NCBI GenBank assembly: GCA_028282785.1
Contig: JANQHE010000021.1
Location: 1-64,000, forward strand
Direction: 5' to 3'
Origin: Bacteroidales bacterium
GTDB taxonomy: Bacteria; Bacteroidota; Bacteroidia; Bacteroidales; UBA12077
Length of the DNA: 64,000 nucleotides
The number at the start of each line of letters is the position of its first letter. The stretch's first letter is position 1. Below the pieces are notes generated by a model. The model saw nothing but the letters and a program-made list of their open reading frames with translations. It was not told the DNA's origin and made no database searches. The translations under genes and the position numbers were made by a program. Below, one piece after another: positions 1 to 64,000 of the stretch.

Positions 1-419
1 TTTTGTAAAAACAAAAAACACTTAGATAGTGTATTCCATGAGATGGATGGTAACGGAGAAATTTGTATGGCTGTTATGGAATACAATGAATTGGGACAGC
101 TAACCAGGAAGAAACTCAACAAAAATACAGACAACAGCTTTTTACAGGAAATAGATTATGAATATAATATTCGTGGTTGGACAACTAAAATTAATGACCC
201 TGAAGAACTTCAAAAAACCGGCGAGCCAAAAGACATGTTCGCAATGGAACTGATGCTGAAATAGAGTATCATTATGACCATAATGGAAATATGGACATTG
301 ATGATAACAAAGGCTTTGTATTTGCTTACAATTATCTGAACCTACCAAAAGAAATTGTTGGCGGCAATGATACGGTAAGATACATTTATGATGCAGCAGG
401 AAATAACTTTATTAATTAA
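1..419 (+). pseudogene. RHS/YD-repeat protein remnant, 3' end, frameshifted
   Basis: The reading frame is open at the left edge of the window, so the gene starts outside it. In frame 1 it shows YNELGQL (nt 82-102), YEYNIRGW and DMFAMEL, then hits TAG at 262-264. Similar sequence resumes in frame 3 from about nt 243 with YHYDHNGN, YNYLNLPKEI and YIYDAAGN, and stops at 417-419. These are signature strings of the large RHS-repeat proteins common in Bacteroidota. In that family a stretch of roughly a hundred residues normally separates DLFGMEL from the YDANGN segment, so I infer a deletion with a frame change. The C-terminal variable or toxin part is missing too. It is convergent with the next gene and overlaps its stop by a few bases. 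It is most likely a dead fragment; a sequencing frameshift alone would not explain the missing middle. Confidence 0.8.
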
Positions 420-858
420 CTACCCGAATAGTATTTACTCCATCAAAATAGCATTTATATTGCTTTAAAGCATAACTTGCGGGCCCTTGATATACCGATC
501 CGGCTATATCTGCATTGCCCGCCATCCAAAACCTTGATCCACAACAAGGACATTCGTAAAAGCTGTCATCGTCTTCTAATTGGCAGGTATTTGAAGCTTC
601 ATATGTACAGGCTCTGTCAAATGCTAGAAATTCATTTTGATCTGCCCTAAAAATAATTAATCCTCCTACTCCGTGTCTATCAACTTCAACATAATTTCCA
701 GGCAGAACGTTACCTAATTCAGTATCAAGAGAAAGTATAGCATATACGGAAACATTGGGGAAAGGTGTTTCGTTTTTATCACAGCGAATAAAAAGGACAA
801 TTATTAAAAAGGATATAAAAAAAAATCTTAAATTTGGTTTTGAAACTAGTGTTCTCAT
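412..858 (-). CDS. Lipoprotein with degenerate Rieske-like fold (His ligands lost)
   Basis: 148 residues. The N-terminal hydrophobic segment ends at Cys26 followed by Asp, so it is a probable lipoprotein exported across the inner membrane, although the Arg just before the Cys is not typical of a lipobox. The second half follows the Rieske [2Fe-2S] pattern: C84-T-Y86, C92, then C103-P-C105-C106-G-S-R-F. Canonical Rieske proteins have CxH and CPCHG. Here the two histidine ligands are Tyr86 and Cys106, while C92 and C105 sit where the stabilising disulfide cysteines normally lie. The fold call is therefore reasonable, but a normal Rieske cluster is unlikely. It could bind a different metal site or be a structural relic. 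It is transcribed alone, divergently from the gene at 892. Confidence 0.7.
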   Translation of the reverse strand: MRTLVSKPNLRFFFISFLIIVLFIRCDKNETPFPNVSVYAILSLDTELGNVLPGNYVEVDRHGVGGLIIFRADQNEFLAFDRACTYEASNTCQLEDDDSFYECPCCGSRFWMAGNADIAGSVYQGPASYALKQYKCYFDGVNTIRVVN

Positions 859-878
859 ATTCAGAATAATTTATTTTA

Positions 879-886
879 CAAAAGTA
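879..886 (-). promoter_or_regulatory. Candidate -7 promoter element for the Rieske-like lipoprotein
   Basis: On the minus strand this reads TACTTTTG, a full match to the Bacteroidota -7 consensus TAnnTTTG. It lies 21 bases upstream of the minus-strand ATG at 858. I see no clear -33 TTG at the usual spacing. Confidence 0.4.
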
Positions 887-891
887 AGCAA

Positions 892-1302
892 ATGCTTTAC
901 AAATTAAAGCATACGTTCTTTTTAATTTTATGCCTGGGAATTGTTTGGGGATGTCAGTCTAAAAAGCAAATGACGTCTTTGGAAAAATCCGAGCAATACA
1001 AAGCACGGATGAATAAAAAAAAGAAGCAAGCGTACAAAAAAAGCAGGGAAGAAGCGAGAGAAAAACACTACAATAAACAGGCAGCAAGTACTAAAGAACG
1101 ATGGGATTTAAATAAGGAAAAATCTGAGAAATGGAACAAACAAGAGTTTCATAAAAAATCTTTAAAATACAGGTTTAGAAAGTTTTTTGAAAGATTTAAA
1201 AGAGAATCAAAACCTGATGAAGGATTATTCTCAAAAAAACAGATGAGAAGAAAAAAAGGAAATATTTTTCAAAGAATATTTAAGAAAAAAAAGAAGAAAT
1301 AA
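892..1302 (+). CDS. Very basic small lipoprotein, unknown function
   Basis: 136 residues. A signal peptide ends in LGIVWGC, a good lipobox with Cys21 as the lipidated residue. The mature part is extremely rich in Lys, Arg and Glu, is probably helical or coiled-coil, and ends in a run of lysines. No domain is recognised. It is followed after two bases by the gene at 1305, so the two are probably co-transcribed. The mature protein is strongly positive, so it could contact nucleic acid, lipid A or acidic partners at the membrane, but this is only an inference. Confidence 0.6.
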   Translation: MLYKLKHTFFLILCLGIVWGCQSKKQMTSLEKSEQYKARMNKKKKQAYKKSREEAREKHYNKQAASTKERWDLNKEKSEKWNKQEFHKKSLKYRFRKFFERFKRESKPDEGLFSKKQMRRKKGNIFQRIFKKKKKK

Positions 1303-1304
1303 TT

Positions 1305-1820
1305 ATGGAAGACATATTTGATAGCCTGATTTATATAATAATTGTAGTTGTTGGTTTCATTATTTCAGCGTTGGGTAAGAAAAAGAAAAAATCGGCGCAA
1401 AAAGTAGTGCCAATTAATCAAACCCAAGCAACACAACCTACACAACCAACCCAACAAAAAGAAAGACCATTTTTATCAAACCTGGAACAGTTATTAAATG
1501 AGGAGCTAGGAATTACAGAAGATAAATATGAAAATACTTACGAAGAAGAAATACCTGAAAAAAAATATGAGCCTGTATTGGATAGTCCGGTTAGTAAACT
1601 GGATACAACAGAGAGCATTTTAGATTCGGTTCCGGTTGAGAGTAAAAGGAATAATGAAGATGCTCCCTTTAGTATTGAGTATAACGATAACAGCGAAATA
1701 TTTAATAGTTCAATAAAAGATGAAGAGATAGTTGATGTAAATGAAAGCAAGGTTTTGAAAAATTTTGATTTAGAGGAAGCTATTATTTATTCAGAAATAA
1801 TTAATCGAAAAGAATATTAG
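1305..1820 (+). CDS. Single-pass membrane protein with long acidic tail, unknown function
   Basis: 171 residues. One transmembrane helix lies at about residues 8-25, followed by a stretch of five lysines (KKKKK), which suggests N-out with a cytoplasmic tail. A Gln/Thr/Pro linker (QATQPTQPTQQ) follows, then a long Glu/Asp-rich, low-complexity region to the end. No catalytic motif is visible. It lies two bases behind the basic lipoprotein gene, and its own tail has the opposite charge. This may be coincidence or may mean the two proteins interact across or along the envelope. Confidence 0.55.
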   Translation: MEDIFDSLIYIIIVVVGFIISALGKKKKKSAQKVVPINQTQATQPTQPTQQKERPFLSNLEQLLNEELGITEDKYENTYEEEIPEKKYEPVLDSPVSKLDTTESILDSVPVESKRNNEDAPFSIEYNDNSEIFNSSIKDEEIVDVNESKVLKNFDLEEAIIYSEIINRKEY

Positions 1821-1868
1821 ATTTTTAATTAATTAACAGATAGTTAAGAGGATTTCACTCTGTAATCA

Positions 1869-1900
1869 TTGTGTGTTTTTAATTTTTTTGTTTAAATTTG
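1869..1900 (+). promoter_or_regulatory. Candidate promoter for greA
   Basis: TTG at 1869-1871 and TAAATTTG at 1893-1900 are separated by 21 bases. This fits the Bacteroidota sigma-ABfr pattern (TTTG or TTG, 19-21 bases, TAnnTTTG). Transcription would start near 1906-1908, about 78 bases upstream of the greA ATG. Confidence 0.55.
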
Positions 1901-1907
1901 TACACAC

Positions 1908-1940
1908 AAGAAGAGTTCCGAACGATTTGGAATTCTTCTT
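1908..1940 (+). promoter_or_regulatory. 12-bp hairpin at the predicted 5' end of the greA transcript
   Basis: AAGAAGAGTTCC (1908-1919) pairs with GGAATTCTTCTT (1929-1940) around a 9-base loop, with one G-U wobble. It starts almost exactly where the promoter above predicts transcription to begin, and is followed by a T/A-rich run. It could protect the mRNA end, attenuate greA, or terminate transcription coming from the upstream gene. Confidence 0.5.
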
Positions 1941-1984
1941 TATTTATTGATATTGCCAAAGCATAAATTTTAAATTTAATAAAA

Positions 1985-2458
1985 ATGACAAAAGTTTCTT
2001 ACGTTACAGAACAAGGTTTGGAGAAGTTAAAGAAGGAATTAGAACAACTAGAGACTATTGAAAGGCCCAAAATTTCCCAACAAATTGCAGAGGCTCGTGA
2101 TAAAGGAGATTTATCTGAGAATGCTGAATACGATGCTGCAAAGGAAGCACAGGGATTGCTGGAAATGAAAATTAGCAAATTAAAAGATACTATAGCAAAT
2201 TCAAGAATACTAGATCAATCAAAACTAGATACTTCTACCGTACAAATTTTAAATAAGGTTAAAATCAAAAATAAAAAGAATGGTGCAGTAATGGAATATA
2301 CGATTGTTTCCGATAGCGAAGCTAATTTAAAGGAGGGTAAAATGTCAATTAATACTCCAATAGCGAAAGGCTTATTAGGTAAAAAAGTCGGAGATGTAGC
2401 CGAAGTTCAGGTACCATCCGGTAAAATGGAGTTTGAAATTGTCGAGATTTCACTATAA
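1985..2458 (+). CDS. greA: Transcription elongation factor GreA
   Basis: 157 residues, the normal family length. The N-terminal coiled coil carries the conserved loop GDLSENAEYDAAKE (about residues 39-52). Its acidic residues reach into the RNA polymerase secondary channel and stimulate cleavage of backtracked RNA. The C-terminal FKBP-like domain includes the IxTPIAKGLLGKKVGD region. The ATG at 1985 gives the usual start MTKVSYVTEQGLEKLK. The HIT gene follows after 11 bases, so the two are probably co-transcribed and end at the terminator at 2887. Confidence 0.97.
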   Translation: MTKVSYVTEQGLEKLKKELEQLETIERPKISQQIAEARDKGDLSENAEYDAAKEAQGLLEMKISKLKDTIANSRILDQSKLDTSTVQILNKVKIKNKKNGAVMEYTIVSDSEANLKEGKMSINTPIAKGLLGKKVGDVAEVQVPSGKMEFEIVEISL

Positions 2459-2469
2459 AAATACCAAAT

Positions 2470-2865
2470 ATGGCTTCAATATTTACAAAAATTGTTCAGG
2501 GCGAAATTCCTTCATACAAAATTGCGGAGGATGACAACTATTATGCATTTCTCGACATTTTTCCTTTAGCAAAGGGTCATACCTTGGTAATTCCTAAAAA
2601 AGAAATTGATTATTTATTTGATCTGGATGATGAAACTTTGTCCGGATTAAATGTTTTTGCTAAAAGAGTTGCTAAAGCCATTGATAAAACAATTGAATGT
2701 AAACGCGTTGGAGTTGTTGTATTGGGCCTTGAAGTGCCTCACGCGCATATTCATTTAATTCCTTTACAAAGCGAAGCAGATGCTTGCTTTTCAAAGCCAA
2801 AGCTGAAATTATCAGAAGAAGAATTTAAAGAAATTGCTGAAAAGATTAGTTCAGCATTCGAATAA
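2470..2865 (+). CDS. HIT family (HinT-like) nucleotide hydrolase
   Basis: 131 residues. It has the histidine-triad signature HAHIHL (about residues 92-97), the family's active site for hydrolysing nucleoside phosphoramidates or related AMP conjugates. The N-terminal SIFTKIVQGEIPSYKIAED matches the HinT/HIT start. It lies directly downstream of greA, an arrangement I recall as frequent in Bacteroidota, and upstream of a strong terminator. The in vivo substrate cannot be read from sequence. Confidence 0.93.
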   Translation: MASIFTKIVQGEIPSYKIAEDDNYYAFLDIFPLAKGHTLVIPKKEIDYLFDLDDETLSGLNVFAKRVAKAIDKTIECKRVGVVVLGLEVPHAHIHLIPLQSEADACFSKPKLKLSEEEFKEIAEKISSAFE

Positions 2866-2886
2866 TACATTTGTACAGTTATTAAT

Positions 2887-2923
2887 AACATCCGAAGTTT
2901 GTTAAGCTTCGGATGTTTTTTTT
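2887..2923 (+). terminator. Rho-independent terminator after greA-HIT
   Basis: A perfect 11-bp stem, AACATCCGAAG (2887-2897) with CTTCGGATGTT (2907-2917), has a 9-base loop and runs into eight Ts (2916-2923). It sits 22 bases after the HIT stop codon. Confidence 0.93.
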
Positions 2924-3121
2924 ATACATAATATGGTTAAAATATGTTAAATGCAGTCACAATTAAAAATATAAAGCTTTGTAACAGCGTTATTTAATTA
3001 ACAGAAAGACTACCATTTCGTTAAAGAAAGTTAAATGACACAACTGTAAAAAGTTGATTTCGTATACTTTAATAAAGCCGGCCTTTTAGCGAAAGTTTGT
3101 GGGGGAGATAATGTTTAACCT
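2924..3121. other. Intergenic region upstream of the TonB-like gene
   Basis: Part of a 331-base gap (2866-3196). After the terminator it contains AT-rich sequence with no plausible open frame, then a short G/C-rich stretch (near 3078-3085). I see no convincing TAnnTTTG promoter. The promoter of the TonB-like gene should lie here or inside the repeat that follows. Confidence 0.4.
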
Positions 3122-3178
3122 GTTTGCTGATCCATCCGCCCTGCCTGCTGCAGGTAGGCGAAGGAGGGACAGGCAGAC
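3122..3178. repeat. REP-like dispersed palindromic repeat, copy 1
   Basis: It contains an imperfect palindrome, CCTGCCTGC T GCAGGTAGG (3140-3158), followed by CGAAGGAGGGACAGGCAG. The whole 55-base unit resembles the reverse complement of 44110-44171: both share GCTGA, ATCCG, AGGCGAAGGAGG and the ACA-GCAG end. Its core palindrome recurs at 41542-41560. It ends about 20 bases before the TonB-like start codon and so forms most of that gene's leader. Confidence 0.7.
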
Positions 3179-3196
3179 CTCTAAAACCCCAACATC

Positions 3197-3865
3197 ATGG
3201 AAACAAAAAAATCGAAACGCGCAAATTTGGAGAATTATCGCACGATTTTCTTACAAATCGGAATCATCCTAACACTCTCTGCCATTCTTTTTGCATTTGA
3301 ATGGAAAACTGCCATAAATCATCAAATTGATTTATTTAACGGAGAAGAAATAGATATTGCTGAGTACAATATTCCAAGAACTCCCAGAAAAGAAGAGAAA
3401 AGGAAAGTTAAACCACCAACACCACTTGAGCACATAATAATTGCAGATGATGATGTTGTGATCGAAGATGAGCCACTTTTTAAGGATGAGGAGGAATGGA
3501 CGGAGGATGATTTTCCTGAATGGATAGAGCCTGAAGAAGAAGTTGATGAACCAATATTTTTTGCAGAAGTTATGCCTACTTTTCAAGGAAAAGGTGTAAG
3601 TTATTTTAGAACTTATATTGCAAATAATATTAAATTTCCAAGAACTGCAATTGAAAATGGAATAGCAGGTACAGTATTTGTTGAATTTGTTGTTGATAAG
3701 GATGGATCAATAAGTGATATAAAAGTTATACGGGATGTTCATCCGATAGTAGATGAAGCAGTTATAGAAGTAATAAAAAATTCACCAAAATGGGAACCGG
3801 GAATTAATAATGGTAAGTTTGTTAGAGTGAAATTTACCATAGCAATAAAGTTTGACCTTATTTAA
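3197..3865 (+). CDS. TonB-like energy transducer
   Basis: 222 residues. There is a short cytoplasmic N-terminus, one transmembrane helix at about residues 19-34, a periplasmic linker rich in Pro, Lys and then Glu/Asp (about 50-120), and a C-terminal TonB domain (about 128-222). That domain carries MPTFQGKG, the FPRTAIENGIAGTVFVEFVV segment and ITDIKV-like SDIKVIRDV. TonB transfers proton-motive energy from ExbBD to outer-membrane receptors. No exbB, exbD or receptor is nearby, so its partners are elsewhere. It is flanked by terminators and is a single-gene unit. The linker is more acidic than the classic Pro-Lys linker. Confidence 0.88.
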   Translation: METKKSKRANLENYRTIFLQIGIILTLSAILFAFEWKTAINHQIDLFNGEEIDIAEYNIPRTPRKEEKRKVKPPTPLEHIIIADDDVVIEDEPLFKDEEEWTEDDFPEWIEPEEEVDEPIFFAEVMPTFQGKGVSYFRTYIANNIKFPRTAIENGIAGTVFVEFVVDKDGSISDIKVIRDVHPIVDEAVIEVIKNSPKWEPGINNGKFVRVKFTIAIKFDLI

Positions 3866-3937
3866 GATTTAAAAGTTTAACCTGAACTATTCTTAAATAT
3901 TGGAAAATATAATATGATGAATACGTTAGGTTAAATG

Positions 3938-3966
3938 AAAGGCCGGTTTATTATCCGGCTTTTTTA
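3938..3966 (+). terminator. Rho-independent terminator after the TonB-like gene
   Basis: AAAGGCCGG (3938-3946) pairs with CCGGCTTTT (3955-3963) across an 8-base loop and ends in a T run. It lies 73 bases after the TonB-like stop and rules out a start for hflX at 3935. Confidence 0.85.
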
Positions 3967-4002
3967 TTTTGTTTCTTTCTTACGTGCTAATTACAAATTT
4001 AT

Positions 4003-4010
4003 TACCTTTG
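4003..4010 (+). promoter_or_regulatory. Promoter -7 element for hflX
   Basis: TACCTTTG followed by CA is a strong match to the Bacteroidota -7 box TAnnTTTG. It lies 33 bases upstream of the chosen hflX ATG. A clear -33 TTG is not seen. AGGAGG at 4026-4031 provides an unusually good ribosome-binding site before ATG 4043. Confidence 0.65.
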
Positions 4011-4042
4011 CAAGCACAATTTTAAAGGAGGAAGTTTGCAGA

Positions 4043-5236
4043 ATGCCAAAACTTATTGATACTGCTCCAAAGCCTGAATATGCGGTGTTGGTTGGAGTAA
4101 TAAATCAAGAACAAGATACAAAGCAGGTACAAGAATATTTAGATGAGCTAGCTTTTTTAACAGAAACTGCTGGTGCTATTCCCGTTAAGCAATTTACACA
4201 ACAAGTTAACAATCCTAATCCACGTACCTTTATTGGAGAAGGAAAATTATCGGAGATTGAGTACTACGTGAAAAACAACGATATAGATATGGTTGTTTTC
4301 GACGATGATTTATCACCTACGCAATATCGTAATATTGAAAAAGTACTGAAATGCAAACTTTTGGATCGTACCAATTTAATTCTGGATATTTTTGCCAGGA
4401 GGGCACAAACAGCTCATGCAAAAACACAGGTAGAACTGGCTCAGTACGAGTATTTATTACCTCGACTGGTTGGTATGTGGACCCACTTGGAACGTCAGCG
4501 TGGTGGTATAGGTCTACGTGGCCCTGGTGAAACGGAAATTGAAACGGACCGTCGTATTGTACGTGATAAAATTGCACGTTTAAAAGAGCAACTGGTAAAA
4601 ATTGATAAACAAAAAGCAACACAGCGTAAAAATCGCGGCAAGATGGTTCGGGTTGCTTTGGTTGGATACACAAATGTAGGCAAATCTACCATAATGAATA
4701 TGCTAAGCAAATCGGATGTATTTGCGGAAAATAAACTCTTTGCTACGCTTGATACAACCGTACGAAAGGTAGTTATTGAAAATCTCCCGTTTCTATTATC
4801 AGATACCGTAGGATTTATTAGAAAACTTCCCCACAGTTTGGTTGAGTCATTTAAATCGACCTTAGATGAGGTGCGCGAATCGGATATTTTATTGCACGTA
4901 GTTGATATTTCGCACCCAAATTTTGAGGAACATATTCATGTTGTAGATCAAACATTGAATGAAATTGGAGAGGTTAAGGCTGAAAATTATATCGTTTTTA
5001 ATAAAATCGATGCCTATACTTATGAAAAGAAAGATGAGGATGATTTAACTCCTAAAACTCAAGCTAATTATACTCTTGTAGAGTTAAAAAATACCTGGAT
5101 GGCGAAAAATAATGAGAACTGCATTTTTATTTCTGCCAGGCATAAAAAAAATATAGATGAGTTTAAAAAACTAATCTATGATAGAGTGAAGGAAATACAC
5201 GCTGTTCGTTATCCATATAATAATTATTTGTACTAA
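4043..5236 (+). CDS. hflX: GTPase HflX
   Basis: 397 residues from ATG 4043, which reads MPKLIDTAPKPEYAVLVGV. An upstream in-frame ATG at 3935 lies inside a terminator hairpin and before the promoter, so it is rejected. The N-terminal HflX domain includes NPRTFIGEGK, and the linker has the GIGLRGPGETEIE signature. The GTPase domain has G1 GYTNVGKST, G3 DTVGF and G4 NKID. HflX binds the 50S subunit and rescues or splits stalled ribosomes under stress. A second, diverged copy of its last 27 codons lies exactly 700 bases downstream (5856-5936). Confidence 0.95.
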   Translation: MPKLIDTAPKPEYAVLVGVINQEQDTKQVQEYLDELAFLTETAGAIPVKQFTQQVNNPNPRTFIGEGKLSEIEYYVKNNDIDMVVFDDDLSPTQYRNIEKVLKCKLLDRTNLILDIFARRAQTAHAKTQVELAQYEYLLPRLVGMWTHLERQRGGIGLRGPGETEIETDRRIVRDKIARLKEQLVKIDKQKATQRKNRGKMVRVALVGYTNVGKSTIMNMLSKSDVFAENKLFATLDTTVRKVVIENLPFLLSDTVGFIRKLPHSLVESFKSTLDEVRESDILLHVVDISHPNFEEHIHVVDQTLNEIGEVKAENYIVFNKIDAYTYEKKDEDDLTPKTQANYTLVELKNTWMAKNNENCIFISARHKKNIDEFKKLIYDRVKEIHAVRYPYNNYLY

Positions 5237-5254
5237 AAATATAATGTTTCATTG

Positions 5255-5782
5255 ATGAAAATAATTGAGGAAAGTCATAACAAATTAATTATTCGTGATA
5301 AAGATTTTTTTACAAAACTCTGGGGTGTTATGGCAATACTGTTTAGCACAGCAGGACTTTATTTAATTTTTAATGATTATAATCCTAATTTAAAACCTGC
5401 AGTTTTTGTTTGTATAGTTTTCTTAGTTGTCGGGTTGTTTGTGCTATTGTTTGTGAATAAAAACCTAACATACAAAATAGATAAAGTAACAAATAAAGTA
5501 GAAATTTATTATCCGGTTAAATTCGCAACTACATTCGAAAAAGTTGGCATTAGAATAGAAGATATTAAATGCTTAGTTTTGAAAAAGGCTATTGGTTCAT
5601 CTAGCTCAAACTCTAAAGTTCACAAATCTACTGGATTCGATTTTTTTCTAAAATCTGGTAGAAAAATCCATGGTGGGATATACTCCACGGACCATAAAAA
5701 AATTAAAAAATTAATCGATAAAATCTCAACTTATATTGGTGTTGAAGTTTTAGAATCTGATAAAATTGATGTTCTATTTTAG
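5255..5782 (+). CDS. Small two-helix membrane protein, unknown function
   Basis: 175 residues from ATG 5255; a TTG one codon earlier is the less likely start. Two hydrophobic helices lie at about residues 22-42 and 48-68, followed by a soluble, PH-like beta-rich C-terminal part with a serine-rich loop (GSSSSNS). No family is recognised with confidence. It begins 18 bases after hflX and lies inside an apparent recombination scar: it is flanked by the intact hflX end on the left and by remnants of the asd and hflX ends on the right. It may therefore be a recent arrival. Confidence 0.6.
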   Translation: MKIIEESHNKLIIRDKDFFTKLWGVMAILFSTAGLYLIFNDYNPNLKPAVFVCIVFLVVGLFVLLFVNKNLTYKIDKVTNKVEIYYPVKFATTFEKVGIRIEDIKCLVLKKAIGSSSSNSKVHKSTGFDFFLKSGRKIHGGIYSTDHKKIKKLIDKISTYIGVEVLESDKIDVLF

Positions 5783-5801
5783 ATAACTTAATTAGTTAAA
5801 T

Positions 5802-5846
5802 TCATTTACCAAAAAATTCGGCAATCTGAATCGTATTTGTTGTTGA
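5802..5846 (-). pseudogene. Remnant of a second asd 3' end
   Basis: On the minus strand this reads TTNTIQIAEFFGK followed by TGA (stop at 5802-5804). The intact Asd ends with the closely similar ATNAIQIAEYLVEK. At DNA level 20 of 25 bases match around GCAATCTGAA (5821-5830 versus 6028-6037). No upstream part of the gene is present. Together with the next feature it marks a duplication or recombination junction. Confidence 0.65.
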
Positions 5847-5855
5847 AAAATTGTA

Positions 5856-5936
5856 AATGAGTTTAAAAAACTAATCTATGCTAGAGTTAAAGAAATTCAT
5901 GCGGTGAGATATCAATGCAATAACTATTTATATTAA
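5856..5936 (+). pseudogene. Remnant of a second hflX 3' end
   Basis: 27 codons including the stop align without gaps to the end of hflX (5156-5236), offset by exactly 700 bases. By my count 65 of 81 bases and 22 of 26 residues are identical. Ten codon differences are silent and four change the residue. The excess of silent change shows the copy diverged while its protein was still under selection, that is, in another allele or strain, before becoming a remnant here. Confidence 0.85.
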
Positions 5937-5940
5937 ATAG

Positions 5941-5966
5941 AAAGGGGCTGTCCAAAAAGCCCCTTT
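5941..5966. terminator. Bidirectional hairpin terminator between hflX region and asd
   Basis: AAAGGGGCT (5941-5949) pairs perfectly with AGCCCCTTT (5958-5966) across an 8-base loop. It lies between convergent units: the right-pointing hflX-tail remnant and the left-pointing asd. The stem ends in A/T runs on both sides, although long T tracts are absent. Confidence 0.75.
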
Positions 5967-5993
5967 ACACCATTGATAGTAATATTTTAAAAT

Positions 5994-6986
5994 TTAGTTA
6001 CACCAACTTTTTTCAACCAAATACTCTGCAATCTGAATTGCGTTTGTTGCAGCTCCCTTACGAAGGTTATCGGAAACTACCCACATGTCAAGACTTTTTG
6101 CTTGAGACAAATCTCTACGAATGCGACCGACAAAAACCTCATCTTTACCTTCGGCATCTTTTGGCATTGGGTAAATGTTATTTACAGGGTCATCTTGAAT
6201 AGTTATTCCTGGTGTTTCAGAAAGAAGCTTTTTCACTTCACCCAAATCAAAATCATTTTCGAACTCAATATTTACAGCTTCTGAGTGGCCGCCGTATACA
6301 GGAATGCGCACAACAGTTGCTGTAACATTTATTGAATTATCTCCTAAAATCTTTCTTGTTTCGTTGTGTAATTTCGTTTCTTCAGTTGTGTATCCGTTAT
6401 CTTCGAAATTACCTCCATGTGGTAGACAATTTAAATCAATTGGATGTGGATAAGCCATTTCGCCTTCAATGCCTGCTCTTTCATTTTTTAATTGTTGAAC
6501 AGCATTAACTCCTGATCCTGTAACGGATTGATAAGTTGAAACTACAATTCTTTTAATTTTATATTTACTGTGTAATGGAGCTAACGCAACAACCATTTGT
6601 ATTGTAGAACAATTTGGATTCGCAATAATTTTGTCTTCTTTTGTCAAAACTTGGGCATTTACTTCAGGAACTACTAATTTAATATTCTCTTCCATTCTCC
6701 ATGCAGAAGAATTGTCAATCACAGTAGTGCCAACTTTTGCAAATTCCGGAGCCCATTGTTTTGAAGTTGACCCTCCTGCAGAAAATAGTGCAATATCCGG
6801 TTTTAATGAAATAGCTTGTTTCATTCCAATCACCTCTATTCGTGAATTATTAAAATCTATTTTTTTACCAACTGATTTTTCTGAAGCTACAGCATAAATT
6901 TCTGTATATGGAAAATTCCTTTCTAATAGAGAGTTAAGCATTACTTTTCCTACCAATCCGGTAGCACCTACAACAGCTATTTTCAT
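5994..6986 (-). CDS. asd: Aspartate-semialdehyde dehydrogenase
   Basis: 330 residues, typical length. The NADP-binding loop GATGLVG is at residues 7-13. The catalytic cysteine lies in NPNCSTIQ (about residues 124-131), and the GGHSEAVNIEF segment holds the conserved His. The enzyme reduces aspartyl phosphate to aspartate semialdehyde, the branch point for lysine, diaminopimelate, threonine and methionine. It is a single minus-strand gene. A minus-strand TAATTTTG box lies at 7034-7041, and a terminator lies beyond its 3' end. A fragment of a second asd 3' end lies at 5802-5846. Confidence 0.96.
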   Translation of the reverse strand: MKIAVVGATGLVGKVMLNSLLERNFPYTEIYAVASEKSVGKKIDFNNSRIEVIGMKQAISLKPDIALFSAGGSTSKQWAPEFAKVGTTVIDNSSAWRMEENIKLVVPEVNAQVLTKEDKIIANPNCSTIQMVVALAPLHSKYKIKRIVVSTYQSVTGSGVNAVQQLKNERAGIEGEMAYPHPIDLNCLPHGGNFEDNGYTTEETKLHNETRKILGDNSINVTATVVRIPVYGGHSEAVNIEFENDFDLGEVKKLLSETPGITIQDDPVNNIYPMPKDAEGKDEVFVGRIRRDLSQAKSLDMWVVSDNLRKGAATNAIQIAEYLVEKSWCN

Positions 6987-7033
6987 TGTTTAATAATAAA
7001 TTAAAAATTCTCAAATTCATTTTTATTATCTTT

Positions 7034-7041
7034 CAAAATTA
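7034..7041 (-). promoter_or_regulatory. Candidate -7 promoter element for asd
   Basis: TAATTTTG on the minus strand matches TAnnTTTG, 48 bases upstream of the asd ATG. On the other strand TATCTTTC (7027-7034) overlaps it and is a 7-of-8 match that could serve the divergent gene at 7062. No -33 element is clear. Confidence 0.4.
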
Positions 7042-7061
7042 AATATTTAATCAATTAAAAA

Positions 7062-10000
7062 ATGTTAAAACGGTTATTAATTCTAATCTATTTTATTCCT
7101 GCCATATCAATAGCACAATTAAGCGATGATTTTGAAGATGCTGATATTTCTGATTGGACCCAAAGCACCGCAGGTCGATGGGCAGCTTCAGATATCTCCC
7201 CAATAGTGGGAACTTACTCATTACATCATATTTTCGATAACTCAGAAGCAGGGAAAGATCAAATTTCAATAGCTTTACCAACTTTAGATATGGATGAAGA
7301 TACAATTACCTGGAAATTTAAATTACTACATGGATATAATCCGTCATCATCAAATAATTGGTCGGTATTTTTAACAAGCGATGCTGCTGCATCCGAAATG
7401 CATCCTTCAGGATCAGCAAATGGATATGCTTTAGGAGTGAATTATACAGGATCAACCGATACATTAAAGTTCTGGAAAATTACATCAGGAAGCGCTACGG
7501 AACTTTTTAAAACTTCGATTAACTGGCAAAATGATGTTGGAACTTCAAAGGCACCTGCAATTGAAATAATTAGAACACCAACTTCGATGTGGGAAGTAAG
7601 TATTAATGTCGATGGGGATTTTAATAATTTAACAAAGGTTGGTTCAGGAGCAGATGCTTCATATTTATTTACCGGTAACTTTGGAATTTATTATGAATAT
7701 TCGTCTTCACAGGATCAACAATTATGGATTGATGATATTGAAGTTATAGGTGAAATTTTCGTTGATGATGTAGCTCCTGTGGTAGATACTTTTATGATTG
7801 TCTCATCAGCACAATTACAAATAGAGTTTAATGAAGCATTAGATTCATTAATTGCTGTAAATAAGCTAAATTATTCAATTGATGGTGAGATTGGAAATCC
7901 TGATTCCGTTAGCATTAATGCAAATAAAAAAATAGTTGAATTATTTTTAACACAGGATTTAACCAGTGGAGATTATTATAACCTGACCATACAGAATATT
8001 GAAGATGAAGCTAATAATGTAATGAATGATACTACGGTTAGTTTTCTATATTTTGTTCCGCAAGCATTCGATATTGTCATAAACGAAATTATGGCTGATC
8101 CAACTCCTGCAGTTAATTTACCGGAGTATGAATTTATCGAAATCAAAAATACAAGTCAATTTGAGATTGATTTGAGTGGATGGAGATTAAAAATCGGATC
8201 AACTTCAAAAGATTTTCCGGATTATATTTTGGATTCGGCAGAATTTGCGATTTTATGTTCGAGTTCAGCTGTAGACGCTTTAGACAGCTATGGAAACATT
8301 ATAGAGTTTTCCTCGCTTTCACTCACAAATTCAGGAACTTCAATTACTATTTTTGATGAACTAAATAACGTTATTGATTCGATTAACTTTACCGATGATT
8401 GGTACCAAGATCCTGATAAAGAAGAAGGAGGCTGGTCGATTGAAAGAGTAGATCCTTTAAATACCTGTTCAACTTTATCAAATTGGAAAGCAAGTACTGA
8501 TTCTGACGGAGGAACACCCGGAACGGAAAATTCGGTTTTTACTTCGAATATTGATAATGAATCGCCTCAGTTATTGGATGTTGAAATTATTTCAAATACA
8601 CAATTAAGAATAGTTTTTGATGAACCCGTTATAGTTTCAGCGTTATTAGAACGAACAAATTACTCAATAAATAATGGAATTGGAAATCCGGTATCCGTAT
8701 TTGTAAGTGAGGATCTACGGGAGGTTGAATTAGTCTTTTCAGCTCAATTTCCACAAGAGACAGAACTTACGTTAGTAATTGAAAATATGATTGATGAATG
8801 TGGAAATAGTAGCAATACGATTGAATATCTATTTACCTTTTATGTAGTGAAACCATATGATGTGGTTATCAACGAAATTATGGCAGATCCGGAACCGGCA
8901 TTATTTTTACCCGAGTTTGAATATATCGAGATTTATAATACTACGGATTATAATTTGAGTTTAAAAGGCTGGACATTAGCAGTTGGTAGTTCGCTTAAAA
9001 CAATTTCCTCAGGAAATATTAATTCGGGAAATTACCTTGTTTTATGTGATGAAGATGCTGAATCCAATTTTCAAGCCTATGGAAACGTCTTATCATTTTC
9101 AAGTTTCCCATCACTTGGAAATTCCGGACAAACTTTGACCCTTAGAGATTCTGAAGGTAAAATTATTTCAAATGTCACTTACTCTGATGAATGGTACCGG
9201 AACGAATATATAGCCGAAGGAGGCTGGTCACTGGAACAAATTGATCCTTTAAATCCATGTGGAGGAGAAAATAATTGGAAGGCGTCTGTTAACGAAATGG
9301 GCGGAACGCCGGGTGTGGTCAATTCAGTTCATGCAAGTAATCCGGATATAAATTCACCTGAACTCAAAAGGATTATTGTAATAGATGAAAATAATATTCA
9401 TTTGTTTTTCAGTGAACCACTTGACAGTTTATCAGCAATGTTAACCTCTTTATATACAGTTGATCAGGGCATTGGAAATCCTGATTCAATCGGTTTAATT
9501 GATCCTGATTATAAATCTTTAAAGCTATATTTTGAAAATAGTTTTGAATCAAACATAATCTATATGCTTGAGATTTCCGGAGGGTTAACCGATTGTGCAG
9601 GAAATGAAATAAACGGACAAAATTCAGCGAAGTTTTCTATTCCTGAACTACCGGTAAAAAATGATTTAGTTATCAACGAAATTCTTTTTAATCCTTTACC
9701 GGATGGATACGACTTTATTGAGATTTATAACAGATCAGAAAAAACGATTGATCTTAAAGAAATTCTAATTGCTTCGTATGATGATGAAAAATTGGAGTTT
9801 GCTGCTATTGAGACGTTAACTGGCGAAGGACATCTGATTTTTCCGCAAGATTACATCGTTATAACAGAGGATTCCGAAGCTGTTCAATCGCAATATATGA
9901 CAACAAATCCTGAAGGATTTATTACGGTGGATGATTTACCGGGTTATAACGATGACAAAGGAAGAGTTATACTTCTTGATCGATGGCAAAACGAAATTGA

Positions 10001-10502
10001 TAATTTAGGTTATGATGAGGATATGCATTTTGATTTGCTGGCAACAACCGAAGGAGTTTCGCTGGAAAGAATAAACTATGATAGGGATACAGATGATAAA
10101 ACTAATTGGCATTCAGCTTCGGAACTGGTGGGGTTTGCTACACCGGGATATGAAAACTCTCAGTATATGGATGTTGGAGATACTGAAGATGAAGTGAGTA
10201 TTGAGCCTGAAATTTTCTCCCCGGATAATGACGGTTTTGAGGATTTTGCCAATATTAGTTTTACTTTGGATGAACCAGGCTATGTAGCAAACATCAAGAT
10301 TTTTGATTCAAAAGGAAGGTTGGTTCGTTACCTGGCAAATAACCAGTTGCTTGGAATAAATGGAGTCATTAGCTGGGATGGTTTGGATGAAAAAAATCAA
10401 AAAGCACCGGTTGGAATTTACGTAGTATTTATTGAGATCTTTGATTTGGAAGGAAATGTAAAGCAATTCAAAGAATCAGTTGTTGTAGGAGCTAAATGGT
10501 AG
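7062..10502 (+). CDS. Large exported protein with three lamin-tail-domain modules
   Basis: 1146 residues. A signal peptide ends after about residue 18 (AISIA-QLSDDF). Next comes a concanavalin/LamG-like domain (about 20-230), then repeated modules of an SbsA-type Ig-like domain followed by a lamin tail domain. The lamin tail parts start at VINEIMADP near residues 337 and 601 and at VINEILFNP near 869. The C-terminus (about 1050-1146) begins with EPEIFSPDNDGFEDF and continues with a FlgD-Ig-like fold (ISWDGLDEKNQKAPVGIYV), typical of Bacteroidota exported proteins. It is probably cell-surface or secreted; the ligand is unknown. The three modules look like internal duplications. It stands alone, divergent from asd. 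Confidence 0.85.
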   Translation: MLKRLLILIYFIPAISIAQLSDDFEDADISDWTQSTAGRWAASDISPIVGTYSLHHIFDNSEAGKDQISIALPTLDMDEDTITWKFKLLHGYNPSSSNNWSVFLTSDAAASEMHPSGSANGYALGVNYTGSTDTLKFWKITSGSATELFKTSINWQNDVGTSKAPAIEIIRTPTSMWEVSINVDGDFNNLTKVGSGADASYLFTGNFGIYYEYSSSQDQQLWIDDIEVIGEIFVDDVAPVVDTFMIVSSAQLQIEFNEALDSLIAVNKLNYSIDGEIGNPDSVSINANKKIVELFLTQDLTSGDYYNLTIQNIEDEANNVMNDTTVSFLYFVPQAFDIVINEIMADPTPAVNLPEYEFIEIKNTSQFEIDLSGWRLKIGSTSKDFPDYILDSAEFAILCSSSAVDALDSYGNIIEFSSLSLTNSGTSITIFDELNNVIDSINFTDDWYQDPDKEEGGWSIERVDPLNTCSTLSNWKASTDSDGGTPGTENSVFTSNIDNESPQLLDVEIISNTQLRIVFDEPVIVSALLERTNYSINNGIGNPVSVFVSEDLREVELVFSAQFPQETELTLVIENMIDECGNSSNTIEYLFTFYVVKPYDVVINEIMADPEPALFLPEFEYIEIYNTTDYNLSLKGWTLAVGSSLKTISSGNINSGNYLVLCDEDAESNFQAYGNVLSFSSFPSLGNSGQTLTLRDSEGKIISNVTYSDEWYRNEYIAEGGWSLEQIDPLNPCGGENNWKASVNEMGGTPGVVNSVHASNPDINSPELKRIIVIDENNIHLFFSEPLDSLSAMLTSLYTVDQGIGNPDSIGLIDPDYKSLKLYFENSFESNIIYMLEISGGLTDCAGNEINGQNSAKFSIPELPVKNDLVINEILFNPLPDGYDFIEIYNRSEKTIDLKEILIASYDDEKLEFAAIETLTGEGHLIFPQDYIVITEDSEAVQSQYMTTNPEGFITVDDLPGYNDDKGRVILLDRWQNEIDNLGYDEDMHFDLLATTEGVSLERINYDRDTDDKTNWHSASELVGFATPGYENSQYMDVGDTEDEVSIEPEIFSPDNDGFEDFANISFTLDEPGYVANIKIFDSKGRLVRYLANNQLLGINGVISWDGLDEKNQKAPVGIYVVFIEIFDLEGNVKQFKESVVVGAKW

Positions 10503-10506
10503 TATA

Positions 10507-11025
10507 ATGGAGGGTTTAACAATCAGAACAGCAAATAGAAAAGATATATTGAATTTATCAGTATTAAAGAAACAAGTATTTATTAACACATATGCACTAA
10601 ATGGAATTGATAGTGAATTTTCAAATCATATTACCAAAAACCTTTCCGAGGATATGATCTTGAAGTCTATAGAAGATGAGAATAAATTAATATTACTTGC
10701 TGAAAAAGATGAATTCTTACTTGGATGTGCTGAATTGTTTTTGAATAGCACGTGTCAGGAAACAAAAAATAAAAGCCCCGAACTAAATGTTCTTTATGTG
10801 TTCGAACATGCAAAGAACAAAGGAGTAGGCTATAAATTACTAACTGAATCAGAAAGAGTTGCGAAGAGAATGGACTATCCGGGTATGTGGCTTACGGTTT
10901 ACCATGAAAACTTCAATGCTATAAAATTCTACTTAAGGCAGTCTTATAAAGATATTGGAACCTTTCAGTTTGAGATGGAAGGCAAATTTCATGAAAATAG
11001 AATAATGTATAAAGCTTTTAATTAG
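10507..11025 (+). CDS. GNAT-family N-acetyltransferase
   Basis: 172 residues. The acetyl-CoA pyrophosphate-binding loop appears as KNKGVGYKLL (about residues 99-108), and the C-terminal TVYHENFNAIKFYLRQSYKD segment is the usual GNAT motif B with the conserved Asn and Tyr. The enzyme would transfer an acetyl group from acetyl-CoA to an amine; the substrate is unknown. It starts 4 bases after the large lamin-tail gene and converges with the PD40 lipoprotein, overlapping its stop by 8 bases. Confidence 0.88.
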   Translation: MEGLTIRTANRKDILNLSVLKKQVFINTYALNGIDSEFSNHITKNLSEDMILKSIEDENKLILLAEKDEFLLGCAELFLNSTCQETKNKSPELNVLYVFEHAKNKGVGYKLLTESERVAKRMDYPGMWLTVYHENFNAIKFYLRQSYKDIGTFQFEMEGKFHENRIMYKAFN

Positions 11026-12028
11026 CTAATACTTGTTTTTTTAACTCTTGAATAAACGAAGCATCAACCCAATAAATATCTTGAGACCCGTTACCAGGGC
11101 TTTGCAATATATTTGTAAATTCTTCGGATGATAGTTGATTTTTAGTTAGCTTTTTTAGTGTATACTTGTTACTTATGAAGAAAAGGTACTTTTGATCAAA
11201 TGTAACAAAGGGCCTTAATTCTACATTTTCGGTATTTACAATTCTTCCAAGATTTATAGCTTTTAACCACTTATCATCATCATTCCGAAAACTGATATAA
11301 ATATCTTGATAGCCAAAACTTTCCGATTCTCTCATAGAATCAAACAGGATATAACTTTCATCAGGAGCAATATATGGGTGAAAGTCATGTGTATTACTAT
11401 TTACTGCATCACTCAATTTTTCAGGTTCCTGATAACTTCCATTTTTATACTTTGAGACATATATGTCGGAAACATTTCTTTCTATCTCTGCGTTGAAGTA
11501 AATGTTCCCACTTAAGGCAACAGAAGGATTTGTTCCATTTATTTCATAATCTAAGCCAAAATTTATTTCCTGAGGATTTTCCCACATTCCGTTAACTTTC
11601 TCTGCAAACCAAATACCATGGTAAAAATCTTCAGAGATTTCTGAAGAATCTTTTATTCTTGTTGAGTTAAAGTATAATTTATCACCATTCGGAGAAACAA
11701 ATGGATAATAGTCAGACCGATTAATATTTACAAAAGGAAGTTCTTTCGGAATGGACCAGATAGAATCCACCATTTTAGAATAAAAGATTGCTCTTGGGGT
11801 ATAAGCTGGGCCACACCTGAAGAAAAACATTTCCTTCCCGGAGGGTGAAAAACAGATATTCATTTCATGAAAACCTGTTGAAATTAAACCTGGTGCAAAT
11901 ACTTGTGGTATTTTTCCAGGTAAGGGTTGGCCAAAATACTGCCCTTTTATTTCTTCAAAATTTGACTCATTTATGCATGAAAACAATGATAAAATAATAA
12001 AAAGAAAAAAATAAATGAATTTTTTCAT
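11018..12028 (-). CDS. PD40 (WD40-like) beta-propeller lipoprotein
   Basis: 336 residues. A signal peptide ends in LSLFSC, a lipobox with Cys at about residue 18. The rest is a propeller of repeated blades of the TolB/PD40 type: FSPSGKEMFFFR, VSPNGDKLYFNS, PSVALSGNIYFN, IAPDESYILFDS and TFDQKYLFFIS. PD40 lipoproteins in Bacteroidota are often attached to OmpA-like or exporter systems, but no such partner is next to it. The MFS gene upstream is in the same direction, 19 bases away, so they may share a transcript. Confidence 0.85.
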   Translation of the reverse strand: MKKFIYFFLFIILSLFSCINESNFEEIKGQYFGQPLPGKIPQVFAPGLISTGFHEMNICFSPSGKEMFFFRCGPAYTPRAIFYSKMVDSIWSIPKELPFVNINRSDYYPFVSPNGDKLYFNSTRIKDSSEISEDFYHGIWFAEKVNGMWENPQEINFGLDYEINGTNPSVALSGNIYFNAEIERNVSDIYVSKYKNGSYQEPEKLSDAVNSNTHDFHPYIAPDESYILFDSMRESESFGYQDIYISFRNDDDKWLKAINLGRIVNTENVELRPFVTFDQKYLFFISNKYTLKKLTKNQLSSEEFTNILQSPGNGSQDIYWVDASFIQELKKQVLAN

Positions 12029-12047
12029 AGTTCATTTTAACGAATTA

Positions 12048-13217
12048 TTATTTAATGAAATTATACTTTTTTTTTAGAATCAGAACAAATGGTATAGCAA
12101 AAAAAGCTAATCCGGATGAAATTTTATAGGTGTCAATGAGTCCGATAAAATCACTGATAATACCAACAACTAAGTTAGTTAATGATGCAGATACAAAAGA
12201 TATAAACATAAACACGCCACTTAAAAAAGCCTGGTGTTCCGAATCAAAATCCATAACTAATGCAAGTAACACAGGTGTTGAGGAAATAATAAAAAATCCT
12301 AATGCTAAAAGAATAGGAAACATTAATGCTCCTTCGGAATAAGTGAATCCGAGCATTAGAAAAGGAGATATCAATATAATGAAAGTTAGCGTTCTTAATC
12401 TGCCGATTTTGTCAGAAAAAGTACCTGCCAGGTAGGCTCCAATGGCTCCTGCAAATTCGAATACCGAAAGAGAGGCCCCTCCTAACCATAACGAACCGCC
12501 TTTTTCATCCAGGTAGGTTGGCAGAAAACTCGTTATGGATGTTTTCATAAATGCTCTAAAAAACATGATACCCGCAATTAGAATAAAAAACGGAAGATGC
12601 TGTTTAAATGTTTGCTTTATCCCGGCATAGGATTTTTTATCCTTAATATCTTTTGAAATATTTATATTTCTTAACCGGAAAAAAAGAATCAAAGAAGCTA
12701 ATAAACCAAATGGTATTAACTTAAAGGTTCCTTCAAGTCCCCAGACATCAACTGCAGCAACTATAATTAAAGGCCCTACGGTCCTCGCAGCTTCTCCTCC
12801 CAACATGTAGAAACTCATTCCCTTCCCAATCCTATCTCCTGATATTTTTTTTATCAGAACAGGTGTTGGAACGTGGAACATAGCACTGCTTAACCCCACA
12901 ACAAACAATAAAATAATAATTATTGTATAATAAGGAGAAACACCAAGTAAACTCATACAAATAGTTGTGATCGCAGGTGCAAGAATAACTAAATACCTTA
13001 TCTTTAAATTTTCTGCAATAATTCCAATAAATGGATTTAATAGGTTTGGAATTTGTTGGGCTACAAAAAGTAAACTAACAAGCGTATTATTTATACCAAA
13101 TTTGGATTTTAACAAAGGAACAACAGGAGCAAGAAAGGCAGTATAAGTATCATGAACAAAATGTGCAATAGAAATATATAAAACATTGCTTGTTTGAAAC
13201 TTTCTACTTTTTTGCAT
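12048..13217 (-). CDS. MFS transporter, fosmidomycin-resistance (Fsr)-like
   Basis: 389 residues with about 12 transmembrane helices. The opening ISIAHFVHDTYTAFLAPVVPLL and the FHVPTPVLIKK segment resemble the Fsr branch of the major facilitator superfamily, where the second element is usually FHPE-like. Members export small drugs or metabolites by proton antiport, and the true substrate here is unknown. It could be the first gene of a two-gene unit with the PD40 lipoprotein. Resistance should not be assumed from the family name. Confidence 0.85.
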   Translation of the reverse strand: MQKSRKFQTSNVLYISIAHFVHDTYTAFLAPVVPLLKSKFGINNTLVSLLFVAQQIPNLLNPFIGIIAENLKIRYLVILAPAITTICMSLLGVSPYYTIIIILLFVVGLSSAMFHVPTPVLIKKISGDRIGKGMSFYMLGGEAARTVGPLIIVAAVDVWGLEGTFKLIPFGLLASLILFFRLRNINISKDIKDKKSYAGIKQTFKQHLPFFILIAGIMFFRAFMKTSITSFLPTYLDEKGGSLWLGGASLSVFEFAGAIGAYLAGTFSDKIGRLRTLTFIILISPFLMLGFTYSEGALMFPILLALGFFIISSTPVLLALVMDFDSEHQAFLSGVFMFISFVSASLTNLVVGIISDFIGLIDTYKISSGLAFFAIPFVLILKKKYNFIK

Positions 13218-13274
13218 ATGGTTTGGATGTTTCTTTTTTTTAAAAAAGTTTAACCTGATCCATTCAATGGACCA

Positions 13275-13303
13275 AATAAAAAACCGGGCTTAACCCGGTT
13301 TAA
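13275..13303 (-). terminator. Rho-independent terminator after punA
   Basis: On the minus strand AAACCGGG pairs with CCCGGTTT (arms at 13281-13288 and 13294-13301, 5-base loop), followed by TTTTTTATTT. It lies directly behind the punA stop codon and closes the nadB-lpxK-punA unit. Confidence 0.88.
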
Positions 13304-13304
13304 A

Positions 13305-14114
13305 TTATAATTGAGAAATTAATTCTTTCATAATGAGCGTCATCTTTTTTTCTGCTTTAGCTGCAACCGTTTGGACTTCTTCATGAGTTATTTCCACAAT
13401 TTTACCGAGAACTCCTAAATCAGTAATAATTGAAATTGCGAAACAGGGAATTCCCATTTGCCTTGCTACAATAACTTCAGGGGTTGTTGACATTCCTACC
13501 GTATCACCACCTATTATCCTGAAATATTCATATTCTTTAGGTGTTTCAAATGTAGGGCCAGTTGTAGCAACATAGCAACCAACCTGAGTTTTTATATGAT
13601 TCTTTTTTGCAATTTCCTGTGCTCTGGCAATAAGAACCTTATCATAAGGTTCGCTCATATCAGGAAAACGTGCTCCAAAATCGTTGTCGTGCACTCCAAT
13701 TAAAGGATTGGGAATAAGATTAATATGATCATTAATAATCATTAAATCGCCAATTTCGAAGTCAGGATTTACACCACCACTTGCATTTGAAACTAACAAA
13801 GTTTTGATTCCTAAGTACTTCATTACACGGACAGGGAATGTTACTTCCATTGGAGTATATCCTTCATAATAATGAAATCTACCTTGCATAGCAACGATAT
13901 TCTTTCCTCCTAATTCTCCGAAAATTAACCTTCCGTGATGGCCTTCAACAGTTGATACCGGGAAATTAGGAATATCTTCATAATTTAAAGTATGTTGAAT
14001 TTTAATTTCATTTACTAAACCTCCTAACCCGGTTCCCAGAATTATGCCTACTTCCGGAACAAAATCAAACTTACTTTGGATAAATGAAACTGTTTGTCTG
14101 GTATTTTCTAACAT
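13305..14114 (-). CDS. punA: Purine nucleoside phosphorylase
   Basis: 269 residues from ATG 14114; an in-frame TTG two codons upstream is less likely. It belongs to the trimeric PNP/MTAP family: the phosphate-binding GTGLGGL, the EGHHGRL loop, MQGRFHYYEGY, the SNASGGVNP segment and GMSTTPEV are all present. It cleaves purine nucleosides with phosphate to free base plus ribose 1-phosphate for salvage. It overlaps the 3' end of lpxK by 44 bases, which implies translational coupling, and ends at a terminator. Confidence 0.95.
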   Translation of the reverse strand: MLENTRQTVSFIQSKFDFVPEVGIILGTGLGGLVNEIKIQHTLNYEDIPNFPVSTVEGHHGRLIFGELGGKNIVAMQGRFHYYEGYTPMEVTFPVRVMKYLGIKTLLVSNASGGVNPDFEIGDLMIINDHINLIPNPLIGVHDNDFGARFPDMSEPYDKVLIARAQEIAKKNHIKTQVGCYVATTGPTFETPKEYEYFRIIGGDTVGMSTTPEVIVARQMGIPCFAISIITDLGVLGKIVEITHEEVQTVAAKAEKKMTLIMKELISQL

Positions 14115-15171
14115 ATTCAATAATTTGTTGATTAAAATTTTCCGCCTGATTGTTTAAAAATTCAACCTGAACCGGAATATAGAAAAATGAATCTTTTAGA
14201 CTTTGAGCAATATTACTAAATTTTTGTAAACGCATAGCATCTTTTTCTGTGGTAATTATGATTTTATTTTTTGATGCTGTTTTATTGAATTTATTCTCAA
14301 TTGCCTTGAAATCAGACTCTTTAAATTCATAATGATCCGAATATTCTAAAACTTGAATTTTTTTGGAAATATTTTCTGCCAGGTACATCTTTAAAGGTTT
14401 TGGATTTGCAATTCCGGTTACCAAAAAAATTTCAAATTCCATTACTTCTTCAATATTCTTCATCATATCATTGTTATAGACAGCTTTTAAATTTCCATAA
14501 CTAAAAGTAGAAAAAAATACCTTTTGATCAGAAGCAGGTTTTATCTTATGTAAGATCTTATTTTGAATCTCAACACTTATATTTTGGGGAGATTTTGTAA
14601 TCACAATAATATCAGCTCTCTTTTTTTCAAGCTTATTATCACGTAAGTTACCTAACGGAATCATAAAATCCTTACGGATTGGCCTAAAGTAATCGATCAA
14701 CAGAATAGATAATCCGGGATTAACTTTTCTGTGTTGGAATGCATCGTCCAATAAAATTACTTCAGTATCAGGTTCCGAACTAATTAATTTATTAATACCA
14801 TTAGTTCTATCAGCATCAACAGCAACGTTTATTTGAGGAAATTTCTGTTTTATTTGTTTTGGTTCGTCACCAATATCTTGTTCTGTTGATTTAATATCCG
14901 AAAGAATAAATCCTTCTGTTCTTCTTTTATAACCTCTGCTTAAAGTTGCAATTTTAAATTTATCCTGTAATAAATTTACTAAATATTCAATATGAGGCGT
15001 TTTTCCTGTACCACCAACCGTAATATTTCCAACTGAAATAAGAGGAATATTAAATTCATTTGATTTTAAAATTCCAAAGTCGTAAAAACGGTTTCGTGTA
15101 AATACCACAAAGCCATAAATTAGGCTTATTGGTAATAAAATTGGAGAAAGTATGATTCTTAAAAGTTGCAT
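14071..15171 (-). CDS. lpxK: Tetraacyldisaccharide 4'-kinase LpxK
   Basis: 366 residues from ATG 15171, reading MQLLRIILSPILLPISLIYG. Longer in-frame starts would run into nadB, and this start lies 10 bases after the nadB stop. It has an N-terminal membrane-associated helix and the P-loop VGGTGKTP (about residues 50-57). LpxK phosphorylates the lipid A disaccharide precursor at the inner membrane, so the organism makes lipid A. It sits in a compact unit with nadB upstream and punA downstream. Confidence 0.95.
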   Translation of the reverse strand: MQLLRIILSPILLPISLIYGFVVFTRNRFYDFGILKSNEFNIPLISVGNITVGGTGKTPHIEYLVNLLQDKFKIATLSRGYKRRTEGFILSDIKSTEQDIGDEPKQIKQKFPQINVAVDADRTNGINKLISSEPDTEVILLDDAFQHRKVNPGLSILLIDYFRPIRKDFMIPLGNLRDNKLEKKRADIIVITKSPQNISVEIQNKILHKIKPASDQKVFFSTFSYGNLKAVYNNDMMKNIEEVMEFEIFLVTGIANPKPLKMYLAENISKKIQVLEYSDHYEFKESDFKAIENKFNKTASKNKIIITTEKDAMRLQKFSNIAQSLKDSFFYIPVQVEFLNNQAENFNQQIIEYVRKYQTNSFIYPK

Positions 15172-15181
15172 AAAACCATTG

Positions 15182-16762
15182 TTAAAATTCAGATACCGTA
15201 TGTTTCTTAGGATAATCAATCGTATAATGCAATCCCCGGCTTTCATGTATATCCTGGGCCATTTTTATAATTAGATAACCGACATTAATTAAATTTCTTA
15301 ATTCACAAAGTTTTTGGGATAAGATAGATTTTTGATATAACTCTTCGGTTTCTTTATAAATTATTTCAAGTCTTCTTAAAGCTCTTTCCAACCGAAGGTT
15401 TGAACGTACAATGCCTACATAGTTACTCATGATCTGTTGCACTTCTTTGTAATTTTGTGTAATCATAATCATTTCTTCTGTGTAAGTTGCACCCTTCGTA
15501 TCCCATTCGGGAATATTTTTATTGATTTTAATATGATTAGTTCGTGAAATAGTGTGTTTTGCTGCTCTATCGGCATAAACAACTGCTTCTGATAATGAAT
15601 TTGAAGCCAGTCGGTTAGCACCATGCAATCCGGTAGAAGAAACTTCTCCGGCAGCATAAAGACGGTTAATTGTGCTGCAGCCGTTTTTGTCAACTTTAAT
15701 ACCTCCACACATGTAGTGTGCCGCAGGAATGACAGGAATAGGATCTTTTGTGATATCGATATTTAGCGACAGGCATTTTTTATAAATATTGGGAAAATGT
15801 TCTTTTAGTTTTTCAGAATCTAAATGAGTAGCATCCAATAAAACATGATCACTACCTGATATCTTCATTTCATGGTCGATAGCGCGGGCAACAATATCTC
15901 GTGGTGCTAGACTTTCACGTTTATCATATTTATGCATAAACTCTTTACCGTCAAATGTTTTAAGAATAGCACCAAATCCTCGTAATGCTTCAGTTATTAA
16001 AAAGGACGGTTTAACACCAGGATTGTATAGTGAAGTTGGGTGAAATTGAATAAATTCCATATTTTCAATAATTCCTTTAGCACGATAAACCATTGCTACA
16101 CCATCACCTGTTGCAATTTTAGGATTCGTGGTTGTATCATAGAGGTTGCCCGTTCCCCCGGTTGCAATTAAAGTAATTTTTGATAAATAAGTATCAACCT
16201 GATCATTTTTTAAGTTAAGAACATAAGCACCATAACATTCAGTATCTTTATGGCTACGTTTTACCAGCTTTCCTAAATGGTGCTGCGTAATAATATCGAC
16301 CGCAAAATGGTTTTCCAATAACTCAATATTTTTATGGCTCTTAACTCTGTTTACTAAAGAATTCTGTATTTCTTCTCCTGTGTTATCTTTATGGTGTAAT
16401 ACCCGGTATTCCGAATGTCCACCTTCTCTTCCCAAATCATACTTTCCCTTTTCATTCTGATCAAAATTCACTCCCCATTCAATAAGCTGTTTTATTTGAG
16501 CCGGAGCTTCTTGAACTACCATTTCAACAATTTTACGGTTACATAAGCCATCACCGGCTCCCATAGTATCTTCCACGTGTTTTTCGAAGTTATCCGGCTC
16601 ATAGGTAACTGCAGCAATTCCTCCTTGTGCATACTTAGTGTTTGATTCTTCCAAAGTAGTTTTACTGATAAGAATTACTTTGCCATGCTCTGCTACTTTA
16701 AGTGCGAAGCTTAGGCCTGCTATTCCGGAACCAATAACCAGGAAATCGGTTTCTTTGATCAT
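15182..16762 (-). CDS. nadB: L-aspartate oxidase
   Basis: 526 residues. The FAD-binding loop GSGIAGL is at residues 11-17, followed by the family hallmark NTKYAQGGIA, HPTSLY, and GEVSSTGLHGANRLASNSL near the second FAD contact. NadB oxidises L-aspartate to iminoaspartate in de novo NAD synthesis. The partners nadA and nadC are not in the window. The C-terminal helical domain is complete. It is first in a unit with lpxK and punA, with a likely -7 box at 16798-16805. Confidence 0.96.
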   Translation of the reverse strand: MIKETDFLVIGSGIAGLSFALKVAEHGKVILISKTTLEESNTKYAQGGIAAVTYEPDNFEKHVEDTMGAGDGLCNRKIVEMVVQEAPAQIKQLIEWGVNFDQNEKGKYDLGREGGHSEYRVLHHKDNTGEEIQNSLVNRVKSHKNIELLENHFAVDIITQHHLGKLVKRSHKDTECYGAYVLNLKNDQVDTYLSKITLIATGGTGNLYDTTTNPKIATGDGVAMVYRAKGIIENMEFIQFHPTSLYNPGVKPSFLITEALRGFGAILKTFDGKEFMHKYDKRESLAPRDIVARAIDHEMKISGSDHVLLDATHLDSEKLKEHFPNIYKKCLSLNIDITKDPIPVIPAAHYMCGGIKVDKNGCSTINRLYAAGEVSSTGLHGANRLASNSLSEAVVYADRAAKHTISRTNHIKINKNIPEWDTKGATYTEEMIMITQNYKEVQQIMSNYVGIVRSNLRLERALRRLEIIYKETEELYQKSILSQKLCELRNLINVGYLIIKMAQDIHESRGLHYTIDYPKKHTVSEF

Positions 16763-16797
16763 CGAATGAGATTTTTTAGTAATTATTTGATAATAAA

Positions 16798-16805
16798 CAA
16801 AAGTA
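16798..16805 (-). promoter_or_regulatory. Candidate -7 promoter element for nadB-lpxK-punA
   Basis: TACTTTTG on the minus strand, a full TAnnTTTG match, lies 35 bases upstream of the nadB ATG. No -33 TTG is seen at normal spacing. Confidence 0.45.
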
Positions 16806-16897
16806 GAAATTGTTAGTGAAAAAAATATAATTATTACAGGTATTATAAGACATGAACGTATAAATCAATAATGTTATGATTTAAAAACTATTTCGAT

Positions 16898-16905
16898 TAT
16901 TTTTG
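16898..16905 (+). promoter_or_regulatory. Candidate -7 promoter element for glyS and the downstream operon
   Basis: TATTTTTG matches TAnnTTTG, 36 bases upstream of the glyS ATG. The -33 region is not convincing. If glyS and the polysaccharide genes are one transcript, this is the main upstream promoter visible for them. Confidence 0.4.
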
Positions 16906-16941
16906 TCTGATTAATTTCAAAAAGCAAAAATATTTTAGAAT

Positions 16942-18495
16942 ATGGCTCAGGACGATCAATTTAAGAAGCTTATAGCACATGCAAAGGAATATGGATATAT
17001 CTTTCAGTCAAGTGAAATTTACGATGGTTTAAGTGCAGTTTATGATTATGGACAATATGGTGTTGAATTAAAAAATAACATTAAGAAGTACTGGTGGGAT
17101 GCAATGGTTAAAATGCATGAGAATATTGTAGGTATAGATGCGGCAATCTTTATGCATCCGGAAACATGGAATGCATCAGGACATACAAGTGCATTTAACG
17201 ATCCGTTAATTGATAATAAAGATTCCAAAAAACGATATAGGGCTGATGATTTGATCGAAGAGCATATTCAAAAGTATCAAGCTAAAATAAATAAAGAAGT
17301 AACCAAAGGCAAAAAGAAATTTGGAGACTCATTTGACGAAAAACAATTTCTTGAAACAAACCCTAATGTATTAAGAAATAAAGCAAAGATTGATGAGATT
17401 CAAGGACGTTTGGTTAAAGCATTAGAAGCTGATAATTTAGATGAGATTAAGCAAATTATTATTGATTGTGAGATAGCTTGCCCGGTATCTGGTTCTAAAA
17501 ACTGGACTGATGTTAGGCAGTTTAACCTGATGTTTGAAACTCAATTAGGTTCTGTGGCTGATGGAGCCAGTAAAATTTATTTACGTCCGGAAACTGCCCA
17601 GGGAATTTTTGTAAATTATTTAAATGTTCAAAAAACCGGGCGAATGAAAATTCCTTTTGGTATTGCTCAAATTGGAAAAGCTTTTAGAAACGAGATTGTT
17701 GCGCGCCAGTTTATTTTCCGTATGCGTGAATTTGAGCAGATGGAAATGCAGTTTTTTGTTAAGCCCGGAACCGAAATGGAATGGTTTAACCATTGGAAAG
17801 AGTTAAGGATGAAATGGCACAAAGCACTTGGATTGCCGGAAGAAAAATACCGTTTCCACGAGCATGATAAACTGGCACATTACGCAAATGCAGCATTTGA
17901 TATTGAATTTGAGTTCCCGTTTGGATTTAAAGAATTAGAAGGTATTCATTCAAGAACAGATTTTGATTTATCACAGCATCAAAAATTCTCAGGTAAAAAA
18001 TTACAATATTTTGACCCTGAATCTGGAGAGAGTTTTGTTCCTTATGTTGTTGAAACCTCCATTGGTTTAGATAGAACTTTCTTAACGATTCTTTCGGCTT
18101 GTTTAAAAGAAGAAGAAGTGAAGAAAGAAAACGGAGATTCTGATACAAGAGTTGTAATGCAAATTCCACCTGCGCTAGCACCTATTAAATTAGCTGTTTT
18201 GCCATTGGTTAAGAAAGACGGCTTACCAGAAAAAGCAAGAGAAATTATTGATAACTTAAAATTTGATTTCACTTGCCAGTATGATGAGAAAGATTCTATC
18301 GGACGTCGTTACCGCCGTCAGGATGCAATAGGAACACCATATTGTATTACCATTGATCATCAAACTTTAGAAGATAATACTGTTACCATACGCGACCGTG
18401 ATACAATGGAGCAAGAAAGAGTACAAATTTCTAAACTTGCTCAAATTGTGGATGAAAAGGTAAGTATGAAGAAACTATTAAAGAATATATTTTGA
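16942..18495 (+). CDS. glyS: Glycyl-tRNA synthetase (dimeric, class II)
   Basis: 517 residues, the single-chain alpha2 type rather than the separate alpha/beta-subunit bacterial type. The N-terminal SSEIYDGLSAVYDYGQYGVELKNN segment is characteristic. Class II motif 2 lies around GKAFRNEIVARQFIFRMREFEQMEM and motif 3 around ETSIGLDRTFL. The anticodon-binding domain forms the C-terminus (about 410-517). It charges tRNA-Gly. The stop codon overlaps the TTG start of the following glycosyltransferase as TTGA, so a housekeeping gene is translationally coupled to a polysaccharide cluster. Confidence 0.97.
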   Translation: MAQDDQFKKLIAHAKEYGYIFQSSEIYDGLSAVYDYGQYGVELKNNIKKYWWDAMVKMHENIVGIDAAIFMHPETWNASGHTSAFNDPLIDNKDSKKRYRADDLIEEHIQKYQAKINKEVTKGKKKFGDSFDEKQFLETNPNVLRNKAKIDEIQGRLVKALEADNLDEIKQIIIDCEIACPVSGSKNWTDVRQFNLMFETQLGSVADGASKIYLRPETAQGIFVNYLNVQKTGRMKIPFGIAQIGKAFRNEIVARQFIFRMREFEQMEMQFFVKPGTEMEWFNHWKELRMKWHKALGLPEEKYRFHEHDKLAHYANAAFDIEFEFPFGFKELEGIHSRTDFDLSQHQKFSGKKLQYFDPESGESFVPYVVETSIGLDRTFLTILSACLKEEEVKKENGDSDTRVVMQIPPALAPIKLAVLPLVKKDGLPEKAREIIDNLKFDFTCQYDEKDSIGRRYRRQDAIGTPYCITIDHQTLEDNTVTIRDRDTMEQERVQISKLAQIVDEKVSMKKLLKNIF

Positions 18496-19373
18496 AATTA
18501 TCAGTAATTATATGTGCTTATAACCGAGAAGATCATATTAAAAAGACTCTTGACAGCTTATTTTATCAATTAGCTAGTAAAGATATTTACGAAGTAATTG
18601 TTATCGACAATAATAGTAAAGATAAGACTGCTGATATATGCATTCAATATATAAAAGAAAAGCAGGAACTTGATTTAAAATATTTTTTGGAGACTAAGCA
18701 AGGCTTGTCTTTTGCTAGGAATCGTGGAGTAAAAGAATCTAGTAATGAAGTTATTTCATTTATTGATGATGACGCCACTGCTACCGAGAATTATGTTGAA
18801 AATATATTATTAACTTTTGAACAGAATAAAAATATATTATCAATTGGGGGAAAAGTATTACCTGTCTATCCAAAAAATAAAGAACCAGTATGGATGTCAA
18901 AATACTTATGGCCTGTTGTAGCAAAAGTTGATCAGGGAGAAACTGAACATGAATTTAAAAAAAAGTATCCAGTTGGTTGTAATATGGCTTTTAGAAAAGA
19001 AACATTCATTAAATACGGATTATTTAACGAAGATATTAAATATAGAGGTGATGAAAAGTTTCTTTTCTTAAGATTAAAAAAAGAGAAAGAATTGATTTAT
19101 TATAATCCCAAAATAATAGTTTATCATACAATACCTGAAACTAGACTTAGTTATGAAAGTTTTGTTAAAAACTGTATTGGAGTTGGTGAATCAGAAAAAA
19201 TAAGGGCTAAAGGTAATTCCGTTTGGAGTGTTATTATTAAATATTTAGAGTACATATTTAAATTAGGAGCATCATTATTAATAGGATTTGGATTTGTTCT
19301 GAAGGGACAATTCAAGAAAGCTACGTATTTAATACAGGCAATGTATTATATATTAGTGGGCTTATCAAAATAA
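18492..19373 (+). CDS. Family 2 glycosyltransferase
   Basis: 293 residues with a TTG start at 18492 that gives the typical MKLSVIICAYNRED opening. A later ATG would remove the nucleotide-binding strand. The GT-A fold shows VIDNNSKDKT, the FIDDDA metal-binding motif, a GGKV turn and an acceptor-side RGDEKF. The C-terminus has a hydrophobic membrane-associated stretch (about residues 255-290). It should transfer a sugar from a nucleotide donor onto a lipid-linked glycan. It is the first gene of the polysaccharide locus and shares a 4-base TTGA overlap with glyS. Confidence 0.9.
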   Translation: MKLSVIICAYNREDHIKKTLDSLFYQLASKDIYEVIVIDNNSKDKTADICIQYIKEKQELDLKYFLETKQGLSFARNRGVKESSNEVISFIDDDATATENYVENILLTFEQNKNILSIGGKVLPVYPKNKEPVWMSKYLWPVVAKVDQGETEHEFKKKYPVGCNMAFRKETFIKYGLFNEDIKYRGDEKFLFLRLKKEKELIYYNPKIIVYHTIPETRLSYESFVKNCIGVGESEKIRAKGNSVWSVIIKYLEYIFKLGASLLIGFGFVLKGQFKKATYLIQAMYYILVGLSK

Positions 19374-19395
19374 GAAACCAAATTTATATATAAGT

Positions 19396-20292
19396 ATGAA
19401 GAAAATATATATTGCAGGATGTGGTGGAATGTTAGGAGAAGCATTTTATAAAGTGTTTAAAGAAAAATATGAACTAAAATGTACAGATAAGGATGTTAAT
19501 GATGATTGGTTGTCATTTCTGGACTTTAGAGATTTTGAATCTTACAAAAAGGATGCTTTTGAGTTTAAACCTGACTATCTTTTTCATCTTGGAGCATATA
19601 CAGACTTGGAATTTTGTGAAAAAAATGTAGATGATACATATTTAACGAATACGACATCAGTGGAAAATGCTGTTTATATTGCAAATGAACTTAAAATTCC
19701 GTTATTATATATAAGTACAGCAGGAATTTTTGATGGGAATAAAGAAAAATACGATGATTGGGACCTACCTAATCCACTGGGGCATTATGCAAGATCAAAA
19801 TATGCAGGAGAACTTTTTGTAAAAGAAAATACTGATCGTTATCTAATCTGCCGCGCTGGTTGGATGATGGGTGGTGGCCCCAAAAAGGATAAAAAGTTTA
19901 TAAATAAACTAATGAAACAGTTAAAAGAAGGAAAAAAAGAACTGTTTATTGTTAATGATAAACAAGGAACACCAACTTATACTCATGATTTTGCTAGAAA
20001 TGTATCAGTATTATTAGAAAGTGAGTTTTGGGGGCTTTACAATATGGTATGCGAAGGAGAAACTAGTAGGCTAGAAGTTGCAATCGAGTTAATAAATATT
20101 CTTGGATTAAAAAATGAGATTAAAATTAGAGAAGTTGATTCTAAATTTTTTAGAAATGAATATTTTGCAGAAAGGCCTCCTAGTGAAATTTTAATAAATA
20201 AAAAACTAAATATTAGATACTTAAATACAATGAGAGATTGGAAAGTAGCTTTAAAAGAATATCTAAGCAGCTACTATCAGAATTATCTATAA
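19396..20292 (+). CDS. RmlD-like NAD(P)-dependent sugar reductase/epimerase (SDR)
   Basis: 298 residues. Rossmann loop GCGGMLGE (residues 8-15), the YARSK catalytic Tyr-Lys pair and STAGIFDG fit the extended SDR family close to dTDP-4-dehydrorhamnose reductase. No rmlA, rmlB or rmlC is nearby, so the substrate may be a different 4-keto nucleotide sugar. It sits between the GT2 and the GT42/DUF115-like gene on the same strand with short spacing. Confidence 0.85.
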   Translation: MKKIYIAGCGGMLGEAFYKVFKEKYELKCTDKDVNDDWLSFLDFRDFESYKKDAFEFKPDYLFHLGAYTDLEFCEKNVDDTYLTNTTSVENAVYIANELKIPLLYISTAGIFDGNKEKYDDWDLPNPLGHYARSKYAGELFVKENTDRYLICRAGWMMGGGPKKDKKFINKLMKQLKEGKKELFIVNDKQGTPTYTHDFARNVSVLLESEFWGLYNMVCEGETSRLEVAIELINILGLKNEIKIREVDSKFFRNEYFAERPPSEILINKKLNIRYLNTMRDWKVALKEYLSSYYQNYL

Positions 20293-20300
20293 AAATACTT

Positions 20301-21200
20301 ATGCAAAAATCAAATTTTCAGATATTTATTGAAAATCTAGTATTATCTTTTTTATCGGTTATTAAAATAGTAATTCTAAGCAAGTGGAGGGGTAATACGA
20401 TAAAAATTACTAATATAAAAAAGGATTGTGTAATAATGGGAAATGGCCCTTCCTTGAATAGTAGCATTGAAGAGCATAAAAAATTTTTAAAAGATAAAGA
20501 CTTATTTTGTGTTAATTTTTTTCCTAATACTGATTTATATAAAGAATTAAAACCGCGATATTACGTAAATATAGCCCCATCAGTGTGGAGAAAATCTGCT
20601 AAAGAAAAGAATAAGATCAATAATCAAAGTCTATATAAAAAAATAGCACAAAACACTGATTGGGAACTGAAGCTTTATATACCTACTGAAGCCAGAAAAC
20701 ATCAGGAATGGAAGCAAGGTGTAGATAAAAATGAAAAAATAGAAATAAAGTATATTAATATTACTCCTATTGAAGGCCCACAGAACTTTTGCAATTTTTT
20801 ATTTAAAAAAAATTTGGGAATGCCCAGGCCACACAATGTATTAATTCCTTCTATAATAACCGCTATAGGTATTGGATATAAAAGAATTTATTTAATAGGA
20901 GCTGATCATTCTTGGTTACATCAAATAACAGTTGATAATGAAAATAATGTATTATTTAATCAAAAACATTTTTATGATGAAAATGATTCGGTAGCAGAAA
21001 AGGTATCCGATTACTATAAAGGGAGTAAAAAGAAACCATTACATTTACTTCTGATGAAATTTGTTTATGCGTTTAAAGGATATTTTATCATAAATAGATA
21101 TGCAGAATCAATGGGAGTAGAAATAATAAATTTAACACCGGACTCATTTATTGATGCTTTTAAAAAGGAAAATTTAAATACATATAAAAATGCCAAATAA
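20301..21200 (+). CDS. DUF115/GT42-like protein, candidate nonulosonate transferase
   Basis: 299 residues from ATG 20301; an upstream TTG would run into the SDR gene. It carries GNGPSLN (residues 47-53). Later come a HNVLIPSIITAIGIGYKRIYLIGADHSW-type block (about 180-208) and GVEIINLTPDSF near the end. The order of these blocks matches what I know of Campylobacter CstI-type sialyltransferases (GT42) and of Maf/DUF115 motility accessory factors, which use CMP-nonulosonates. Neighbouring cytidylyltransferase and NeuB-like genes fit that role. The family assignment rests on a few motifs, so it is tentative. Confidence 0.6.
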   Translation: MQKSNFQIFIENLVLSFLSVIKIVILSKWRGNTIKITNIKKDCVIMGNGPSLNSSIEEHKKFLKDKDLFCVNFFPNTDLYKELKPRYYVNIAPSVWRKSAKEKNKINNQSLYKKIAQNTDWELKLYIPTEARKHQEWKQGVDKNEKIEIKYINITPIEGPQNFCNFLFKKNLGMPRPHNVLIPSIITAIGIGYKRIYLIGADHSWLHQITVDNENNVLFNQKHFYDENDSVAEKVSDYYKGSKKKPLHLLLMKFVYAFKGYFIINRYAESMGVEIINLTPDSFIDAFKKENLNTYKNAK

Positions 21201-21870
21201 GGCCGCAATAATTATTTCTCGTTTAGACTCAAAAAGATTTCCCAAAAAGGCGCTAGAGTTTTTAGGAAACAAAATGCTGGTAGAATGGCCAATTACATTG
21301 ATTAAAGAAAATACTGATTTTGACGTAGTTTTAGCTACAACTAACAGAAAAATAGATAATGAACTGGAAGAAGTCGCAAGAAAAAATAATATTAAATGTT
21401 TCAGGGGGGAAAAGGATAATATTGCTAAAAGAATAATAGATTGCTGTAAGTATTTTAATATAGATTATTTCGCAAGAATTAACGGTGACAGCCCTTTTGT
21501 TATTAAGGATTTATTAGTTGAAGGGTTTGATAAAATTGAAGAAAAGGAAATAGATTTTGTTACTAATTTAATCCCGCGGGAATTCCCTTATGGTATTTCA
21601 GTTGAAATATTTGAATTTAAGCTATATAGTAAGTATTATAAATCTTTTAATACTTTTGAAAAAGAACACGCAACAACATATTTTTACAAAAATATTGACC
21701 AATTTAATCCTTATTGTATAAAATATTTAAGTGGAAACGATCATGATTTGAGATTTGTGATTGATTATAAGGAAGATAAAGATCGTCTTGAAGAAATTAT
21801 TAAAAAAATTAAACAACCTATAGAAAATATTAATCTGAATCAACTAATCGAAATATATAGAAAAATCTAA
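21190..21870 (+). CDS. SpsF-like cytidylyltransferase
   Basis: 226 residues. The N-terminus AAIIISRLDSKRFPKKAL is the nucleotide-binding motif of the CMP-sugar synthetase family (PF02348; KdsB, NeuA, SpsF), followed by RINGDSPF, which holds the metal-binding Asp. It would activate a nonulosonic or similar acid as a CMP-sugar. It is shorter and closer to SpsF than to NeuA. It overlaps the preceding gene by 11 bases and precedes the pyruvyl transferase by 4 bases. Confidence 0.82.
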   Translation: MPNKAAIIISRLDSKRFPKKALEFLGNKMLVEWPITLIKENTDFDVVLATTNRKIDNELEEVARKNNIKCFRGEKDNIAKRIIDCCKYFNIDYFARINGDSPFVIKDLLVEGFDKIEEKEIDFVTNLIPREFPYGISVEIFEFKLYSKYYKSFNTFEKEHATTYFYKNIDQFNPYCIKYLSGNDHDLRFVIDYKEDKDRLEEIIKKIKQPIENINLNQLIEIYRKI

Positions 21871-21874
21871 AGTT

Positions 21875-22948
21875 ATGATAAATTTATATTGCATAAGGCC
21901 TAAAGGATTTAATATTGGGAATGATGTAATTCACCTTGCACTTAATTACTTTATTAGATCGTCATTTAATCAGAATTTAAATATTATTTCTTTGCCTGCA
22001 ACAAGCAAATACGAAAGCCAGAAAAAAGCAGGACTAAACTCTCAAACAGTTTATGAAATTAATCAGTTTGGACATGGATTAATTGTAGGTGGTGGAAATT
22101 TATACGAAAATGGAGAATTAGAGATAAATCATACAGCACTTAAAGCATTAGATGTGCCATTTATGATTTTTAGTCTTTCACGAGGAAAAATTTACAATAA
22201 GAAACTAGAATTAGTTGATAGAACTGATGTAATGACGGATAACAATATTGTTGCGATAAATAAAAAAGCCGATTTTTCTTTATCAAGAGATATTGCTACA
22301 TGTGAGTACATAAAAGATTTGGGATGTGATAATATTGTAGGAGGTTGCCCTACCTTATTTATCAATGAAATGCCTCAGCATATGGTTCCTATTTCCGATG
22401 TTGATAAAACGGATGCTCTTATTTCCATCCGCACTCCCAACTTAATGAGTATTCCAGTTTCGTATCAGTATTCTGTTAGAGACCAATTATTAGAGATGAT
22501 AGAATTGTTAAAAACTGAAGGATATAAAAACATTAAATTCCTGTGCCATGATCACCGGGACATACCATTTGCAGCATCATTTAAGGAAATTGAATATTTA
22601 TATACGGATGATGTTTATACTTATTTGACCTTATTAAAAAGCACGAAATTAAATATTACATATAGGTTGCACTCATTCTTACCGGCACTTTCATTAGGGA
22701 TTCCAGCAATAAAACTAAGTTATGACCAAAGAGCTTTAAGTATGTTAAAAACTGTCGGAATGGATGAATGGAATATTGACATTCTAAAACAAGATGTAAT
22801 TTCAGAGATAAAGAAAAGGATTAAGTCTATTGGAGACTTAGATAACATCAAAGATTCATTAAGAGATAATAAATGGGCAGATCTTAGAAGTACGGTAGTT
22901 ACAAACTTTAATAAATTTGCAGAATTAGTTTTAAATAAAAATAGCTAA
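21875..22948 (+). CDS. Polysaccharide pyruvyl transferase family protein
   Basis: 357 residues. IVGGGNLYE (about residues 70-78) and the C-terminal TYRLHSFLPALSLGIPAIKLSYD are hallmarks of the PF04230 (CsaB-like) family. These enzymes move pyruvate from phosphoenolpyruvate onto a sugar as a ketal. The product would carry an extra negative charge on the surface glycan. The stop overlaps the next ATG as TAATG. The acceptor sugar is unknown. Confidence 0.85.
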   Translation: MINLYCIRPKGFNIGNDVIHLALNYFIRSSFNQNLNIISLPATSKYESQKKAGLNSQTVYEINQFGHGLIVGGGNLYENGELEINHTALKALDVPFMIFSLSRGKIYNKKLELVDRTDVMTDNNIVAINKKADFSLSRDIATCEYIKDLGCDNIVGGCPTLFINEMPQHMVPISDVDKTDALISIRTPNLMSIPVSYQYSVRDQLLEMIELLKTEGYKNIKFLCHDHRDIPFAASFKEIEYLYTDDVYTYLTLLKSTKLNITYRLHSFLPALSLGIPAIKLSYDQRALSMLKTVGMDEWNIDILKQDVISEIKKRIKSIGDLDNIKDSLRDNKWADLRSTVVTNFNKFAELVLNKNS

Positions 22949-23952
22949 TGATGAATAAAAATGTCCATATTATAGCAGAGGCAGGTACTAATCATAATGG
23001 CAACTTTGCAACAGCAAAAACACTTATTGATGTAGCAAAAAAAGCAGGTGCGGATTCCGTTAAATTTCAAATAATTTATCCTGAAGGGCTTTATTTACCT
23101 GGCGTATATGAATTTGGGCATTATGATATTAAAGAAGTCATTGCAATGAGAAAAAAATTCATGCTAAAGGATGAAGAGTATGTTGGCTTAGCTAAATATT
23201 GTGATGAAAAAGAAATTAAATTTTCTGCATCGGTATTTGATCAGAGAGGGCTTGAATTATTAGCTGGCATGAATCCCGGTTATATTAAAATTGCATCAAC
23301 TGATTTAAATAATATTTCATTTCTAAGAAAAGTAGCAGAAAGAGGTATAAAGACCATATTATCAACGGGAATGTCAACTTTGAAAGATGTTGAAAGATCT
23401 GTAAAAGAAATGAATAAGGAAGGATTGGACGATATCGTATTGATGCATTGTGTATCAGCATATCCGGCAAAGCTTGAAAACATGAATTTGGGATTTATTG
23501 ATACGCTTAAATCTGAGTTTGGATTACCGGTAGGTTTGTCTGATCATACCCAAAGCAGTATCGCAGCTTGCATTGCTTTGACCAAGGGCATTACATACAT
23601 TGAAAAGCATTATACCTTAGATAGAAATCAAGAAGGTTTTGACCATAAGTATGCAATGGAAGAAAAACAACTAATAGAATATATCAGTGATATAAATAAG
23701 TCTGTTTTAGCATTAAATGAACTAACTCAAAAGCTAGGAGAAGATGAGTTGTATGTGAGAAAAAGAGCAAGACGGTCTCTATATGCTAAAAGAGATATGA
23801 AAGCAGGTGAAATTGTGAATGAAAATGATATTCTTGTTGTTAGGCCATCTAATATAATGGCGGCTAGCGATTATGATTTAGTAGTAAATAAAAAGTTGCA
23901 TAAAGATATTAACCAATATGATCCTTTTTCTCCTTCTCATTTAAATGAATAA
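22948..23952 (+). CDS. NeuB/SpsE-like nonulosonate synthase
   Basis: 334 residues (a second ATG follows immediately). The TIM-barrel part starts with HIIAEAGTNHNG and includes KIASTDLNN, STGMSTLKD and the GLSDHT and EKHYTLDR segments. A C-terminal SAF domain (RRSLYAKRDMKAGEIV onwards, about 270-334) closes it. NeuB-type enzymes condense phosphoenolpyruvate with a hexosamine derivative to give a nine-carbon nonulosonic acid. Which one (sialic, legionaminic, pseudaminic or other) cannot be told from sequence. The early UDP-sugar enzymes of such pathways are not in this window. Confidence 0.88.
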   Translation: MMNKNVHIIAEAGTNHNGNFATAKTLIDVAKKAGADSVKFQIIYPEGLYLPGVYEFGHYDIKEVIAMRKKFMLKDEEYVGLAKYCDEKEIKFSASVFDQRGLELLAGMNPGYIKIASTDLNNISFLRKVAERGIKTILSTGMSTLKDVERSVKEMNKEGLDDIVLMHCVSAYPAKLENMNLGFIDTLKSEFGLPVGLSDHTQSSIAACIALTKGITYIEKHYTLDRNQEGFDHKYAMEEKQLIEYISDINKSVLALNELTQKLGEDELYVRKRARRSLYAKRDMKAGEIVNENDILVVRPSNIMAASDYDLVVNKKLHKDINQYDPFSPSHLNE

Positions 23953-23969
23953 ATAATTGTGGCTTTGAT

Positions 23970-24977
23970 ATGAAGATACAAATTATATGCAGAGGGTCTG
24001 TTAAACACGGTTTAGGGCATTTATTTCGAACAAGAACTTTTTTTAAAGAAGCAATCGGGAAAAATGAGGTTCAAGTTATTGCTATTGTTGAAAAGGAACT
24101 AGAAAGTGTTTTTTGGGAGCTTAGAGAAAATACCTTATTTGTCCGTGATGAAGAAAAGGTTGTTGATTTAGTTAAAGAATACACTCCGGAGGTTTTAATT
24201 TTTGATTTAACGGAGATAACAGATTTTGTTTTTAATGAAGTAAAAACTTTTGCTAAAGTTACAGCTTCTATTTCTCCTGTTTTTAATCAGATTAATGCAA
24301 TTGATATTTTATTTACACGAACAAAGTTTAACAATAATTATGATAATGTGATAACTTATGGTGGATTAGAATATTCTATTTTTAATGAATATTGTACTCC
24401 CATTAATAGTATAACTTACAAAAGAAACCTTAAACGCCCTCATTTACCAATTGCTATTTCTATGGGAGGAACTGATTCTCCCAATAAAACATTAAAAATT
24501 ATTGAAGCATTAGAGGATTTTCCCTATGAAATTACATTATGGGTAGCGTTAGGCGAGGGTTATGCACATTCTTATACAAATTTGGTTAGGGCAATAAATA
24601 AAAACAAAAAACACGAAATTATATTAGCAAAAGCTAATAAATCTACCTGGGACATATTAGGAAACTCGGTATTAGCAATTTTAGCCGGTGGATTAACAAC
24701 AATTGAAGCTGTGTATGCAGGCTTACCATCCATAAACATCTTTGAGAAAAAAGAACATCTTGAGGCAACATCCAAAGAGCTTTTTGAAATTGGTGCATTA
24801 ATTAATGGCCATTACTTTTCTGAAGAATCCATTAAACAGATGAAAAGTAAAATTATGTATCTTTATAAAAACAGGGATGAACTTTTAAAAATTAGAAGAA
24901 AAACAAAAGGTGCCGTTGATAAAAATGGTTCAAAAAGGGTATTAAAAATTCTTAAAAGTCATCTAAAAAGTCAATAA
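23970..24977 (+). CDS. PseG/SpsG-like UDP-sugar hydrolase or glycosyltransferase
   Basis: 335 residues with a GT-B-like fold. The N-terminal GSVKHGLGHLFRT is the G-x-G-H-x-x-R motif of PseG, which strips UDP from a trideoxy sugar before the NeuB-like step. The C-terminal half carries SMGGTDSPN and ILAGGLTTIEAVYAGLPSI. It sits directly after the NeuB-like gene, as in nonulosonate and B. subtilis sps clusters. Its stop overlaps the next ATG (TAATG). Confidence 0.78.
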   Translation: MKIQIICRGSVKHGLGHLFRTRTFFKEAIGKNEVQVIAIVEKELESVFWELRENTLFVRDEEKVVDLVKEYTPEVLIFDLTEITDFVFNEVKTFAKVTASISPVFNQINAIDILFTRTKFNNNYDNVITYGGLEYSIFNEYCTPINSITYKRNLKRPHLPIAISMGGTDSPNKTLKIIEALEDFPYEITLWVALGEGYAHSYTNLVRAINKNKKHEIILAKANKSTWDILGNSVLAILAGGLTTIEAVYAGLPSINIFEKKEHLEATSKELFEIGALINGHYFSEESIKQMKSKIMYLYKNRDELLKIRRKTKGAVDKNGSKRVLKILKSHLKSQ

Positions 24978-26254
24978 TGGATCAGATTGAATTTATATCT
25001 AAAATATATAAATTAAAAAGAGATATTATCTCTGATGGATATGATCAAGCACTAGAAATTATAAAAGAATATATTCCGATAAAAGTGCATAAATATCCAT
25101 CCGGAACTAAATGTTGGACTTGGACAATACCTGAAAAATGGACTTGTGAAGAAGGGTATGTAGAAACCCTGAACGGAGAAAGAATAATTGATTATAATGA
25201 GAATCCATTGTCAATAGCTTCTTACTCAGAACCGATAGATGAAATTGTTACAAAAGACTTGCTTTTACAGCACAACCATATGCACTCATATCTAAATGAT
25301 GAACCTCCATTTATCTTTTATTATTATCAAAAACAATGGGGAGTTGGTATAAGTAAAAAAAGAGTTAATAAATTAAACGAAAAGGAATATCGTGTTAAAA
25401 TAAAAAGTAAAAAAGAGAAAGGATTATTAAAGGTTGGCGACTACTTTATTCAAGGAGAAAGTGAAAAATGTGTTGTATTGTGTACTCACTTGGATCATCC
25501 TGTTCAAGTAAATGATGGTTTAGCCGGAGTAGCAACTTGTATTTCTGTTATGCAGGAGTTGGCAAAAGTCAAGAAATTAAGGAATTCTTATAGATTGCTA
25601 ATTGTTCCTGAAACAATAGGAAGCGTTGCATGGTTAAGTCATAATGAAGATAAAATAGAGAATATTGTAGGAGGTTTATTTGTTGAAATGACGGGATTAA
25701 GTATTCCTCCTGGTTTACAAAAATCATATTTTGGTGATACTCAAATTGACAAGTGTTTTTGTTTTATACATGAAACAGAAGAAAAGGAAGCCTGGATTGC
25801 AGAATATAGAAATTTAGTGGGAAATGATGAACGACAGTTTAATGCACCGGGAGTTAGAATCCCAATGTTATCATATGCAAGAGCATACCCTTGGGGGCAC
25901 AGGTTTAGGCCATACAAAGAATATCATTCAGGTAAAGATAATCTCAATATAACAGATAGAATGAAGCTTGAAAAATCAAAAAATACTATTTTGGAGATGA
26001 TTAAAACCTTTGATAGAAATTACTTTCCTATCAATCATTTTAAAGGTGAAATATTTTTATCAGGACTTAATATAGCAGTTGACAGACATAAAAACCTGGA
26101 TTTACATAGAAATATGTTAAAGATTATGGACATGATTGATGGTTATAACTCAATAATAGATATAACAATGAAATTAAATTTAAATTTTAATGATGTCTAT
26201 GATTTTCTTGAGCAATTACATAATAACAGTTTAATTTCTAAAAAATATGAGTAG
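24977..26254 (+). CDS. DUF4910-type M28-like metallohydrolase
   Basis: 425 residues. The middle contains the metal-ligand pattern of M28-like aminopeptidases: THLDHPVQVNDGLAG (first His and Asp, with a bridging Asp), PETIGS (general-base Glu), FVEMTG and EYHSGKDN (last His). The last 80 residues resemble a winged helix (about 345-425). Proteins of this type are usually annotated as peptidases. Inside a sugar-acid locus it may instead cleave an amide on a sugar or acyl intermediate, but that is inference. It overlaps the aldolase gene by 8 bases. Confidence 0.75.
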   Translation: MDQIEFISKIYKLKRDIISDGYDQALEIIKEYIPIKVHKYPSGTKCWTWTIPEKWTCEEGYVETLNGERIIDYNENPLSIASYSEPIDEIVTKDLLLQHNHMHSYLNDEPPFIFYYYQKQWGVGISKKRVNKLNEKEYRVKIKSKKEKGLLKVGDYFIQGESEKCVVLCTHLDHPVQVNDGLAGVATCISVMQELAKVKKLRNSYRLLIVPETIGSVAWLSHNEDKIENIVGGLFVEMTGLSIPPGLQKSYFGDTQIDKCFCFIHETEEKEAWIAEYRNLVGNDERQFNAPGVRIPMLSYARAYPWGHRFRPYKEYHSGKDNLNITDRMKLEKSKNTILEMIKTFDRNYFPINHFKGEIFLSGLNIAVDRHKNLDLHRNMLKIMDMIDGYNSIIDITMKLNLNFNDVYDFLEQLHNNSLISKKYE

Positions 26255-27308
26255 TAATATAAATATATTGGATACTACATTAAGAGATGGAAGTTATGCC
26301 ATTAATTTTGCTTTTTCATCTAACGATACATCATTGATTTGTAAAAAGTTAGAAGATGTTGGTGTTAATTATATAGAAATCGGACATGGTTTAGGATTAA
26401 ATGCAAGCGCCAGAGGTTATGGAGAGGCCATACAAACTGACGAAGAATATCTTATTGCCGCTTCTTCAGTTTTAAGTAAGGCTAACTATGGGATGTTTTG
26501 TATTCCCGGAATAGCAAGACTGGAGGATATAGATTTAGCTGCAAAATACAATATGAAATTTATAAGAATTGGAACTAATGTTACTGAAGTTGAAAATTCG
26601 AAAGAATATATCGAAAGGGCAAAGAGGCACGGAATGTTTGTATGTTCCAATTTTATGAAATCATATGTACTAGAACCTGAAGATTTTGCAAAAAAGGTAA
26701 AAATATCTGAAAATTATGGTTCGGATATGGTATATCTTGTTGATTCATCCGGAGGAATGTTTCCTTCTAAAATAGAGGAATATTATCATGCTATAAGACA
26801 AATATCTGGTGTTTCGTTAGGATTTCATGGACACAATAATCTTAATATGGCAGTAATTAATTCAGTGCATGCGTTAAAACTGGGTTTTGAATATATTGAC
26901 ACCTCTTTACAAGGGCTGGGCAGAAGCTCTGGTAATGCACAAACAGAAATTCTGGTCGCAACGTTGGATAAAATGGGATATCGCACAGGGGTGGATTTAC
27001 TTAAAATACTAGACGTTAGTTTTAGATATATATATCCTTTGGTTCAAAATAAAGGTTTTAATCCTTTAGATGTTATAGCCGGTTATGCTGATTTCCATAC
27101 AAGTTATATGTCAGTAATTCATAAGTATTCTGCAAAATATTCTGTAAATCCTGCTAAACTGATAATAGAATTGACTAAACATGATAAAGTAAATGCAAAA
27201 GATAGTCTTGTTGAATCAATAGCAAAGAATATGAAAAAGGAGGAAGAGTTATATATTGGCAGATATGGTTTTAATAAATACTTTGGACATGAACAAGATG
27301 ACAAATGA
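26247..27308 (+). CDS. HMGL/DmpG-like aldolase (4-hydroxy-2-oxoacid aldolase type)
   Basis: 353 residues. DTTLRDGSY (residues 9-17) and FHGHNNLNMA (about 192-201) give the metal-binding Asp and His pair of the DRE-TIM metallolyase superfamily, closest to 4-hydroxy-2-oxovalerate aldolases. The enzyme should cleave or form a C-C bond between pyruvate and an aldehyde. The partner acylating acetaldehyde dehydrogenase of catabolic operons is absent, so a biosynthetic role making a hydroxy-keto acid is plausible. It overlaps the ligase gene. Confidence 0.82.
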   Translation: MSSNINILDTTLRDGSYAINFAFSSNDTSLICKKLEDVGVNYIEIGHGLGLNASARGYGEAIQTDEEYLIAASSVLSKANYGMFCIPGIARLEDIDLAAKYNMKFIRIGTNVTEVENSKEYIERAKRHGMFVCSNFMKSYVLEPEDFAKKVKISENYGSDMVYLVDSSGGMFPSKIEEYYHAIRQISGVSLGFHGHNNLNMAVINSVHALKLGFEYIDTSLQGLGRSSGNAQTEILVATLDKMGYRTGVDLLKILDVSFRYIYPLVQNKGFNPLDVIAGYADFHTSYMSVIHKYSAKYSVNPAKLIIELTKHDKVNAKDSLVESIAKNMKKEEELYIGRYGFNKYFGHEQDDK

Positions 27309-28776
27309 CCATATAGCAAAAGAGATTATTAACATATTTAAAGAAAATTGGATCAATAACTTTATCATAGATACTAAAAATAAAAAAACGTATACTTATT
27401 CAGATTTCTTCACATTTGCTTATTATGGAAAAATTTATTTATACGAGCATCAAATTAATGATAAAGTTGCCTTAATATATGATAATTCCATTGAATTGGC
27501 CGTTTTTTATTTTGCAGCATTGCTAAACGGTAATATAGTTATTCCAATAGATCCTTTAAAAGGTTCTAAAGAAATAAAAGAAATTATTGAAGAAAGCAAA
27601 TGTGAATCAGTAATTACAGATGATATTAAAGTTAAAGAGTATTTATCCGATATTGAAATTTTAAATTTAGATGAAAATGATAAGATAAACATTTTCAAGA
27701 GAGAAAACATTCAAAAAAAGACTCTCGAAATTATTAAAGAGATAGATTTTTCTGCTGTTTATTCCATTACATTTACTTCAGGTTCAACAGGAAAGCCTAA
27801 AGGAGTGATGCATACATTCGAAAATTTTTATTTAACATCCAGAGCATTTAGTAAACAATTTGGATTTAATAGTAGAAATACTTTTTATCATAACCTTCCA
27901 ATGACTTACATGGCGGGTATACTTAATTTAATAATTTTACCTTTTTTATCTCAAAGTAAAATTATTGTTGCAGATAGATTTAATATTTCCCGGTTAATGA
28001 ATTTTTGGGATCACCCAATAGAATTTAAGGCAAATACATTCTTTTTTATTCCAACAATATTAAGTATGCTTTTGCGTATTGACAGAGGTAGCGAAGGTGC
28101 CGAATATACTAAGAATACTAATATTACAGCATGTGTTGCTACAGCACCTTTAAATTTAAAAGTGAAAGATAAATTTGAAAAAAAATATGGTGTGAACTTA
28201 TATGAAAGTTATGGATTGAGTGAAACACTTTTTGTTAGTACCAATTCACCATATAATAAAAAAAACGAAGGTGTTGGAAAAATATTAGAAGGTGTGGAAA
28301 TAGAATTTTGGGAAGAGAACGAGATACTGATTGAAGTTCCTTGGCAGTTTAAAGGGTATTATAATGTTAACAGCTCTGATTTGTTCGTTAATGATAAGTT
28401 TTGTTCCGGAGATATGGGGGAATATGAAAAAGAAAACTATCTTTTTATAACTGGTAGAAAAAAAGATATAATAATTAGAGGTGGTATTAATATCAGTCCC
28501 AAAAAAATCGAAAATGTTATGATAGAAACGGATCTGTTTACTGATTTTCATATAATTGGTTTAAAAGACAACATACTGGGAGAAAAAATTGTTTGTTGTT
28601 ATGTAGAAAATGAGAACTTTACTAAAGAGGTTAAAGCTGATTTGAATAAAAAACTAATGGCTGTTTTAGGAATTAATTACCAAGTTGATGAATATTTTAA
28701 AGTTAAAAATATTCCCAAAAACATAAATGGCAAAGTAGACAAGTTTGAGTTGCTTAAACTTTATCATAATAAATGA
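27298..28776 (+). CDS. Acyl-AMP ligase (ANL superfamily)
   Basis: 493 residues from ATG 27298; ATG 27289 is an equal alternative, and both overlap the aldolase end by 11-20 bases. The AMP-binding P-loop is SGSTGKPKG, followed by YESYGLSET, the SGDMGEYE aspartate, the GRKKDIIIRGG hinge and NGKVDK with the catalytic lysine of the C-terminal domain. It would adenylate a carboxylic acid and load it on CoA or, given the small carrier protein at 30232, on a phosphopantetheine arm. Confidence 0.88.
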   Translation: MTNDHIAKEIINIFKENWINNFIIDTKNKKTYTYSDFFTFAYYGKIYLYEHQINDKVALIYDNSIELAVFYFAALLNGNIVIPIDPLKGSKEIKEIIEESKCESVITDDIKVKEYLSDIEILNLDENDKINIFKRENIQKKTLEIIKEIDFSAVYSITFTSGSTGKPKGVMHTFENFYLTSRAFSKQFGFNSRNTFYHNLPMTYMAGILNLIILPFLSQSKIIVADRFNISRLMNFWDHPIEFKANTFFFIPTILSMLLRIDRGSEGAEYTKNTNITACVATAPLNLKVKDKFEKKYGVNLYESYGLSETLFVSTNSPYNKKNEGVGKILEGVEIEFWEENEILIEVPWQFKGYYNVNSSDLFVNDKFCSGDMGEYEKENYLFITGRKKDIIIRGGINISPKKIENVMIETDLFTDFHIIGLKDNILGEKIVCCYVENENFTKEVKADLNKKLMAVLGINYQVDEYFKVKNIPKNINGKVDKFELLKLYHNK

Positions 28777-29525
28777 TTTTAAAAATTGACCATATAGCAT
28801 TGTCATCTAATAATTTTGAAAAAGATATTGTTTTTTTTGAAACACTTGGGTTTAATGTTTTTTTTAAGGAATCGGATGTAAAAAACCTTGAAATAAAGAA
28901 AGATCTATTAACTCAATTTTACCCAAATCACGATTTATGTCTCTTGACAAAAAAAGGATCATATAATATAGAACTTTTAAACCATAGAAATATTAACGAT
29001 AAAGATGGTTTTATATATCCGGTTTTTCAGAATATACCGAATAATAAAAGATGGCATAGTGAAGGAGAAATTGAGGAATTAAAAGTAAAAATTAAAATTG
29101 GTCCTGGATATAAGTTTTTGGATAAAGAAAATAAAGTATCAAACGATTTTCTATTTAACGAGCTTGTAGTTAATTCAATTAACCTTGAGCAATCAATAAA
29201 TTTTTGGAAATCACTTGGTTTTGAGCTTATTGAACAAAGTGAAACGTTGGCTAAGATGAAATTTGTGTCCTTATTAGATCATAATAACTATTTTATATAT
29301 TTAAAAAAAGCAAACACAATTGGAAATAATTTACTTGATGATAGAGGTTTTAATAGTGTTGCATTTATTTGTAAATCAATTGATAGGGTAATAAGAAAAA
29401 TTAAAAATGAAAAGATTATTATTACTAAGCAGCAAGATTTAACAATAAACCATAAAAATCTAAAAATATGCTTTATTAAAGGGCCTCAAAATGAACTTGT
29501 TGAATTGGTTGAGTTAGAATATTAA
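28773..29525 (+). CDS. Two-domain VOC (glyoxalase-fold) protein
   Basis: 250 residues. Two vicinal-oxygen-chelate modules: the first opens ILKIDHIALSSNNFEKDIVFFETLGF, and the second holds NLEQSINFWKSLGFELIEQSE and ends NELVELVELEY. VOC proteins act as isomerases, epimerases, lyases or dioxygenases on metal-chelated oxygen groups. In this operon it would fit a step on an acyl-thioester or keto acid. The ATG overlaps the ligase stop as ATGA. The substrate is unknown. Confidence 0.75.
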   Translation: MILKIDHIALSSNNFEKDIVFFETLGFNVFFKESDVKNLEIKKDLLTQFYPNHDLCLLTKKGSYNIELLNHRNINDKDGFIYPVFQNIPNNKRWHSEGEIEELKVKIKIGPGYKFLDKENKVSNDFLFNELVVNSINLEQSINFWKSLGFELIEQSETLAKMKFVSLLDHNNYFIYLKKANTIGNNLLDDRGFNSVAFICKSIDRVIRKIKNEKIIITKQQDLTINHKNLKICFIKGPQNELVELVELEY

Positions 29526-29558
29526 ATTGTATAAAAGACAATCTATAAAATTTATCAT

Positions 29559-30224
29559 ATGGAAATAATAGACTTAACATATACGATTAAAGAAGGCATG
29601 ACGACCTTTAGTTCCCATTGGCATCCAATTGTTGAAATAACCCAGATAGGAAGGCATGGATTTGAAGGAAGAGAAACAAGAAAACTGGTTTTAGGAACCC
29701 ATACGGGAACTCATATGGATGCTCCCAGACATTTCGTAAACGATGGTAAAACAATAAATGATATTACTCTTCAACAGTTAGTAGGCCCTGTAGATATATT
29801 GGACTTTACTTTTTTAAAAGAAAATGAGTTTGTTTCAAAAGATATGCTAAAGGGTAAGATTACAAAAGATAAGATAATTTTTAAATTCGGTTGGGGAAAA
29901 TATTGGGGAACAAGTAAATTCTATAATGATTATCCTTTTATATCTGAAGAAGCTGCTAAATATATAATAGAAAAAGATGTAAAATTGGTAGGACTTGACA
30001 CGGCTTCACCTGACGATGGTAGAATTAAACTCGAAAAAAATATTCTGGGAACATCAAAAGATTCTCCGGTACATAAGATATTTCTTGGTAATGAAGTGAT
30101 CCTTGTTGAGTATCTTGCTAATCTTGAAAAAGTTGATACCTTTGACGATTGGAATATAATAGTAATGCCTTTAAAAATTGAAAATGGAGATGGTGCTCCG
30201 GTAAGAGCATGTATTTATAAGTAG
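29559..30224 (+). CDS. Cyclase/kynurenine-formamidase-like metallohydrolase (PF04199)
   Basis: 221 residues. LGTHTGTHMDAPRHF (about residues 48-62) is the HxGTHxDxPxH metal site of the bacterial cyclase family, whose known members hydrolyse N-formylkynurenine or close polyketide or lactone rings. Tryptophan-degradation genes are absent, so cyclisation or hydrolysis of the acyl group made by the neighbours is the better guess. Confidence 0.82.
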   Translation: MEIIDLTYTIKEGMTTFSSHWHPIVEITQIGRHGFEGRETRKLVLGTHTGTHMDAPRHFVNDGKTINDITLQQLVGPVDILDFTFLKENEFVSKDMLKGKITKDKIIFKFGWGKYWGTSKFYNDYPFISEEAAKYIIEKDVKLVGLDTASPDDGRIKLEKNILGTSKDSPVHKIFLGNEVILVEYLANLEKVDTFDDWNIIVMPLKIENGDGAPVRACIYK

Positions 30225-30231
30225 AGATAAT

Positions 30232-30486
30232 ATGAATATTGAACAATGGGTAATTAATTGGTTTGCAGAAAATGCGGATGTTGAAAAGGATGAACTAATT
30301 AATAATATTGAATCAAATTATTTTCATGAAGGTTGGATTGATTCATTTAAATTCATGAGTTTGATTGAAGATATTGAAGACAAATTCGATATAGCTTTTG
30401 ATAATGAAGAGTTTCAAAATAGAAACTTTGCTGTTTTAAAAGGATTAATTGAAATTATTTCATCAAAATTGAATGGGCAAGTATAA
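30232..30486 (+). CDS. Acyl carrier protein-like
   Basis: 84 residues, acidic and helical. WIDSFKFMSLIEDIEDKF places the phosphopantetheine-accepting serine at Ser38 in a DSF motif (classically DSL). It lies 7 bases after the cyclase and overlaps the acyltransferase start by 14 bases. A dedicated carrier protein next to an AMP ligase and a transferase suggests the acyl unit stays tethered while it is built and handed over. Confidence 0.82.
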   Translation: MNIEQWVINWFAENADVEKDELINNIESNYFHEGWIDSFKFMSLIEDIEDKFDIAFDNEEFQNRNFAVLKGLIEIISSKLNGQV

Positions 30487-31246
30487 TTATACAATAGAAG
30501 ATATTAAAAATGCCCTATTTAATATTGGACTAAAGAACGGTGATACTATCTTTATTCATAGTAACATTGGGTTCTTTGGCAGATTAAAAGATTGTAATTC
30601 AGTAGAAGATTATTATGAAACTTTCAAAGAAGCGATATTTGAAATAATTGGAGATTCAGGAACGATGGTTAACCCAACATTTTCATATAGTTTCTGTAAT
30701 AAGAATGAATTTAATGTAAAAGAAACACCTGGAATTTGTGGTGTATTTTCAGAAACAGCAAGGTTAGATCCTGATGCAATAAGGTCAGAAGATGCTAATT
30801 TTTCAATAGTTGCTATTGGAGCAAAAGCAAAATATCTTACTGAAAAGGTTCCTGAATTTTCATTTGGAAAAAATTCATTTTGGGATAAGTTTTTGAAAGA
30901 AAATGGAATTATTGTCAATTTTAATTTTGACACTGGGTCTACTTTTATTCATTATGTAGAACGGGAATTAAGAGTACCATATAGATACGATAAGGGATTT
31001 CCGGGTAAATTAATAAAAGACAATTTAGAATTTGAGAGTAAATTTTATCATTTTGTTTATGATTTATCCAAACCCGAACATTCACCGGATTTCCCATCAT
31101 TTAATAAAAAAGCAATTGAAAGTAACTTGGTTAAAACTGCAAACCTTGGCAAAGGAAGAATTTCGAGTATTACTGCGCAAGACACTTTTAATTTGATAAA
31201 AGATGAATTAAATAAGGATCCGAATTTTCTTATAAAAGGTAAATAA
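30473..31246 (+). CDS. AAC(3)-family N-acyltransferase
   Basis: 257 residues. It has the fold signature of aminoglycoside 3-N-acetyltransferases (PF02522): IFIHSNIGFFGRL, MVNPTFSYSFC, a G-x-FSETAR segment, RSEDANFSIVAIG and the C-terminal half with the acceptor pocket. Members of this family also acylate amino groups of nucleotide sugars in surface-glycan pathways. Here it overlaps the carrier-protein gene, so I infer it moves the tethered acyl group onto an amino sugar; antibiotic modification is unlikely. Confidence 0.82.
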   Translation: MGKYNYTIEDIKNALFNIGLKNGDTIFIHSNIGFFGRLKDCNSVEDYYETFKEAIFEIIGDSGTMVNPTFSYSFCNKNEFNVKETPGICGVFSETARLDPDAIRSEDANFSIVAIGAKAKYLTEKVPEFSFGKNSFWDKFLKENGIIVNFNFDTGSTFIHYVERELRVPYRYDKGFPGKLIKDNLEFESKFYHFVYDLSKPEHSPDFPSFNKKAIESNLVKTANLGKGRISSITAQDTFNLIKDELNKDPNFLIKGK

Positions 31247-31258
31247 GAGTTATTAAAT

Positions 31259-32701
31259 ATGCTATTTAATTCTATTGAATATCTAATATTCTTCCCTATT
31301 GTAATTTTCTTCTATTTTTTACTTCCACATAAAATAAAATGGGCCTTTTTATTAGCTGCAAGTTACTATTTTTATATGTGCTGGAAGATTGAATATATAC
31401 TTCTTATAATTATTTCAACCTTAATTGATTATTATGCAGCCTTACAAATGGCCAAACATAAAAAGAATAAAAGAAGAAGAACTAAGTTTCTTATTTTAAG
31501 TTTATGTTCAAATCTTGGTATTCTTTTCGGGTTTAAATATTTCAATTTCTTTAATAATAGCGTTCATGATTTATTTAATCATTTTAATATTTTTTATAAT
31601 GTACCTGTCTTTGATGTATTGCTGCCCGTTGGAATATCTTTTTATACTTTTCAAACACTAAGTTATACTATTGATGTATATAATGGGAAAAAAATACCCG
31701 AAAGACATCTTGGGTATTTTGCACTATATGTATCTTTTTTTCCTCAATTGGTAGCCGGGCCAATAGAACGATCAAATCGTTTATTGCCTCAATTCTATAA
31801 AGAAAGTAAGTTTAATTACGAAGATGTTGTGCATGGTCTAAGATTAATGCTATGGGGATTTTTTAAGAAAGTAGTAATTGCAGATCGATTAGCATATTTT
31901 GTTAATACAGTTTATAACTCACCCAGCGACTTTTATGGATTTCAGCTTATAATTGCCACTGTTTTTTTTGCTTTTCAAATTTTTTGTGACTTCTCAGGTT
32001 ATTCGGATATAGCCATAGGTACTGCAAGGATAATGGGTTATAGATTAATGAATAATTTTGATCGACCATACTCGTCTCAATTCATAGCTGAATTTTGGAA
32101 AAGATGGCATATTTCTCTTTCAACTTGGTTTCGTGACTATTTATATATCCCATTGGGAGGTAATAGAGTAACTAAATGGAGATGGTATTATAACCTTCTA
32201 ATTACATTTATAATAAGTGGATTATGGCATGGAGCTAATTGGACATTTATAGCATGGGGACTTATCCATGGAATATATCTAATTTTAGGTATAGTTACAG
32301 ATAATTTAAGAAATACAATTAATAAAAAAATAGGACTTATTAAGTTTCCAAACACCCTTAAGTATTGGAGAAAATTAAAAACATTTAGTCTAGTTGTTTT
32401 TGCATGGATATTTTTTCGTGCAAATAATATTGATGATGCATTTACAATATTAAAAAACGTATTTACTTTCAATAATGAATCATTTAACTTAAGCTTTGTA
32501 AACAAAGGAGAGTTAGTAATTTCCATTGTATTAATTGTATTTCTCGAAATGATACATTTTTTACAAAAGGATTATGATTTTAATACTTTTATGAAAATGA
32601 AGCCTCAGTTAATGCGTTGGGCAATTTATATTTTTCTAATACTGTCAATAGTATATATTGGAAAATATAATGTACAAGATTTTATATATTTTCAATTTTA
32701 A
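31259..32701 (+). CDS. MBOAT family O-acyltransferase (AlgI/PatA/DltB-like)
   Basis: 480 residues with roughly ten or more transmembrane helices. The opening MLFNSIEYLIFF and the blocks LLPVGISFYTFQTLSYTIDVY, FPQLVAGPIERS, DFSGYSDIAIG and SGLWHGANWTF are classic MBOAT, the last holding the catalytic His. Such proteins pass acyl groups across the inner membrane for O-acetylation of extracellular glycans. The next gene encodes an SGNH-type periplasmic partner, as in alginate and peptidoglycan O-acetylation systems. Confidence 0.92.
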   Translation: MLFNSIEYLIFFPIVIFFYFLLPHKIKWAFLLAASYYFYMCWKIEYILLIIISTLIDYYAALQMAKHKKNKRRRTKFLILSLCSNLGILFGFKYFNFFNNSVHDLFNHFNIFYNVPVFDVLLPVGISFYTFQTLSYTIDVYNGKKIPERHLGYFALYVSFFPQLVAGPIERSNRLLPQFYKESKFNYEDVVHGLRLMLWGFFKKVVIADRLAYFVNTVYNSPSDFYGFQLIIATVFFAFQIFCDFSGYSDIAIGTARIMGYRLMNNFDRPYSSQFIAEFWKRWHISLSTWFRDYLYIPLGGNRVTKWRWYYNLLITFIISGLWHGANWTFIAWGLIHGIYLILGIVTDNLRNTINKKIGLIKFPNTLKYWRKLKTFSLVVFAWIFFRANNIDDAFTILKNVFTFNNESFNLSFVNKGELVISIVLIVFLEMIHFLQKDYDFNTFMKMKPQLMRWAIYIFLILSIVYIGKYNVQDFIYFQF

Positions 32702-32711
32702 TGAGAATAAT

Positions 32712-33671
32712 ATGAAAAAGTTTATAAAAAGAGTAATAATACTGGTAGTGGTTATTTTTTTAATAGACTACTTATTTTCCCTGTTACTTGATTTTGGAAG
32801 GCCTGAAGATTACAAAGCTTTTATTGACAGTAAACTTAGTTATCAAAAATATAAAAAAGAAACTCAAATATTATTTATTGGAGACTCTCATACAGCAGAT
32901 GCTTTTGTTCCTTCTGAAATAAAAAAGTTAACTGGAAAAAATACGTTTAATTATGGAGTTTACCATATGTCGCCTGTTGAAGGATATTTTATTTTACAAG
33001 ATTTACTTAAAAGATCTAAAAGCCTGGAATATGTGGTTTTAGGTACAAATCCAACAATGTTTAATAGAAACGTAACTGAAGGAAAATATACACCTATGTT
33101 CATTAAGAATTATTTGGTTTTTTTAGAATTATTGACAGTTACCGAATGTAAAAATTTATCGGTGATTACTAGGTCAGGTAAAAAATTAGATCTTTTCTTA
33201 CCAATGATAAAAATTTTTTTTACAGGACATGAAAGTAAAACAGTCAGAAATATAAAAAATATTGACCGTGGCTATTTGGAAAATGTTAAAAACTATACGG
33301 ATATAAATGATTTGCATTGCAAAAACAAAATATATAAGAATTCTAAAAAAGTTATTCCTCTTCAGGTAGAATATTTTAATAAGTCAATACGTTTACTTAA
33401 GCAAAACAATATCATGGTTGTAATTGCTAATCCACCAATAAATCACATGTATATTGAAGACATAAAAAATACAAATGTTTATAAAAATTATAATTTTATA
33501 ATAGACAGTATTGCAAAGAATAATAATATTGAAATCTATAATCAAAATCAAATAAATAAGAATATAAACCTGATAAATGAAGATTTTTTAAATGGAGAAC
33601 ATTTGTGTTATACAGGGGCATTAAAGAATTCAACGGAATTTGCTAAATATTTTAATAATTTGTTTTTATAA
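32712..33671 (+). CDS. SGNH-fold membrane-anchored O-acyltransferase partner of MBOAT
   Basis: 319 residues from ATG 32712; an upstream in-frame ATG at 32658 lies inside the MBOAT gene. One N-terminal helix anchors it (about residues 5-24). ILFIGDSHTADAF gives the GDSH block with the nucleophilic Ser, and LNGEHLCYTGA near the end supplies the Glu/His of an SGNH triad. It should take the acyl group delivered by the MBOAT and put it on the glycan in the periplasm. Confidence 0.78.
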   Translation: MKKFIKRVIILVVVIFLIDYLFSLLLDFGRPEDYKAFIDSKLSYQKYKKETQILFIGDSHTADAFVPSEIKKLTGKNTFNYGVYHMSPVEGYFILQDLLKRSKSLEYVVLGTNPTMFNRNVTEGKYTPMFIKNYLVFLELLTVTECKNLSVITRSGKKLDLFLPMIKIFFTGHESKTVRNIKNIDRGYLENVKNYTDINDLHCKNKIYKNSKKVIPLQVEYFNKSIRLLKQNNIMVVIANPPINHMYIEDIKNTNVYKNYNFIIDSIAKNNNIEIYNQNQINKNINLINEDFLNGEHLCYTGALKNSTEFAKYFNNLFL

Positions 33672-33676
33672 ATTGA

Positions 33677-35170
33677 ATGGGTATAATAAAAAAACAATCT
33701 ATTAAAGGAGCTATTTATGCCTATATTGGGGTTATAATTGGATTTATTAATACCGGATTAATTTTTCCTAAAATATTATTAACTGAACAGATTGGATTAT
33801 TAAATATTCTGATATCTTATTCTTTGGTATTTTCCCAGTTAGCAAGTCTTGGATTTAATAATGCTACAACACGTTTATTTACATATTTTAGGGATTTTGA
33901 AAATAAGCATAATGGGTTTCTTTTTCTTTCTCTATCTGTTACTTTTTTAGGATTTTTACTGTCTTTTATTTTATTTATTATTATAAAACCGGTTTTAATT
34001 ACTAATACTGCTGAAACAACTAGCTTATTCAATGATAATATCTTTTATATTATTCCGTTGACCTTCTTTACACTTTTTTTTAATAATCTTGATAATTACT
34101 ATAAAGTTTTATTTAATGCGGTAATTGGTACATTCTTGAAAGAATTCTTTATTAGAATATTAATTCTAATAATTATAATACTCTATTATCTTAATATTTT
34201 AAATTTTAATCAATTCTTAATATTTTATGTTAGTTCATATTGTTTTCCGGCAATTATACTTGTAATATCATTAATAAAAGAAAAGCAATTTAATCTGTAT
34301 CCAAATTTAAAGTTTATTAATAAAGAGCTTCGAAAAGCATTAATAAACGTTAGTTTATTTGCAATAATATCCGGATTTGCAGGGATAGCGATTGCAAATA
34401 TCGATAAAATAATGATTAATCAACTAAATGGATTAAGTGATACAGGAATTTATTCAATAGCATTTTATTTTGGTACTCTAATAATAATACCTTCGCGGTC
34501 TTTGTTAAAAATATCATCAACATTTATTGCAGACTCATGGAAAACCAATGACCTAAAAACAATTCGTACAATTTATAATAAAAGTGCGATAAATCAAATG
34601 GCTATCGGATTGTTGATTTTTATAGGATTGGTTGCCAACTTAAATAATGTTTTTAAAATTCTTCCAGAACCATATTCAAAAGGAGAGTTTGTAATTTTAT
34701 TTATTGGTTTGGCTTTTTTAACCGATATGTCAACAGGTGTGGCACAGCAAATTGTGAGTACTTCCAAGTATTATAGATATCAATCATACTTTATGTTTGC
34801 ATTAATTTCTTTAATAATTATTACTAACCTCTATTTTATACCGAGATACGGAATTACAGGAGCCGCATTTGCATCACTTTTATCAAAAGTTGTTATTAAT
34901 ATAATTCGAATTTTATTTATATATAAAAAGTTTAAATTGTATCCTTACAATATAAAATTTGTTTTTACAATTTTGATAGGTATTATATCTTATATGATTA
35001 GTAGCTTAATTCCTGAATTAAGAAATATATACCTTGATATTATATTAAGAATTGGAACAATAAGTATTATTTTTATCCTTTTAGCTTATATTTTAAATAT
35101 TTCCGAAGAAATAAATAGTAAAGTGTTTAACATTTTTAATATTATTTTTCATAAAATAATTAATAAATAA
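33677..35170 (+). CDS. Wzx-type polysaccharide flippase
   Basis: 497 residues with about 14 predicted transmembrane helices and very AT-rich coding DNA. The start IIKKQSIKGAIYAYIGVIIGFINTG is typical of MOP-superfamily lipid-linked oligosaccharide flippases. It would flip the finished repeat unit on undecaprenyl phosphate to the periplasmic face. It is the last clear gene of the surface-glycan locus. A matching Wzy polymerase is not seen in the locus; an O-antigen-ligase-like gene lies at 46363. Confidence 0.88.
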   Translation: MGIIKKQSIKGAIYAYIGVIIGFINTGLIFPKILLTEQIGLLNILISYSLVFSQLASLGFNNATTRLFTYFRDFENKHNGFLFLSLSVTFLGFLLSFILFIIIKPVLITNTAETTSLFNDNIFYIIPLTFFTLFFNNLDNYYKVLFNAVIGTFLKEFFIRILILIIIILYYLNILNFNQFLIFYVSSYCFPAIILVISLIKEKQFNLYPNLKFINKELRKALINVSLFAIISGFAGIAIANIDKIMINQLNGLSDTGIYSIAFYFGTLIIIPSRSLLKISSTFIADSWKTNDLKTIRTIYNKSAINQMAIGLLIFIGLVANLNNVFKILPEPYSKGEFVILFIGLAFLTDMSTGVAQQIVSTSKYYRYQSYFMFALISLIIITNLYFIPRYGITGAAFASLLSKVVINIIRILFIYKKFKLYPYNIKFVFTILIGIISYMISSLIPELRNIYLDIILRIGTISIIFILLAYILNISEEINSKVFNIFNIIFHKIINK

Positions 35171-35176
35171 AATAGT

Positions 35177-37636
35177 ATGAAAAACAGGTTTATAAATAAC
35201 TTACTCCCACATGTAGTTGCAGTTTTAATATTTATTACATTAAGTGCAATCTTTTTTTCTCCTCAATTAAAAGGCTATGTTTTACATCAAACTGACTTGT
35301 TGCAGGCACAAGGAATGAGTAAAGAAGTTCTCGATTTTCGTGAAAAAACAGGTGAGGAATCTCTTTGGACAAATAGTGCATTCGGGGGTATGCCAACCTA
35401 TCAAATCTATGCTAAATATACGAATTTGATGAATTCCCTGAAAAATTTTCTAAATAGAATAATACCTCGACCATTAGGCTACATGTTTTATTTAATGCTT
35501 GGATTTTATGTAATGTTATTATGTTTTAACATTAACCCTTGGCTGGCAATAATTGGAGCTGTTGGATTTGGATTGTCTTCATTAAATATTTTATACCTCG
35601 GTGCTGGACACAATGCAAAAATAAATGCAATAATGTTTATTCCACCTATTTTTGGGGGACTGTATTATGCTTATAAAAAAAATCATTTAACGGGAAGTGC
35701 AATTATCGGTTTGTTTATTTCATTGCATTTGGCTGCTAATCATTTTCAGATGACCTATTACATGTTATTTTTGATATTAGCTTTTTTTGTTGTAGAATTA
35801 TACGATCATTTTAAAAATGAATTACTTCCGAAATTTATAAGAACATCTTCAATTATCTTAATAGTTGGAATTATTGGAGTATTACCTGCTTTTTCCAATT
35901 TACTTTTAACCTATGAATACTCAAAATTTACAACACGGGGTAAATCTGAATTAACAATTAGTTCAGAACAAAATTCTAACCCAAAGGATGAAAGTAAAGC
36001 ATTGGATCGAGATTATATAAAACAATATAGTATGGGATTTGGAGAAATTTGGAATATTGTAATTCCAAATATTAAAGGTGGTAAGATGGGTTATATAGGC
36101 CAAAATGAAAAAGCTATGGAAGTTGTTAGCCCAAATTATAGGCAAACAGTAGCTCAGCAATCAACTTATTGGGGAGAACAGTATGCTTCGGGAGGTGCAC
36201 TTTATTTTGGAGCAAGTATTTTTTTGTTGTTTTTGTTAGGAATATTTTTCGTAAAAGATAAAATAAAATGGACATTGCTTACAGTTTCTTTGTTGGCGGT
36301 ATTTTTATCTTGGAAATATAGTGGATTAACAGATTGGTTTATAGACAATTTCCCTCTATATAGTAAATTTAGAGATACAAAAATGATGCTTATTTTAGCG
36401 CAACTATCATTTCCATTATTAGGATTCTTATTCTTAAATAAATTAATAAAGGGAGAACAAATTGATCGAAAAAAGTTTCTCTATATTTCAGGTGGATTGG
36501 CAGGATTATTTTTCTTATTTTATATAATGCCAACTTTATGGTTCGACTTTTTTAATAGGAACGAAATTAATCAATTCAATAAGCTGCTGGGAAATTATAA
36601 AGGAAATCCAAATGCAATATCTCAAATTAAAGATTTGAAAGTTGAGATTGTAGATGCAAGAGTTGAAATTTTTAGACAGGACGTGTTAAGGAGTTTGTTT
36701 TTTGTAGTTGCAACTACCATAATTGTTTATCTGTTTGTACTAAAAAAAATAAAAAGGAATGGATTTTTAATTGTTCTTGGACTTTTAATTTTAATTGACT
36801 TATGGTTTGTTGGTCGTCGTTATTTAAATGATGATAATTTTCAAAGCAAACAGGAAACAAAAGTTCTTTTTCCAATGACGCAGGCAGATAAGCATATACT
36901 ACAAGATAATGATCCGAACTTTAGAGTATTTAATTTAACCGTTGATCCTTTTAGCGATGCAAGTACATCATATTATCATAAATCGATTGGTGGATATCAT
37001 GGAGCTAAACTTAAGCGATATCAGGAACTAATTGAATTTCATATTTCTAAGAATAATATTGAGGTATTAAATATGCTTAATACGAAATATTTTATTGTCT
37101 TTGATGATAATCGTCAGGCAGTACCTCAATATAACCCTGAAGCAATGGGGAATGCGTGGTTTGTTGATGACTACAGAATAGTGTCTGGTGCAAATGAAGA
37201 AATGCTTGCTTTGAATGGGTTTAATCCGGAAATGGAGGCTATAATTGATGTTCGGTATGAAGATTTTGTGGCAGGAAAAAGTTTTACAAAGGATACATTA
37301 TCAAGCATAAAATTGGAATCTTATAAACCTAATCATCTTACTTATTCGGCAAAATCTTATGAAGAAGAATTAGCTGTTTTCTCTGAAATATATTATCCGG
37401 AAGGTTGGAATGTTTTTATTGATGGAAAACCTGCGAATCATTTTAGAGTGAATTATATACTTAGGGCAATGGTTATCCCTGAGGGAGAACATACTATTGA
37501 ATTTAAATTTGAACCGAAATCATATTATATAGGTAATAAAGTATCATTAATAAGTTCAATTTTATTAATATTATTTATCGTTTTCGTGTTCGGAAAAGAA
37601 ATTTTCGAAGCCTACATAAAAAGGAAGAATAGTTGA
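35177..37636 (+). CDS. YfhO-like multi-pass membrane protein
   Basis: 819 residues. Many transmembrane helices run from the N-terminus (MKNRFINNLLPHVVAVLIF) to about residue 560, then a large soluble domain (about 565-785), then a final helix before the end. The SAFGGMPTYQ and GAGHNAKINA segments are shared with Bacteroidota members of the YfhO family, which look like GT-C-type polyprenyl-sugar glycosyltransferases. It could add a sugar to a surface polymer or lipid. It starts 7 bases after the flippase and may end the same transcript, because a fresh promoter precedes ftsX. Confidence 0.8.
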   Translation: MKNRFINNLLPHVVAVLIFITLSAIFFSPQLKGYVLHQTDLLQAQGMSKEVLDFREKTGEESLWTNSAFGGMPTYQIYAKYTNLMNSLKNFLNRIIPRPLGYMFYLMLGFYVMLLCFNINPWLAIIGAVGFGLSSLNILYLGAGHNAKINAIMFIPPIFGGLYYAYKKNHLTGSAIIGLFISLHLAANHFQMTYYMLFLILAFFVVELYDHFKNELLPKFIRTSSIILIVGIIGVLPAFSNLLLTYEYSKFTTRGKSELTISSEQNSNPKDESKALDRDYIKQYSMGFGEIWNIVIPNIKGGKMGYIGQNEKAMEVVSPNYRQTVAQQSTYWGEQYASGGALYFGASIFLLFLLGIFFVKDKIKWTLLTVSLLAVFLSWKYSGLTDWFIDNFPLYSKFRDTKMMLILAQLSFPLLGFLFLNKLIKGEQIDRKKFLYISGGLAGLFFLFYIMPTLWFDFFNRNEINQFNKLLGNYKGNPNAISQIKDLKVEIVDARVEIFRQDVLRSLFFVVATTIIVYLFVLKKIKRNGFLIVLGLLILIDLWFVGRRYLNDDNFQSKQETKVLFPMTQADKHILQDNDPNFRVFNLTVDPFSDASTSYYHKSIGGYHGAKLKRYQELIEFHISKNNIEVLNMLNTKYFIVFDDNRQAVPQYNPEAMGNAWFVDDYRIVSGANEEMLALNGFNPEMEAIIDVRYEDFVAGKSFTKDTLSSIKLESYKPNHLTYSAKSYEEELAVFSEIYYPEGWNVFIDGKPANHFRVNYILRAMVIPEGEHTIEFKFEPKSYYIGNKVSLISSILLILFIVFVFGKEIFEAYIKRKNS

Positions 37637-37644
37637 TTAATTTG

Positions 37645-37652
37645 TATCTTTG
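37645..37652 (+). promoter_or_regulatory. Promoter -7 element for ftsX-DUF3098-uppP-truB
   Basis: TATCTTTG followed by CA is an excellent TAnnTTTG match, 18 bases upstream of the ftsX ATG, giving a very short leader. The -33 element would lie near the end of the YfhO-like gene and is not clear. Confidence 0.6.
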
Positions 37653-37670
37653 CAAAATTAGAAAATCCAG

Positions 37671-38549
37671 ATGGCTAAAAAAGAAGCAAATATAACTAAA
37701 CGAAGATTACGTAGTTCATATGTAACTTCCATTATAAGCATATCGTTAGTCTTATTTTTATTAGGATTATTGGGTATGTTGGTATTAAATGCTAAGCGCT
37801 TGTCAGATTATGTAAAAGAAAATATTGGATTTTCTGTGATCCTTGAAGAAAATGTAAAAGAAGTTGATGTTATTTTGTTGCAGAAGAGTTTAGATGCTTC
37901 TGAATATGTAAAATCAACTAAATATATTACTAAAAAAGAAGCCGCAGAAGAACTAAAACAGGAATTAGGAGAAGATTTTATTGAGTTTTTAGGTTTTAAT
38001 CCTTTGTTGGCTTCAATTGAGGTAAATTTATATGCTAATTACGCTAATCAAGACAGTATTGATTTAATTGAAAAGGATTTACAACAATATGAACAAATTA
38101 AGGAAGTCTTTTATCAAAAATCCTTAGTTAGTTTGGTTAACGAAAATATCAGAAAAATAAGTTTGATTATTCTTGTTTTTAGTGGATTATTGTTATTAGT
38201 TGCAATAACATTAATAAATAGCACAATAAGACTTTCTGTTTACTCAAAACGATTTATTATCAATACGATGCAATTAGTGGGAGCAACGAGAGGATTTATT
38301 CGCCGTCCGTTCCTTTATCGTAGCGCAGGAAATGGAATTTTTGCAGCTTTTTTAGCAGGAGGCTTATTGGCGGGAGTTTTATACGCAGCGCAACAAGAGT
38401 TTCGTGATATTATCAGTTTCCAAGATATTGAAATTGTTGGAATCCTGTTTTTATGTGTTTTACTATTTGGGATCTTAATTAATTGGATATCTACGTTTTT
38501 TGCAGTCTCCAAATATTTAAGGATGAAAGTAGATAAGTTGTATTATTAA
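37671..38549 (+). CDS. ftsX: Cell division protein FtsX
   Basis: 292 residues. Typical FtsX layout: cytoplasmic N-terminus, a first helix (about 24-44), a periplasmic domain (about 50-165) and three further helices in the C-terminal half. The QLVGATRGFIRRPFLYRS segment is the conserved cytoplasmic loop that contacts the ATPase FtsE. FtsEX governs peptidoglycan hydrolases at the septum. ftsE is not adjacent; in this lineage it is normally elsewhere. Confidence 0.92.
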   Translation: MAKKEANITKRRLRSSYVTSIISISLVLFLLGLLGMLVLNAKRLSDYVKENIGFSVILEENVKEVDVILLQKSLDASEYVKSTKYITKKEAAEELKQELGEDFIEFLGFNPLLASIEVNLYANYANQDSIDLIEKDLQQYEQIKEVFYQKSLVSLVNENIRKISLIILVFSGLLLLVAITLINSTIRLSVYSKRFIINTMQLVGATRGFIRRPFLYRSAGNGIFAAFLAGGLLAGVLYAAQQEFRDIISFQDIEIVGILFLCVLLFGILINWISTFFAVSKYLRMKVDKLYY

Positions 38550-38565
38550 TTAAAATATTGTAAAA

Positions 38566-38829
38566 ATGTCAAAGAAAAATAAACCGGAAGAAAAGAAGGT
38601 AGAATTTGCTCTTGGTAGAGAAAATTACAGGCTTTTAATTATTGGTTTTGTCATCATTATTTTTGGTTTTCTTCTTATGATTGGAGGGAAAGCAGAAAAT
38701 CCGGATGAATTTAATGAGGCTATTTTTAGTTTTAGGCGTATTACACTTGCTCCTATCATTGTACTTTTTGGGTTTATTTTTGAGATATACGCCATAATGA
38801 AAAAGCCAAAAGAAACCGAAAAGAAATAA
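38566..38829 (+). CDS. DUF3098 membrane protein
   Basis: 87 residues with two transmembrane helices (about 23-42 and 60-78) joined by the conserved block GGKAENPDEFNEAIFSFRRIT. This family is nearly confined to Bacteroidota and commonly sits between ftsX and uppP, as here. Function is unknown; an envelope role is suggested by the neighbours. Confidence 0.9.
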   Translation: MSKKNKPEEKKVEFALGRENYRLLIIGFVIIIFGFLLMIGGKAENPDEFNEAIFSFRRITLAPIIVLFGFIFEIYAIMKKPKETEKK

Positions 38830-38844
38830 TCTTAATAATAAATT

Positions 38845-39630
38845 ATGGATTGGATTGAAGCTTTGATTCTTGGAATAATTCAAGGATTAACTGAGTTTTT
38901 GCCTGTTAGTAGTAGCGGTCATTTAGAACTTGGCAAACATATATTAGGAGTTGAATACTCTGAAAATTTAACTTTTACGGTAGTAGTCCACGGAGCAACT
39001 GTATTAAGCACAATTATTATTTTTTGGAAAACGATAGTGGAATTATTTAAAGATCTATTCAAGTTTCAGTGGAATGAATCTACAAAGTATATAGCAAAAA
39101 TTGTAGCCTCTATGATCCCTGTTATATTTATTGGCCTTTTGTTTAAAGATCAAATCGAAGGATTATTTACTGGAAATATTTTATTGGTGGGATGTATGTT
39201 ACTTATTACGGCCGGGTTACTTGCTTTCACATATTATGCTAAAGAGCGCCAAAGTAATATATCATTCAAAAGTGCATTCATTATTGGAATTGCACAAGCT
39301 CTGGCTGTTATGCCTGGAATATCAAGGTCAGGAGCAACAATAGCAACCGGACTATATCTTGGTAATAAAAAGGAATTTGTGGCAAAATTTTCTTTTTTGA
39401 TGGTTTTACTACCAATTATAGCAGCAAATGTAAAAGATTTGATGGATTTTGATTTTTCAGTTCAAAATTCAGTTTCATTTACACCACTAATTATTGGTTT
39501 TTTAGCTGCATTTGTGTCTGGTTTACTTGCATGTAGTTGGATGTTAAAAATTGTAAAAAGAGGTAAGTTGATTTACTTTGCTATATACTGTTTTATTGTT
39601 GGTTCAATAGCAATTATTGCGTCATTTTAA
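38845..39630 (+). CDS. uppP: Undecaprenyl-diphosphate phosphatase UppP/BacA
   Basis: 261 residues, multi-pass. QGLTEFLPVSSSGHL (about residues 13-27) and MPGISRSGATI (about 155-165) are the two active-site motifs. It recycles undecaprenyl diphosphate to the monophosphate carrier used by peptidoglycan and O-glycan synthesis, which ties it to the surface-glycan genes upstream and to ftsX. truB begins 5 bases downstream. Confidence 0.96.
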   Translation: MDWIEALILGIIQGLTEFLPVSSSGHLELGKHILGVEYSENLTFTVVVHGATVLSTIIIFWKTIVELFKDLFKFQWNESTKYIAKIVASMIPVIFIGLLFKDQIEGLFTGNILLVGCMLLITAGLLAFTYYAKERQSNISFKSAFIIGIAQALAVMPGISRSGATIATGLYLGNKKEFVAKFSFLMVLLPIIAANVKDLMDFDFSVQNSVSFTPLIIGFLAAFVSGLLACSWMLKIVKRGKLIYFAIYCFIVGSIAIIASF

Positions 39631-39635
39631 GAGAT

Positions 39636-40364
39636 ATGTTAAAGTTGGAAGTAAATAGTGTAGAGGATTTTCAGACGGGAGTGGTTCTTCCAATCAACAA
39701 ACCATATGAATGGACATCTTTTGATGTTGTTAAAAAAGTTAAAAACCAAATTGGCAAAAAACTTCGTCAAACATTAAATATTAGATTAAAGAACTTTAAA
39801 GTTGGACATGCTGGAACTCTTGATCCTTTGGCTGAGGGTTTGGTTCTGGTGTGCACAGGAAAGGCAACTAAAAAAATCAATGATTTAATGGCTGATGAAA
39901 AAGAGTATGTTGCAACAATTGAGGTAGGAAGAACCACTCCGTCCTATGATCTGGAAACAGAGTATGATCAGTCCTTTCCAACAGAGCATATTAATGAAGA
40001 GCTCATAAAAAACATATTGGAATCCTTTATTGGTGAACAAGATCAGGTTCCTCCTGTTTATTCAGCTAAGAATATAAATGGAAAAAGGGCATATGATTAT
40101 GCCCGAAAAGGAGAAGAAGTTGAATTAAAAGCGAACAAAATCAGTATTTATGAGTTAGAATTATTGGAATATCAACTTCCAATTATTAAGATTAGAATTG
40201 TTTGCAGTAAGGGTACCTATATCCGCTCTTTGGCCCATGATATAGGAAGAAAATTAGAAAGTGGAGCACATTTAGTAAAGCTAATTAGAACAAGAATAGG
40301 AAGTTATATGCTAGATTCTTCGTTAACAATAGAAGAATTAGAAAAATTTTTAGCAAATTTGTAA
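39636..40364 (+). CDS. truB: tRNA pseudouridine(55) synthase TruB
   Basis: 242 residues. The catalytic Asp lies in GHAGTLDPLAEGL (about residues 66-78). INKPYEWTSFDVV and the YIRSLAHDIG block are also conserved. It makes the T-loop pseudouridine of tRNA. The C-terminal PUA domain is short or missing, as in the shorter Bacteroidota forms. It is co-directional and tightly spaced with uppP. Confidence 0.95.
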   Translation: MLKLEVNSVEDFQTGVVLPINKPYEWTSFDVVKKVKNQIGKKLRQTLNIRLKNFKVGHAGTLDPLAEGLVLVCTGKATKKINDLMADEKEYVATIEVGRTTPSYDLETEYDQSFPTEHINEELIKNILESFIGEQDQVPPVYSAKNINGKRAYDYARKGEEVELKANKISIYELELLEYQLPIIKIRIVCSKGTYIRSLAHDIGRKLESGAHLVKLIRTRIGSYMLDSSLTIEELEKFLANL

Positions 40365-40428
40365 CTTTTTTAATATTGCCACGTATAAGCAGGTCACTTA
40401 AGTATAATCATATAAATAGTTTGAATTA

Positions 40429-41478
40429 ATGAAGTTATCTCAGTTTAAGTTTAATCTCCCAAAAGAACTTATTGCCAAATTTCCATCTGAAAATAGAGAC
40501 GAATCAAGATTGTTAATCGTTCATAAAGAATCAGGAAAACTCGAACATAAAGTTTTTAAGGATATCGTAGATTATGTGTATGATCAGGATGTAATGGTTT
40601 TTAATAATACGAAGGTTTTTCCTGCACGTTTGTATGGAAATAAGGAAAAGACAGGTGCTAAAATTGAGGTTTTTCTTTTAAGAGAATTAAACCGGGAACA
40701 AAGATTATGGGATGTTTTAGTTGATCCGGCTCGTAAAATTAGAATTGGAAATAAGCTTTATTTTGGCGAAGATGATTCTTTAGTAGCTGAAGTAATTGAT
40801 AATACCACTTCAAGAGGTAGAACTTTAAGATTTTTATTTGATGGATCTTATGAAGAATTCAAAAAGACACTTTATGATCTAGGAGAAACTCCTTTACCAA
40901 AATTCATTAACAGAGATGTTGAACCGGAAGATCGCGAACGTTATCAGACCATTTATGCTAAACATGAAGGTGCTGTAGCTGCTCCAACGGCCGGAATGCA
41001 CTTCAGTCGGGAGTTAATGAAAAGATTGGAAATTAAGGGTGTTGATTTTGCAGAAATAACATTGCATGTTGGTTTAGGTAATTTCAGAACTGTTGATGTT
41101 GAGGATTTAACAAAACATAAAATGGATTCTGAAAAGATTATTATTACTGATGAGGCTGTTAATAAAGTAAACGAAGCGAAAGATAAAAAGAAGAATGTTA
41201 TTGCTGTAGGAACAACTGTTTTAAGAACTCTGGAATCATCGGTTTCAACTACAGGACATTTAAAACCTTACGATGGGTGGACCAATAAATTTATATTCCC
41301 ACCGTATGAAGTTCAGGTTCCTAATATGATGGTTTCGAATTTTCATCTTCCATATTCGACATTACTAATGATGGTATGTGCTTTTGGTGGTTATGATGCA
41401 TTAATTAATGCATACAAGACTGCCATAAAAGAAGAATACCGTTTTGGAACCTATGGTGATGCAATGTTGATTTTATAA
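40429..41478 (+). CDS. queA: S-adenosylmethionine:tRNA ribosyltransferase-isomerase QueA
   Basis: 349 residues, full length. [18 protein letters not shown] start, [31 protein letters not shown] and TVLRTLESS are family signatures. It transfers the ribosyl group of SAM to preQ1 in tRNA to give epoxyqueuosine. It lies 64 bases after truB on the same strand; a separate promoter is possible but I did not find a clean one. Two repeat or hairpin elements follow it. Confidence 0.96.
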
Positions 41479-41500
41479 ATTGTGGAAAAAAACAAATAAA

Positions 41501-41566
41501 GTAGCCATTACGAGGACACCGATACTGATCGGGAGACGAAGCCTGCCTGCTGCAGGCAGGTAATCT
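41501..41566. repeat. REP-like repeat, copy 2, apparently nested in another repeat
   Basis: A perfect palindrome, CCTGCCTGC T GCAGGCAGG (41542-41560), matches the core of the repeat at 3140-3158. On its left is CATTACGAGGACACCGAT with a small stem CCGAT/ATCGG, and GACGAAGC. On its right is AATCT. Left and right together resemble a widespread Bacteroidota repeat ending GACGAAGCAATCT, so the palindrome may have inserted into it. This last point relies on memory of that repeat. Confidence 0.6.
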
Positions 41567-41595
41567 ATTAATAATTAGCAATCTTAATTATATAA

Positions 41596-41634
41596 ATTCC
41601 TTCATCCTGACAGTTATCGTCAGGATGAAGGAAT
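41596..41634. terminator. 16-bp perfect hairpin between convergent queA and UDG genes
   Basis: ATTCCTTCATCCTGAC (41596-41611) pairs without mismatch with GTCAGGATGAAGGAAT (41619-41634) across a 7-base loop, and a T run starts 4 bases later on the plus strand. It lies between two convergent genes and can serve both as terminator. The low-complexity composition suggests it may also belong to a repeat family. Confidence 0.75.
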
Positions 41635-41645
41635 GACTTTTTCTT

Positions 41646-42230
41646 TTAGCAATGCGCAGAATAGTGATTTTCGTTGACCAGTTCACGATATTTTGAAACT
41701 ACTTTTTTAAAATCCTCCCAGGCAGGACGCTTTAATTTCTCATTTCGAAGTAATGCTGAAGGATGAAAAGTAGGCATAATAAGTCTTCCGTTCCATTCCA
41801 TCCATTCTCCACGAACTTTAGTAATTTTAGCATTAGGATCAATCAATCCTTTAAGAGCTGTTGCTCCTAATAGAATAATAATTTTCGGATCAATTAGTTC
41901 AATTTGTTTGTATAAGAAAGGAATACAAGTTTCTCTTTCCTCTGGCAGAGGATCTCTATTATTAGGAGGGCGGCATTTTACGATATTTCCAATAAAAACA
42001 TGCTCTTTTCTATTAAAACCGCAAACATCAAGTATTTTATCTAATAATTGACCGGATTTTCCAACAAAAGGGCGTCCTTGCTGATCTTCATAATAACCAG
42101 GTCCTTCTCCAATACACATGATTTCTGCATGTCGAGATCCTTCGCCAAAAACCACATTTGTTCTAGTTTTACTTAAAACACACTGAGTGCATTGATTAAC
42201 TTCTTGTTTAAGTTGTTCGAAATCGTCCAT
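41646..42230 (-). CDS. Family 4 uracil-DNA glycosylase (4Fe-4S)
   Basis: 194 residues. Motif A GEGPGYYEDQQGRPF (from residue 41) and motif B HPSALL are those of thermostable-type UDG. Four cysteines at 14, 17, 86 and 102 match the iron-sulfur ligands of the family. It removes uracil from DNA. It follows the dehydrogenase gene after 10 bases on the minus strand, so the two are probably co-transcribed. Confidence 0.93.
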   Translation of the reverse strand: MDDFEQLKQEVNQCTQCVLSKTRTNVVFGEGSRHAEIMCIGEGPGYYEDQQGRPFVGKSGQLLDKILDVCGFNRKEHVFIGNIVKCRPPNNRDPLPEERETCIPFLYKQIELIDPKIIILLGATALKGLIDPNAKITKVRGEWMEWNGRLIMPTFHPSALLRNEKLKRPAWEDFKKVVSKYRELVNENHYSAHC

Positions 42231-42240
42231 AGGAAGGAGT

Positions 42241-43185
42241 TTAATTCATTACGTTTTGAGGATTTCCATCAAGCCATTTGAGAATATTTTCCATAATTAT
42301 TTTACCTCTTAATTCAATGGCCTCTTTTGTTGCATAACCAATGTGTGGAAGTAATATAGTATTTGGAGCGTGGAATAGGGAATGATTCTCATCCAAAGGA
42401 GGTTCTTTTTCATAAACATCAATTGCAGCTCCGGCAATTTTATTGGCCTCAAGCGCGTCAACTAATGCGATATAATCAACTATGGGTCCGCGAGCAGTAT
42501 TAATAAATACAGCAGACGGTTTAACTAATTTTAATTTTTCTTTGCCAATAAAATTTTTGGTATCATTAGTTAATGGAATATGCAATGAAATGATATCACT
42601 GTTTTCTAAAAGATGATTTAAATTACAAAATTCAACATTAGGAATATTTTTAGAGCTTCTGTTGTATGCCAAAACCTTACATCCGAATGCATTAGCCAAA
42701 TGAGCAACTTCCACTCCAATTTGTCCTGTTCCAATAATTCCAAACGTCTTTCCATATAATTCCGATCCCCAAAATCCTTCCCTGGTTGAACATTTCCTGG
42801 TTTGAATATCACTCCAGATTATTCTTCTGTAGAGGTTTATTGCAGATCCAATAGTTAATTCAGCTACCGCATGATTAGAATATCCTGCAGCATTGGATAC
42901 GGTTATATTCTTTTTACGGCATAAATTCATAGGGATGTGATCAACTCCTGCAAATGCTACCGAAATCATTTTCAAATTAGCACATTGGTTAATTACATTT
43001 TCTGAAATTGGGAGATTGCTTAAAATTAGTATGTCTGAATTTTGGATTCTTTTAATGATTTCTTCATCATTTTTCGGTTTGTTATCATAAATGGTTAATT
43101 CATGATCTAAAGCTTTAAAATCTGCTTTTATTTTTATTATTTCCTCAGATTTATATCCAATAGGTTCAACTAATACAATTTTCAT
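42241..43185 (-). CDS. D-isomer-specific 2-hydroxyacid dehydrogenase
   Basis: 314 residues. The NAD-binding loop is GTGQIGVEVA (about residues 150-159). NTARGPIVD holds the catalytic Arg, the Glu lies further on, and LLPHIGYAT carries the catalytic His (about residue 283). The substrate could be glyoxylate, hydroxypyruvate, D-lactate or similar; I cannot choose. It starts just after the tsf terminator, so it has its own promoter or is read through. Confidence 0.9.
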   Translation of the reverse strand: MKIVLVEPIGYKSEEIIKIKADFKALDHELTIYDNKPKNDEEIIKRIQNSDILILSNLPISENVINQCANLKMISVAFAGVDHIPMNLCRKKNITVSNAAGYSNHAVAELTIGSAINLYRRIIWSDIQTRKCSTREGFWGSELYGKTFGIIGTGQIGVEVAHLANAFGCKVLAYNRSSKNIPNVEFCNLNHLLENSDIISLHIPLTNDTKNFIGKEKLKLVKPSAVFINTARGPIVDYIALVDALEANKIAGAAIDVYEKEPPLDENHSLFHAPNTILLPHIGYATKEAIELRGKIIMENILKWLDGNPQNVMN

Positions 43186-43214
43186 TTTAGCTTATTTTTT
43201 CGATAAAATTAAAA

Positions 43215-43245
43215 ATAAAAAAGGGAGTTCAAAAATGAACTCCCC
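43215..43245 (-). terminator. Rho-independent terminator of the rplM-rpsI-rpsB-tsf operon
   Basis: On the minus strand GGGAGTTCA pairs with TGAACTCCC (arms at 43236-43244 and 43223-43231), followed by TTTTTTATTTT. It lies 23 bases behind the tsf stop codon. Confidence 0.92.
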
Positions 43246-43267
43246 TGACAAATATTGTAAAAATAAA

Positions 43268-44092
43268 TTATTGCTTAATAGAAAATCTTTTAAATTCAGT
43301 AACAGTTAAATCACCATCTGCTTGTTTTAGATACTGCTCAACCGACATTTTATTATCTTTAATAAATGCTTGGCTTAATAAGGTATTTTCTTTAAAGAAT
43401 TTACCCAATTTACCTTGAGCAATTTTATCGACTAAATTTTCAGGTTTTCCTTCTGCTAAAGCCTGATTTCTTCCTATTTCAAGTTCTTTATCAATAGCTT
43501 CTTGTGAAACCTGATCTTTATTAACAGCAACCGGATCCATTGCAGCAACTTGCATTGCAACATCTTTACCAATTTGTTCTTCAATACCCGATTTGTTTAA
43601 ACCAACAAGTGTTGCCAGTTTTTTATCACTATGAATATAAGCAGCAACCTGATCAGCTTGAACTCTATCATAGAATTTAAGATCTAATTTTTCACCAATA
43701 ACGCCTGTTTGCTCAACAATCTTATCAGAAATTTTCATTCCGTCAACCTCAAGATTGTTTAAAGCTTCTAAATCAACTGGTGAATTTTCTAATGCCTGAT
43801 CTAAAATTTTTTCAGCTAAAGCAACGAAATCAGCATTTTTAGCAACGAAATCAGTTTCGCAGTTTAATGCTATAATAGCACCATTTGCGCCTTTTGTTTT
43901 TGCTAAAACAACACCTTCGCTCGCTTCTCTGTCAGAACGCTTGTTTGCAACAGCCTGACCCTTTTCACGAATAATTTGTTGTGCTTTATCGAAATCACCT
44001 TCAGCTTCAACCAGAGCCTTTTTGCAGTCCATCATGCCGGCACCAGTCATTTTTCTTAATTTATTTACATCAGATGCAGTAATTTGAGCCAT
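43268..44092 (-). CDS. tsf: Translation elongation factor Ts
   Basis: 274 residues. VNKLRKMTGAGMMDCKKAL is the N-terminal UBA-like domain, and ALNCETDFVAKN is the core that contacts EF-Tu. The rest is the dimerisation domain region. EF-Ts exchanges GDP for GTP on EF-Tu. It follows rpsB as in most bacteria, but the intergenic space (44093-44181) is filled by a REP-like repeat. Confidence 0.97.
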   Translation of the reverse strand: MAQITASDVNKLRKMTGAGMMDCKKALVEAEGDFDKAQQIIREKGQAVANKRSDREASEGVVLAKTKGANGAIIALNCETDFVAKNADFVALAEKILDQALENSPVDLEALNNLEVDGMKISDKIVEQTGVIGEKLDLKFYDRVQADQVAAYIHSDKKLATLVGLNKSGIEEQIGKDVAMQVAAMDPVAVNKDQVSQEAIDKELEIGRNQALAEGKPENLVDKIAQGKLGKFFKENTLLSQAFIKDNKMSVEQYLKQADGDLTVTEFKRFSIKQ

Positions 44093-44109
44093 TTTTTTAA
44101 TTTTTTACA

Positions 44110-44171
44110 GCCTGCTTGTCCTCCTTCGCCTGCCTGTCGTCAGACAGGACGGATAGGTCAGCAGACAAGGT
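44110..44171. repeat. REP-like dispersed repeat, copy 3, inside the rpsB-tsf spacer
   Basis: CCTGCTTGTCCTCCTTCGCC, then CTGCCTGTCGTCAGACAGGAC with an inverted-repeat core CCTGTC/GACAGG, then GGATAGGTCAGCAGACAAGG. Its reverse complement aligns along nearly its whole length with 3122-3178. It is transcribed within a ribosomal protein operon and could fold in the mRNA between rpsB and tsf. Confidence 0.7.
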
Positions 44172-44181
44172 TTGAACTTTA

Positions 44182-45081
44182 TTATTCTTGAGTTTCTTCG
44201 TTTTGAGCTTCAGTTGTTTCTTCTGCTAATTTTTCAACTTCATCTTCAACTGGAGCACCCTCGCCTTCTAGCTGGGCAGGTTCTTTTCTTGCGCTGGTCT
44301 TTTTAGCATCAGCCCCGCCTTCCGGTTGGGCAGGTTTAGATTTTTTTTGGCCTTTTTTAGCATCTTTTGCCGGACCTTCTTTTTCCTTTTCCATCTTTCT
44401 TTCTTCTAATCCCTCTTGAATAGCGCCTGTAATCTTATCTAAAATCAGTGAGATAGATTTTGAAGCATCATCATTAGCAGGAATCGGGAAATCAACAGGA
44501 GTTGGATCTGAGTTTGTATCTACAATAGCAAATAAAGGAATGTTTAATCTTTTTGCTTCTCTTACCGCAATGTGTTCTTTCGAAACGTCAACAATAAACA
44601 TAGCTGCCGGAAGCCTTGTCATATCGGCAATACTTCCTAACATCTTTTCTAGTTTAGCTCTTTGACGCGTAATTTGTAATTTTTCTCTTTTTGCAAGATT
44701 GCTAAAAGTACCATCTTTTTCCATTTTGTCAATAGAAGCCATTTTTTTAACGGCTCTTCGAATGGTAGGGAAGTTAGTTAACATACCACCTGGCCAACGT
44801 TCTGTTACGTATGGCATTTGAGTACCTTTAACTTTTTCTGCAACTATATCTTTTGCTTGTTTTTTTGTTGCAACAAATAAAATCTTACGACCGGATTTTG
44901 CAATTTGTTTTAATGCATTACAAGCTTCTTCTAACTTTGCTTCAGTCTTCTGTAAATCAATAATGTGAATTCCATTGCGCTCCATGAAGATATAAGGAGC
45001 CATGGCTGGATTCCACTTTCTCTTCAAGTGTCCGAAATGAACACCTGCTTCTAACAATTCATTAAAATTTGTTCTTGACAT
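44182..45081 (-). CDS. rpsB: 30S ribosomal protein S2 with long C-terminal extension
   Basis: 299 residues. The canonical S2 core runs to about residue 228: the start NFNELLEAGVHFGHLKRKWNPAM, FVATKKQAKD, ERWPGGMLTNF and the DTNSDPTPVDFPIPANDDA region are all normal. An extra tail of about 71 residues follows, first Lys-rich and then Glu-rich. Within it a 27-base unit occurs twice (44310-44336 and 44256-44282, 22 of 27 bases identical), encoding PAQPEGGA and PAQLEGEG. The tail is probably disordered. Confidence 0.96.
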   Translation of the reverse strand: MSRTNFNELLEAGVHFGHLKRKWNPAMAPYIFMERNGIHIIDLQKTEAKLEEACNALKQIAKSGRKILFVATKKQAKDIVAEKVKGTQMPYVTERWPGGMLTNFPTIRRAVKKMASIDKMEKDGTFSNLAKREKLQITRQRAKLEKMLGSIADMTRLPAAMFIVDVSKEHIAVREAKRLNIPLFAIVDTNSDPTPVDFPIPANDDASKSISLILDKITGAIQEGLEERKMEKEKEGPAKDAKKGQKKSKPAQPEGGADAKKTSARKEPAQLEGEGAPVEDEVEKLAEETTEAQNEETQE

Positions 45082-45121
45082 TTAACTAATTTTTTAACGT
45101 TTACATTCTTTTTTAACAGTC

Positions 45122-45159
45122 AATTGCTGAGTAGCTCCATGCAGGACGTCTCAACAATT
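45122..45159 (-). promoter_or_regulatory. Candidate structured leader of rpsB mRNA
   Basis: In minus-strand RNA AAUUGUUGAG pairs with CUCAGCAAUU (10 bp with one U-G pair), enclosing an internal loop and a small UCC/GGA stem. The wobble pair is only possible in the minus-strand transcript, which supports a functional RNA. It lies 41 bases upstream of the rpsB ATG in the 116-base rpsI-rpsB gap. S2 autoregulates through its leader in several bacteria; a match to those leaders is not shown. Confidence 0.4.
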
Positions 45160-45197
45160 TAGATTCTAAACGGAATATTATCCAACAGAATAAAATT

Positions 45198-45584
45198 CTA
45201 TCGTTTACTAAATTGAAACTTCTTGCGCGCTTTTGGTTGACCGGGTTTTTTACGTTCTACAGTTCTAGGATCACGAGTTAAGAATCCAGCTTTTTTCAAA
45301 GCATCCCTATATTCAGGATTTACTTCGATTAATGCCCTGGAAATTCCTAATCGTACCGCCTCAGCTTGTCCTTTAATTCCACCACCAAAAATGTTGATTT
45401 TAAGGTCATACTTTCCTTCAACTTCAACTAATTCGATTGGTTGCCTAACAACGTACTGAAGTGGCTTTGTTGGGAAAAAATCTTCTAATTCTCTTCCGTT
45501 AATAGAGATTTTTCCTTTTCCTTCACTTAAATAAACCCTTGCAACAGCAGCTTTTCTTCTTCCTAAAGTATTTATTACTTCCAT
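45198..45584 (-). CDS. rpsI: 30S ribosomal protein S9
   Basis: 128 residues. The start INTLGRRKAAVARVYLSEGKGKISING and the basic C-terminus KKFQFSKR, whose tail reaches the decoding site, are standard; GGGIKGQAEAVRLGISRAL is the central block. It lies 5 bases after rplM in the usual L13-S9 pair. Confidence 0.97.
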   Translation of the reverse strand: MEVINTLGRRKAAVARVYLSEGKGKISINGRELEDFFPTKPLQYVVRQPIELVEVEGKYDLKINIFGGGIKGQAEAVRLGISRALIEVNPEYRDALKKAGFLTRDPRTVERKKPGQPKARKKFQFSKR

Positions 45585-45589
45585 TTTAT

Positions 45590-46045
45590 TTATTTAATTG
45601 AGTTTAAATCTACTTTTTTTGGTTTCTGTGCTTCTTGAGCATGCTCGTTGCCTTCATAAACATAAAGGTTTCTAAATAATTCTCTACCCAGACGATTTTT
45701 TGGTAGCATTCCTCTTACTGCCTTTTCAACAACTTCAATAGGCTTAGTTGCTAATAATTTCTCCGGAGTAGTTATTCTTTGTCCTCCCGGGTAACCTGAA
45801 TGACGAACATATTGTTTGTCTGACATTTTGTTACCTGTTAATTGAATTTGGCTTGCATTGATAACAATTACATTATCGCCACAGTCAACATGAGGAGTAA
45901 AAGAAGGCTTATTCTTTCCTCTCAAAATCATTGCAACTTTAGAAGCTAACCGGCCTAAAATTTCGTCTTTCGCGTCAACAAGAATCCATTCTTTTTGAAC
46001 AGTTTCCTTGTTTGCTGATACTGTTTTGTAACTTAATGTATCCAC
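45590..46045 (-). CDS. rplM: 50S ribosomal protein L13
   Basis: 151 residues with a GTG start at 46045; the peptide MDTLSYKTVSANKET is the usual Bacteroidota L13 beginning, so the GTG is real. ILVDAKDEILGRLASKVA, HVDCGDNVIVINA and GMLPKNRLGRELFRNLYVY are conserved L13 blocks. AGGAG lies a few bases upstream of the start. It is first in the four-gene operon and has a canonical promoter at 46110-46138. Confidence 0.97.
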   Translation of the reverse strand: MDTLSYKTVSANKETVQKEWILVDAKDEILGRLASKVAMILRGKNKPSFTPHVDCGDNVIVINASQIQLTGNKMSDKQYVRHSGYPGGQRITTPEKLLATKPIEVVEKAVRGMLPKNRLGRELFRNLYVYEGNEHAQEAQKPKKVDLNSIK

Positions 46046-46109
46046 TTTAAAACTCCTAACTTTTTAATTAATACCTTAATACATTATTTTTCCTGTATTT
46101 TGCGGATTG

Positions 46110-46138
46110 CAAAAATACAATTATTTTTTATAAATCAA
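46110..46138 (-). promoter_or_regulatory. Promoter of the rplM operon
   Basis: On the minus strand TTG (46136-46138) and TATTTTTG (46110-46117) are 18 bases apart, close to the Bacteroidota -33/-7 pattern. Transcription would start near 46103, leaving a leader of about 58 bases. The 317-base gap 46046-46362 otherwise holds only AT-rich sequence and the divergent promoter of the next gene. Confidence 0.7.
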
Positions 46139-46331
46139 GAAAATTAGCTATAAATAATTCGCTAATATCCTGACTTATAAATAATGATCATTGGTAATTG
46201 TAAACCATCGTAATTTTGAGCGGCAAATATAGTTAATTTTTGAATTGATCAATTATTAAAAGAAGATTTTCAGGTAAATAAATACAATTATTAACATTAA
46301 GATTAGTTTTTATATCTAGCATTACTTTAAT

Positions 46332-46339
46332 TATCTTTG
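46332..46339 (+). promoter_or_regulatory. Promoter -7 element for the O-antigen-ligase-like gene
   Basis: TATCTTTG, a full TAnnTTTG match, lies 23 bases upstream of the ATG at 46363. No clear -33 TTG is present. Confidence 0.5.
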
Positions 46340-46362
46340 AAAGTATAGATTTATGGAAAATC

Positions 46363-47967
46363 ATGAAGATATTCAATATTACATTTAATCACAGGAAGCT
46401 ATATTTTTTCGGACTAATTCTAACCGTTATAAGTCTGCCACTTTCAAAATTTGCAGTGAGTGTTTCAATGATATTTTTGGCGTGCAACTGGATGCTCGAA
46501 TCAGATTTTAAGAGAAAGTGGCAGAAGTTAAAAACGAGTACATCAATTTTAATTTTTATTGGATTTTTCTTAGTTCACCTATTATGGTTGATTAACACAG
46601 AAGATTTTCAATATGGATTTAAGGATATAAGTAATAAAGCGAAATTATTAATATTTCCAATTATAATAGGAACATCCGGGAAGCTTTCACTTTATCAGGT
46701 CAAAACGATTCTGATTTGGTTTACTTTGGCTGTATTGTCATCAACAATAATAAGTACCTTGATATTAGTTCAGATTATTGATTATCCCATTGAAAATATT
46801 CGAGACATATCTCCTTTTATATCGCATATTCGTTTGAGTTTATTAATAAATATCTCTATATTTTCATTAGGCTACATAATTGTTTCCATGAAACTTAAAG
46901 TATCACGATTTGAAGTTGGTGCTTATTTAACTGTGTTAGTTTGGTTTATTCTTTTCCTTTATTTATTAAGATCTTTAACCGGAATTGTAATTTTCTTAAT
47001 TCTTCTTTTTTTTGTTTTGACTTTTATGTCATTTAAAATTAAAGAATTAGTTCCAAAATTATTTTTACAGATATTACTAATAGCTATATTTATACTGATA
47101 GTGTCGTTTTTTATTCATTCAATTTCAAAGTTTTATTCAAAAGAAGTTGTTGATTTTGAAAATCTGGAAGGTTTTACGGTAAACGGGAACGTTTATAAAC
47201 ATTTTTTAGAAAGAGATCAAATAGAAAATGGGAATTATGTTTGGTTATACGTTTGTGAAAAGGAACTTGAAAAAGAATGGAACAAGATTAGTAAAATAAC
47301 ATTTTTAGATGAAGATAAAAAAGGGCAAAAAATACAACATACATTATTAAGATACTTAACTTCGAAAGGATTCAGAAAAGATTCTGTTGGCATCTCCAAA
47401 CTTTCATCTCAAGATATTAGAAATATCGAAAACGGTATGGCAAATTATATTTATGAAAAAAAATATGCCCTTTATCCGGTAATATATGATATCATTTGGC
47501 AAATAGATGTGTATAAAAAAGGATTGAATCCTGCAGGCAATTCGATTACCTTAAGAATTGAACTGGCCAAGAATGGAATGGATATAATAAGAAATAACTT
47601 TTGGTTTGGAGTAGGAACTGGTGACGTAAAAAAAGCTATTAACGATCAATTTGAAATAAATAAAAGTAGATTACCTCAAAAATACAGACTGCGAGCACAT
47701 AACTTATATATTACTTTCTTTTTGAGTTTTGGTTTAGTCGGATCTATTTTAATTTGGTTTTGTATTTTTTATCCTGTTTTTAAATTAAGAGGATTCAGAA
47801 GTTTTTTATTTACAATATTTTTTATGATAGCTTTATTATCATTTGTTAATGAAGATACATTAGAGACACATATTGGAATAACATTTTTTTCTTATTTTTA
47901 TTCGCTTTTTCTGTTTGGGATAAATATAAATGATAAAAACGAAGTGGAATATGAACAAAAATCATGA
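46363..47967 (+). CDS. O-antigen ligase-like membrane protein (Wzy_C family)
   Basis: 534 residues. About eight helices in the first half, then a large soluble extracytoplasmic insert (about residues 265-395), then the Wzy_C/WaaL-type block around FWFGVGTGDVKKAI and RAHNLYITFFLSFGLVG, and further helices. Such proteins join or polymerise lipid-linked glycans at the periplasmic face. It lies outside the polysaccharide locus but could act on that product, as no Wzy is found there. It overlaps the deaminase start by 17 bases. Confidence 0.8.
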   Translation: MKIFNITFNHRKLYFFGLILTVISLPLSKFAVSVSMIFLACNWMLESDFKRKWQKLKTSTSILIFIGFFLVHLLWLINTEDFQYGFKDISNKAKLLIFPIIIGTSGKLSLYQVKTILIWFTLAVLSSTIISTLILVQIIDYPIENIRDISPFISHIRLSLLINISIFSLGYIIVSMKLKVSRFEVGAYLTVLVWFILFLYLLRSLTGIVIFLILLFFVLTFMSFKIKELVPKLFLQILLIAIFILIVSFFIHSISKFYSKEVVDFENLEGFTVNGNVYKHFLERDQIENGNYVWLYVCEKELEKEWNKISKITFLDEDKKGQKIQHTLLRYLTSKGFRKDSVGISKLSSQDIRNIENGMANYIYEKKYALYPVIYDIIWQIDVYKKGLNPAGNSITLRIELAKNGMDIIRNNFWFGVGTGDVKKAINDQFEINKSRLPQKYRLRAHNLYITFFLSFGLVGSILIWFCIFYPVFKLRGFRSFLFTIFFMIALLSFVNEDTLETHIGITFFSYFYSLFLFGININDKNEVEYEQKS

Positions 47968-48424
47968 AGAGTTTATGCGAGAAGCAATTCGGTTATCTAT
48001 TCAAAATGTTGACGAGAATGGGGGGCCTTTTGGAGCAGTGATCGTTAAAAATGGGGAAATAATTGCTGCCGGTGTTAATCGTGTTACTTCGAATAATGAC
48101 CCAACTGCTCATGCTGAAGTGAATGCAATTCGAGAAGCTTCAAAAAAACTTGGAACATTTGATTTGCAAGGTTGTGAAATTTATTCTTCGTGTGAACCTT
48201 GTCCAATGTGTTTAGGTGCAATTTATTGGGCACGATTGGATAAATTATATTTTGCCAATACCAAACAAGATGCAAAAGAAATTGATTTTGATGATTCTTT
48301 TATATATGAAGAATTGGAACTTTCAATTGAAAACAGGAAAATTCCAACAACACAAATTCTAAGGGAAGAAGCACTTGAGGCGTTCAATAGATGGAGAGAT
48401 AAAACCGACAAAATTGAATACTAA
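47951..48424 (+). CDS. guaD: Guanine deaminase (cytidine-deaminase fold)
   Basis: 157 residues from ATG 47951; an earlier in-frame start would overlap the ligase gene more deeply. Zinc site: TAHAEVNAI and SCEPCPMC. Overall it is very close to what I know of B. subtilis GuaD: GGPFGAVIVKNGEIIA, LGAIYWARLDKLYFAN, FDDSFIYEEL and an ending in EY. It turns guanine into xanthine. TadA is the main alternative, but the FDDSFIY block and the C-terminus favour guanine deaminase. Its stop overlaps the next ATG. Confidence 0.85.
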   Translation: MNKNHEEFMREAIRLSIQNVDENGGPFGAVIVKNGEIIAAGVNRVTSNNDPTAHAEVNAIREASKKLGTFDLQGCEIYSSCEPCPMCLGAIYWARLDKLYFANTKQDAKEIDFDDSFIYEELELSIENRKIPTTQILREEALEAFNRWRDKTDKIEY

Positions 48425-48945
48425 TGTCAAGACTCCAGCGTGATTTTTTTACAAGGGATGTTTTAGAGGTTGCACCTGATTTATTAGGTAAAATTCTGGT
48501 TCGAAAATTCGACGATAATTCTATTAAAAAATATTTAATTACCGAAGTTGAGGCATATAGAGGGCATGAAGATTTAGCTTGCCATGCAAGTAAAGGAAGG
48601 ACTCCAAGAACAGAGATCATGTTTCATGAAGGAGGACATGTTTATGTATACCTGATTTATGGAATGTACTGGATGCTGAATTTTGTAACGGATTTAAAAG
48701 ATACTCCTCAAGCAGTTTTAATTCGTGGTATAGAAGGATTTGATGGACCGGGAAAATTAACTAAGAATTTATTAATAGATAAATCATTTTATGGAGAAGA
48801 TTTAATTTCAAGCAATAGGTTATGGATTGAAAATAGTCAGATATCAAAGGATTTTAAAATTAAAACTACTCCACGAATAGGAATTGATTATGCCGGCGAT
48901 ATCTATAAAAATAAACTGTGGAGGTTTATAACTGAAAAGAACTAA
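48424..48945 (+). CDS. DNA-3-methyladenine glycosylase (AAG/Mpg family)
   Basis: 173 residues. LGKILVRKF, the ITEVEAYRGHEDLACHASKGRTPR block with the catalytic Glu, GHVYVYLIYGMYWMLNFVT and AVLIRGIEG are all conserved. It excises alkylated purines. It is coupled to the guanine deaminase by a TAATG overlap and converges with the outer-membrane gene, sharing 4 bases. Confidence 0.95.
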   Translation: MSRLQRDFFTRDVLEVAPDLLGKILVRKFDDNSIKKYLITEVEAYRGHEDLACHASKGRTPRTEIMFHEGGHVYVYLIYGMYWMLNFVTDLKDTPQAVLIRGIEGFDGPGKLTKNLLIDKSFYGEDLISSNRLWIENSQISKDFKIKTTPRIGIDYAGDIYKNKLWRFITEKN

Positions 48946-50066
48946 AAATCTTTCAGAAAAAATTTATCATTAAATGTAAACATTACAGCCCATGTATATT
49001 CAAGATTACTGCCTAAAATGTCATAATAACTTTCAAATCGAACACCTAAATCAATCCCTTTAAAAACATTTTTTGAATAATTAATTTTTCCTATGGCAAG
49101 TTGCCTAATAGGTTCTTCAACGTAGAATTTAGTTCTCGAATAAGATTCAAATAATGGATTTCCTATAGGAGCAATATATTGTTCTCCATACCAATACCCA
49201 AAGTTTAGATCAAATATTGAAGTTGTTAAATCCAGCGTTGTATAACTTGCCATTCCATTAATAAACACTTGTTGCTTAGTGGGAGAAAGATCCTCATAGC
49301 TTACCACATAACTTGCTAAATTAACTTGCTTAATTAAATTAGTATTCAATGGCTTAGACAATTTAATTCCGGTTGCGTTATTGAAAATGGTTATAAGAGG
49401 TTTTGAACTATTGCTATTAATTTGTCCGCCTTCATGTCTAACTAAATTCTGGAACGGAATAGATAATTGAAAAATTTCCCTATCAATTATTAGAAATTCC
49501 GATGATAATCCTACATTAAACTGCTCTTGAAAGGGATCTCCCTGCAGAATTTGTTGCTCCCAATCTAACCACAAGTCTGCAAAAATTCGATCGCTGTTCC
49601 ATAAAAATTGGATTCCATTTTCAACGTTATTATTTAAATATCTCTCAAAATCAAAAAGAGGTTCAATCAATTTATGATTTGTAGTACCATATATATTTCC
49701 AAGAACAAAATCTAACTTTTTATGGATTTTGTATTGAAATGCTAATAATAATCTTGCCTCTACCTCATTTTTTCGACCATAATAGGTAAGAAAATTCCCT
49801 CCGAAACTCAACTTTAATTTTGTACTTGGGGCATAAACAAATTTTGGAGTAATATTAAAACCTAGTAAAGTATATCCCTCTGCAATAGGGCCAAAATACT
49901 CATTATTTTTTATGAAATTATTATTATCAATCTGTAAAAAAAGTTTTCCTGTGTCGCTGGTTTGAATTTTATAATCTTGAATAAAAATGGAATCAATTTG
50001 CGAATAAGATTGACTAATTGCAAAAATATTTAAAATGAGTATTGTAAGGGAGATCTTAAAATTCAT
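48942..50066 (-). CDS. Predicted outer-membrane beta-barrel protein, unknown function
   Basis: 374 residues. A signal peptide ends near residue 22 (SQSYSQ-IDSIF). The mature protein is made of alternating hydrophobic strands with many Tyr, Phe and Trp, and ends in EYTWAVMFTFNDKFFLKDF, like a final barrel strand with an aromatic near the end. No named family is recognised. It is a lone minus-strand gene convergent with the glycosylase. Confidence 0.6.
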   Translation of the reverse strand: MNFKISLTILILNIFAISQSYSQIDSIFIQDYKIQTSDTGKLFLQIDNNNFIKNNEYFGPIAEGYTLLGFNITPKFVYAPSTKLKLSFGGNFLTYYGRKNEVEARLLLAFQYKIHKKLDFVLGNIYGTTNHKLIEPLFDFERYLNNNVENGIQFLWNSDRIFADLWLDWEQQILQGDPFQEQFNVGLSSEFLIIDREIFQLSIPFQNLVRHEGGQINSNSSKPLITIFNNATGIKLSKPLNTNLIKQVNLASYVVSYEDLSPTKQQVFINGMASYTTLDLTTSIFDLNFGYWYGEQYIAPIGNPLFESYSRTKFYVEEPIRQLAIGKINYSKNVFKGIDLGVRFESYYDILGSNLEYTWAVMFTFNDKFFLKDF

Positions 50067-50221
50067 ATAAAATTATTATGTGTCCGAAAATAAGAAAAAA
50101 CCCTTAAAAACAACTTTTTATGTGTAGATAAATTCCAGATAAGGCAAAATTTAAGGCAAAATTTACCGTTATTTGTTTTAATTTAGAGCATTATTTTTTT
50201 GATAATTCAATTTTATATAAA

Positions 50222-53200
50222 ATGAAAAATTTCCCTTTGTACAATATTGTTGTTGGCTGGATAGCATTCTTAATTGCTGCAATTGTTTATATGTTAACGA
50301 TTGAACCTACTGCTAGTTTTTGGGATTGTGGAGAATTCATAGCATCTGCATATAAATTAGAAGTTGGTCATCCTCCAGGTGCACCATTTTTTATGATCTT
50401 AGGTAGATTTTTTACAATTCTTGGAGGATCTCCCGAGAATGCTGCAAAAATGGTTAATATATTATCTGCTTTAGCTAGTGCCTTTACAATATTGTTCTTA
50501 TTTTGGACGATCACTCACTTTGTTCGTAAAATTGTTGTTAAAACAAATGAAGATTATACTCGTGGAAATATTATAACAATAATAGGGAGTGGATTAGTTG
50601 GTGCATTAGCCTATACTTTCTCGGACACTTTTTGGTTTTCAGCTGTTGAAGCGGAAGTTTATGCAACATCTTCATTATTTACAGCTGTTGTTTTTTGGGC
50701 TATTTTAAAATGGGAGAATGAATCTGACAAAAAATATGCTAATCGTTGGATTATTTTAATTGCTTATTTGATTGGACTTTCAATAGGAGTTCATTTATTA
50801 AACTTATTGGCAATTCCTGCAATAGTTTTTGTTTACTACTTTAAGAAATACCCGGTAACCAGAAAAGGAGTATTTTATGCATTAGTAATTTCCGGAATTT
50901 TGTTAGGATCAATTATGTATGTATTGATACCTGGTATTATAAAAGTAGCTTCGTGGTTTGATTTGTTATTTGTAAATGGTTTTGGATTACCATTTAACTC
51001 TGGAGTTATATTTTACGTAGCTGTTTTAATTTCATTAGTATTTTGGGGAATAAATTATACTCAGAGAAAGGGTAAAGTTGTTTATAATACCATTATATTG
51101 GGCATAACGGTAATCTTAATTGGATATTCTTCCTATGCAATGATTGTAATTCGGTCATCTGCAGATCCACCAATGGATCAAAATAATCCTGACAATGTTT
51201 TTGATTTACTTTATTATTTAAATCGAGAGCAATATGGTGATAGACCTCTATTTTATGGTCAGATTTTTGATGCTCCAATGGTTGATAATAAAGAAACAAA
51301 ACCAGTTTACATAAAGAAAAATGGAAAATATGTAATAGCAGATCATAAAATTGAAGTTGAATATGATGATCGATTCACAACTTTGTTCCCACGAATGTAT
51401 AGCCCGGATAATAACCATGTAAATGAATATAAAAAGTGGTCAAATCTTGATGGAGATGAAATTACGGTTAATTCAAGAGGTGGACAGGCAGAGAAAAGGA
51501 TAAAACCTTCATTTGGAGATAACTTAGGATTCTTTATTAGATATCAGGTAGGACATATGTACGTTAGATATTTCATGTGGAATTTCGCCGGGCGACAAAA
51601 TGATATTCAAGGGCACGGAAATGTTTTAAAAGGTAACTGGTTAAGTGGAATACCATTTATTGATAATGCAAGATTAGGTGACCAAAGTGATGTGCCGGAA
51701 CATTTGAAAAATAATCCTGCAAGAAATGAATATTACATGCTGCCGTTCATATTAGGATTGATCGGACTATTTTTCCATTACAAAAAGCATAAATATGACT
51801 TTACAATAGTATTAATGCTATTTATCTTAACGGGCTTGGCAATTGTTGTTTATTTAAACCAATATCCATTACAACCACGTGAACGGGATTATGCCTATGC
51901 AGGATCATTTTACGCATTTTCAATTTGGTTGGGGTTAGGAGTTGCAGGATTAATTGAGTTATTAAGTAAAAAGGTTCCAAAGGTAATTTCTGCCGTTATA
52001 GTTACTTTCATAACTTTAATAATGGTACCTGGAATAATGGCTTTTGAAAATTGGGATGATCATGATAGATCGGGTCGTTATACTGCAAGGGATTTGGCAT
52101 ATAATTATCTAAATTCATGTAAGGAGAATGCCATTTTATTTACAAATGGCGATAATGATACGTTCCCACTTTGGTATGCGCAGGAAGTAGAAGGTATTAG
52201 AACAGATATAAAGGTTTGTAATCTGAGTTATTTACGTGCAGCTTGGTATATCGATCAAATGAGCAGAAAATCATATGAATCTGAAAAACTTCCATTTTCA
52301 TTAACACATGAACAATACCACAGAGGGAATCGTGATATTTTACCGATTTACGACAGAGTTGACCAAGCGGTTGATGTAAAGGATGTGATGGAATTTATTG
52401 CAAGTGATGATCCGAAAACTAAAATAAAATCACCTTTTGTTGCTAATGAAACAATTAATTATATTCCAACTAAAAAGTTTAAACTGCAGATAGATGCTCA
52501 AGATGTATTGAATAAGGGTATTGTAAGTGAAAAATATGCAGATAGAATTGTGGATAAAATGGAATGGAGCTTTGGTCAGCGATATTTATATAAAGACGGA
52601 TTAATGCTACTTGATATGTTGGCAACTAATAACTGGGAGCGTCCAATTTATTGGGCAATGACAGTTTCAAGTTCAAAGTACTTTAATCTGCAGAAATATT
52701 TTAAAGTTGATGGTTTAACTTATCAATTGGTACCGGTATTGGCTGAGAATGAAAGGTTTTATAGCGGAGAAGTAGATTCGGATGTTATGTATGATAATAT
52801 TATGAACAAATTCCGTTGGGGTGGAATAGAAGAAAATGATATTTATTTTGACGAAAATAACATTCGAATGTTTTCTAATTTAAGAAGTAGTTTTGGCCGT
52901 TTAGCAGAAAAATTAATTAAAGAAAATAAGCGAGATTCTGCACTTAAAGTTCTTGATCGTTGTATGGAGTTATTTCCTGATCATAAAATACCATACAATA
53001 ACACTTTGATTTCTGTAATTTCAGCGTATTATCATGCAGGAGCATATGAAACTGCAAATGATTTAGTTCAGAAGTTATTGGATAAAGTAAGTGCAGAATT
53101 GGACTATTATTTTAGTTTAGGCCCAAAATATGCAAGAGGAACTAAAGACATGTCTAACGAAAAACAGTTAAATTTATATATTCTTCAGGAGCTTTATAAG

Positions 53201-53287
53201 GTTACCACCGATAATAATCAAACAGAGAAAGCAAAGGATGTTGAATTAAGGTTTATGAATTACATGCAATTATATAACAGTTATTAA
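50222..53287 (+). CDS. DUF2723 protein (protein O-mannosyltransferase-like membrane protein)
   Basis: 1021 residues. The N-terminal TIEPTASFWDCGEFIASAYKLEVGHPPGAPFF carries the acidic DCGE site of the GT-C fold and is diagnostic of DUF2723 in Bacteroidota. About ten or more helices run to about residue 620, with a large soluble region inserted (about 340-470), then a long C-terminal soluble part with TPR-like helices (about 890-1021). The family is thought to glycosylate exported proteins or lipids. The deacetylase starts 2 bases after it. Confidence 0.9.
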   Translation: MKNFPLYNIVVGWIAFLIAAIVYMLTIEPTASFWDCGEFIASAYKLEVGHPPGAPFFMILGRFFTILGGSPENAAKMVNILSALASAFTILFLFWTITHFVRKIVVKTNEDYTRGNIITIIGSGLVGALAYTFSDTFWFSAVEAEVYATSSLFTAVVFWAILKWENESDKKYANRWIILIAYLIGLSIGVHLLNLLAIPAIVFVYYFKKYPVTRKGVFYALVISGILLGSIMYVLIPGIIKVASWFDLLFVNGFGLPFNSGVIFYVAVLISLVFWGINYTQRKGKVVYNTIILGITVILIGYSSYAMIVIRSSADPPMDQNNPDNVFDLLYYLNREQYGDRPLFYGQIFDAPMVDNKETKPVYIKKNGKYVIADHKIEVEYDDRFTTLFPRMYSPDNNHVNEYKKWSNLDGDEITVNSRGGQAEKRIKPSFGDNLGFFIRYQVGHMYVRYFMWNFAGRQNDIQGHGNVLKGNWLSGIPFIDNARLGDQSDVPEHLKNNPARNEYYMLPFILGLIGLFFHYKKHKYDFTIVLMLFILTGLAIVVYLNQYPLQPRERDYAYAGSFYAFSIWLGLGVAGLIELLSKKVPKVISAVIVTFITLIMVPGIMAFENWDDHDRSGRYTARDLAYNYLNSCKENAILFTNGDNDTFPLWYAQEVEGIRTDIKVCNLSYLRAAWYIDQMSRKSYESEKLPFSLTHEQYHRGNRDILPIYDRVDQAVDVKDVMEFIASDDPKTKIKSPFVANETINYIPTKKFKLQIDAQDVLNKGIVSEKYADRIVDKMEWSFGQRYLYKDGLMLLDMLATNNWERPIYWAMTVSSSKYFNLQKYFKVDGLTYQLVPVLAENERFYSGEVDSDVMYDNIMNKFRWGGIEENDIYFDENNIRMFSNLRSSFGRLAEKLIKENKRDSALKVLDRCMELFPDHKIPYNNTLISVISAYYHAGAYETANDLVQKLLDKVSAELDYYFSLGPKYARGTKDMSNEKQLNLYILQELYKVTTDNNQTEKAKDVELRFMNYMQLYNSY

Positions 53288-53289
53288 AA

Positions 53290-53910
53290 ATGTTAAAAAA
53301 AGAACATATTGCTGCAAAAATCCTTAGAGACTTAACCTGGCATTTTGCAGGAAAAGACAATGAGCTTTTTTTGACTTTTGATGATGGCCCTACTCCTGAA
53401 ATCACACCTTGGGTACTTTCTACATTATCAGAGTATGACGCAAAAGCAACTTTTTTTTGTATTGGGGGCAAAGTAGAAAGAAATCCGCAACTTTATGATC
53501 AAATATTGGAAGAAGGACATTCAGTTGGAAATCATGGATACTTACATATGAATGGATGGAGAACAGGAACCGATAAGTATGTTAGAAATGTACATAGGGC
53601 GGCACATTTTATAAATTCTAATTTGTTCCGACCTCCATATGGAAGAATACGCCCTAAACAAATAACCCAATTAAAAAGAAAATTTAGAATTGTGATGTGG
53701 GATGTATTATCCGGAGATTATGATAAGAAAATTAATGAAGCTAGATGTTTGTACAATATTCTATCCTATGCTGAATCAGGGTCTATAGTTGTATTACATG
53801 ATAATGTGAAATCTGAGAAAAACCTAAAATATGTTCTCCCAAGAGTACTTGAGCATTTTACCGAAAAGAACTTTATTTTTAATCCAATAGAATATACAGA
53901 ACTAGATTAG
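53290..53910 (+). CDS. Polysaccharide deacetylase (NodB domain)
   Basis: 206 residues, essentially a bare NodB domain without a signal peptide. LTFDDGPTPE holds the catalytic Asp pair, GNHGYLH the metal-binding histidines, RPPYGRIRP the arginine motif and VLHDN the last catalytic His. It would remove N- or O-acetyl groups from a cell-envelope glycan or precursor. It converges with the lasso cluster's nucleotidyltransferase, overlapping its stop by 4 bases. Confidence 0.92.
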   Translation: MLKKEHIAAKILRDLTWHFAGKDNELFLTFDDGPTPEITPWVLSTLSEYDAKATFFCIGGKVERNPQLYDQILEEGHSVGNHGYLHMNGWRTGTDKYVRNVHRAAHFINSNLFRPPYGRIRPKQITQLKRKFRIVMWDVLSGDYDKKINEARCLYNILSYAESGSIVVLHDNVKSEKNLKYVLPRVLEHFTEKNFIFNPIEYTELD

Positions 53911-55076
53911 GACTTTTTACGAAAAAAAAACTTATAAATTATTAAAAAGGGCCTTAAAAAATAATAAAGAAAAAATTGCGAATCTTTTAGTTTTATTATT
54001 TCCCAATCGGACAGGTGAGTTCTAAGTCGAAATAATAATTCTCTGTAATAATCAGAATCTTTTTTAAGTTTTAACCTATACAAAACAAGCTTAAGCTTTC
54101 CTATAAATTTTTTTAGGTTGAGATCTGTAGTGTTTATTGAATTTAATGGAGTTCTTATTAAACCAGATTTTATTTTAGATTCAATAAAATTTATTTCTTT
54201 AGTATTATAAATCTTATTCGAAAGTATACAAGCCTGGGCAAATGTTTTATCCAGTTTTAGTTTTTTAGATAGGTTGAAAGCAGATTTTAATTCACTTTCA
54301 TCGCTTTTTGTAATTAAAACAGAAAAATCTTTTAACCAAAATAATCTATACCACTGATGAACACTTCCATGAGCTGCTTGATAAACTAAGTTTTCAATTT
54401 TAGATATATAAGGTAATTCGTAATTTGAAACCTTCAGATTTTGTTTGTTAAAAATGATGTTATTTGTTTCCAATCCTAAAAATGATTTAGGATTGGTTAT
54501 ATTCCAATGGAGTTCAATCTCAACTCCTTGAATTGAATGTACAAAATGATAATGATGACTTATACTGTAATTGACTTTTTTTTGTTTCTCCGTTAATTTT
54601 ACTCTAGGGTATACGCAAGTAAAATTGAAATCTTCAATGATTTCTTTTGCCTTTTCAACATTGCTAATATTTACTAAAACATCAATATCTCTGAAATTTC
54701 TATAACCTATATCATTGTATAAATCGATTGAAAGCAAAGGTCCTTTAAAGAAACAATGATCTATGTTTTGCTCATTAAATTCCTCATGAATCCTTATAGC
54801 ATGTATTGCAAAGTTTAAAGCACGTTTCGAATGTTCTAATCTGATTTCGATTAAATTTTCATAAACCGGGATTGGTATTTTTTCTGCTAAAAAAGTTGAA
54901 TGTTTTAATATATGCGATACTACCCTGTGTTTAATGGCAAGCTCCAGGAATATATCCCAGTCTATTTTGGTTAGATCTCCTTGATAGCTGCTTTCTAGAT
55001 TATTTTGTGTTAGGTAAATTATCAGTTTAAGTTCTTCTGAAAATTTTGAACTTATATAGTTTTTTATTTGATTCAT
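53907..55076 (-). CDS. Nucleotidyltransferase-fold protein of lasso-peptide clusters (PF14907-like)
   Basis: 389 residues. FFKGPLLSIDLY followed by NFRDIDVLV (Asp130 and Asp132) matches the metal-binding DxD of the NTP_transf_5 family, which accompanies lasso-peptide and exopolysaccharide genes. As I recall, a relative in the pseudomycoidin cluster (PsmN) acts on the phosphorylated C-terminus of the peptide and adds sugar. It overlaps the upstream cyclase by 4 bases, so both form one minus-strand operon. A role in tailoring the peptide is inferred from position. Confidence 0.78.
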   Translation of the reverse strand: MNQIKNYISSKFSEELKLIIYLTQNNLESSYQGDLTKIDWDIFLELAIKHRVVSHILKHSTFLAEKIPIPVYENLIEIRLEHSKRALNFAIHAIRIHEEFNEQNIDHCFFKGPLLSIDLYNDIGYRNFRDIDVLVNISNVEKAKEIIEDFNFTCVYPRVKLTEKQKKVNYSISHHYHFVHSIQGVEIELHWNITNPKSFLGLETNNIIFNKQNLKVSNYELPYISKIENLVYQAAHGSVHQWYRLFWLKDFSVLITKSDESELKSAFNLSKKLKLDKTFAQACILSNKIYNTKEINFIESKIKSGLIRTPLNSINTTDLNLKKFIGKLKLVLYRLKLKKDSDYYRELLFRLRTHLSDWEIIKLKDSQFFLYYFLRPFLIIYKFFFRKKS

Positions 55077-56938
55077 TTGAACAATGATGGATTATTTTCA
55101 ATAAACAGAATTAATTTCAAATAGTTATAAAATGCCCCAGGGTTTATATATCGATAATTTTTTTTTGATCTTGTACGTAATTTATTAAACCATTGTTCGT
55201 ATTTATTTAAATCAATGTATTGGGTAATTAATTTATTTGATTTTGCTCTTTTAATTACTTCAAGAATTTGTTCCGAATCATTAACCATTCGCATATGAAC
55301 AGTTGGAATCGTTGCTCCACTTTTATCGTTTCTCCATTGAATTTTTTCAGGCACAATCCCCTCAGTGGCTCTGCGAATAATATATCTTCCTATTCCATTT
55401 CGTGCTTTCAATCGGGTAGGAACTGATAAATAAAATTCAATTAACCGAATATCAAGTAGTGGGTATCTATATTCGATACCGTATTTTCTTGCTATCAAAG
55501 AACAATACTCTAATCGTTGAGAAACATGTGGATGAGCGATTCTCTTAATGTTTTTTTGCTGCACTCCAAGTATATCTAATTTTTTATAATTTGAATAATA
55601 TCTTTCCTTGATATTAAGTTTTTCTGCAAAGTATTTATTAATCGCAAGGTTTTTTAATTTGTAGGTCCACCAAGGTTTCTGATATCTCAGTTTACGAACT
55701 TTTGGGAAACGAGATTTTAAGTATATTTTGATATACGTTTTTAAGTATTTGAAGTAATTAGGATTTTGATTTTTGAGATCAACTTTTAGTTCTTCCCATT
55801 TTTTATTAACAGCCAATTCTTTTAAATATCCCGAAGATTTTGAAGTAACGACTTCATCTCCTCCAAAACCTGATAATAAAACTGTAACATTTTCTTGATT
55901 GGCTTTTTCATAAAGCTGATCAGAAAATATTCCAAAGTTCTGTTGAAATAAACTTTTGGTATTAACAATATTTTCTTTTAAAGTTTTTAACAAGGACTCT
56001 TCTGAACTTACAAAATTTTGACTTTCGATTTTGCAGTGATCAACTAGAAGGTTTATAAAAACTCGTTCATCTTTAAAGGGATAAATCTTCCCCAATTTAT
56101 GATCTGGTAAAATATGCGAAAAAGATTTGATAGGCTTAATGCTCGAGGCTATTGAAGTAACGCATGAAGAATCAATTCCACCACTTAATTCGGCACCAAC
56201 TGATTCCATGTGTTTGATTCGGCAATTTACAGATTCAAACAGAAGAAATTTAAATTCATTAATTATATCAACATCTTTTTTTTGAATTTCCTTTTTTGGG
56301 TTTAATTCCCAATATGATTTTACCTCAACCTTATTATTTTTTAATATCAAAATATGAGCCGGAGGTAATTTTTTAATTTCGGTATAAGTTGTTCGAAATT
56401 TTTCTGATTTTACAATAGAAATTGTATCGGCAACTTGTTGATTATCAATTGAAAAAATTAGATCGGTTTGTTCTAAAATACCAGAGACATCTGTTGAAAA
56501 AACAAATGAATCTTTATTAAAATAATAATGCAAAGGTTTTACTCCCAAATGATCACGGGCACAGAAAAGTTCTTCTGTATTTGAATCCCAAATAACGAAG
56601 CCAAAATCACCAATAAAGTGATTTACACATTTTTCACCCCATCTCTCATATGATTTCAGAATGAGAAGATCATCACTAATTTCCTCATTAATTTGTAAAT
56701 CCTGAATAATTTCATTTCTGTTATATATTACCGAATCGGAAACAAGAATTAAACCTGAATATAGTAATTTCTCATCTTTAAAGGGAGGAAAAACGATTTG
56801 TCCAAAACCTGTTTGATTTTCTATCGAGAATTGAGGTTTACTTTTAGAATAAATAGAAAGTTTTTCAATGCTATTCTCAAAAAGTTCCCGATTTATAGGT
56901 TTTTTGTTAAGGTTAATTCTTCCAAATACAGATCGCAT
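55073..56938 (-). CDS. Lasso peptide cyclase (asparagine synthetase B homologue, LarC/McjC-type)
   Basis: 621 residues. The N-terminal class II amidotransferase-like domain (about 1-200) lacks the catalytic Cys2: the protein starts MRSVFG, so it cannot use glutamine. The C-terminal ATP-pyrophosphatase domain has the SGGIDSS loop at 252-258, and LSGFGGDEV and EYRYPLLDIRLIEFY further on. In lasso systems this enzyme adenylates the side-chain carboxylate at core position 7-9 and forms the macrolactam with residue 1. Cluster context (PqqD-like protein, transglutaminase-like protein, small precursor) favours cyclase over true asparagine synthetase. Confidence 0.88.
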   Translation of the reverse strand: MRSVFGRINLNKKPINRELFENSIEKLSIYSKSKPQFSIENQTGFGQIVFPPFKDEKLLYSGLILVSDSVIYNRNEIIQDLQINEEISDDLLILKSYERWGEKCVNHFIGDFGFVIWDSNTEELFCARDHLGVKPLHYYFNKDSFVFSTDVSGILEQTDLIFSIDNQQVADTISIVKSEKFRTTYTEIKKLPPAHILILKNNKVEVKSYWELNPKKEIQKKDVDIINEFKFLLFESVNCRIKHMESVGAELSGGIDSSCVTSIASSIKPIKSFSHILPDHKLGKIYPFKDERVFINLLVDHCKIESQNFVSSEESLLKTLKENIVNTKSLFQQNFGIFSDQLYEKANQENVTVLLSGFGGDEVVTSKSSGYLKELAVNKKWEELKVDLKNQNPNYFKYLKTYIKIYLKSRFPKVRKLRYQKPWWTYKLKNLAINKYFAEKLNIKERYYSNYKKLDILGVQQKNIKRIAHPHVSQRLEYCSLIARKYGIEYRYPLLDIRLIEFYLSVPTRLKARNGIGRYIIRRATEGIVPEKIQWRNDKSGATIPTVHMRMVNDSEQILEVIKRAKSNKLITQYIDLNKYEQWFNKLRTRSKKNYRYINPGAFYNYLKLILFIENNPSLFK

Positions 56939-57014
56939 TTTTCCTTTTATGTAAAGATAAGTAATTTACTAAGTACCTTTAAATACTGAAAGGAAGATTT
57001 TATCTATTTTTCAA

Positions 57015-57022
57015 TAAATTTG
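57015..57022 (+). promoter_or_regulatory. Candidate -7 promoter element for the kinase-to-precursor operon
   Basis: TAAATTTG is a full TAnnTTTG match, 18 bases upstream of ATG 57040, giving a leader of about a dozen bases. On the opposite strand TATCTTTA (56952-56959) is a 7-of-8 match that could serve the divergent cyclase operon. -33 elements are not obvious. Confidence 0.45.
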
Positions 57023-57039
57023 TGTTAGTTTGCACTAAA

Positions 57040-57936
57040 ATGAAAAAGAATTATATATATAAAGCATTTGGGTTAATCTTTAATTCGGATTTTAAGATTC
57101 CGGAACTATTGATAGGATCTGGTAATCCGGATGTGAACATCGAATTGGGAAAAACCCCAAATCAACTGCAAAAAATCACCAAAAAAGGGGTGAAATATGA
57201 AGCAACTAAAAATGAGTTTTTGCTACAAGTTGATCACATTGCAAAATATTATGTTCGAGACGGTGAAAAGATAATCATACAATTATTAAAAGATAAAGTT
57301 GATAAAGAGGTTAGGTTATTTTTGCTGGGTTCCGTATTTGGTTCTCTTTTTCTTCAACGTGGGTTGTTACCGGTTCATGGCAGTAGCATTAAATTCAAAA
57401 ACTCGGCAACTATATTTACAGGTCTAAGTGGTGTTGGAAAATCAACTATAGCTGCCCATTTTATAAAATTGTCCTATCGGGCTTTAGCAGATGATATTAG
57501 TGTTGTGAATCAGCATTTAGAGGTTGTTCCGGGTTTTCCTGGCTTAAAAATTTGGAGTGATGTTTTGGATAAACTAGAAATCAATAATCAGAATTTAAAT
57601 GAAATACGACCAAACATTAAAAAGTTTCATGTGCCAATCAATGAGCAATATTATTCAGAACCAGTTCCATTGAAAAATATTGTCATACTTAATACTAAGA
57701 ATTCTACAGGATTTGAAATTGAAGAGTTAATAGGAATTAAAAAATTTAACGCAATTAAAAATAATACCTATCGATATAGATTTGTTCAGGGACTCGAAAA
57801 ACAGCTTGCTCATTTTCAAATTCTTAATAAACTTTTGCCTGCGATAAAGGTTTACAAAGTTTCAAGGCCGCAGGCACCATTATCATTGAATGAGTTTGGT
57901 AATTTTTTATTAAGTAATATTGATTTAAATGCCTAG
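57040..57936 (+). CDS. HPr-kinase-like kinase of the lasso cluster (PadeK/ThcoK-type)
   Basis: 298 residues from ATG 57040; an upstream GTG would overlap the promoter box. LPVHGSS (His113) leads to Walker A GLSGVGKST (128-136), then RALADDISVV (about 147-156), which is the layout of the HPr kinase catalytic core. The rest of HPrK/P, including the hexamer-forming N-terminal domain, is different. Lasso-cluster kinases of this kind (PadeK, ThcoK) phosphorylate the C-terminal Ser of the precursor. The precursor here does end in Ser. It overlaps the sulfotransferase by 8 bases. Confidence 0.85.
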   Translation: MKKNYIYKAFGLIFNSDFKIPELLIGSGNPDVNIELGKTPNQLQKITKKGVKYEATKNEFLLQVDHIAKYYVRDGEKIIIQLLKDKVDKEVRLFLLGSVFGSLFLQRGLLPVHGSSIKFKNSATIFTGLSGVGKSTIAAHFIKLSYRALADDISVVNQHLEVVPGFPGLKIWSDVLDKLEINNQNLNEIRPNIKKFHVPINEQYYSEPVPLKNIVILNTKNSTGFEIEELIGIKKFNAIKNNTYRYRFVQGLEKQLAHFQILNKLLPAIKVYKVSRPQAPLSLNEFGNFLLSNIDLNA

Positions 57937-58795
57937 AAAGAATATTATATGGTTAGCTAGCTATCCAAAATCAGGTAATACCTGGTTCCGGGTTTTCCTT
58001 ACAAATTTATTATATGAAACGGATAATCCGGCTAATATCAATGATCTTGCAGAAACTTCAATTTCAAGCTCAAGAAAAGTTTTTGATGATTATACCGGAC
58101 TCTCATCTTCTGATCTTACTTTTGAAGAGATTGATAAATTACGTCCTGATGTATATCGAATACAATCGGAAGAATCCAATGAGCTTTTATTTAAAAAAGC
58201 TCATGATAAATTTTATTGGGTGGATAAAAATCAACCTCTCTTTCCTCCGGAAATTACAAAAGGCGCTATTTATTTTATTCGTAATCCTTTGGATGTTTTA
58301 GTTTCGTTTGCATATCACAGTGCAAAACCGGTTTATAAAATGATTTCATCTATTAATGATTCTAACTATGCTTTTTGCGATAAGAATGATAAATTACAAA
58401 ACCAGTTAAGACAAATACTAGGAAGTTGGTCTGATCATGCAGTTAGTTGGATCAACCAGGATTTAATTCCAATCCATATCATGAGATATGAAGATATGGT
58501 CAATAATACTTTTAATACTTTTAAACAAGTTGTACAATTTATTGGATTGGAAAAGTCGGATAAACAGATAAAAATAGCAATAGCAAAAAGTAGTTTTTCG
58601 GTATTATCAGAACAGGAAAAAAGAGATGGTTTTAGGGAAAAAATGATTCGCACAAAATCTTTTTTTCGTAAAGGACAAATAGGTGATTGGAAAAACCACT
58701 TAAATGAACAGGAAGTGAAAAAAATTGTTTACAATAATAAAGAAATTATGTTGAAATTCAGATACTTGGATAGTAATTACAAACCAATATTTTAA
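57929..58795 (+). CDS. PAPS-dependent sulfotransferase in the lasso operon
   Basis: 288 residues. The phosphosulfate-binding loop is YPKSGNTWF (residues 12-20), the probable catalytic base is His92 in KKAHDKF, RNPLDVLVSF is the 3'-phosphate contact, and FRKGQIGDWKNHL near the C-terminus is the RKGxxGDWKN motif. It is a complete cytosolic-type enzyme (PF00685). It lies between the kinase (8-base overlap) and the PqqD-like gene (0 bases), so it is firmly part of the operon. The two tail tyrosines, the hydroxyl groups or the phosphorylated end of the peptide are possible acceptors. Confidence 0.9.
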   Translation: MPRKNIIWLASYPKSGNTWFRVFLTNLLYETDNPANINDLAETSISSSRKVFDDYTGLSSSDLTFEEIDKLRPDVYRIQSEESNELLFKKAHDKFYWVDKNQPLFPPEITKGAIYFIRNPLDVLVSFAYHSAKPVYKMISSINDSNYAFCDKNDKLQNQLRQILGSWSDHAVSWINQDLIPIHIMRYEDMVNNTFNTFKQVVQFIGLEKSDKQIKIAIAKSSFSVLSEQEKRDGFREKMIRTKSFFRKGQIGDWKNHLNEQEVKKIVYNNKEIMLKFRYLDSNYKPIF

Positions 58796-59086
58796 ATGGC
58801 TAAAGTTAAATTAACTGAAAATACTTTTATAAAAAGAAATGATAACATACTTGCCAGTGATTTGGACGGAGAAAAAGTTATGATGAGTATCCAAAAAGGT
58901 GAGTATTATGGCTTGGGAAAAACAGGAACTTTCATTTGGAATCACATCGAAGATTTTATATCAATTAATGATTTAGTAACTTTAATTACGGAAAAATATA
59001 ACGTAACAAGAGAGCATTGTTTAGAGGATATAGTACCATTTTTAACAGACCTTATTGAAAAAGAGCTTATTATTGCAACCAATTAG
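58796..59086 (+). CDS. PqqD-like leader-recognition protein (lasso B1)
   Basis: 96 residues with a winged-helix RiPP recognition element. LASDLDGEKVMMSIQKGEYYGLGKTGTFIW (about 19-48) is the typical PqqD/B1 pattern, with the L-G-x-x-G-x-x-I-W core. It would bind the precursor's leader through the W-x2-P-x-L motif and present it to B2 and the cyclase. The ATG directly follows the sulfotransferase stop. Split B1/B2 organisation is normal outside the classic proteobacterial lasso clusters. Confidence 0.88.
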   Translation: MAKVKLTENTFIKRNDNILASDLDGEKVMMSIQKGEYYGLGKTGTFIWNHIEDFISINDLVTLITEKYNVTREHCLEDIVPFLTDLIEKELIIATN

Positions 59087-59116
59087 AGTTTTATTACGTT
59101 TAAATTATGAACATTA

Positions 59117-59557
59117 ATGATGTTCAGGCAAATAAGGAAATATTACAGCATAGATAAAACGGAACGTAAAATCTTGAATCGAATTTTTCTTTGGTTAATT
59201 TATGCTTTTGTACTGGTTCGACTAATGCCCTTAAAATGGTTTAATTCAGTTTTAGGGGAATTTAGGAAAGAGGCTGAAGTTAATTTAAATAATAAACAGC
59301 TTCAGTTAATTCATATGGTAAAAAAAAATATAAGGAGAATAAAAAAACGTTTACCCTGGGAAGTTAAGTGTTTTGAAGAAGCAATAACTGCGAAGAAATT
59401 GTTGGAAGTTTTTAACATAAAATCAACACTTTTTTTAGGCATAACCCGAGGGAATGAAAAGAACCTGAAAGCCCACGCCTGGTTAAAAAGTGGAGATTTA
59501 TTTATTAGCGGAGAGAGTGGTTATAGTAATTTTGTAGTAGTTGGCTTTTATAGTTGA
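59117..59557 (+). CDS. Transglutaminase-like leader peptidase (lasso B2, PF13471)
   Basis: 146 residues; ATG 59117 or the next codon. Catalytic triad Cys85 (WEVKCFEEA), His120 (KAHAWLK) and Asp127 (SGDLFI) are at the spacing expected of the lasso B2 family. It cuts the leader from the core just before cyclisation. A hydrophobic stretch near residues 21-37 is seen. It lies 30 bases after B1 and 67 bases before the precursor ATG. Confidence 0.9.
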   Translation: MMFRQIRKYYSIDKTERKILNRIFLWLIYAFVLVRLMPLKWFNSVLGEFRKEAEVNLNNKQLQLIHMVKKNIRRIKKRLPWEVKCFEEAITAKKLLEVFNIKSTLFLGITRGNEKNLKAHAWLKSGDLFISGESGYSNFVVVGFYS

Positions 59558-59624
59558 TTATAGGACATTTATTAAAGATTATAAAAATTGCATTAAATTT
59601 GATCTAAAATTGAAAAATAGCGAG

Positions 59625-59774
59625 ATGATGAATGAAGAGAATGTAAATAAAGAAACTAATCAACAATACAATAAGTTGGATTGGGAAGCACCAAAACTTT
59701 ATTGTCTTGATAAAGGAAGAACAGAGGGTGGATCACTTTCGCCCGGGGCTGAAGATACCGTATATTATTCTTAA
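59625..59774 (+). CDS. Candidate lasso peptide precursor, C-terminal Ser
   Basis: 49 residues from ATG 59625 (48 from 59628); an upstream in-frame TTG would overlap B2. The leader contains Trp20-x2-Pro23-x-Leu25, a version of the Y-x2-P-x-L motif recognised by B1, then Gly31 and Thr33. Thr33 is at position -2, as lasso peptidases require. The core would be GGSLSPGAEDTVYYS (codons 59727-59771). Gly1 can be linked to Glu9, the only acidic residue at positions 7-9, leaving a six-residue tail with two tyrosines and a final Ser. My calculated neutral monoisotopic mass for the cyclised core is about 1483.65 Da before tailoring. Confidence 0.82.
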   Translation: MMNEENVNKETNQQYNKLDWEAPKLYCLDKGRTEGGSLSPGAEDTVYYS

Positions 59775-59791
59775 TGGTTTAATTATCAATT

Positions 59792-62700
59792 ATGGTAAAA
59801 AAAATATGTATAGTAGCAATAATATTATTATCCAGTTTGTGGATATTTGCTCAGGATTTCTCACTAACAAACAACCTTTCATCATCTGATAATATTAATA
59901 TTCAGGAGTCTGCATTAGTCTCCGATGGATTTGTTGTATTTGGGAATTTCAGAGGAACTTTAAATGACCCGCCATATTCAACTGCCAGCAGTTTTGATAT
60001 GTTCCTTGCTAAATTTGACTTAAGTTTTAATTTAATTTGGTTAGATACAATTGGTGGAGCTGGTATTGATTTTGCTTATGATATGGCAGTTACGGCAAAT
60101 GAAGATATACTGATCGTAGGAGCGTTCCGGGATGATTGTAAATTCAATGGAACAACATTAAACTCTGCTGGAAATTATGACAGTTTTATAGCACGGTATT
60201 CTTCTAATGGTTCATTAATTTGGGCGAGAAATATAGCAACAAATGATGCTGCGCAACTTGCTACGGCTGTCGATGAAGATAAAAACACAGATATTATTGT
60301 TGCAGGATATTATACCGATTCTATCAGATTTGAAAATGGGACTTCTTATACCAATCCAAACAGTGGCATATATATTGTAAAATTGAACCAAGATGGTAAT
60401 TTGAATTGGACAACTTTGTATGAGAGAAATGATAATAAGTCAAGGATTTATTCGCTCGATGAATTTAGCGATGGGTACTATTTCTCTGGGAATTTTTTAG
60501 ATACAGTTGATTTTCAAATTACAGAAATTGGAAGCGTTAATCAAACCACAACAGATGTATTTGTACTAAAAACAAATTATTCTGGTTATCCACAATGGGT
60601 CAGAAGATCGTATGGTGATGGAAATACAAATGCAGGAATAATGACTCAGGATATACATGGGAATATTTATTTTACAGGGTATTACGAAGGAACGTATTTA
60701 GAGAATGATTCAACAGAAAGTTTAAAAGCAAATAAAGTATTAGGTAATAATGGAGATAGTGATATTTTCTTGACCAAATATAATAAAGATGGTAATTTAA
60801 TTTGGGCAAAAGAATATGGAGAGGCCGGAAGTGACTGGGCAAGAGGGATTAAGTATCAAAATGATTTTTTATATTTATCTGGCTATTTTTCTGATTCTTT
60901 AGTTTTTGGGAATGATATTATTAAATCAACAGGAATTGGAGATGTTGATGCGTTTATAGGAATGGTTGATGTTGATGGGGTTACTTTAAAAGCAGTAAGC
61001 GTCGGGTCAAGTGATGGCGAAGATTCTGGAACAAGTATATCATCGGATAGTGAAAACAATGCATACTGGGGCGGATATTATAAATCTACAAGCTTTACAA
61101 TAGGAGATAGTACATACATTAACCCTGTTTCAGGAAAATCAGAAGTATTTATTGCAAAATATAAGCCACCATTTATTGGGGCAGTTACAAAAACAACTGA
61201 TATAACTTGTATGGGAGAAGAGGATGGTGAGATTATTGTAACCCCTTATTTTGGAGTTCCGCCATTTAGTTATTCGTGGAGTCACAATGCAATGTTAAAT
61301 GATTCTACGGCTACTGGCTTAGGGGCAATGAGTTATTCTGTTACCATAACAGACGCCATTGATTCTACGGTTGTGGTTAATTATGATTTAACAGATCCTG
61401 ATAGTATAAGTTTTAATCCTGTAATTACGAATGTTTCCACTTGTAGTTATAGCGAAGAGGCAGTAATTAATTTGAACGCGGCAGGAGGAAATGGAGGATA
61501 TACTTATCAATGGCAAGCAAGTGAAGGAGGTTATGGAATTGTTTTAAGTGCAGAGGATCAATCTGGTTTGACCATAGGAAGATATGATGTAACAATTACT
61601 GATTCTAAATCCTGTACGAATGATACAAGCATTTATATAACAGGGCCGGATCCAGTAACTTTTGGAGGTTCTGTTGTAACCGATTCTTCAGGAATTAATC
61701 CGGGCGCTATTGATTTGGTATATATTGGCGGGTATGGAGACCCGTCATCATTTGCTTTTGATTGGACCGGCCCATCGGGCCCTCCGGAAACACACTCAGA
61801 AGATACAACAAATTTAAGCCCGGGAAATTATAGTGTAACAGTAACCGATGTTCATTTTTGTGAGTTTGATACTACTTTTAACGTAGCAAACCTTGACACA
61901 TTTTATATATTTATCTCGGATCAAAAAGATGCATGTAACGGGACAATAAATGGCAGCGCAACAGTCTCGTATTATTCACCAAAAGGACACACTGTAATTA
62001 GCTATTTGTGGGATGTCAATGCAGGGAGCCAAACAACCGCTCAAGCAACAGGTCTTGCTCCGGGACGATACTATCAGGTAACGGTTACGGACACGGAAAA
62101 TACTCCAAATACAGTTTTAGTTGATAGTGTATATATAGATGAGTTGACATATGTATTTGCAGGGTCTTTATCGGGAACAACAACTTTAGATTGTTATGGA
62201 GATTCTACAGGGTATATAGATTTAACGATTAATACTGCTGGAACATTGCCTTATTCTTATAGTTGGAGCAACGGTTCGACACTTCAGGATTTAACTGATC
62301 TTAAGATAGGGAGTTACAGTGTAACAGTTACAGATATATATGAATGCGAATTTTCTATAACAAATTATACTATTGATCAACCAACTGAATTAACCGCATC
62401 GGTAGAAAAACTTAGCGATCCATCTTGTTACGGAAGTTTAAATGGAGAACTTACTGTTGATAGAAACGGAGGAACATTGCCTTACACATATATTTGGGAT
62501 GATCCGGCCGCACAAGATACTAAAGATGCCATTAATTTAGGGGCTGGAACTTATAATGTAACAGTTACTGATTTTAACAATTGTACAACTACCTCTAGTG
62601 CTCAGTTAATAGAACCGGATGTAATTAGTATTGCACAAGATGTAGTAAATGAAGCATGTAATGCAGCAGCGGAAGGAGCAATTACTTTAACAGTTACCGG

Positions 62701-64000
62701 AGGAACAACACCATTTGCTTATTCGTGGACAACTATTGGCGGGTCGGGATTATCGCCGGCTAATAAAAATCAAAGTGGACTAACCGCGGGTAAATATTAT
62801 TTTACTGCTACAGATAATAACAATTGTATGTTTGAGGATAGTGCAGAAATAACAGAACCTACTGTGTTACAAATTACTGATGAAACAAAAATAGATGTAA
62901 CTAATTGTAATGGATATAATACCGGAACAATTACCATTGTTGCTACAGGAGGTACAGGTTCTTTAACATATACACTAAATCCTGGGGCAGTACAAAGCAA
63001 TAGTACAGGAATATTTACAGGTATCGGTGCCGGGAGTTATACTGTAGATGTGGAAGATCAAAATGCATGCGTTACTACTTCAAACTTAATGGAAATTACA
63101 GAACCAACTGCAATCATTATTACTGAAGATGAGGTTAATGATGCTATTTGTAATGGAGAAAACGATGGAAGTGTTGAAATTTCCGTTTCAGGAGGTACAG
63201 TTACAACAAGTTATGGTTATACTTGGTCGACAACGGATGGTTCCGGGTTAATACAGGATATTGAGGACCAGCTTGGTATAGGTGCCGGAACTTACTATTT
63301 AACAGTTACAGATGATAATTCATGCGAGGTAATTACAAACTTTGTATTAAATGAGCCAGACACGATTATTCTTTCAAAAACAGTTTATAATCCTTCGTGT
63401 AACGGTGATAATGATGGTTCTATAGTTTTAAATCACACAGGAGGAGAAGTCCCGTTTTCATATTATTGGACAACAACCGATGGTAGTGGGCTACAACCAG
63501 TAAATAGGAACCAGGGAGGATTAACTGCTGGCACTTACTATTTGGAAGTTACAGATGCTTTAGATTGTATAATTAATGATACGATTACAATTACCACACC
63601 ACCTACAATTACGATAGATACTCAAAATTCAACAGACGCAACGGATTCAAATACAGCAGATGGAACAATTACGGTAACAGCTTCAGGAGGAACCGGTACA
63701 TTAACTTACCTATTAAAACCTGATAATATTTCAAACCAGACCGGTGCTTTTAATTCAGTTCTGCCAGGTGAATATGTAGTAGAAGTTGATGATATTTATT
63801 TTTGCGGGCCAATAATTACGGATACTATTACTGTTGGGGCGATTAATTCTATTGATTTGATTTTTGCAGGAGACTTTATCAAAATATATCCTAACCCTAC
63901 ATCAGACAAGGTATTTGTGGAAATAGATATGAATGGTACCTTTAATTTAGAATTTGCTAGTATGTCTGGACAAATCTTATATCAGGATGAAATAGTCGCA
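59792..64000 (+). CDS. SprB-repeat, T9SS-sorted giant surface protein (3' end beyond the window)
   Basis: Open from ATG 59792 to the right edge, 1403 codons without a stop. A signal peptide ends after IFAQ (about residue 21). Next is a beta-propeller region (about 25-460) with SBBP-like blades such as FLAKFDLSFNLIW and FLTKYNKDGNLIWAKEYG. About eleven SprB-type repeats follow (about 470-1345), each with a Cys near the start, a GGT-PYxYxW strand and an ending like GTYxVTVTDxNxC. The T9SS type A sorting domain begins at IYPNPTSDKVFVEI and is cut off by the window end. SprB-like adhesins serve gliding or attachment. It begins 17 bases after the lasso precursor. Confidence 0.9.
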   Translation, partial: MVKKICIVAIILLSSLWIFAQDFSLTNNLSSSDNINIQESALVSDGFVVFGNFRGTLNDPPYSTASSFDMFLAKFDLSFNLIWLDTIGGAGIDFAYDMAVTANEDILIVGAFRDDCKFNGTTLNSAGNYDSFIARYSSNGSLIWARNIATNDAAQLATAVDEDKNTDIIVAGYYTDSIRFENGTSYTNPNSGIYIVKLNQDGNLNWTTLYERNDNKSRIYSLDEFSDGYYFSGNFLDTVDFQITEIGSVNQTTTDVFVLKTNYSGYPQWVRRSYGDGNTNAGIMTQDIHGNIYFTGYYEGTYLENDSTESLKANKVLGNNGDSDIFLTKYNKDGNLIWAKEYGEAGSDWARGIKYQNDFLYLSGYFSDSLVFGNDIIKSTGIGDVDAFIGMVDVDGVTLKAVSVGSSDGEDSGTSISSDSENNAYWGGYYKSTSFTIGDSTYINPVSGKSEVFIAKYKPPFIGAVTKTTDITCMGEEDGEIIVTPYFGVPPFSYSWSHNAMLNDSTATGLGAMSYSVTITDAIDSTVVVNYDLTDPDSISFNPVITNVSTCSYSEEAVINLNAAGGNGGYTYQWQASEGGYGIVLSAEDQSGLTIGRYDVTITDSKSCTNDTSIYITGPDPVTFGGSVVTDSSGINPGAIDLVYIGGYGDPSSFAFDWTGPSGPPETHSEDTTNLSPGNYSVTVTDVHFCEFDTTFNVANLDTFYIFISDQKDACNGTINGSATVSYYSPKGHTVISYLWDVNAGSQTTAQATGLAPGRYYQVTVTDTENTPNTVLVDSVYIDELTYVFAGSLSGTTTLDCYGDSTGYIDLTINTAGTLPYSYSWSNGSTLQDLTDLKIGSYSVTVTDIYECEFSITNYTIDQPTELTASVEKLSDPSCYGSLNGELTVDRNGGTLPYTYIWDDPAAQDTKDAINLGAGTYNVTVTDFNNCTTTSSAQLIEPDVISIAQDVVNEACNAAAEGAITLTVTGGTTPFAYSWTTIGGSGLSPANKNQSGLTAGKYYFTATDNNNCMFEDSAEITEPTVLQITDETKIDVTNCNGYNTGTITIVATGGTGSLTYTLNPGAVQSNSTGIFTGIGAGSYTVDVEDQNACVTTSNLMEITEPTAIIITEDEVNDAICNGENDGSVEISVSGGTVTTSYGYTWSTTDGSGLIQDIEDQLGIGAGTYYLTVTDDNSCEVITNFVLNEPDTIILSKTVYNPSCNGDNDGSIVLNHTGGEVPFSYYWTTTDGSGLQPVNRNQGGLTAGTYYLEVTDALDCIINDTITITTPPTITIDTQNSTDATDSNTADGTITVTASGGTGTLTYLLKPDNISNQTGAFNSVLPGEYVVEVDDIYFCGPIITDTITVGAINSIDLIFAGDFIKIYPNPTSDKVFVEIDMNGTFNLEFASMSGQILYQDEIVA

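Follow-up and report, generated by a model that had tools for sequence, protein, structure and literature searches.

A predicted split-B lasso peptide cluster from a Bacteroidales bacterium, with kinase, sulfotransferase and nucleotidyltransferase genes, adjoins the gene of a predicted type IX-secreted surface protein

In a Bacteroidales genome we found a predicted lasso peptide cluster whose precursor gene is linked to the gene of a predicted surface protein of the type IX secretion system (T9SS), here termed F6. The linkage was observed in the window, a stretch of 64,000 nucleotides, and elsewhere: a lasso precursor lies directly upstream of F6 at 38 places under 13 family labels. The genes almost certainly encode a lasso peptide. 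Since precursor and F6 recur as a two-gene unit, it is likely that the peptide works with F6.

The seven open reading frames of the initial annotation were recovered at their given coordinates (53907–59774). Judged by their sequences, they form a complete split-B lasso peptide cluster, arranged, as had been described, in two divergent operons with overlapping genes. On the minus strand, the gene of a PF14907 nucleotidyltransferase (NT or N, 53907–55076), a PsmN-like tailoring candidate, overlaps by 4 bp with that of an AsnB-like macrolactam cyclase (C, 55073–56938). On the plus strand, the gene of an HprK-type kinase (K, 57040–57936) overlaps by 8 bp with that of a putative PAPS-dependent sulfotransferase (S, 57929–58795), followed by B1 (58796–59086), B2 (59117–59557) and the precursor (A, 59625–59774). 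The cluster end at 59774 had been set one gene short: the operon extends beyond the precursor into 59792–64000, where F6 begins 17 bp past the precursor stop on the plus strand and runs past the window end.

HMM matches bore out the proposed lasso maturation enzymes. The PqqD-like leader-binding protein B1 (PqqD, 4.1e-17) reached 96 bits with the lasso-specific model NF033536, above its cut-off of 80. B2, a transglutaminase-like Cys protease and predicted leader peptidase (PF13471, 6e-16), reached 72 bits with NF033537, above its cut-off of 33, and the expected Cys and His (Cys85 and His120) were each kept in 70 of 70 aligned homologues. The cyclase matched PF00733 (3.1e-42) and GATase_7 (2e-22); its best model match was the lasso cyclase model NF033535 with 391 bits, which is under the cut-off of 525 and higher than its 232 bits with asparagine synthase (TIGR01536). 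As its N-terminus reads MRSV, the enzyme indeed lacks Cys2, which was absent from all 12 same-genus cyclases as well. S252, G254, D256, S257 and D496 were kept in 45 of 45 homologues and the S-G-G-x-D-S motif is present. None of the contrary outcomes that the initial annotation had named (B1 and B2 failing to match lasso families, the cyclase grouping with asparagine synthetases, an unconserved precursor) was seen.

The precursor comprises 49 amino acids, with a 34-residue leader ending in WEAPKLYCLDKGRTE and the core GGSLSPGAEDTVYYS. It carries the W-x2-P-x-L motif and the Thr at −2 noted before, together with Glu at core position 9 (junction TE/GGSLSPGAE). The predicted lasso mass of this core was recomputed as 1483.647, in agreement with the value near 1483.65 Da given earlier. 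K, S, B1, B2, C, N, precursor and F6 were all present in 12 of 12 clusters fetched from the same genus, the window copy included, and the whole region is syntenic within the genus. The precursor pattern lies between B2 and F6 in each of the 12; this recurrence shows that the window precursor did not arise by chance. Thr at −2 was likewise found in 12 of 12 precursors, while the cores were hypervariable apart from GG (11/12), Glu at position 8 or 9 (11/12; position 10 in L080) and a C-terminal Ser (12/12), which was the sole tail residue common to all.

F6 is predicted to combine an N-terminal SBBP/DUF5122 β-propeller (DUF5122, 7.7e-5, below cut-off; propeller model with pLDDT 88) with SprB repeats (4.8e-66). 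Its open frame spans 1442 amino acids in G000. The window copy, the signal peptide of which was judged by eye, gave no sorting-domain match because the window end cuts the gene before the full domain; all six longer homologues exceeded the cut-off of the T9SS sorting-domain model TIGR04183, and a T9SS sortase scored above cut-off in 13 of 13 genomes. F6 homologues share their domains with T9SS type A substrates (SprB repeats, SBBP propellers) and pass the sorting-domain models. The accessible parts of the literature searched held no tie between such substrates and a RiPP precursor, and nothing was found there that joins a lasso peptide with type IX secretion.

Among 67 F6 matches, 34 were preceded by a lasso-like precursor, 33 of them at distances of −11 to +44 bp and one at 119 bp; four further gaps measured about 72 bp (L082), 20–30 bp (L193, L210) and 230 bp (L223). 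About 30 of the 67 matches had no recognised precursor, and such copies also occur in some lasso genomes (L188, L190, L191, L194, L195, L201, L208). A precursor was found in 13 of 60 fetched F6 upstream regions, and all 13 genomes possess a lasso B1 of at least 54 bits. Conversely, where an F6-like gene occurred but a precursor was not recognised (18 genomes), B1 was missing or scored below 40 bits in 16, the other two, G033 and G063, scoring high. Across 393 genomes of the order, F6 of at least 250 bits co-occurred with B2 (24/35 versus 23/358), with a profile derived from precursor-adjacent copies, a threshold picked post hoc and no correction for kinship.

The peptide would most likely act as ligand, cargo or modulator of T9SS-displayed F6 at the cell surface. 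If true, a T9SS partner would represent a new mode of lasso function. We regard it as unlikely that the lasso peptide is instead antimicrobial and F6 its receptor or immunity protein, with the propeller binding the peptide outside the cell. The recurrence of the pair apart from B1 and B2 would fit such a role, as would the faster divergence of F6 (mean identity within the genus 43% versus 59–74% for the enzymes), which does not track that of the cyclase (r 0.20, p 0.21), whereas sulfotransferase divergence does (r 0.73, p 0.001). However, core and F6 similarity did not covary in the 12 genomes (Mantel r −0.03, p 0.61), and SBBP/SprB proteins are common surface proteins, with an F6-like match in 98 of the 393 genomes. 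Moreover, immunity proteins of the F6 type are not known to us for lasso peptides.

The three tailoring enzymes that had been suspected were all supported by HMM matches (S: PF00685, 1.8e-28; N: PF14907, 2.3e-46; K: Hpr_kinase_C, 1.1e-5), that of K, at 25.5 bits, lying under the Pfam cut-off of 33.3. With its best solved relatives at 4e-15, the sulfotransferase belongs to the cytosolic SULT type. SYPKSGNTW, K90, H92, R118-N-P and S126 were invariant over 30 aligned rows; we take these stretches to be the 5′-PSB (SYPKSGNTW) and 3′-PB (R118-N-P...S126) PAPS motifs and the catalytic His (K90-x-H92). APS kinase, needed for PAPS, is encoded in 12 of 12 genomes. In the nucleotidyltransferase, K111, D130, D132, H236 and D250 were kept in 40 of 40 homologues, and an AlphaFold model (pLDDT 92) showed a Pol-β nucleotidyltransferase fold with D130/D132 as the D-x-D pair. 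Genome-wide scans detected PF14907 in 23 of 25 genomes (one weakly), including seven without it at the fetched locus; it was not found in G391 and G253 (66% complete). Kinase residues H113, K134, D151 and D152 were kept in 50, 52, 51 and 49 of 52 homologues, respectively, and fit the H-K-D-D motif described in PMC9266682.

Such a kinase, a Ser-ending precursor and split B1/B2 proteins are shared with paeninodin (PadeK/ThcoK, Bacillota), as far as described in the available text of PMC9266682 and PMC8498205. Unlike there, the kinase gene of the window overlaps a sulfotransferase gene, the precursor is followed by a T9SS propeller gene, and an ABC exporter gene was not found adjacent to the cluster. 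Pseudomycoidin, too, pairs a kinase (PsmK) with an annotated nucleotidyltransferase (PsmN), and a hexose is added to the phosphorylated C-terminal Ser according to the portion of PMC9266682 available; the window cluster differs by its added sulfotransferase, and the homology of N and PsmN rests on shared annotation. HPr kinase together with sulfotransferase genes is already in print for genome-mined lasso clusters (PMC4289311; Zhu et al. via PMC8498205), placed in Gram-positive anaerobes and Firmicutes; the accessible parts of these sources do not mention Bacteroidota, a C-terminal Ser rule or a T9SS partner, and, like the other literature examined in part, present lasso peptide sulfation as predicted, not demonstrated. 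Within Bacteroidota, a putative lasso-type cluster of Amoebophilus asiaticus, compared by its description, is reported with kinase, sulfotransferase and T9SS partner unnamed in the available text (PMC8831229).

Among the best 80 loci of 586 relatives, 73 contained a kinase homologue, in 67 cases directly upstream of the sulfotransferase gene by a strict rule, and these loci spread over many phyla. The pair is thus of a known but little-studied kind. The initial annotation had called the three-enzyme combination little explored in Bacteroidota; the kinase–sulfotransferase pair itself is not confined to that phylum. F6 was not found at 77 of 101 kinase–sulfotransferase loci, so that the chemistry does not require it. 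In 41 such loci, 37 of 47 precursor candidates ended in Ser and five more in Thr; the other five ended in neither (e.g., Leu in L077, Cys in L067, Asn in L110).

By analogy with their known relatives, B1 would bind the leader at the WxxPxL region and present the precursor, K would very probably phosphorylate the still linear precursor at its C-terminal Ser, and N would build on this phosphate in the manner of PsmN. B2 would cleave after Thr-Glu, and the cyclase would join Gly1 to Glu9; the resulting threaded 15-mer, when undecorated, would have a mass of 1483.65 Da. The Ser-phosphate-sugar cap at the C-terminus would also be the likeliest acceptor for the sulfate from S. Gene families, catalytic residues, their conservation, the C-terminal Ser rule and the precursor–F6 linkage were observed directly. 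How the product is exported, where it is sulfated, in which order the steps follow and what F6 does we purely infer; for the whole route to a decorated lasso peptide working with F6, we judge the chances to be fairly good.

It is on balance probable that S has the peptide or its cap as substrate, the choice of the cap over Tyr being evenly poised. Many cytosolic SULT-type sulfotransferases act on phenols, and S could sulfate a tail Tyr (Tyr13 or Tyr14 in VYYS) independently of C-terminal phosphate and sugar; its SULT type, the YY beside the C-terminus of the window core and the Tyr in 30 of 47 candidate cores would agree with this. Nevertheless, 17 of the 47 have no Tyr, and among the same-genus cores, nine of 12 contain Tyr and three (L052, L079, L084) do not, although any two sulfotransferases from the genus share at least 66% identity. 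Together with the tie of S to a kinase in 73 of the best 80 loci, this renders Tyr sulfation rather doubtful, and with three of 12 cores devoid of Tyr, the C-terminal Ser cap is the better shared target. Still less credible is that K, S and N leave the peptide unmodified, act instead on F6, a lipid or a surface glycan, and share with the peptide only their regulation. F6 and the polysaccharide genes of the genome offer possible targets, but relatives of K and N with established activity modify lasso peptides at the C-terminal Ser (available text of PMC9266682), K–S pairs accompany lasso genes in many phyla where F6 was not found, and this Ser is the one tail residue that the 12 same-genus cores have in common. 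With the pair spread across phyla and the C-terminal Ser as the most constant feature, the sulfation question becomes testable.

More unexpectedly, the secreted surface-protein gene stays next to precursors even where most or all of their enzymes lie elsewhere. Although the region is syntenic throughout the genus, accidental synteny is highly improbable for F6, given the adjacency under 13 family labels, also without B1 or B2, at gaps of mostly −11 to +44 bp, and the co-occurrence with B2 within the bounds of its precursor-derived profile, post hoc threshold and uncorrected kinship. The persistent adjacency offers this orphan peptide class a concrete candidate for its partner, and it can lead to precursors that are overlooked when mining relies on clusters. 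Tentatively, such Bacteroidales peptides may be cytosol-made lassos whose C-terminal Ser bears the sulfated phospho-sugar cap, with the adjoining T9SS propeller as partner, encoded in precursor–propeller or cyclase–precursor–propeller cassettes that shared B1, B2 and tailoring enzymes might serve in trans. The precursor–F6 pair was located away from B1 and B2 in 12 genomes, in five of which (G147, G261, G330, G337, G037) lasso enzymes were absent within 18–20 kb around it; F6 is therefore the constant neighbour, and the enzymes are not. In five others (G254, G053, G331, G262, G043), the cyclase gene lies directly upstream of the pair, so that the precursor there is not free of enzymes.

The lasso peptide cluster that the initial annotation had proposed at 53907-59774 of the window is real, and its interpretation was correct. 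The open reading frames, overlaps and motifs described there were all found in place, and HMM searches placed both B1, the PqqD-like leader binder, and B2, the leader peptidase, above lasso-specific NCBIfam cut-offs, while the putative sulfotransferase and nucleotidyltransferase gave strong PF00685 and PF14907 matches, respectively. For the cyclase, a lasso model was the best match (391 bits), but the score remained below that model's cut-off of 525. The presumed HprK-type kinase matched Hpr_kinase_C weakly, but retained the H-K-D-D residues; against PDB sequences its best match was HprK at an E-value of only 0.018. The 49-aa precursor (59625-59774) comprises a leader ending in WEAPKLYCLDKGRTE and the core GGSLSPGAEDTVYYS, for which a lasso mass of 1483.647 was computed, in agreement with the earlier prediction. 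Promoter-like sites numbered 14 vs 16.2 in shuffled sequence, terminator-like sites 4 vs 1.3. Passages of PMC4289311 and PMC8498205 already note lasso clusters with HPr kinase and sulfotransferase genes, and Amoebophilus carries a known Bacteroidota lasso cluster (excerpt of PMC8831229). In the accessible text of a rumen mining study (PMC7533575), complete lasso clusters are reported in Firmicutes only, and a paper on RiPP mining in Bacteroidales (PMC10352776) uses the word 'lasso' in a reference and the glossary only. A search outside most of the subscription literature returned no paper joining 'lasso peptide' and 'type IX secretion'. The cluster itself is of a known kind; the added part is a precursor with a constant T9SS surface-protein neighbour.

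This neighbour, termed F6, is encoded at 59792-64000, where the operon runs on after a gap of 17 bp. Its predicted product consists of an SBBP/DUF5122 propeller followed by SprB repeats, and a T9SS sorting domain was present in the longer homologues scanned; T9SS sortase scored above cut-off in 13/13 genomes. The propeller model (pLDDT 88) had CylK as its closest structure, a match that agrees with the predicted propeller fold and is uninformative on function. B2 was found in 13/20 genomes of the genus. The fetched stretch of one of them (G778) shows B1 and B2 only, and the other 12 carry kinase, sulfotransferase, B1, B2, cyclase, nucleotidyltransferase, precursor and F6, so that the precursor was indeed kept alongside the enzymes. 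F6 scored at least 285 bits in 11/19 genus genomes, each with the same lasso cluster and with F6 beside the precursor; the remaining eight, including the B2-positive G778, reached at most 54 bits. Among the 12 same-genus precursors the leader WEAPKLxCLDKGKTE is nearly fixed, with Thr at -2 and a C-terminal Ser in all 12. The cores start with GG in 11/12 and place Glu at position 8 or 9 in 11/12 (at 10 in L080), and nine contain Tyr (none in L052, L079 and L084). The precursors of L080 and L099 failed the search pattern and were read separately; the latter, from a sister genus (L099 1739-1927; WSKPRIQVLSINSIKN followed by GDYPGNSESNTYLGTHVGS), has Ile in place of Thr at -2 and resembles in this respect the Ile -2 case in the available text of PMC10368454.

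Lasso B2 was detected in 47/393 genomes of the order sample (45 above cut-off) and in 17/395 of the class sample, and a profile search revealed F6-like genes in 98/393 order genomes. With F6 at 250 bits or more, B2 was present in 24/35 F6 genomes and 23/358 others; the Fisher value of 2e-17 overstates the case, since it takes no account of kinship and rests on a profile derived from precursor-adjacent copies and a cut-off picked after the fact. Regions upstream of 60 F6 matches in order genomes (ten of them under 2.5 kb, where precursors could be missed) contained a lasso-like precursor directly upstream of F6 in 13 cases, 11 of which end in Ser. One of these pairs (L184) sits within a lasso locus, and the other 12 lie on a contig other than that of B1/B2 or, in G037, about 21 kb from B1. 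Wider stretches were fetched around these 12 pairs, and the assumption that all were free of enzymes was rejected because a cyclase lies directly upstream of the precursor at five places (G254, G053, G331, G262 and G043), giving a cyclase-precursor-F6 unit without B1/B2 (L263 8041-14347; L264 13085-18589; L265 3-3916; L266 8525-15326; L267 15710-19147). The claim was thus narrowed to five places with no other lasso enzyme in 18-20 kb around the pair (G147, G261, G330, G337 and G037), plus two where the pair lies on contigs of only 5 or 7 kb (G391, G168). G147 has its pair, its B2 and a kinase-B1-sulfotransferase group on three separate contigs. A test for B1 took in 33 F6-match genomes, part of those with fetched upstream regions, and two without an F6 match: each of the 13 genomes with a precursor-F6 pair scored 54 bits or more for lasso B1, and of 18 that have an F6-like gene but yielded no recognised precursor, 16 had no B1 above 40 bits (exceeded in G033 and G063).

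Counted over all loci, after removal of eight duplicates (L104, L105, L114, L133, L142, L160, L163 and L178, also removed from the precursor-candidate and F6/exporter counts) and of L103, 34/67 F6 matches had a precursor on the 5′ side. The two genes were separated by -11 to +44 bp in 33 of these and by 119 bp in the other. A W..P open reading frame was present in 36 rows, of which L068 and L224 (same place, gap 341) were rejected by eye as not lasso-like. Together with four further pairs (L082, L193, L210 and L223; gaps of about 72, 20, 30 and 230 bp), this gave 38 precursor-F6 places under 13 family labels (L106, L110, L111 and L125 carry no label). About 30/67 F6 matches had no recognised precursor, several of them in lasso genomes, and the same held for lasso loci L059, L061, L212 and L243 (L059 and L243 from the same genome), where F6 lies near the cyclase. 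To a specialist, the surprise would be that the precursor keeps a T9SS surface-protein gene adjoining even where the enzymes sit elsewhere.

As to the role of F6, replacement of the usual ABC exporter is a weak candidate: an exporter, searched with a model built from five Bacteroidota sequences, occurred within 1.5 kb in 0/24 F6 loci vs 15/77 kinase+sulfotransferase loci without F6 (p 0.02, kinship uncorrected). Coevolution of core and propeller left no direct sign in the 12 same-genus clusters, with core similarity vs F6 giving r -0.03 (p 0.61). Over the same clusters, mean identity was 43% for the propeller vs 59-74% for the enzymes, and sulfotransferase distances tracked those of the cyclase (Mantel r 0.73, p 0.001), whereas F6 distances did not (r 0.20, p 0.21). 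These comparisons fit an F6 that is diverging or exchanged separately from the enzymes. That F6 is an accidental neighbour was rejected on account of the precursor-F6 places away from B1/B2.

A profile search of genome contigs with the sulfotransferase alignment, from which the best 80 of 586 relatives were taken, revealed a kinase homologue in 73/80 loci, directly upstream on the same strand under a strict rule in 67 of the 73, and one or more homologues of B1, B2 or the cyclase in 68/80. Taxon labels among these 80 range over Bacteroidota, Chloroflexi, Acidobacteria, several Proteobacteria, Verrucomicrobia and the cyanobacterium Petrachloros. Since kinase and lasso genes accompany the sulfotransferase across many phyla, the kinase-sulfotransferase pair is a widespread lasso module. 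F6 was present in eight of these 80 loci, seven from Bacteroidales and one on a short contig labelled Calditrichia, and absent from 77/101 kinase+sulfotransferase loci; given the seven of eight, F6 coupling looks like a Bacteroidales trait, outside the core chemistry. The Calditrichia contig (L106 1-3438; 3.4 kb) encodes a sulfotransferase 74% identical to that of the window together with B1, B2, precursor and F6, and its label is likely a binning error. Lasso-type sulfotransferase was found in 11/14 lasso-positive genomes searched (absent from G337, G037 and G043) and in 0/12 lasso-negative ones; APS kinase was present in 12/12 same-genus genomes. L047 (6752-9440) and L056 (6707-9436) each encode a kinase homologue on either side of the sulfotransferase. 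In both loci the first homologue no longer has the second Asp of H-K-D-D (SDG), and in L047 the His is gone as well, which may make this protein a pseudo-kinase that partners the sulfotransferase.

The precursor pattern was found in only 41/101 kinase+sulfotransferase loci, yielding 47 candidates, some of which may be false (e.g., L136, L149, L155). Their last residue was Ser in 37, Thr in five and another in five; four precursors from kinase loci without sulfotransferase (two ending in Ser, two in Val) were too few as a control. Tyr was present in 30/47 candidate cores and absent from 17, so that an obligatory Tyr sulfation site was rejected as generally valid. Several candidates per locus occurred in L089 (16100-19740), L127 (11857-12430) and L158 (3611-4430), the four in L089, a kinase+sulfotransferase cluster, ending in YRT, YRS or QRT. 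We propose that a cap would be built stepwise on the C-terminal Ser, with phosphate added by the kinase, a sugar by the nucleotidyltransferase and sulfate by the sulfotransferase. By analogy, the first two steps would follow characterised relatives described in parts of PMC9266682 and PMC8498205, and we infer the sulfate step. The accessible text of PMC9266682, a 2022 review of lasso modifications, holds no word starting with 'sulfo', and no sulfated lasso peptide appeared among the literature matches listed, as far as their available text goes.

A search of PDB sequences gave no useful match for the nucleotidyltransferase, and a fold model was therefore used. The model (pLDDT 92) adopted a Pol-beta nucleotidyltransferase fold. 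Two matches had an E-value of 0.001 or lower, MenT1 and a nucleotidyltransferase-like protein of Paracoccidioides; LnuA (0.002), ANT(2'')-Ia (0.02) and FKRP (0.03) came next. As FKRP transfers phospho-alditol, the enzyme may transfer either a nucleotide or a phospho-sugar. PF14907 was present in 23/25 genomes tested (weak only in G160) and not found in G391 and G253 (66% complete); in seven genomes whose fetched locus was without it, it lay elsewhere (G261, G063, G125, G168, G362, G058 and G792).

In four loci of other families (L037 4725-7362; L050 14981-16767; L069 12388-15030; L070 5041-7693), two kinds of protein are encoded in two to three copies each near the lasso genes, one a Phage Tail Collar (PF07484) protein and the other formyltransferase-like and perhaps an additional tailoring enzyme; Pfam was run on one L037 collar protein and the L037 and L050 formyltransferases, and the rest were assigned by protein grouping. 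Two genes at window 50222-53910, encoding a membrane protein of about 1000 aa and a polysaccharide deacetylase, recur near lasso loci of several families (L033, L035, L042, L043, L049, L052, L055, L062, L075, L076 and L077), which suggests a syntenic site where the cluster was perhaps inherited vertically. Finally, a run of glycosyltransferase-, sugar-acid synthase-, AMP-ligase-, MBOAT- and flippase-like open reading frames at window 18492-35170, with translations judged by eye, is probably a surface polysaccharide cluster.
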